The position numbers and the translations under genes are program-made. The notes beneath the pieces are model-generated. The model saw only the letters and a program-made list of their open reading frames with translations, made no database searches and had not been told where the DNA came from. Positions 1-25,172 of a DNA stretch of 25,172 nt are shown one piece after another. The first letter of the stretch is position 1, and every line of letters begins with the position of its first letter. This DNA is from a virus. Location of the stretch: the IMG/VR virus record IMGVR_UViG_3300037257_000117, positions 1 to 25,172 of that record. The stretch is one strand, 5' to 3'.

Positions 1-1
1 T

Positions 2-934
2 ATTGGTGCTGACACATCTGGTGGTAAAACATCATTTGCTGTAGATACCTTCGTTTACAATTTAATAAAGAATGCAAATGGAAATCCTGTTTCTATTCTT
101 TATTATTCTTTTGAGATGTCTAGCGATATTTTATTTGCTAAGTTATTATCCTTACATATCTTTGATACGTATGGTGAAATAATAACTTATGAAGATATTC
201 TCTCTTTAACAAAACCAATCACTCCAGAACAACTTCACTTTGTGAATATATCGAGAGATTGGCTATACGACCTTCAAACACATGTGACTATCTATGATAA
301 AGCGCTTTCTCCAAATGGAATTTATGCAACTTGTAAAGAGTGGCTTAAACAATTTGGTCGTTTTGTCGAAATTGGAGAACACAGAGAAGAGTATATAGAT
401 GATGATCCCCATCGATACAAAGTAGCTCTAATTGACCACGTAGGCTTGATAACTGGGCCAGGGTCAAAGAAAGAGAAAATTGATCTTACCGTTGACTATT
501 TTATTTACTTTAGAAATAAATGTTCCATGACTGGAGTATTTATTCAACAATTAAATAGAAATGCAAAAGCAATGGATAGAAAAACTAATGGATATGAACT
601 TATTCAATTAGATGATTTTAAAGACACTTCAGGAACCACAGATGGTTCGGATGTTGTTTTAGCACTTTATTATCCATACAGGGAAAAAATTGCGAGGTGT
701 GAGGGCTATCCTATACAAAATGTACTCAAGAAAAGATTTAGGTTACTCCAAGTCTTAAAGAACAGATATGGTATTGCTGATTCAAATAAAGGCTGTGCCT
801 TTTATGGAGAAATTGGACTCTTTAAAGAGATTCCAAGACCTGATGAAATTGGTGATTATGAGCCATACTTATCACTAGATTATTTAAAACCAAATGAAGA
901 TAACAATGAAGACATGAACGTATTTAAATTTTAG
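2..934 (+). CDS. Replicative DnaB-like helicase, C-terminal part (5' end outside window)
   Basis: Hexameric replicative helicase of the RecA/SF4 fold, predicted to unwind DNA at the phage fork. The reading frame is open from base 2, so the ATG at 116 is internal and the gene starts before the window. Seen in order: Walker A 'GADTSGGKTS' at the left edge, the DnaB-type strand 'LYYSFEMSSD', a Walker B-like 'VALIDHVGLI', the polar motif 'IQQLNRN', a DnaB-like 'DTSGTTDGSDVVLAL', and a C-terminal 'LKNRYG' like the Arg-finger region of the family. It stops at TAG two bases before the next ATG, so it heads a tight operon with the Sak4-like ATPase, an SSB-like protein and primase. The family is clear; the N-terminal domain cannot be judged. 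Confidence 0.9.
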   Translation: MGADTSGGKTSFAVDTFVYNLIKNANGNPVSILYYSFEMSSDILFAKLLSLHIFDTYGEIITYEDILSLTKPITPEQLHFVNISRDWLYDLQTHVTIYDKALSPNGIYATCKEWLKQFGRFVEIGEHREEYIDDDPHRYKVALIDHVGLITGPGSKKEKIDLTVDYFIYFRNKCSMTGVFIQQLNRNAKAMDRKTNGYELIQLDDFKDTSGTTDGSDVVLALYYPYREKIARCEGYPIQNVLKKRFRLLQVLKNRYGIADSNKGCAFYGEIGLFKEIPRPDEIGDYEPYLSLDYLKPNEDNNEDMNVFKF

Positions 935-936
935 CT

Positions 937-1638
937 ATGGCAGAATTAGGAGCAATTGTCGGCGAGAGTGGATCAGGAAAGTCAACCTCATTGAGGAACT
1001 TAGATCCAAAAGAAACATTTATTATAAATGTAGCCAGAAAAGCTCTGCCCTTTAAAGGGCGTAAGAAAAATTATAAGGAACTGACTGTTGACCCAGAAAC
1101 TCACAAATATGTGGGAAATCTGTACAACACGAGCAGTGTAGAACAGATTGCAAAGGTTTTAAAATTGATTGATAAAACTATGCCAAACGTAAAACAAGTT
1201 ATTATTGATGATAGTCAATATTTAATGAGTTTTGAGGCAATGGATAGAGCTAGTGAAAAGGGTTATGAAAAATTTACTCAAATTGCTCAGCACTTTTTCT
1301 CAGTCTTAAAAGAAGCTATGGATATGAGAGAGGACTTGAAAGTATTTATTCTGACACATGCAGAAAATACTGGGGATAACTTAAATCCTAACTTTAAGAT
1401 TAAAACAATTGGTAAAATGATCGACAACATGATTACTGTTGAAGGTTTGTTCACTTATGTATTATTTACAACAAGAATCAAAGATGATGATGGAGTTCTT
1501 CACTATAAGTTTATGACTCAAAGTGATGGTACAACCACTGCAAAAACGCCGATGGGATGCTTTGAAAGCAATCTAATAGATAACGATCTGCAATATGTAT
1601 TTGCGCAGATGGATAAATATAACAACGACGAAGAATAA
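937..1638 (+). CDS. Sak4-like AAA ATPase (phage recombination-associated)
   Basis: A 233-aa single-domain ATPase. Walker A 'GESGSGKST' lies at residues 8-16, and 'VKQVIIDDSQYL' at about 85-97 is a Walker B strand ending in two Asp. The segment 'KVFILTHAEN' follows as the expected sensor strand. Length and motif order match the phage nucleotide-binding (AAA_24) group that includes Sak4 single-strand annealing/RecA-like proteins. It sits between the helicase and an SSB-like protein; the Sak4-SSB pairing is known in phages and supports a role in homologous recombination or replication restart. Its stop overlaps the next start (TAATG). The exact recombinase activity is inferred. Confidence 0.75.
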   Translation: MAELGAIVGESGSGKSTSLRNLDPKETFIINVARKALPFKGRKKNYKELTVDPETHKYVGNLYNTSSVEQIAKVLKLIDKTMPNVKQVIIDDSQYLMSFEAMDRASEKGYEKFTQIAQHFFSVLKEAMDMREDLKVFILTHAENTGDNLNPNFKIKTIGKMIDNMITVEGLFTYVLFTTRIKDDDGVLHYKFMTQSDGTTTAKTPMGCFESNLIDNDLQYVFAQMDKYNNDEE

Positions 1639-2198
1639 TGAAACAAGTAATTGTATCTTTTAATTTTGATCCGGAAACTGAAGTAGTTTCTGAGGTTAAA
1701 TGTGTGGTCGACGGTGTCGAGAAGAAAAAGAAGACTACGAAAAAAGTAAAAGACATAGAAGAGGAAATGGCAAGTGAGGCTATTCTTGTTCTTGAACCTA
1801 ATAAAATCACTTTTAATAATAAAGCAGTTGCAGAAATGGAACTAGAATATGAAGATAGAGTGGTTATTAAATGGGAAAGACAAGGTAAGCAGATGATTCC
1901 AATTATTGGAAAAGATATTGCATTTGAAGAAGAGGGTACTGGAAACAAGATCACTAAAGCAAATACAATAACTTACAAAGGTAAAGCTAATGCAGTTCTT
2001 GCAGAAGCAGGATCAGAATTCACAATAGAATTAGTTAAAGAAGGAATTTGGAAACTAATTTCAACATCAGCACCTATTACTGCAGATGAGACTTTCACAT
2101 TAGAGGAAGTTATCAAAGAGGCAGAAGATACTGAGCCAGACCTTTTAGTTGAAACAGATGAGGAAACAGAAATAGATGAATTACAATTTCAACTTTAA
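1638..2198 (+). CDS. Acidic hypothetical protein between Sak4-like ATPase and SSB
   Basis: I do not recognise this 186-aa protein. It has a short N-terminal beta-rich segment, a Lys-rich patch (KKKKTTKKVK, residues 29-38), a Glu-rich central part, and a strongly acidic tail ending near 'EETEIDELQFQL'. The acidic, hydrophobic-tipped C terminus resembles in style the protein-interaction tails of SSBs. It starts on the last base of the upstream stop and ends 10 bases before the SSB-like gene, so it is translated with both. A recombination or SSB-partner role is inference from position only. Confidence 0.6.
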   Translation: MKQVIVSFNFDPETEVVSEVKCVVDGVEKKKKTTKKVKDIEEEMASEAILVLEPNKITFNNKAVAEMELEYEDRVVIKWERQGKQMIPIIGKDIAFEEEGTGNKITKANTITYKGKANAVLAEAGSEFTIELVKEGIWKLISTSAPITADETFTLEEVIKEAEDTEPDLLVETDEETEIDELQFQL

Positions 2199-2208
2199 TT
2201 AAACAATT

Positions 2209-2925
2209 ATGAGTTTTTCATTCGCAACAACAGCAGGAGCGTCACAAAGTAGCGCAAAACCAAGATTAAGCGGAAACAATATTTATACAGTCAAATTTGA
2301 TGGCTGTGAAATTCAAGATATAAAGGGTGTGAAAGACCCCAGTAAAGAATATAAAGTTCTTAAACTGAAATTTTCGAATGACGAAGGTACATACGAGCAT
2401 ACCATTTTTGAACCAAGACCCGAAGACTTCGAAAGAGGTGAAAGTAAATATAATGATAAAACTACGGGAGAGGAAAAGAAAATTCCACAAGCATCTGGAG
2501 TGGAAAACGTGATGTTATTATTTAAACATGCTATTGACGCAATCAGTCCTGCTATTGGAAAGCAGATTGATGAGGGGACCAAAAATCTTGGCGCCAAAGA
2601 TTGGACGGACTTAAGAACCCTAGTATCTAAAATTCTAGATCTAGGAAAAGGGGCCGAAGTTCAAATTAAACTATTAACTAACAGCAAGGGTGAAGCTACA
2701 TTCCCCGGTTATTTCTCAGGTATCAGTAAAGAAGGAAAAGCGTATGTACGTAACAACTTTATCGGTCACAAATTAGCATTCAGCGCTTATGAAATCTCCA
2801 AAGTTAATAACGCAGCAACAGCTAAACCTACAAAAGTGGATTCATTTATTCCAAATATCCCTATCAACACTGAGTCGACCAGTGGTTTAGATCTGGACTT
2901 TGAAATTGATGCACTATTATTGTAA
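2209..2925 (+). CDS. Single-stranded DNA-binding protein (SSB-like)
   Basis: A 238-aa protein with a low-complexity N terminus (residues 1-20, Ser/Ala rich), a beta-rich core containing 'YTVKFDGCEIQDIKG' and a 'GYFSGISKEGKAYVRNNFIG' segment suggestive of an OB fold, and an acidic C-terminal tip 'LDLDFEIDALLL'. The acidic amphipathic tip is typical of phage SSBs that recruit replication partners. The neighbours (Sak4-like ATPase upstream, primase downstream) fit an SSB. No strict sequence signature defines this family, so the call rests on tail, size and context. A 50-base gap separates it from the primase. Confidence 0.6.
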   Translation: MSFSFATTAGASQSSAKPRLSGNNIYTVKFDGCEIQDIKGVKDPSKEYKVLKLKFSNDEGTYEHTIFEPRPEDFERGESKYNDKTTGEEKKIPQASGVENVMLLFKHAIDAISPAIGKQIDEGTKNLGAKDWTDLRTLVSKILDLGKGAEVQIKLLTNSKGEATFPGYFSGISKEGKAYVRNNFIGHKLAFSAYEISKVNNAATAKPTKVDSFIPNIPINTESTSGLDLDFEIDALLL

Positions 2926-2975
2926 TTGATAAATCTTTGGGTCTCTAACACATTATAATAGAAAAGAAATAAGTG

Positions 2976-3989
2976 ATGTATGAATTAGACTTGGGACCAA
3001 AGATAACAAAGGAACTTTTACTTTCAAAATATTCTCAAGAAACGTTCTTTGAACATTACTTGGGAGTTCCTGTTAAAAAAGGACTATTTGTTAGCCCTTC
3101 GGTCCTTAGACCAGACCACAAACCAACTTGTTCTTTCTACAAGAATAAATCCGGAGTTCTTAAATTTAACGACTTTGCTGGACCTACTTTTGATTTTGTT
3201 GGCTGCGTAATGCAGCTCTATCAATGTAGTTATTATAAAGCATTGCGAATTATTGCTAATGACTTTGGAATTATTCAAGTAGAAAAAATGGAGATTCATC
3301 CTCCTAAGATAACTTATACAGGTTATGAATTGGAGGAAACTTCTCGATCTGTTATACAGGTTGAGACGCAAGAATTCTCTAAAAAAGAGTTGGAATGGTG
3401 GTCAAGTTTTGGAGTTGGCGTCACAACACTAAAACGGTTTAAGGTTTATTCTATTAAATCTGTTTTCCTAAATGGAGTTTATTTCACCTCTTCTTCTGAC
3501 TCCTCCCCGATATATGGTTATTTTGGAGGAGAAAATTCGGATGGAGATGAACTTTGGAGATTGTATATGCCGACTAAGCGAAACTATAGGTTTCTTAGTA
3601 ATTGGAGCGCTACAATGATTCAAGGTGCAAAGCAAATGCCTAGGTCTGGAGAGTTTATAGTTGTCACAAAGTCCTTAAAGGATGTGATGGCATTATACGA
3701 ATTCGGGATTCCAGCAATTGCTCCAAACAGTGAAAACTTATTCTTAACAGAGGCTCAATATGAAAAGCTCCAACAAAGGTTTAGTTCTATATATTTATTA
3801 TATGATAAAGACTTGCCTGGAGTACGAGCTGCTCAAAAAATCAGAAAGAAGTTCCCTCTAACAAAAGTGCTTTTAACGCCCAAAGTTAAGGACTTTTCTG
3901 ATTATGTTAAAAAATATGGAATGATGAAAACATTTAATTTAGTAGAAGAATGGCTAAAAGAAAGAGAGAAGAATCTGCCGAATGAGTAG
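2976..3989 (+). CDS. DNA primase, DnaG/TOPRIM type
   Basis: A 337-aa primase predicted to lay RNA primers for the fork helicase. The N terminus (about residues 20-100) follows the CHC2 primase zinc-domain pattern ('TFFEHYLG...PTCSFY...FNDFAG...FDFVGCVMQLY') but lacks most zinc-binding Cys. The TOPRIM domain covers about 225-330: 'IVVTKSLKDVMALYEFGIPAIAPNSE' has Ser where the usual Glu sits, and 'YLLYDKDLPGVRAA' supplies the acidic pair. I choose the ATG at 2976; a GTG lies just before it in frame. The 3' end overlaps the resolvase ORF by 40 bases. It ends in TAG, so TAG is a stop here. Confidence 0.8.
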   Translation: MYELDLGPKITKELLLSKYSQETFFEHYLGVPVKKGLFVSPSVLRPDHKPTCSFYKNKSGVLKFNDFAGPTFDFVGCVMQLYQCSYYKALRIIANDFGIIQVEKMEIHPPKITYTGYELEETSRSVIQVETQEFSKKELEWWSSFGVGVTTLKRFKVYSIKSVFLNGVYFTSSSDSSPIYGYFGGENSDGDELWRLYMPTKRNYRFLSNWSATMIQGAKQMPRSGEFIVVTKSLKDVMALYEFGIPAIAPNSENLFLTEAQYEKLQQRFSSIYLLYDKDLPGVRAAQKIRKKFPLTKVLLTPKVKDFSDYVKKYGMMKTFNLVEEWLKEREKNLPNE

Positions 3990-4408
3990 AGGATAAGGTT
4001 GAGGAAGCCACGCCTATAAAGAAGAAGAGGAGTGGCAGTTACTCCAAGGCTAAAGGGTCCGCTTATGAAAGACAGATTGTAAATGAGTTGAAGGAATTAA
4101 CCGGATCGAATGAGATATCGACAAGTCGGGCATCGAGCAAGAAGCTTGATGACATGAAGATCGATATAAATGACGAGAGTGGAAAGTTACCATGTTATTT
4201 TCAGTTAAAGAAAACACAGACAACTCCATCTGTTAAAAAGATAAATGATGATGTTGGAAAAATCGACAAACCATTGTGTATATTATGGAATATACAGGAA
4301 AAGAAAGAGGGTAATGTCAATATTACCTCCAATGGAGAATATGCAATAATACCAAAATCATTCTTTTATACTCTACTCGAGAGTTACTTAAAAGAAAACG
4401 AAGAATAA
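3950..4408 (+). CDS. Holliday-junction resolvase-like PD-(D/E)XK nuclease with in-frame TGA at codon 12
   Basis: A 152-aa protein if TGA at 3983-3985 is read as Trp. The core matches archaeal-type Hjc resolvases: 'KGSAYERQIVNEL' (residues 35-47, catalytic Glu in ER), then 'KKLDDMKIDI', then 'YFQLKKTQ' at the (E/Q)xK position. The only sensible start is ATG 3950, after an A/G-rich leader and within the primase 3' end. Between the TGA and the KGSAYER motif there is no ATG, GTG or TTG. The same gene later uses TGG ('CILWN'). Alternatives are a nonsense-inactivated gene, a non-AUG start such as ATA, or readthrough. A resolvase would clear branched DNA before packaging. The family call is fairly firm; the recoding is inferred. 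Confidence 0.72.
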
Positions 4409-4534
4409 GAAAGGCGAACAAGGGTTTATAGTAGCTAATTTCCAAACCAGAAACCCTGAGGTTATAATATAGTCGACAGTCCACGAGGTAATTCTCTAGG
4501 AGCGTTGTTAGGGAAATTTTTTTAAAATACAGAT
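4409..4534 (+). other. Non-coding gap with a hairpin, possible structured leader
   Basis: No ORF fits this 126-base gap. It holds a 7-bp inverted repeat (AGGGTTT at 4421-4427, AAACCCT at 4451-4457), an 'ATATAGTC' string resembling the S element of group I introns, and a T-rich stretch just before the next ATG. No matching P, Q or R elements are visible, so an intact intron is excluded. It could be a structured 5' leader of the HAD gene or a relic of an insertion. Confidence 0.3.
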
Positions 4535-5065
4535 ATGAAAAAAACAAAATTAAAAATTGTACTGGACATTGATAATGTCGTAGCAAATTGGGTTCCAACC
4601 TTTTGTGCTCGATATAATTGTCCTATTCCGACTACATGGAATAATCCCCATGTTACGCCAGAACGTCTTGAAGAATTAAGAAAGGATAAAAACTTTTGGA
4701 CATCTTTACCAGTTCTGCATTTTCCGGGCTTTCAACCAATTGGTTTTTTAAGTGCCAGGAGTATTCCAAAAGCTTGGACTCATGAATTTATGGTAATTAA
4801 TGGTATTCCTGGCAGAGGAAATATCCATCAAGTTCCTTGGGGACAATCAAAAATTGATAAATTGAAAGAGATGGGAGCAGAGATCTTCATCGATGATAAG
4901 CTTGAAACATTCTTAGAATGTTCAAATAATGGTATCTTCTGCCTGTTAATGGATGCTCCACATAATCAAGGTATTTCTACTCCATATCGCATTTATGACT
5001 TAAATATTGATACTATTACCAAATTATGGCAAAAGTCACAATCCGTCCAGACTCCATCCAGATAA
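4535..5065 (+). CDS. HAD-type 5'(3')-deoxyribonucleotidase-like phosphatase
   Basis: A 176-aa protein with the HAD nucleophile motif 'IVLDIDNVVANW' (about residues 8-19, DxDxxxA style) and a late 'GAEIFIDDKLETF' that fits the acidic Mg-binding motif of NT5C-type 5'-nucleotidases. 'IGFLSARS' at about 70-77 matches the phosphate-binding Thr/Ser motif region. Such phage enzymes dephosphorylate nucleoside monophosphates and help balance or recycle dNTP pools, in keeping with the dUTPase, ThyX and MazG-like genes further along. The 3' end overlaps the next gene by 40 bases. Substrate specificity is not visible. Confidence 0.7.
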   Translation: MKKTKLKIVLDIDNVVANWVPTFCARYNCPIPTTWNNPHVTPERLEELRKDKNFWTSLPVLHFPGFQPIGFLSARSIPKAWTHEFMVINGIPGRGNIHQVPWGQSKIDKLKEMGAEIFIDDKLETFLECSNNGIFCLLMDAPHNQGISTPYRIYDLNIDTITKLWQKSQSVQTPSR

Positions 5066-5859
5066 TTAAGTTAACTGATGAAGAATATTTTCGGGATTAT
5101 CCTGATTATGTTTCTAATTCAAAGTTAAGCTTAATTGATCCATCAGAAGGAGGTTCTGTAGAAAAGTATAATAGTGGATTTCAGAGTTCTTATTCAGAGT
5201 CTTTTGAATTAGGATCTGCTGTTCACTCTATGATTCTACAACCTGAATTCTATGAGATCTCAGAGATTAAGAAACCTTCTGGAAAGTTGGGATTGTTTGC
5301 CGACGAGATGTATAAGTATCAAGAAGAGATTATTCTTACTTTAAGAGAAGAAATGTTGTTAGCTTCAAAAGCAGTTGATTATTATGCTAATAGTTTTACT
5401 GAAAATCGTCAAGCTGCAGCACTTGAAGCTTGTATTCCTTATTGGAAAGCAAGAAAAGAATTTGAGGAAAGACTTGTGTCTGATAAAGAACAAATTCGTT
5501 TATCAGAAGCTATGGCCTCTAAGTTAGATATGTGTATGGGGGGAATTAATGGAAATAAGAAAATTCTAAATACATTAAGACCTACTGGAATATTATCAAA
5601 TGCTGAGGTTTATAATGAGTATGCAATATTTGCTATTGTTGATATTGAACTTGATGATGGACGAACTGTTGATCTAGGAATTAAAGCAAAGCTTGATAAT
5701 TTTACGATTAACCATGAAACTGAAGAACTAACTCTTAATGATTTGAAAACAACTGGAAAACCAGTTAATTTCTTCATGGGAAATAATGTGCGAGTAGGTA
5801 ATGACTTTGTTTGGTATGATGGATCTTTTCAAAAGTTTCATTATTACAGACAAATGGGT
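5026..5859 (+). CDS. PD-(D/E)XK nuclease (RecB/Cas4-like), exon 1
   Basis: First exon (278 codons) of a 341-aa nuclease of the RecB-like PD-(D/E)XK group. Seen: 'LGSAVHSMI' (the G-x-x-x-H helix motif of RecB nucleases), 'IKAKLDNFTI' with the metal-binding Asp, and 'LTLNDLKTTGK' with the D-x-K catalytic pair. The last motif, 'FHYYRQMG', is cut exactly at a codon boundary by the intron and resumes in exon 2. Read unspliced, the frame continues 10 codons into the intron and stops at 5892, giving a protein without the C-terminal helices. It probably acts as an exonuclease in phage recombination with the Sak4-like protein and SSB; that role is inferred from context. Confidence 0.8.
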
Positions 5860-6021
5860 GAATTACACGCCCCAACAATAGAAATATTGTAAGCAAACCC
5901 TTTTAATTGCTGGGAATTCCATTATTATCAGAATAATGGTGGACAATCAGCAGCTAAGGATTAAACAAAATAAATTTTAAAATCTTCTGATATTTATAAT
6001 TTTTATATGACATTTATTTAA

Positions 6022-6029
6022 TAACTTTG
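6022..6029 (+). promoter_or_regulatory. Bacteroidota-type -7 box inside the intron
   Basis: TAACTTTG matches the TAnnTTTG -7 consensus of Bacteroidota promoters and lies 25 bases before the HNH ATG. No clear -33 TTTG is visible. It would let the endonuclease be transcribed independently of the host gene. Confidence 0.45.
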
Positions 6030-6054
6030 TAGTTATTAATTAAAAAGAAGATCT

Positions 6055-6681
6055 ATGAAAAATTGTAAAATTATTGGAGAAAAATTCGGACCTTTTGAGG
6101 TTTTAGACACAGTTAGACATCAAAATCCAGGTGGAGGGATAGTTACTAAATATAAATGTAAATGTTTAAAATGTGGTGAAATTCATATTAAACAATTACA
6201 TCATTTAAAAGGATTTAAAGGAGATGGATGTTTACTTTGTACTCCTAAATTAACTGCTTTACCTAGAGCATCAATACACATTAGAAATTACACTAATTAC
6301 AAACAAAAAATTATTAGTCAAACAAAGCATGAGTTTAATTTAACTTTTGAAGAATTTGATTCATTAGTTATTAAAAACTGTTATTATTGTAATTCTGAAC
6401 CTGTGTTTCCGGAAAGATTTAAAACTGAATTTAAAAATAGAGAACTTGTTTCTTTTAACGGAATTGATAGAATAGATTCTTCTAAAGGATATATTTTTGA
6501 AAATTGTATTCCTTGTTGTTCTGTTTGTAATAGAATGAAATCGGATATGATGCAATCTGAATTTTTAAATCATATAAATAAAATTTATAACTTTAATCAA
6601 AGTTCAACGACTAGTCCAATGGACGTAGCCCCAAGTGGTGGCGAAATGGAGGGAATCCTAACAGATAATGCTGAGGATTAA
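6055..6681 (+). CDS. HNH homing endonuclease (intron-encoded)
   Basis: A 208-aa endonuclease inside the group I intron. The N terminus has a Cys pair set ('CKCLKCG' and later 'CLLC') likely to bind zinc. The C-terminal half carries a Cys-framed HNH fold: 'CYYC' then 'NGIDRIDSSKGYIFENCIPC' followed by 'CSVCNRMKSD', matching phage HNH enzymes with the 'GIDRID..KGY...N' core. The last roughly 25 residues are encoded by the ribozyme core (R element and P8 region), and the stop overlaps the S element by two bases. This fused arrangement explains the odd low-complexity tail. It should cut intron-less alleles of the nuclease gene to spread the intron. Base composition is very AT-rich, as for its neighbours. 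Confidence 0.9.
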   Translation: MKNCKIIGEKFGPFEVLDTVRHQNPGGGIVTKYKCKCLKCGEIHIKQLHHLKGFKGDGCLLCTPKLTALPRASIHIRNYTNYKQKIISQTKHEFNLTFEEFDSLVIKNCYYCNSEPVFPERFKTEFKNRELVSFNGIDRIDSSKGYIFENCIPCCSVCNRMKSDMMQSEFLNHINKIYNFNQSSTTSPMDVAPSGGEMEGILTDNAED

Positions 6682-6763
6682 GATATAGTCTAATCTATAT
6701 GGTAACATATAGCAGTTCAAAAGAGAACGCATACAAATTAACGAATTGTGTGGAATATAAATG

Positions 6764-6955
6764 ATGTATCTTTGGCTCTTGAATTGTGCTATGCACTATA
6801 CAAGAGGTATTGATTATAAACTCAAAGCTAATATGCTAGTAGTAGAAACAATTCCTACATTTCAAAGTAGAATTTACGCTGTGAAAAAGAAACATATTCT
6901 TCAAGGAATTGAAGAGTTCAAAAATTTATTAATACTTGTAGCAGAAAATGGATAG
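6764..6955 (+). CDS. PD-(D/E)XK nuclease, exon 2
   Basis: Second exon, 63 residues plus TAG. Joined to exon 1 it reads 'YYRQMG' then 'MYLWLLNCAMHY', completing the Q/Y helix that RecB-like nucleases have after the D-x-K motif, and the rest forms a plausible C-terminal alpha/beta end. Reading it as a separate gene from the ATG at 6761 would use the last intron codon as start and gives a fragment with no recognisable domain, so exon status is preferred. The stop overlaps the next gene's start by 8 bases. Confidence 0.85.
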   Translation: MYLWLLNCAMHYTRGIDYKLKANMLVVETIPTFQSRIYAVKKKHILQGIEEFKNLLILVAENG

Positions 6956-7331
6956 AATTGCAGTTGATTCAACGGTCACCAGCTTAGAGAAGTTAGAATA
7001 TGTGGATAAACTTGATGCTTATAACAAAGTGTTTTCAACAGGAAACCTTGGAGTAGATATGGGTGATAAACTTGTTCTTATTTCTCTTGTTGCATTGACT
7101 TGGTCTAAGATGAAAGAAAAAAATCCACAGATATTACCATTAGACATTTTGATGACTTTAACAGGAGAGACAAAAAGTAATAAAGCTTTTTATCAATTCT
7201 TAGAAGCTTTATCAATAATTGTTACTGATATGTCTTATGGATGCACCAAATTTGATGCTTGCGGACTAAAGTCTTCGCAGGAAATTTTAAACAAAATTAA
7301 AGAAATATTAAGTACATGGCTCCCATTCTAG
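6948..7331 (+). CDS. Hypothetical protein, helical
   Basis: A 127-aa protein that I do not recognise. It is mostly alpha-helical by composition, with three Cys-free helices and then 'YGCTKFDACGLKSSQEIL' near the C terminus. There are no membrane segments or signal peptide. It overlaps the nuclease exon by 8 bases and the AAA+ gene by 16 bases, so it is translationally linked to both and may work with one of them. It ends in TAG. Confidence 0.6.
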   Translation: MDRIAVDSTVTSLEKLEYVDKLDAYNKVFSTGNLGVDMGDKLVLISLVALTWSKMKEKNPQILPLDILMTLTGETKSNKAFYQFLEALSIIVTDMSYGCTKFDACGLKSSQEILNKIKEILSTWLPF

Positions 7332-8248
7332 AAGAATCATCTCCCTTATTATTCTCTCTTGGTAGTCTATTTGATACTGAGGAAGAAACAGATAGACAAG
7401 AAAATGTTTCAATGTGGGTTCAGGACAAGGATATTATCCGAGCCTCAACCGATTTGACAATTCTTAAAAAACTCGAATCCGGAGTTTATTGTGTTAATTT
7501 TGATAGAGAGAACGGTCTTTATTGTATTGCCATGAAGCCTGTTTCAGATGAATTATTTATATTTTCGGACTCAATTACCTCAAAGCTTATGCAAGAGATT
7601 AATTTATTCTGGACAAAAGCTCCTGTTTATAAGGAGAATAACTTAATTCATAAGCGTGGGATCCTTTTAGAAGGATGCCCTGGTACTGGTAAAAGTTCTA
7701 TTATTACTCTTTTATCTAATGAAATCATTAGTAAAGGAGGAGTTGTATTTAAAGTTACGGGATTTAGAAATCTAAATTACTACGTAGACTTTATGCGATA
7801 TCAATTTAGAAAACTGCAACCAGATACCCCAGTAATTACAATTCTTGAGGATTTAGACCAATATGGCGATGTAGCTGAAGAGCTACTTGATTTTCTAGAT
7901 GGGAAAACTCATTTAGATCATCATGTTATTATTGCGACATCAAATAATACTGAAGAAATACCTGACACTTTTCTACGACCTAGTAGAATTGACTTAAAGA
8001 TTGAAATTCCTTTACCGAGTGAAGAAACTCGAAGAGAGTATTTTGTATTTAAGAAAGTGCCTGAGGCCGATATCGAAAAGTTGGTAGAGTTAACTGATAA
8101 TTTATCATTAGCTGATCTAAAAGAAGTTTATATTTGTATTTACTTATTAGACTATAGTATCGAAGACGCTATAGAAAAAACCACTAAGCCCCGTGAAAAG
8201 AAGAATTACTTGCAATTTAATGCAAACGGAGGTAGTATGGCGATTTAA
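7316..8248 (+). CDS. AAA+ ATPase (BCS1/FtsH-like ATPase core)
   Basis: A 310-aa single AAA+ module. The first about 100 residues are a family-specific N domain. Walker A 'GCPGTGKSS' lies at 120-128, Walker B 'ITILEDLDQ' at 174-182, sensor 1 'IATSNNTE' at about 206-213, then the Arg-finger stretch 'FLRPSRIDLKIEI', and a small C-terminal helical lid. The motif style is that of BCS1/FtsH/26S-type AAA+ proteins, which remodel or unfold proteins. No protease or membrane segment is seen. In the replication gene block it might act as a clamp-loader-like or protein-remodelling factor; substrate unknown. Confidence 0.8.
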   Translation: MAPILEESSPLLFSLGSLFDTEEETDRQENVSMWVQDKDIIRASTDLTILKKLESGVYCVNFDRENGLYCIAMKPVSDELFIFSDSITSKLMQEINLFWTKAPVYKENNLIHKRGILLEGCPGTGKSSIITLLSNEIISKGGVVFKVTGFRNLNYYVDFMRYQFRKLQPDTPVITILEDLDQYGDVAEELLDFLDGKTHLDHHVIIATSNNTEEIPDTFLRPSRIDLKIEIPLPSEETRREYFVFKKVPEADIEKLVELTDNLSLADLKEVYICIYLLDYSIEDAIEKTTKPREKKNYLQFNANGGSMAI

Positions 8249-8293
8249 CAAAAAATTAACATACTTTATAGCATTTTATTCAAACTAAAGTGC

Positions 8294-8301
8294 TATCTTT
8301 G
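8294..8301 (+). promoter_or_regulatory. Bacteroidota-type -7 promoter box
   Basis: TATCTTTG fits TAnnTTTG exactly and lies in the 120-base gap between the AAA+ gene and the next ORF, 68 bases before its ATG. A matching -33 element is weak. Together with the terminator at 8973-9008 it makes the next gene a one-gene transcription unit. Confidence 0.5.
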
Positions 8302-8368
8302 TATTGATAATCAGATGAAATAACACTAATAGATAAAGAATAAATTTAAATTTAAATGTGAATGAATT

Positions 8369-8947
8369 ATGAAAACAGTAGAAGCTCAAGGTTATAACAA
8401 AGAAAAAGCACTTGAATCAACAGGTTTAGACGTCCAATTGGACATGTTAAAGAACGCAACACAGGCTTGGAAGAAAGCTGGTTCGCCGATGAATACCAAA
8501 GATCTTAATAGATTTATGGCAGAATACATCAAACGTAATAAACTTGTAGGTGCATACTTAGTTGTTGAAGCCTCCTCTGACGACACTCGTCTTCGTCCTT
8601 ACAGCGTTATCAACGAAACAACAAAAGGAAAACGCAAAACGACTACAACTTATCAAATTAAAGAAGCTGAATTGAAAGTTAAGTTTACAACTATGATTAC
8701 TGACGAAAACGAAGAAATCGCAGTACCAGTTGTTGATGTAGTAGCTGTCGGAGCTGTTGAAGCTCGCGCAGACAAGAAAGACACTGCTCTGAAAATTATG
8801 AAAGAGCTTATCGAAGTAAACAAAAAAGATTATGTAGTTGAAATTGTTAAGGAAGTTACCGAAGGACAAAAATATGCCGGTTATGGCCAATATACACCTT
8901 CGAAATCTGCTAAACTTGGCAAATTCTTATTCTTTGTACAAGAATAA
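8369..8947 (+). CDS. Hypothetical protein, probably highly expressed single-gene unit
   Basis: A 192-aa protein with no recognised domain. The N-terminal helical third contains 'MNTKDLNRFMAEYIKRNKL', a middle part is basic ('KGKRKTTTTYQIKEAELKVK'), and the C-terminal third is helical with an alternating charge pattern and a Tyr/Gly-rich 'YAGYGQYTPSKSAKLG'. There are no Cys and just one Trp. Codon choice differs from its neighbours, with more GTA/GCT/CGT/AAC-type codons and fewer rare ones. It is flanked by its own promoter box and a strong terminator. That suggests an abundant protein, perhaps nucleic-acid-binding; this is inference. Confidence 0.65.
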   Translation: MKTVEAQGYNKEKALESTGLDVQLDMLKNATQAWKKAGSPMNTKDLNRFMAEYIKRNKLVGAYLVVEASSDDTRLRPYSVINETTKGKRKTTTTYQIKEAELKVKFTTMITDENEEIAVPVVDVVAVGAVEARADKKDTALKIMKELIEVNKKDYVVEIVKEVTEGQKYAGYGQYTPSKSAKLGKFLFFVQE

Positions 8948-8972
8948 TCATTGATTAACTAACTAATCACAC

Positions 8973-9008
8973 AGGTCAGCAGTCGCAAGATTGCTGACCT
9001 TTTTCTTT
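8973..9008 (+). terminator. Rho-independent terminator
   Basis: A 12-bp stem (8973-8984 with 8989-9000, one G-U pair) closed by a GCAA tetraloop and followed by a T tract broken by one C. It ends the single-gene unit of the 192-aa protein. Confidence 0.9.
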
Positions 9009-9043
9009 AATATTAACGGCGTAACAGCTTATAAAACTAATAC

Positions 9044-10381
9044 ATGAACACAGACGTAACACACGATGCCACTATTGATGAGGCTATGCAGGAAAGATCC
9101 AGCATAGAAACCTTAAGAGATAGTGCAAACAGAATTACTGGATATAGATTTAGCATTTTAGTACATGATAAACCTACATTGTCTGGAGAGATGACACGTG
9201 AGGAAGTTGAGAAAATGTATAGATTGTATTCCCAAGAAGGAGCAAGTCTAACTCAACGTACAATCGTAAGAGAATTTCCGAATTATACATTTCCGCAATT
9301 CAAAAAGATCCTTCGAGCTTTTAACATCACCAAATCGTCTGCTCCGTTAGCTCCTCATACTCTAGAGGAACTTACAACGGAAGAGGCTGTAGAGATTGCT
9401 TTACAGAACAAAGAAAATGATTTCTTTAAGAAATTAGAGCAAGAAAGGGGTAAACGCACCGAACAGCGTTTAAAAGAAATTACAAAAGAGTATCAAACAT
9501 TTAAAGAAAAGGCCAATGACTTTGAAGCCTTCTTCGCATCTTTAGACATTACTGCTCATATTGAAGCCATTAGGCCTCAAGAAAATGCAGATAAAGTTAT
9601 TGTGGTATATCTAAGTGATATGCACATTGGTGCTGATGTTAGTAGATATTCAATCTTTGCAAATGAGTATAATGCAAAGGAAGTTAAGAAAAGATTAAAC
9701 AAAGTACTTCAATCTGTTCTACAATTGGCTCAAATGACCGGAGCTACAGATATCATCGTATGTAATATTGGTGATTCTCTGGATGGATATGATGCCCAAA
9801 CTACTAGAGGTGGGCATAATTTACCTCAAAATATGGATAATAAAGATCAACTAAAGAACTTTGTTCAACTAATGGTAGATTTCTTCGGAAGTCTTGCTAA
9901 TAGTGGATACTTTATGTCGATTAAGTATTACTGTGTAGAAGGTGGTAATCATGACGGAGATTTTGGATATGCTGCAAATTTTGCATTGCAATCCTATCTT
10001 CGTTCAGCTGGTATCGAAGCTGTGATATTTGACCAGTATATTGACCATTTCAAATATGGTAAACATACTTTTGTCCTATGTCATGGTAAAGATGCTAAGG
10101 ATGTCTTTAAAAATATGCCTTTAGTTTTAAGTAAAGGTGTAGAAAATCAAATTGATGAATACTTAGACTATCACAGTCTAAAAGGCAATATTCACTTTGT
10201 AAAAGGTGATTTGCACCAATCAGCAACCACTTATGGAAAGCGTTTCAGATACAAGTCTGTAGCTTCTTTATTTGGCTCAAGTGCTTGGATTCATAAAAAC
10301 TTTGGTAATACCAAAGCAGCTGTTGATATTGACATTATTGATGGAGATAAGATTTTGGAAACAAGAGTAATTCTCAATTGA
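9044..10381 (+). CDS. Calcineurin-like metallophosphoesterase, TGA-terminated
   Basis: A 445-aa protein. The N-terminal 100 residues look like a DNA-binding helix-turn-helix region ('SLTQRTIVREFPNYTFPQFKKILRAF'). A helical linker follows at about 105-165. The catalytic domain has the full two-metal set: 'DMHIG' (192-196), 'GDSLDGY' (243-249), 'GNHD' (301-304), 'CHGKD' (346-350) and 'GDLH' (388-391). The family includes Mre11/SbcD nucleases and related phosphodiesterases; an HTH-linked form suggests a DNA-processing role. It ends in TGA at 10379-10381, one base before the next ATG, and is the only early gene here to do so. Reading that TGA as Trp would add 26 residues (second TGA included) before a TAG at 10457. 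Confidence 0.82.
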   Translation: MNTDVTHDATIDEAMQERSSIETLRDSANRITGYRFSILVHDKPTLSGEMTREEVEKMYRLYSQEGASLTQRTIVREFPNYTFPQFKKILRAFNITKSSAPLAPHTLEELTTEEAVEIALQNKENDFFKKLEQERGKRTEQRLKEITKEYQTFKEKANDFEAFFASLDITAHIEAIRPQENADKVIVVYLSDMHIGADVSRYSIFANEYNAKEVKKRLNKVLQSVLQLAQMTGATDIIVCNIGDSLDGYDAQTTRGGHNLPQNMDNKDQLKNFVQLMVDFFGSLANSGYFMSIKYYCVEGGNHDGDFGYAANFALQSYLRSAGIEAVIFDQYIDHFKYGKHTFVLCHGKDAKDVFKNMPLVLSKGVENQIDEYLDYHSLKGNIHFVKGDLHQSATTYGKRFRYKSVASLFGSSAWIHKNFGNTKAAVDIDIIDGDKILETRVILN

Positions 10382-10382
10382 T

Positions 10383-10985
10383 ATGACAAGACAACGCATT
10401 CACATAGACTTTGATCGAAATGTAGTAACTGGAAAAGAGTTGAAGGAAGCGTTCTTTAGAACAACTCTGGCTCCTCTAGAAAAAACTATCGAACAAGTCT
10501 ATGTGTCTAAAGCTCCTAAAGCAACTGATTTCCATGTGGAAATTGCTGCCGAAGGCCATAATGATGGAACAGTTTTGTTTTATTATAAAGGAAAGATTGC
10601 GTTTATGGGTGAGCAGGAAGTTAAAAGAAATGTTTCAGCAACTCGAACAGAGTTAAGTAAACAGCTTTTGCAACTTCTTCATTATCATTACCAAAAAGTA
10701 GTAGTGCCCCCCAATCCTCCTAAATATAATTATAAAGTCTTTATATTAAACAGTAGTAAATTCTTTGCTTATGTTTATTTAGAAGATTTAACAGAAGTTC
10801 TTAACCAGCTTGTTCCGTTATTTAAAGAGATTGAGTGTTCTGCTTCTCAGACTTGGAATCAACCAAGATTACAAATGGCCATGAAATCTATTATGGATAG
10901 CATTCCTATTGTTGTTCATGAGATTACAGATGGCTTTAAGTTGAATGATTGTTATCGAGAAATGTATTTACATTGTTTAGATTAA
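10383..10985 (+). CDS. Hypothetical protein
   Basis: A 200-aa protein not recognised. The first about 110 residues are mixed alpha/beta with 'FHVEIAAEGHNDGTVLFYYKGKIAF', followed by a Pro-rich hinge 'VVVPPNPPKYN', then a helical C-terminal half ending 'YREMYLHCLD'. The hinge suggests two domains. It starts one base after the metallophosphoesterase stop and ends one base before the next gene, so it is part of that operon. Confidence 0.6.
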   Translation: MTRQRIHIDFDRNVVTGKELKEAFFRTTLAPLEKTIEQVYVSKAPKATDFHVEIAAEGHNDGTVLFYYKGKIAFMGEQEVKRNVSATRTELSKQLLQLLHYHYQKVVVPPNPPKYNYKVFILNSSKFFAYVYLEDLTEVLNQLVPLFKEIECSASQTWNQPRLQMAMKSIMDSIPIVVHEITDGFKLNDCYREMYLHCLD

Positions 10986-10986
10986 T

Positions 10987-11190
10987 ATGAAAGAAGTAAT
11001 TGTTGCCTTAAATGAAGACATCAAAATCAATTTGCAAAAAATAAAATTATTGCAGAAAGAAATTGATGATAATAAAGTTGCTATTGCAGCTTTACAAAGA
11101 GTATGTAAACATGCTTACGGATGTACAGGTCATGATAGTCATAAAGACCATTTTACTTGTTTAATCTGTGGCGATACTTATAGTGCCTAG
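10987..11190 (+). CDS. Small coiled-coil protein with zinc-binding tail
   Basis: A 67-aa protein. Residues 1-38 form a heptad-like coiled coil rich in Lys, Ile and Leu. The tail has 'CKHAYGC' and then 'HFTCLICGDTYSA', a set of Cys and His (C-x-H, C-x-x-C) that could hold one zinc. Small phage zinc-ribbon proteins of this layout are common; function is unknown. Ends in TAG. Confidence 0.6.
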   Translation: MKEVIVALNEDIKINLQKIKLLQKEIDDNKVAIAALQRVCKHAYGCTGHDSHKDHFTCLICGDTYSA

Positions 11191-11237
11191 ATATCATACT
11201 TATAGATACAGTTGTTAAACGAATTTAATATACCTTA

Positions 11238-11996
11238 ATGGATATTACTGTATCAGAATTGTTGAAAGGAAAACCGACAATTATCAAAAATAAAGAGTTT
11301 TTCCAAACTAAATCATATGTAGAACCATTCTTAAATAAGATGGCAGCTCTTACAAGTGATTTTAGGATTCAAGTTAAAATGCCAGATCAAATAACTTTTG
11401 GTCCAGATGCACAAGACTTGACTTATAATAGAGTGTTGATTCAGGCAGTGATGCCTCAACAACAGATGGTAGATGGTCATGAAGAAGTAATTGGCTTTCT
11501 ATATGGAATTGATGTCAAACGTCCTGTTGTAAAAATTTACAGAGGATATTTAAATCAAGCCTGCACTAATCTAACTGTATTTAATCCTCAATGGATTCAG
11601 ATACAAGAGTTAGTTCCAGGTGATCCTATTAATTATTCTGCTATTAAGAATCTTATGGAGCAGACTAGTGACTTTCAAACTAGACTTCAGAAAATGAAAG
11701 AAACCACAATTGAGCGCGATAAACGTAAACAATATCTAGGGGAATGGGTTGATTACTCTTTGAGAGAGGCCCAAGATTATGGATTTGGTAAAGTCAAGAT
11801 CGCTGTAAGTACTCCTATTGATGCCTATAAACAGTTGTTTATTGATCAAGATAGTGAATACTATATTCCTGAAGGAATTGATCCAACTTTGTTCGATGTT
11901 TATAATAGCTTTACTCAAATTGTTACTGACGATAAGAAAGATATTATGAATAAATTTGAGAAAACTATGATTATTAATCGTTTACTTAACGTCTAA
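11238..11996 (+). CDS. Hypothetical protein with 'NQACTN' motif
   Basis: A 252-aa protein. A notable segment is 'YRGYLNQACTNLTVFNPQWI' (about 102-120), which recalls the CTN-containing core of DUF932-type phage/plasmid proteins, though I cannot confirm membership. The second half is helical with many Lys/Glu and ends 'MIINRLLNV'. There is no signal peptide or membrane segment. It ends with TAATG overlap to the next gene. A 47-base gap upstream has no recognisable promoter. Confidence 0.6.
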   Translation: MDITVSELLKGKPTIIKNKEFFQTKSYVEPFLNKMAALTSDFRIQVKMPDQITFGPDAQDLTYNRVLIQAVMPQQQMVDGHEEVIGFLYGIDVKRPVVKIYRGYLNQACTNLTVFNPQWIQIQELVPGDPINYSAIKNLMEQTSDFQTRLQKMKETTIERDKRKQYLGEWVDYSLREAQDYGFGKVKIAVSTPIDAYKQLFIDQDSEYYIPEGIDPTLFDVYNSFTQIVTDDKKDIMNKFEKTMIINRLLNV

Positions 11997-12211
11997 TGAA
12001 ATTTGCGGTAGGATATATTAATTTCTTTGATAATGATCTTATTATTGAAGTCATTGAAGCTAATAACTGGAAATTAGCATTGTCTAAGCACAGTCATTTA
12101 ATTAACTCTGGAATTGATTTATTTTTCGGAGATACATTAGAAAATGTAAAAGTGCAGGCTTTTAATTGTGATATGATGATTGATGTTGTTTTATTAGATG
12201 AAGATTGTTAA
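11996..12211 (+). CDS. Small hypothetical protein
   Basis: A 71-aa acidic alpha/beta protein ('MKFAVGYINFFDNDLIIEVI' start). No motif is recognised. It starts on the last base of the upstream stop and overlaps the next gene by 14 bases, so real translation is likely. Two Cys are present (in 'FNCDMM' and at the C terminus), not in a metal-binding pattern. Confidence 0.55.
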   Translation: MKFAVGYINFFDNDLIIEVIEANNWKLALSKHSHLINSGIDLFFGDTLENVKVQAFNCDMMIDVVLLDEDC

Positions 12212-12467
12212 AGTTATCTATGATGATAAAACGAGCTTTATTCTAGACATTGTTAATAATCTAGACGTAAAAGTATTGATTGATAGTTTTAACATTGATG
12301 ATTATCGACAAAAGAAAAAAGCTCTCCCAATTATGACAAGAAATGGAACTACTCAAGTTCCTCTTGTCGTATTTGCGGATGAAAACTTAGATGAATATGC
12401 TGCTATTTGGAGCGAAACAAAGCCAGATTGGGAATTAGAAATAAAGAAAATTTTAGAAAATGAATAA
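12198..12467 (+). CDS. Small thioredoxin-fold-like hypothetical protein
   Basis: An 89-aa protein. 'KKALPIMTRNGTTQVPLVVF' at about 41-60 resembles the central strand and cis-Pro loop ('xVP') of thioredoxin/glutaredoxin folds, but the CxxC active site is absent and there are no Cys. It could be a redox-dead or structural thioredoxin fold; this is a tentative reading. It overlaps the genes on both sides by a few bases. Confidence 0.5.
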   Translation: MKIVKVIYDDKTSFILDIVNNLDVKVLIDSFNIDDYRQKKKALPIMTRNGTTQVPLVVFADENLDEYAAIWSETKPDWELEIKKILENE

Positions 12468-12630
12468 ATATCGAATTTATTTAAACAATAATGATCTCAC
12501 AGATAGTGTTGATATATCAGCAGATTATCCTCAGGTTATGGGAAACATAATCATCTTTTATATAGGAGATGAAGTTGTAGCAAGTATACCACCAGCCTTA
12601 GTTTTTATTAGATTACCTAAAGAAGACTAA
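12460..12630 (+). CDS. Small hypothetical protein (56 aa)
   Basis: An ATG-TAA frame of 56 residues, beginning 'MNKYRIYLNNNDLTDSVDIS' and ending 'FIRLPKED', that exactly fills the gap between two genes: it starts 8 bases inside the upstream 3' end and ends one base before the next ATG. Composition is that of a small beta-rich soluble protein. No homology is recognised. Confidence 0.6.
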   Translation: MNKYRIYLNNNDLTDSVDISADYPQVMGNIIIFYIGDEVVASIPPALVFIRLPKED

Positions 12631-12631
12631 T

Positions 12632-12853
12632 ATGATGATGTTTTTTACAGAAGATGATATTGTTTCCTTTGGAAATTATATGATGTCTTCATTAAGAGAA
12701 AGAAAAATCAGAGAGGCTGTAGAGCTTTCTGAAGACGAAGATCAAATCCAAGCTAGATTGAGATCAGTGAGTGATGCCGATCTAGGTAATTGGGCTTATC
12801 TAATGAATCAAGCTGTTGCCCAAGGTACAGCAAATAATCGTTCTGAAGAATAA
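12632..12853 (+). CDS. Small hypothetical protein, acidic helical
   Basis: A 73-aa protein starting at a run of three ATG codons, so the exact start is uncertain by two residues. It is helical and acidic, with 'LRERKIREAVELSEDEDQIQ' near the middle. Its stop overlaps the dUTPase start (TAATG), so the two are probably translationally coupled. Function unknown. Confidence 0.55.
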   Translation: MMMFFTEDDIVSFGNYMMSSLRERKIREAVELSEDEDQIQARLRSVSDADLGNWAYLMNQAVAQGTANNRSEE

Positions 12854-13347
12854 TGAAAGTAGATGTTGTAAATCAAGGAATTAATGAACTTCCAAAATAT
12901 GCTAAAGCTGGTGATTCTGGAATGGATTTAAGAGCTAATTTTTCAAATGGTTTGAATGAAGATTTAATGTATGGCTGTGCTTTTGATACTGAAAGAGAAG
13001 TTTTGATTATGTTTAGTGGCGGTCGATGTGTAGTTTCAACTGGATTATACACAGCATTTCCACCTGGATATGAAATTCAAGTTAGGGGAAGAAGTGGATT
13101 AGCTATCAAGTATGGTATTCAAGTGTTAAATGCTCCTGGCACAATTGATTCTTCTTATAGAGGAGAATTGGGAGTAATCTTAATGAACTCGGGTAGTGAA
13201 CCTTTTGAAATTGTACATGGAGATAGAATTGCCCAAGCTATACTTGCGAAAGTATGCTTAGTAGAATGGAATCAACTGGCAAGTCTAGAAGATCTTTCTG
13301 CTTCAGATAGAGGAAAGACTGGATTTGGTGATAGTGGTATTAAGTAA
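12853..13347 (+). CDS. dut: dUTP diphosphatase (dUTPase)
   Basis: A 164-aa trimeric-type dUTPase that hydrolyses dUTP to dUMP and PPi, keeping uracil out of phage DNA and feeding ThyX. All five family motifs are visible: 'AGDSGMDLRA' (about 19-28), 'RGRSGLAIKYGI', 'GTIDSSYRGELGVIL', 'HGDRIAQAIL' and the C-terminal P-loop-like 'RGKTGFGDSG'. There is a modest insertion after motif 1 ('GLNEDLMYGCAFDTEREV'). It overlaps the ligase start (TAATG). Confidence 0.95.
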   Translation: MKVDVVNQGINELPKYAKAGDSGMDLRANFSNGLNEDLMYGCAFDTEREVLIMFSGGRCVVSTGLYTAFPPGYEIQVRGRSGLAIKYGIQVLNAPGTIDSSYRGELGVILMNSGSEPFEIVHGDRIAQAILAKVCLVEWNQLASLEDLSASDRGKTGFGDSGIK

Positions 13348-14519
13348 TGATAATTGAAACAATATATCTAGTTACAAGAAATGCTCGAGACAAAGTTCAA
13401 GTAGTTATTGCTGAATTAGAACAAATTGGAAACAACTTTGTGATTCACAGAACTACTGGACAATATGAAGGAAAAATGACTGATCAACCTGAACTTGTTA
13501 TTGAGAAAGGTAAAGCTAAACGATCAGTCATACAACAAGCAGAACTTGAATTTAATAGTATTGTTAGTAAGTATCAAGACAAAGGTTACAAAAGATTAGC
13601 CTCTCTTACTAATAAGAAGTTTGAAGATATTTTAGCAAGTGAGATGGACGCTTTAGTTCCTACTATAAAATCTGACTCATCAGGAAATCTAAAACCAATG
13701 TTAGCTAAGGATTACAATAAATGTCAGAATTCAGTTCTAGACAAAAGAATGTATTGTAGTCGTAAGTTAAATGGTGTAAGATGTATGATGAAATGGGGTG
13801 GCAATAATGTTGTAACCGTTTCCAGAGGTGGAAAGAATTACGACAATGCTTGTCAACAACTAACTCCACAATTAAGCGAGTATTTACGTTCACATCCAGA
13901 TGTAATTCTAGATGGCGAGCTTTATCATCATGGTCATTATCTACAAGAATTATCTGGTATAGCCCGAAAGGAAACTTGGGACGAAAGATGTGAAATTCTT
14001 GAGTATTGGATTTATGATATAGCTGATGATAAAATGGAATTCGTAGATAGACTTGGCATTCTTAATGAATTGAGAGTTGAAACTTTTAAAGATCTCCAAA
14101 AAATTAAAGTTTTAGAACATTATCCAACTGAATGTTGGGATGATGTCAAACGGCTCCACGATAAGTGGGTAGGAGAAGGTTATGAGGGCGCAGTAGCTCG
14201 AAAACCGAACAAACCATATGAGTTTGGAAAGAGAAGTTCTACAATGATTAAGATTAAAGCTTATCAAGATGCTGAGTTTACAATTATTGATTATCGAGAT
14301 GGTTTAAGAGATGAAGATTTTTGCTTCATTTGTGAAACTGAAGATGGCAAAGCATTTGCTGCTAAGCCTATAGGTGATCGAGAATTAAAGGCTGAGTATA
14401 TGAACAACATAGATAACATAATTGGAAAGAAAGGGACCATAAAATACTTCGAGATTTCTCGAGAGGGTATTCCAATGCAACCAATCTTTCAATCAGTACG
14501 TTACGAGGAGGATCTATAA
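13347..14519 (+). CDS. ATP-dependent DNA ligase with N-terminal WGR-like domain
   Basis: A 390-aa nick-sealing ligase. Residues 1-90 look like a WGR domain ('IEKGKAKRSVIQQAELEFNS' and 'DKGYKRL'). The adenylation domain has motif I 'KLNGVR' with Lys140 as the likely AMP-accepting residue, motif III 'ILDGELYHHG', motif IV 'EGYEGAVAR' and motif V 'MIKIKAY'. Motif I is KLNG rather than the usual KxDG, a variant seen in phage ligases. The OB-like C-terminal domain runs from about 310. The stop overlaps the thioredoxin start. It would join Okazaki fragments made by the helicase-primase set. Confidence 0.9.
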   Translation: MIIETIYLVTRNARDKVQVVIAELEQIGNNFVIHRTTGQYEGKMTDQPELVIEKGKAKRSVIQQAELEFNSIVSKYQDKGYKRLASLTNKKFEDILASEMDALVPTIKSDSSGNLKPMLAKDYNKCQNSVLDKRMYCSRKLNGVRCMMKWGGNNVVTVSRGGKNYDNACQQLTPQLSEYLRSHPDVILDGELYHHGHYLQELSGIARKETWDERCEILEYWIYDIADDKMEFVDRLGILNELRVETFKDLQKIKVLEHYPTECWDDVKRLHDKWVGEGYEGAVARKPNKPYEFGKRSSTMIKIKAYQDAEFTIIDYRDGLRDEDFCFICETEDGKAFAAKPIGDRELKAEYMNNIDNIIGKKGTIKYFEISREGIPMQPIFQSVRYEEDL

Positions 14520-14812
14520 TGAGCGAAAATTTAAAAATAATGGTTGAATCCAATGAACATGTTATCATTGATTTTTCAGCCGAATGGTGTGCTCCATGTA
14601 AGATAGTGGGGCCAATTCTTGATCAAATTGATGAAGAAAATCCAGATATATCTGTATTTAAAGTAGATATTGATGATGATCCTACAGGATTAACATCTGA
14701 ATTTGCTGTTCGAAATATTCCTACCCTTTTATATTTTAAGGGTGGACAAGTGATTGATAGAACAGCAGGTTCTCTACCAAAAACAATGATTTTAAGTAAG
14801 TTTAATAAGTAA
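14519..14812 (+). CDS. Thioredoxin
   Basis: A 97-aa thioredoxin with the redox motif 'WCAPCK' (Cys24, Cys27), the buried Asp at 'VIIDFSAEW', and the cis-Pro loop 'RNIPTLLYF'. It is slightly shorter than typical bacterial thioredoxin (about 105-110 aa). Possible roles are reductant for ribonucleotide reductase or a polymerase processivity factor as in T7; neither partner is in this window. It shares the TAATG overlap with the ligase gene. Confidence 0.9.
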   Translation: MSENLKIMVESNEHVIIDFSAEWCAPCKIVGPILDQIDEENPDISVFKVDIDDDPTGLTSEFAVRNIPTLLYFKGGQVIDRTAGSLPKTMILSKFNK

Positions 14813-14816
14813 AGCT

Positions 14817-14954
14817 ATGACAATAATTAAGCCATGCACATGTGAACATAAATTTCAAGACGCAATTTATGGAAAAGGTAAGAGAGTTCATAACGAAAGT
14901 TTTGACGGTAAGCGTTCTAAGTGTACTGTTTGCAAATCTGTAAAGAATAAGTAA
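14817..14954 (+). CDS. Small Cys-rich protein (45 aa)
   Basis: An ATG-TAA frame of 45 residues that fits between thioredoxin (4 bases upstream) and the next gene (1 base downstream). It is highly basic and has 'CTCEH' near the start and 'CTVCKSV' near the end, a CxC...CxxC arrangement that could bind one zinc. Function unknown, but the phase and fit to its neighbours support a real gene. Confidence 0.6.
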   Translation: MTIIKPCTCEHKFQDAIYGKGKRVHNESFDGKRSKCTVCKSVKNK

Positions 14955-14955
14955 T

Positions 14956-15462
14956 ATGTATTTTAAAGGAACAATAATTATAACAGATCCTTGTTATTTA
15001 GACATTGAAAATGTTGAAGATAAATTAGAAGGTTTGTTTGAAGAAACTGGATATGGTGATTGGAGTTGCACAACTTTTAAAGATACTCCTGAAGCCACTG
15101 CACTTTATAATGATTATAGTAGAGAATATCTTACGTTCTTTACTGCTTATAATTTTGGGCCACAAAGTCCAGAAGAAAAAGAAGTAATGCTTAACGAGTA
15201 TATGGAAAAACATCAAGCCTTTATTCATTCGGAAGCTGTTCTTGGACAATTCTGTGCTGATGGAGGTATGGTTTGCGTTGCTCTTTTAGACGATGTCATG
15301 AAATTAAATCCTGAGTTTTCTTATGATGAAGAAAGCCATTGGATAACGGTTATTCCTAACTTTGAGGGAGATGTTGTTATTGATTGGGATGATTCTACAG
15401 ATTCAAGCAAAGTTATTGGCAAAGGAAATATTAATTTTTATACTGCTCAGACAGGTTTATAA
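14956..15462 (+). CDS. Conserved phage protein with 'DPCYL' motif
   Basis: A 168-aa protein. The N-terminal 'GTIIITDPCYLDI' pattern is one I associate with a widespread family of uncharacterised phage proteins. The rest is acidic, with 'GQFCADGGMVCVALLDDV' in the middle and a beta-rich end containing 'VIDWDDSTDSS'. No enzymatic motif is recognised. It overlaps the next ATG by one base. Confidence 0.6.
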   Translation: MYFKGTIIITDPCYLDIENVEDKLEGLFEETGYGDWSCTTFKDTPEATALYNDYSREYLTFFTAYNFGPQSPEEKEVMLNEYMEKHQAFIHSEAVLGQFCADGGMVCVALLDDVMKLNPEFSYDEESHWITVIPNFEGDVVIDWDDSTDSSKVIGKGNINFYTAQTGL

Positions 15463-15719
15463 TGGAAGACACAGAAATTATAGTAGCTGAAGAAACTCCA
15501 GTTACTGAAACACATGATTTGGAGTATCCCGAGATTAGTCTCGAGATGCTTCAATCTCGTGCGGCTCGGAAAGCATTTGGTATTAGATTTAAACCATATG
15601 TTCGTGAGACGCCAAAGATACAAAGAAATGACTTATGTTACTGTGGCAGCGGCAAAAAGTATAAACATTGCCACATGGAGCTTGATAAATTAGAAGAAAA
15701 TGCCGAATATTTGCATTAA
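15462..15719 (+). CDS. SEC-C zinc-motif protein
   Basis: An 85-aa protein whose C-terminal half carries a SEC-C motif: 'RNDLCYCGSGKKYKHCH' (C-x-C...C-H zinc-binding). SEC-C domains are appended to SecA and many phage proteins, and mediate protein interaction. The N-terminal half is acidic and Glu/Thr-rich with no fold recognised. The next gene begins 20 bases before its stop, so the two overlap in different frames. Confidence 0.85.
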   Translation: MEDTEIIVAEETPVTETHDLEYPEISLEMLQSRAARKAFGIRFKPYVRETPKIQRNDLCYCGSGKKYKHCHMELDKLEENAEYLH

Positions 15720-16161
15720 CACTATCAACATCACATATTACGAAGTTGAGGAGAAAGAACTAAAAAAGATTTCCAGAGCTATTCGTGATAAGATTGATGA
15801 AAGATTTCTTATTTATAAAATGTGGGGCAAAGACGATACTCCTTATCATCTTGATGAACCTGTAATTATTACTAATTATGAGTTTGGAAGTGATTGGGTA
15901 GCTCCTTTAGAATTCTTAGATCAGCTTTGTATAGATCACAATGTAGACATTTGTGGTGTTGCATATGAATTTGAGGATGGATACGTCGAATCATTTGAAC
16001 TACAAAATCGAATGGAAGACGGAACACTAGAAACCCATTGGGTAAGTATGGAAGCAGAAGACAGAGAAAATACAACTACATTACCACTTAGTGGTGATGA
16101 GTCTGTATTGGATGAAGATATTAACTTTGAATTACCACCAGATGAACAGATTTTGGAATAA
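15700..16161 (+). CDS. Api92/YubB-type ferredoxin-fold protein
   Basis: A 153-aa protein beginning 'MPNICINTINITYYE', which resembles the 'MPNWCxNxLxI' start of the Api92-like/DUF1281 family with a ferredoxin-like fold. Later Trp and acidic residues ('WVAPLEFLDQL', 'ETHWVSMEAED') fit that family. The C-terminal tail is very acidic. The ATG lies 20 bases inside the SEC-C gene; no later start keeps the conserved N terminus, so I accept the overlap. Function of the family is unknown. Confidence 0.6.
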   Translation: MPNICINTINITYYEVEEKELKKISRAIRDKIDERFLIYKMWGKDDTPYHLDEPVIITNYEFGSDWVAPLEFLDQLCIDHNVDICGVAYEFEDGYVESFELQNRMEDGTLETHWVSMEAEDRENTTTLPLSGDESVLDEDINFELPPDEQILE

Positions 16162-16651
16162 ATTTTCGGAACTTATTTATAACATACGTACTTATATTAA
16201 AAATATAATCAAATGGTCACCCATTCTTTGGAAAGACCAAGACTGGGATCATGATTATATTTTTAATACTTTAAGCTTTAAGATTGAAAATACCTCAAAG
16301 TATATTGCAGAGCATAAAAGGTACGTAGGTTATGAAAGAGATGTGGAAATCATGAATACTTGCGTTAGATTACTAAAGCTTGTTAAAGAAGAGGGTTATA
16401 TGGTAGAGTATCATGACTACTATATAACAGAACTTTCTATAAAAGATCATAAATTAGAATCTAAAGTATTACAAAATAATTTAGATTTATATTTTGATAA
16501 ATATCGTCACGAAGTTAGAATGTTTAAGAAAGTTGAACATCGTGAAGATGAATCCTATATAGCCCTAATGATAGGCTACCGCGTTCATGAAAAAGCTAGA
16601 AGAATTTTATTTAAATTACTTGAAAGAAATATTGAACGATGGTGGGATTAA
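16142..16651 (+). CDS. Hypothetical protein
   Basis: A 169-aa protein taken from the ATG at 16142 ('MNRFWNKFSELIYNIRTY'), which overlaps the upstream gene by 20 bases. An ATG at 16091 is in frame but would overlap much more. It is basic, aromatic-rich and helical, with many Tyr, Lys and Glu. No family is recognised. It ends 'RWWD' with TAA, overlapping the ThyX start by 13 bases. Confidence 0.55.
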   Translation: MNRFWNKFSELIYNIRTYIKNIIKWSPILWKDQDWDHDYIFNTLSFKIENTSKYIAEHKRYVGYERDVEIMNTCVRLLKLVKEEGYMVEYHDYYITELSIKDHKLESKVLQNNLDLYFDKYRHEVRMFKKVEHREDESYIALMIGYRVHEKARRILFKLLERNIERWWD

Positions 16652-17712
16652 AGAAAACAATAAGTGCAGAAATTGTAGCTGATTCTATTAACTCTATGGG
16701 AGATAGAATCACTTCATTTCTGTTAACTTATCCACGAATTATACATGCAGAACTAATGACTCATAGAGTTTTTAGTAGAAATTCTGCATCATCAAGGGCT
16801 ATACCATTTGAGAAAATGGTTGAATCTGTCAGAACAGATCCTTTTATTCCTATTGCTTGGCAAGTTGCTCACAAAGGAATGCAAGGAACAAAATATTTAA
16901 CTAAATCAGCACATGTTGATTTTCGACGTAGTCAATGGTTAGTAGCTAGGGATTCTGCAATTAAACATGCTGAAGAATTAAACTCAACTATGGGAGTTAG
17001 ATATTCTATGGATGAAGATCCGCATCAATTAGCTGATACTTCAGTTACAAAACAACTTTGTAATCGTCTTTTAGAACCTTTCATGTGGCATACTGTTCTT
17101 ATAACAGCTACTGAATTTGAAGGATTCTTTGAACTTCGTTGTCCTAAATATTTTGGGCAATATAAAAGTTGGAAAGATGCAGTATCTTCAGGAGCTACAC
17201 TTGAAACTCCCTTTGAGTTTCGAATGAACGATTCACAAGCAGAAATTCATATTCAAGCTCTTGCAGAAGCAATGTGGGATGCGAGAAATGAATCTATTCC
17301 TATTAAGCTAAAAGATGGAGATTGGCATATTCCTTTTGGGGATAGAATTACTCTACCTCCGACCATTCCAATTGATGCAGGATATACTCTAGAGCAGGGT
17401 GTTGCAATTCGAAAAGTTAAAATAGCAACAGCACGATGTGCTAGATTATCCTATATGACATTTGATGGAGAAATTAATTATGTCAAAGACATTGGTTTAC
17501 ATGATACTTTGCTAGCTAGTCATCACATGAGTCCGTTTGAACACTGTGCTCGTGCAATGAATTCTGATGAGTATATTCAATTTGATAGAGCCTCTCCACG
17601 CATAATCAATGGAAAAATGAATAAGTTTTTTGTTGATATTGAACAGGCTTGGTGTAATAATTTTAGGGGATTTATTCCTTATAGATGGTTTATTGAAAAT
17701 GGAACCAGTTAA
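16639..17712 (+). CDS. thyX: Flavin-dependent thymidylate synthase (ThyX), long form
   Basis: A 357-aa enzyme that makes dTMP from dUMP with FAD and methylene-tetrahydrofolate. The ThyX signature is seen as 'THRVFSRNSASSR' (41-53; family RHRxxSxNxxSxR, with Thr for the first Arg). A second conserved block 'SVTKQLCNRLLEPFMWHTVLITATEFEGFF' follows, and 'HHMSPFEHCARAM' near 294-306 is the expected His-Glu-containing C-terminal segment. Bacterial ThyX is usually about 210-250 aa, so about 100 extra residues sit in the middle and end. With dUTPase it forms the dTTP supply. The stop overlaps the next start. Confidence 0.93.
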   Translation: MVGLKKTISAEIVADSINSMGDRITSFLLTYPRIIHAELMTHRVFSRNSASSRAIPFEKMVESVRTDPFIPIAWQVAHKGMQGTKYLTKSAHVDFRRSQWLVARDSAIKHAEELNSTMGVRYSMDEDPHQLADTSVTKQLCNRLLEPFMWHTVLITATEFEGFFELRCPKYFGQYKSWKDAVSSGATLETPFEFRMNDSQAEIHIQALAEAMWDARNESIPIKLKDGDWHIPFGDRITLPPTIPIDAGYTLEQGVAIRKVKIATARCARLSYMTFDGEINYVKDIGLHDTLLASHHMSPFEHCARAMNSDEYIQFDRASPRIINGKMNKFFVDIEQAWCNNFRGFIPYRWFIENGTS

Positions 17713-18226
17713 TTTACAAGAGTTGAAATCAATTAACGAGTTATTTGATTTCTTTGTCCACCATCACTATAAATGTAGTAAATGTAGTTCAGCAGTCTTT
17801 TACTCTATGGGAGAAGTGCAAAGTGAATTTGATGTTGATTATATAGATTGCCCATTCTGTGGACAATCTCAAGCAATTGATATTGATGAGTTTTTAATTA
17901 AAGGGCGAAAGCAATCTTTAATTACTAAGAAGAAACTTTTGCTTGCAGAAGATTGGGTCAGGGTTGTTCATGGAGGACGAGGTGATTATATTGAACTTGA
18001 TAGAGAACAAATACTCTCTAATCTTGAGAATAAGTTTACTAAAAAATCCGACCAGGAGCTTTTAAATGGAGAGCATTTTTATGAATGGTTATATCCATCT
18101 GGAGATCCTGATTTAAAAATCTATAGACAGCTCAAAACAGTGACCTATGCTGATTATAAGATAGGAAAATACTATATCAGTGTTGACGAATTTCCAGATT
18201 TTAAAGATCCTGAAAAATTATTTTAA
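17699..18226 (+). CDS. Zinc-ribbon hypothetical protein
   Basis: A 175-aa protein from the ATG at 17699 ('MEPVNLQELKSINELFDFFV'); an in-frame ATG at 17630 lies deep inside ThyX and is not credible. Residues about 28-54 hold 'CSKCSS' and 'DCPFCGQS', a two-pair zinc ribbon. The C-terminal part is mixed alpha/beta and not recognised. It overlaps ThyX by 14 bases and ends one base before the next ATG. Confidence 0.65.
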   Translation: MEPVNLQELKSINELFDFFVHHHYKCSKCSSAVFYSMGEVQSEFDVDYIDCPFCGQSQAIDIDEFLIKGRKQSLITKKKLLLAEDWVRVVHGGRGDYIELDREQILSNLENKFTKKSDQELLNGEHFYEWLYPSGDPDLKIYRQLKTVTYADYKIGKYYISVDEFPDFKDPEKLF

Positions 18227-18227
18227 A

Positions 18228-18530
18228 ATGAATAAAGAAGAATTTGTTAAGTTATTAGCAACCTACGAGAAATGTTTAACTAACATTCATGAGTTGTATA
18301 ATGTCGGTGTTGATGTTACTGAGTCTAAATATGCCCTCCCAATTGAACCTATAGTGGACATTATTCTAGGTTCGATCTATGACGAAAATGGTGTAGATTG
18401 GATTAATTGGTTTATTTATGAAACCAATTTTGGTAAACGAGCTGAAATGGAAGCTCATGACGAATATGGTGCTCGTATTTGTCAAACAGTTGAAGCTTTG
18501 TATGATTTTGTAGAGCAATATAAAAAGTAA
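18228..18530 (+). CDS. Hypothetical protein
   Basis: A 100-aa acidic protein from ATG 18228, one base after the preceding stop (an in-frame ATG at 18180 is inside the upstream gene and rejected). It contains 'NGVDWINWFIYETNFGK' and ends in a helix 'VEALYDFVEQYKK'. No motif is recognised. Its stop overlaps the next start (TAATG). Confidence 0.55.
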   Translation: MNKEEFVKLLATYEKCLTNIHELYNVGVDVTESKYALPIEPIVDIILGSIYDENGVDWINWFIYETNFGKRAEMEAHDEYGARICQTVEALYDFVEQYKK

Positions 18531-18946
18531 TGAAGAAACTTATTTGTACAAATGATGGTCGCAATTACACTTGTGACCACGACACATTAAATCCTTTAGT
18601 TTCTTGTGGGGCTTGCTCATATCTTAAACAATATGAGGAACAAGCTCCACAGATAGATGGGGGAGCATTAAGATATAACGCTGGTAAGCGTAAATGGGAT
18701 TTAGTACACTATAAATCTCTTGAGCCGATGATTGAAGTTTTGGAGTTTGGTGCTCTAAAGTATGCTCCAAGAAATTGGCAAAAGTCAATGAATACAAGAG
18801 AGATTTTGAATTCAATGCAAAGACATCTTGCAGCTTTAATGGATGGTGAAGAAGTAGATGCTGATTCTGAAATTTCCCATATGGGACATATTCAGGCAAA
18901 CGCTATGTTTTATAATTATCACCATGAAAGGAAAGGCGAAGTTTAA
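18530..18946 (+). CDS. MazG-like dATP/dGTP diphosphohydrolase family protein (DUF5664-like)
   Basis: A 138-aa protein whose core matches the phage dATP/dGTP diphosphohydrolase (MazG-superfamily) pattern: 'GGALRYNAGKRKWDLV' (44-59), 'LEFGALKYAPRNW' (about 71-83), 'RHLAALMDGEE' and 'SEISHMGHIQANAMF' carrying acidic/His metal-binding residues. These enzymes hydrolyse dATP/dGTP to monophosphates, and in Z-genome phages the MazZ member shapes base substitution. The N terminus adds Cys residues ('YTCDHD...SCGAC') of unclear role. No PurZ is seen here, so I only claim nucleotide-pool control. Confidence 0.8.
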   Translation: MKKLICTNDGRNYTCDHDTLNPLVSCGACSYLKQYEEQAPQIDGGALRYNAGKRKWDLVHYKSLEPMIEVLEFGALKYAPRNWQKSMNTREILNSMQRHLAALMDGEEVDADSEISHMGHIQANAMFYNYHHERKGEV

Positions 18947-19109
18947 GCTTGTTGCAGGCGATCCTGTTTTATTATGTTCTAAATGTAGTAAAATTATAAA
19001 GTACGCAAAGTACTTTTCAGAAGAAGACTGGCAAGCGTATAAAGGAGAGATTAAGCTCTCTCCACAGATTTGTGATGAATGTTTAGAAAAAGAACTAGAT
19101 TATGAGTGA
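18924..19109 (+). CDS. Small zinc-binding protein
   Basis: A 61-aa protein from ATG 18924, overlapping the MazG-like gene by 23 bases; an ATG at 18858 in the same frame lies further inside that gene and is less likely. It has 'LLCSKCSKII' and 'PQICDECLEKE', two CxxC pairs 33-34 residues apart, a single zinc site. Function unknown. It overlaps the next gene by 8 bases. Confidence 0.6.
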   Translation: MKGKAKFKLVAGDPVLLCSKCSKIIKYAKYFSEEDWQAYKGEIKLSPQICDECLEKELDYE

Positions 19110-19347
19110 TAAGCACAAAGAATCAATATTACCAATCGACTGGTTTGGTTGGGGTGGAAGATTTCCGCAATTTTATTTTTACTCAGTAACTTTTACTGAA
19201 GACTTTGGTGTTTTCAAGAAAGGTGATGAGTGTACAGATTTAAAAGTGAATTATGAAGAAGGAGTCGTTGAAGAAATGCTAGATGGTGTTTTAGGGCGAA
19301 CTCAAAAATTCAGATGTTTTCCAATTCCGGATGATAAAATTGACTAA
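19102..19347 (+). CDS. Small hypothetical protein, last gene of the early block
   Basis: An 81-aa protein rich in aromatics near its start ('DWFGWGGRFPQFYFYSV') with five TGG/TTT-type aromatic codons in a row region, then acidic. Not recognised. It closes the long plus-strand run before a 338-base gene-free stretch, and all its Trp codons are TGG, in line with early genes. Confidence 0.55.
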   Translation: MSDKHKESILPIDWFGWGGRFPQFYFYSVTFTEDFGVFKKGDECTDLKVNYEEGVVEEMLDGVLGRTQKFRCFPIPDDKID

Positions 19348-19577
19348 AAATTTTAATGTAGATACGCTTTAGAATCCCTGAGTGGCATTTTCTATGCTGT
19401 AGTGGAGACTTATATATTTCTTATCTTGAAAGTCCAAGGTTGGTCTTAAAATGAGTCAAGTGTATTTTACATTAAAGTAACAGTTTGGTCATGGCAAATT
19501 CTTATTGCGAAGGAATTTCAATAAGGATTTCGTAGTCATTGGGACTGCCGTTTATAGAAATGTCTGTAAACAATTTA
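19348..19577 (+). other. Gene-free stretch, candidate structured RNA or long 3' UTR
   Basis: There is no plausible coding frame. Visible secondary-structure potential: an 18-bp near-palindrome AAGTCCAAGGTTGGTCTT (19430-19447), an inverted repeat CTTATTG...CAATAAG, and a stem GTTTA...TGTAAAC near 19550. No tRNA T-loop or anticodon arm can be assembled. It lies between the early operon and its terminator, so it is probably transcribed. It may be a non-coding RNA or a protein-binding regulatory region. Confidence 0.35.
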
Positions 19578-19617
19578 GGGGAACTACGATGTGAATCGTG
19601 GTTCCCCTTATTTTTTT
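19578..19617 (+). terminator. Strong Rho-independent terminator of the early operon
   Basis: A 13-bp stem (19578-19590 with 19595-19607, one U-G pair), GTGA tetraloop (GNRA), then TTATTTTTTT. It separates the early genes, read with the standard code, from the recoded lysozyme gene. Confidence 0.95.
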
Positions 19618-19651
19618 CATTCATTATATAAGTTATTTCCAATAATACTAT

Positions 19652-19659
19652 TACTTTTG
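19652..19659 (+). promoter_or_regulatory. Bacteroidota-type -7 box before the lysozyme gene
   Basis: TACTTTTG fits TAnnTTTG and lies 26 bases before the ATG at 19686. No clear -33 box is visible. It would start a separate transcript for the recoded gene after the early terminator. Confidence 0.45.
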
Positions 19660-19685
19660 TAAGTAACTGTAAAATCACTATAACT

Positions 19686-20372
19686 ATGGATGACTCAAAA
19701 TTCGCTACTTTTAAACCTATAATAAATCAAGTATCTCAAGATAGAAATGAAATGGCTGCATATTATGCAGCTAATAATCTAACTCCTGATAATGATTATT
19801 TATCTAGATATCTTTCTGGAATTACGCCTACTATACCTGCGGTTCAGACAGCACAGAAAATATCTCCTGTGCCTCAAGTTCAAAGTATTAGAGACTTGCT
19901 TAATCAAGCAATAGCAAAACGAGTTGCTGTAAATCCACCAATTGCAGCTAATGTAGAAAATGTTGCTTTAGATGATAGACCTAAAGAAGCTATGAATTTC
20001 TTTATAAGAAAAGGTCTTAAAAAAGAATGAGCTGCTGGAATTGCTGGAAATTTATATCATGAATCTGGATTTGATACTACTGTTCCTGGAGATCATGGAT
20101 CTGCTTATGGGTTAGCTCAATGAAGAGGTGCTCGTAGAGAAGGTTTAAATCAATTTGCTAAAGTACATAATACTGATCCCGCTGCTTTTGGAACTCAATT
20201 AGAATATATCTATCATGAATTACAGAATGGTGAAAAAGATGCATTTGCTGCACTTCAAAGTACAAATAATGTAAGAGATGCTGCAAGAGCCTTTGCCTTA
20301 AAATTTGAACGGCCTAAAGTTTATAATACTGAAAGAGCTGATACAGCCGAACTTTATTATAAAAATTGATAA
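19686..20372 (+). CDS. Phage lysozyme-like protein with TGA-encoded Trp
   Basis: A 228-aa protein when TGA is Trp. In-frame TGA codons are W115 (20028), W146 (20121) and W228 (20367, just before TAA). Residues 1-110 are a Gln/Pro/Asn-rich N-terminal region. The catalytic part then matches the phage tail-lysozyme family (PF18013 style): 'AAGIAGNLYHESGF' with the likely catalytic Glu126, 'GDHGSAYGLAQW' where the second TGA sits exactly at the conserved Trp, and 'FALKFERP'. Under the standard code only a 114-aa fragment without the catalytic domain would be made. The start is ATG after the terminator and promoter. The last TGA could also be an early stop; it changes only one residue. Confidence 0.88.
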
Positions 20373-20378
20373 AAATAA

Positions 20379-20418
20379 AATAGCCCGACCACTTAATTGT
20401 GATCGGGCTATTTTTTTT
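20379..20418. terminator. Bidirectional terminator between convergent genes
   Basis: A 14-bp stem (20379-20392 with 20399-20412, one C-A mismatch) and a 6-base loop, flanked by A-rich sequence on the left and eight T on the right. It can end both the plus-strand lysozyme and the minus-strand giant transcript, whose stop codon overlaps its right edge. Confidence 0.9.
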
Positions 20419-23400
20419 AAGATTGTTGATCTGTATCAATGAATTCAAAAGCTTTTACGTCTGTTAATAATCGTTTGATTGTCTTATCTCCATCCATAGT
20501 ATCTTTAACATCACCCATAACTTTTAAACCATAAGTTCAGAATGCAGGCTCACTTCGAAGATTACCAAAAGTATTATTCCAAAGCATAGCTTCATTAATC
20601 ATTTTTTTATTTACAGCCATTGAGAATGCTTTTGTTTCAGCAGTCATACCCTCAGGATTATCTCCAAAAGCAGCTTCTAATAATAATTTAAATAAACAAA
20701 AAACTAAATACATAAGAGCTCCATCAGCTAATCCATATTTTACACGATTAAGTCTAAGTTCATCTTGTGTATTAATATCTTCTGCAATTTCGGTAAATGA
20801 TTTATGATCACATAATCCTTTATAAGTGTCTCGAATAGTTTTAGCCATTGAGAATACAACACCTTCATGAGGTAGTCCTGTTCACTCAATTAAAGGATCG
20901 CCTGTATTTTCTCTTACATGGTCAAACCCAACAATTTCTCCAGTATTTTCATCATGGATTGCTTTTCTCCATAATTTAATTTTCTTTCCATCAACTAACT
21001 CAGTAGCTTGTCTATGTACTCCAGTAATTTTAGTAGATTCGTCTACGGGTTTACCAAATCACATATCCATTTTACCTGGTCAGAATTGCATAAATTGAAG
21101 ATATAATAATCCAAATACAGTGTAATGTCAAGAAGGAGATTGTTCTTTATCATAATATCCATATACTGTATCAGTATAAGATTTATAACTAGATCGTTCT
21201 TTTTCAGAATAAGCTTGATCAATTAAATCCTCTTCTCCAAATTCTTTCATCTTGGCAATACGTCTTTGATCATTAATTTCTTCTCTAATAACATCATACA
21301 TTTGTTTTTGTTCATTATATTTTGTATCAGTTGCAGAAGGTAAAAAGATATACTTACCACTAGGAGCTCTATATTGTTCTCTTACACTTAAGTAATGAGA
21401 GAATCGTTTATCCTTTCTAGGATCATATGTAATAAAACCATTCTTATCTAAAGTGTGGGCATCCATACTTTCATCATGAATCATTTTAGCAACAAATAAA
21501 GACATACGATTGTAATAATCTGGAATTGTATTACAAGCATACATATAAGGATGTAATCCCATAAATATTCCTCGACGATTTGTTTGAATCTTTCTTGCGT
21601 ATGAATTTAAATCCATATTAGCAAAGGCATAGAATTTATTTAATGCTTCTATTTTATTAAATTCTAATGACATTTGCTTATCAATGGTTAACATCATTCC
21701 TAATGCTTTTCCATAATCTGCAAATGTAAATTGATCTTTTCCAAAGAATTGAGTAGCAGCTAATGCAGCCCCTTTATACATTCCAATAGCTAACTCTTTA
21801 ACTAAAATGGCAGGTCTAAAAGCAAGCATTTGTGCAGTTGTAATTTTCTTAGCAACACCGGCAGCACTAATAATATCTGAGAATTCTTTATCAATAATTG
21901 GTCTATCATAAAAGGCCATATCAATTCTTTCTTGTATGTATGTAAGTGCCTTAGAAACATCTTTATTTTGTTTAGCTCCAGTAAGTTGAATTCATCATGC
22001 ATAATCATTTAAAACTGGCAGAATATTATCAACATATTTTTTTCTAACTTTTTCTTGAATTACTCTATGTGCAATAGCATCTAAATCAATTTCAAAACTC
22101 CAATCACCACGATCTTCAATTTGTTGAGCAATATATGAAGCAGACTGCTTTCCATATATTTCATACATTTCATAATAACCTTTTGAGACTTTTTCAGCTT
22201 CATTTCGATCTTTAGGATCCAATTCTCTGCCATCAACAAAATCTCTAACATTAGCTCCAAAAGTTCTTGCTGCGCGTTTTAGACCTTTGCCTCCTTCAGC
22301 TACAACTCCTTTATATTGACTTATAGTATTAGTTCAAATTAATGGCATTCTGAAGTACTCTCCATTTTCAATATTAAACATAATTTTATCGACTCATTTC
22401 TTTGGAGCTGTTTTTTGAATAGTTTCAATTGAAGTTGGGTCGATTTTTTCTGCTATATCATTAGGAATATGCATTAATTGTCTTTGAATTTTAAAAAGGA
22501 TGTTAGTTAAATACTTTCTTTGTGCAGGAAGCATTACATTATCTTTTTCAAAATTATATGGATTTTTAACCTGTCATTTATTTGATAGTTTATTTCCTTC
22601 ATGTAATCATAGTGGATTAAAGTGCTTACGATAATCACCTATCATTTGTTGTTCTAATTGAGTATAATGAATATCTGCATAATACTCAGTAGTGTCTCCA
22701 TGTACTTGAGAACCTAATTTATCAATTTCATGCCGCATTAAACTGATACTACCTGTAATAATTCCATTGATTGTAAACAAATCTTTTGAAGCAATTTTAT
22801 CAGGTGTTGTTGTTTTCAAACCACCAATAATACCAAGAATCTTTTCTTGTTCTTTATTGTATTCATCTAAATTATCAGAATAGAATGCTTTTAAAACACC
22901 AAAAAAATCTTGATATTTAATAGCATAATCACGCAATCCAGTGACATCTCCTTCAGGAACAATTCCATAACGAGTTAATATTAAGCTTTTAACTAATGCA
23001 TATAAATATTCAGCCGGTCTTTTAAAGTCTACTGCCGAATTAAATGTTTTTTCACCTAAACCAAAGAGTTCTCTTAACCCTTTTTCTGCAGCTCTTAAAT
23101 CTTCAAGAGGAGCGTCAAGCATATTACCTCTAATATTGGCAAAAAGATTATAAACAGATTCTTTTTCTTCAGAATCATAAGTACGTAGTACTCCATTAAT
23201 AGCTTTGAAAACAACATCTTTAAATTCAGGAAGATCAGAATCTTTATTAATTCTAATTTGATAATTTTGTTTAGCAGCCACCTCTTGAAAATCACTAAAT
23301 GCTTCTCGAATATTTCGTTGCTTACTTACACCTTGATCTACGTCTAAGATTACAATATCTTGAATCTTATTAAGATTTAGTTTTAAATCATCATACATTT

Positions 23401-25096
23401 CATTGAGTACAGCAAACACTTTAAAATATTCTGCATCTAAATATGTATATTTATTATCATATTTACTTAAGAAATTATTAGCAGTAATAGCTATAGGAAT
23501 GATTTGTCCAGAAGAAGTATTACGTAATAGAATAATTCCTAAACTATCTAACTCTGAAACTGATTCAATAACTGCATATTGTCCATTAAGGTATGGTTGC
23601 AGTGCATGTCTTGCTTGTTTTTGTTGATTTTCACTTGATAATTCTAATTTATTAGCGTTTCCAGCATTAATAGCTACTGTAATTGCACTCTTTAATTGAA
23701 TGACATTTCTATTATCCTTATTATCAAGAAAGGATAAGAATTGGTCTGCAATGTCTCCAGCTTTTTTAACTTTTTCTGCTTCAGTAAAGCTCGTAAAATT
23801 CTTAATTGCAATACGATTTGATTTAGCTGTAATTGGACTGTCTTCATCCAATGGATTTTCAGTAACAAATTGATCTAAATCAGCTTTGTTAACAGTAAAG
23901 TAAGCTTGCTTTAGGATATCCTCAACTAATTTTTCTCTATGATATTCTCTACGAGTTGTTCTAATTTTATACTTTGGTAATAAAGAGACTAATGTATTAA
24001 TTAATCGAAGTTCTCTATCTGGATTAGTTTCTAATTTAATAGAGTCTGGAATAAATTTATTTGCAATCTTAAACAACATACCATCATTAAAAATTAATCC
24101 AGCTTTTGGATCACCATTTCTAACTTGTTCATTACCTTTAGTCAATGCTTTAGGATCTAATTTTCCTCCTACTAAGCTTCCAGTTTCAATTGGAATAATA
24201 GTTAAATCAGAGTGTGAAACATCAGTATATTGTCCTAATAAAGCCCTTTCAAAAGCTAATTGGTAATCAGATTGTAATTTCTTAGCGCTGTCTCACTTTT
24301 CAAAACCTCTTTTAGAGCTTTTAATTGAATAAATATGAGGAACTCCTTCGGAAGTTACTGTAACAAAATCAATATGTCCTGAGATATGAAAAGGAGGCTC
24401 TCCTTCAGTTGTTAATAAAATATCAAACATTGGAGTTCCTCTAGTAAATATTACTTTAGAAATTTCGTCAACAATACTATTTAATTTTGTATTTAAGTCT
24501 GTTGCTTGTTCAGCTTCAATTAAGTTCTCTGCAACAGCTTCTTTCACTGCAGTAGCTATTGTAAGTTTTGATTGAGCTCGTGGGTCATTACTTTCAAAGT
24601 CATCAGCAATATTTCCAACTGCATTCTTAATTGCAATAATTAGTTTATTAGTTTTTTCTTCAGCTTCCATTACTTCAAGAATATCTTTTTCATATTCTAT
24701 AGATTCAGACAAAGTTGGATCTGCCTTAATTTCTGCTAAAGTCATATCTTTTAAACTATCTTCTGTATGTCCTGATTCAACCAATTTATTTACAACTGAT
24801 TGATACACACGTTTTGGTGCATCATATTCAGGACTTAATCTAGAAGCTGATATACCCATAGGTTTGAGGGTTTCCTCATTTTGTTGACTAATAAATTTAG
24901 TCAATGGAATTCTTTCAAGCTTACCTATCTCATCTCTACGAACTATTTGCTTATGTATTGATTCTAAAGTAGAATCTTCAGCATTAGAACTATAGATATT
25001 AGAGTTTGCTAATGGAGTTTTTGATTTATAAAACTCCATTAGCACTCTTGCTAAAGATAGTGAATCCTGGTCGTTTACACTATATGTACATGCCAT
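20417..25096 (-). CDS. Giant late protein with PD-(D/E)XK-like domain, 12 in-frame TGA = Trp
   Basis: A 1559-aa protein if TGA is Trp; otherwise the frame is broken into many pieces, all in one reading phase. TGA codons are at residues 268, 830, 841, 901, 921, 1034, 1035, 1323, 1339, 1346, 1405 and 1520; TGG is also used (for example 'RGDWSFEID'). A RecB-like nuclease signature is seen at about 235-285: 'ISGHIDFV' (Asp243), 'HIYSIKSS' (Lys259; Ser257 in place of the usual Asp/Glu) and 'KLQSDYQLAFERALL'. The rest is mainly helical and not recognised. Start ATG 25096, stop TAA. Large late-strand proteins flank the virion RNA polymerase genes in crAss-like phages, so a packaged or virion-associated role is possible but inferred. 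Confidence 0.87.
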
Positions 25097-25103
25097 ATTA
25101 TTA

Positions 25104-25172
25104 CTATTTACAATTAATTTTTATTTTCTTTTCTTTAATAGATTTTTGTAGCCAATCTCTAAAGTTAGCGTC
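25104..25172 (-). CDS. 3' end of an upstream minus-strand gene (partial)
   Basis: An open frame on the minus strand enters from beyond the right edge and gives 22 residues ending 'KIKINCK' before a TAG at 25104-25106, 7 bases upstream of the giant gene's ATG. It has a TGG Trp and a lysine-rich helical end. TAG ending on this strand shows that TAG is still a stop in late genes. Too short for a family call. Confidence 0.5.
   Translation of the reverse strand, partial: DANFRDWLQKSIKEKKIKINCK

Follow-up and report, generated by a model that had tools for sequence, protein, structure and literature searches.

An in-frame TGA near the start of an early Hjc-like nuclease gene: a likely translational gate in a recoded virus

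Why should a gene in the replication block of a phage that reassigns TGA carry that codon in frame, 11 codons past its ATG, on a strand that otherwise mostly avoids it? We address this question here for the 25,172-base virus record IMGVR_UViG_3300037257_000117, the whole of which was analysed and is called the window below. Its replication genes lie on the + strand in an early/middle block (2..19347, +), recognized from gene content and PHROGs, which holds the nuclease gene in question. A late-strand gene encoding 1559 amino acids (20417..25096, −), identified from open frames and a late-protein search, contains 12 in-frame TGA codons, which indicates that the phage reassigns TGA. From gene content and layout, we take the phage to be crAss-like; megablast of window bases 1-25000 against named phages returned no match. 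A near-identical relative, the 178-kb record L002/G001, has a nuclease 99% identical to that of the window, TGA included, and 8 TGA codons in its terminase. At the early/late boundary sits a phage tail lysozyme (virion) gene (19686..20372, +) with two internal TGA codons, at codons 115 and 146; homologous-looking genes in G007 and G012 also contain two.

The nuclease gene (3950..4408, +) starts with ATG (3950..3952), terminates in TAA, and encodes 152 amino acids with TGA read as Trp. The TGA is codon 12 (3983..3985, +). The single TGG of the frame specifies the core residue Trp113 (4286..4288, +), in contrast to the TGA at codon 12. The first table 11 start codon past the TGA is a TTG at 4088, which is codon 47, inside the core helix and beyond Glu40. 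The preliminary description of this locus, that a TGA lies 11 codons past the ATG with no ATG, GTG, or TTG before the catalytic core and that the gene also uses TGG, is thus borne out. Immediately upstream is the primase gene (2973..3989, +), which ends in TAG, contains no in-frame reassigned stop, and overlaps the start of the nuclease by 40 bases.

Some neighboring genes only seem to share the feature. The TGA of an exonuclease-like gene (9044-10381) is its terminal stop (10379-10381), and the open reading frame at 18858, ending TGA-TAA, is likewise merely an apparent exception. An open reading frame at 17609-18226 has TGA at codon 4 and overlaps the preceding gene; translation more likely starts at TTG 17630 or further downstream. 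In relatives, too, many early genes are terminated by the reassigned stop, such that late readthrough would give C-terminal extensions.

The encoded protein is fairly labeled an Hjc-like nuclease of the PD-(D/E)XK type, and cleavage of Holliday junctions is its putative activity, judged from profiles and models. PHROGs assigned it to the RusA-like Holliday junction resolvases (phrog_244, E 1.4e-6). Pfam PDDEXK_15 matched 17 of 19 relatives at E values up to 0.1 (best 1.5e-6), the window's protein scoring 0.01, below the curated cut-off, and Pfam Hjc gave weak matches in 1/19 and 2/6 members. A profile of 45 sequences searched against PDB sequences returned only four matches at E up to 1, all of them archaeal Hjc (E 0.001-0.008). 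In the 45-sequence alignment, the start Met, G36, E40 (4067..4069, +), D67, D72 (4163..4165, +), Q85, and K87 are invariant, with Gln85-x-Lys87 (4202..4210, +) placing QxK where (D/E)xK is expected. A first fold model (19 sequences, pLDDT 66) had no useful PDB match. The second, built from 45 sequences (pLDDT 82), had 1gef (Hjc) as its top match in Foldseek (E 0.083, probability 0.84) and 1gef_E as its top match in VIA-align (Z 7.6 over 90 residues, 3.2 A), with unrelated nucleases next at Z 5-6.7. The likeness to archaeal Hjc consists of the sole PDB profile matches and the top fold match, and it is set against about 16% identity, the QxK motif, and modest fold scores, which other nucleases of the fold nearly reach. 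The first 26 to 30 residues were of low confidence in both fold models; because the stop shifts in position among relatives while the codon stays, the residue itself is unlikely to be the target. Three nuclease queries against named phages matched just two records.

Comparison of relatives shows how consistently the codon is kept. The clade of the window's gene comprises 24 of the 29 loci of a first scan plus L143, or 16 distinct genes, the window's own included as L002; L026, cut at its 5′ end, and L027-L030, which lie outside the clade and lack the stop, were left out. An N-terminal TGA at codons 10-18 is present in 12 of the 16 genes, and none has TGG there, which answers in favor of TGA the check proposed in the preliminary description. 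Among the remainder, L023 is without the N-terminal stretch but carries TGA at codons 34 and 97, L143 has TGA at codon 100 (read also in its copy in G042), and L005 and L006 have TTA instead, though the record of L006 has 5 TGA codons in a late gene. Across the 12 genes with the N-terminal stop, which share ancestry, Trp at this place is encoded by 12 TGA and 0 TGG, versus 2 TGA and 10 TGG for core Trp (Fisher p 6.7e-5). When 26 other two-codon columns (Lys/Glu/Gln, common to at least 11 of these 12 genes) were inspected, one codon was used throughout in 2.

More distant relatives, from a second scan and a phage collection, have TAG 2 to 5 codons past the ATG. A third scan confirmed 98 loci, and the best 80 of these were kept; 79 were readable (L245 is cut at its 5′ end), including L246, which needed an upstream ATG and was read by eye. 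Clustering these best 80 of 98 loci at 85% gave 33 representatives, 31 with TAG at codons 3-6 and two with TAG moved to codon 20 (L279) or 36 (L292). At 95% clustering of the same best 80 of 98, TAG occupies codons 3-6 in 46 of 50, is moved in 2, and is absent from 2 (L256 and L258), L256 having CAA at the matching place. The Gln codons of the 33 genes (best 80 of 98 loci) are 31 TAG and no CAA/CAG within codons 1-6, against 3 TAG and 156 CAA/CAG elsewhere (Fisher p 1.5e-32; this value and that for the TGA clade overstate independence, because the genes share ancestry and have few independent origins). Two of the three TAG codons elsewhere are the moved ones. Nucleases of this clade, for example L116:19830-20393, are extended by about 40 residues at the N-terminus, and 1 of 6 members has a weak I-HmuI/NUMOD-like match; the sequence gives the impression of an Hjc-like core that has acquired a homing-endonuclease DNA-binding module.

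The identity of the stop tracks the code of each genome. The reassigned stop of each phage was established from long open frames, a search for late proteins (with matches in 9 of 29 records), and one for terminase (in 23 of 50). The N-terminal stop agrees with the late-gene code in 26 of 26 records that have both this stop and late-gene evidence (7 TGA and 19 TAG, counted as records, not independent events). The TGA records are G001, G003, G007, G012, G014, G016, and G020, G014 also showing two frames with TAG. The TAG records are G040, G043, G045, and W01 plus 15 assigned via terminase (G050, G054, G055, G057, G059-G066, and G069-G071), the code of G060 resting on a single TAG. G009, G015, and G023 have the N-terminal stop and show no late genes, and since labeling them TGA-recoded would be circular, they stand outside the 26. 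As the stop near the start of the gene is TAG in TAG-recoded relatives, it follows the genome's code. Selenocysteine at the TGA was set aside, as TAG fills the same role in related phages. Some recoded records have no N-terminal stop: there is none in G005 (TGA-recoded) or in G026, G036, and G049 (TAG-recoded), and G033 and G042, which are recoded and have near-identical nuclease genes, have TGA at codon 100 only.

Where a terminase was found in a recoded record, it lies on the strand opposite the nuclease (22/22). With ARAGORN, suppressor tRNAs that match the reassigned stop were located on the late strand of G001, G003, and G012 (anticodon TCA) and of G026, G043, and G049 (CTA), most other tRNAs of these records being on the early strand; there is none inside the window itself. 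When 31 records were searched for a CTA tRNA-like pattern, 13 had putative matches; in 11 of these a match lies on the late strand (G055 has one on each strand), and in G061 and G068 on the early strand only. The other 18 of the 31 were without a match to this pattern, which overlooks tRNAs with other arms (e.g., that of G026). With both searches taken together, 15 of the 17 records with a suppressor tRNA or tRNA-like match have one on the late strand. Unusual tRNA-like genes bearing a CTA anticodon are also present in the early-strand tRNA arrays of G001 (24197-24271; L041) and G009 (18412-18485; L088), though TAG ends genes there. An idle second suppressor is described for Zeta crAss-like phages in a portion of PMC12386605, and these genes are possibly of that kind.

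Relatives outside both clades lack the feature. No reassigned stop was found in 12 distinct nuclease genes (L027, L028, L029, L030, L141/L164, L142, L146, L147/L148, L157, L159, L160, and L162; L159 is cut at its 3′ end). Three of the records concerned, G026, G036, and G049, are nonetheless TAG-recoded; G029 (L030) has a terminase without inside stops, and the other records in this group have no late-gene evidence. TAA in place of the gate was considered for L142, but the gene starts after the TAA and simply lacks an early stop. L164 (JAUNDJ010000001.1) is a 155-kb contig in a Bacillota metagenome bin that carries a phage-type nuclease, a primase, and a TAG-containing terminase and is probably a misbinned phage. 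A tree built from the last 125 residues of 45 nucleases groups the genes with N-terminal TAG in one clade with 100/100 support and places those with N-terminal TGA in the other half, among relatives without the stop, some of them TAG-recoded. The topology suggests that the feature probably had two origins, with losses, or less probably a single origin with a switch of code.

The nuclease also stands apart from other early genes. Clustering of the early-strand genes from 19 records gave 37 families that were present in at least 6 records, the G001 nuclease having been added by hand. When the best frame per record was taken, a reassigned stop was found automatically in 12 of 19 nuclease copies and by eye in 3 more (G043, G045, and W01, whose N-terminal TAG the automatic count overlooks), giving 15 of 19, of which 14 are N-terminal. 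Among the 34 copies of three homing-endonuclease-like families, set apart by eye with Pfam run on some members only, 22 had a reassigned stop. In the other 33 early families, 5 of 453 copies (112,676 codons) were flagged and 1 is clearly genuine, a helicase (G007:28632-29933; L067) with an N-terminal Trp encoded as TGA at codon 14; among the relatives listed, those that reach this point have Trp there without a reassigned stop. The other four flags consist of one where the match starts at profile position 286, which resembles an insertion, two that precede the homologous start, and one that is the terminal stop of a preceding same-frame gene. A single rule for N-terminal stops applied to all families, which recovers G043 and G045, gave 13/19 for the nuclease, 4/34 for the homing-endonuclease-like families, and 2/453 for the others. 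The adjacent primase had no inside reassigned stop in 29 of 29 matched records (30 searched). The 15 of 19 nuclease copies, set against the 5 flagged and 1 clearly genuine of 453 other early copies, indicate that the TGA is no chance event. In 19 of 20 records, the density of internal reassigned stops over the early strand as a whole is 0 to 1.62 for every 1000 codons; in G043, which has late genes on that strand, it is 3.96. A host in which TGA constitutively means Trp is disfavored by this asymmetry between early and late genes.

The avoidance of TGA by all other early genes, as initially claimed for the window, holds for the other + strand genes of 1-19347, which have no internal TGA; it does not extend to the lysozyme on the same strand or to homing endonucleases, which carry reassigned stops. 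Free-standing GIY-YIG, HNH, LAGLIDADG, and DUF723-type genes in early blocks often contain several reassigned stops and few or no TGG codons, in contrast to the genes around them. Such endonuclease genes occur on the early strands of G001, G003, G007, G009, G016, G023, G040, G043, and G045; examples are L041:11912-12523, L090:1432-2346, and L194:12881-13789. Pfam endonuclease/NUMOD models matched 16 of 20 recoded early-strand genes with E values of 0.01 or less, though several matches did not reach the curated cut-off. The 20 were chosen from 89 listed recoded early-strand genes, many of which looked like homing endonucleases and some of which are late genes on that strand. A run of early-strand genes at the far end of G012 (198811-206900; L058 and L059) has many TGA and almost no TGG codons and looks like a late-read module on the other strand.

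We consider it likely that the TGA is a selected translational gate on the nuclease, opened late by a phage suppressor tRNA; the comparison of relatives supports this part of the preliminary description. The nuclease would be carried on early/middle mRNA together with the primase. As long as the host release factor still terminates at TGA, ribosomes starting at the nuclease ATG would halt after 11 residues. Late transcription would then supply the suppressor tRNA (the near-identical 178-kb relative encodes it on its late strand, with anticodon TCA), TGA would be read as Trp, and full-length nuclease would appear early enough to cleave branched DNA ahead of packaging or while it proceeds. TAG, presumably read as Gln, would play the same role in TAG-reassigning relatives. 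For crAss001, part of PMC10136315 reports transcription of replication genes 10-30 min after infection and of structural genes from 30-60 min; with such timing, the mRNA of primase and nuclease would precede the suppressor tRNA.

The codon might instead limit dosage with no role in timing, low readthrough keeping a toxic nuclease scarce throughout infection. The N-terminal position fits this equally well, since any in-frame stop near the start cuts yield. We regard it as improbable, because any leaky codon or a weak start would suffice for a mere brake, whereas the stop is the phage-reassigned one in all 26 records with late-gene evidence and the suppressor tRNA is mostly on the late strand.

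Distinctly less probable is a short leader reading frame ended by the codon, with the nuclease starting downstream by reinitiation or at an unusual start codon. A downstream start in relatives, which the preliminary description had named as evidence against a gate, does exist in some genes but is not general. GTG, TTG, or ATG follows soon past the stop, before the YER motif, in 4 of 12 TGA genes, and a start lies within 40 codons in 19 of 33 TAG genes (best 80 of 98 loci); in the window's nuclease, ATA at codon 23 could serve such a reading. No ATG, GTG, or TTG occurs in the stretch tested in 8 of the 12 TGA genes, the window's included, or in 14 of the 33 TAG genes from the best 80 of 98 loci. 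Reinitiation, moreover, would work with any stop, yet only the reassigned one is found here in the 26 records, and the conserved domain of the TAG clade begins directly after the TAG.

Chance or weak constraint acting on an ordinary reassigned Trp or Gln codon seems a very improbable account. In its favor, reassigned codons are common in the late genes of these genomes, and one early helicase has a single TGA. Against it stand the low frequency of internal reassigned stops on early strands, the complete absence of synonymous codons at this place (TGG in 0/12 TGA genes and CAA/CAG at codons 1-6 in 0/33 TAG-clade representatives of the best 80 of 98 loci), and the presence of the stop elsewhere in four genes that lack an N-terminal one (L023, L143, L279, and L292). 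Finally, fixation of the TGA by the overlapping primase end and an assembly or sequencing error can both be dismissed. In the window's gene and five relatives, the TGA does sit in the region shared with the primase (40-49 bases), directly ahead of the primase stop (TGAGTAG). In L004, L015, L016, L019, and L024, however, the primase has already ended before the TGA, and the codon recurs in records from separate, independent metagenomes.

Recoded crAss-like phages, with TAG reassigned to Gln or TGA to Trp, share with the window's phage the codons, the suppressor tRNAs, and the early/late split. Their read-through codons lie mostly in late genes, according to a section of PMC7886860, and part of PMC10136315 suggests that recoding may time structural and lysis genes. 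The present case differs in that it concerns one codon at the 5′ end of a single nuclease gene of the replication block. The crAss-like PDDEXK_b nuclease (PMC7886860 and PMC10136315) is likewise of the PD-(D/E)XK type and located beside replication genes, a likeness drawn from its description, and the passages on it in these two papers mention no reassigned stop. Sections of PMC12386605, PMC7886860, PMC10607447, PMC11210395, PMC10879173, PMC9523058, and PMC10136315 treat late-gene recoding and describe no gated early nuclease; novelty is claimed provisionally. Why phages switch code in mid-infection is debated, since wholesale late-gene recoding could be drift or defense evasion. A lone stop in an early gene, present elsewhere in the gene when its usual place is without it and agreeing with the genome's code as either TGA or TAG, is difficult to account for unless it is regulatory. 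This offers a clean test gene. It also suggests that the little-understood nuclease of the crAss-like replication block is needed late.

Gene 49 of phage T4 encodes endonuclease VII, a Holliday-junction resolvase. In the T4 e, soc, 49, and I-TevI mRNAs, RNA helices sequester the start; from early transcripts, e is translated about 100-fold less and I-TevI not at all, and mRNA structures are shown or implied for stand-alone homing endonucleases (section 29 of PMC3014915). Comparable classes, namely a nuclease, GIY-YIG/homing endonucleases, and a lysozyme, carry reassigned stops in the phages described here. The block differs, being in T4 a helix that the late promoter avoids and here a codon that would be opened by a tRNA. 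On balance, we lean toward a broader reading in which a code-matched stop serves as a temporal switch on early-transcribed DNA-cutting enzymes (the Hjc-like nuclease and homing endonucleases) and on lysozyme, having arisen separately in TGA- and TAG-recoded phages and achieving by codon meaning what T4 achieves by mRNA structure.
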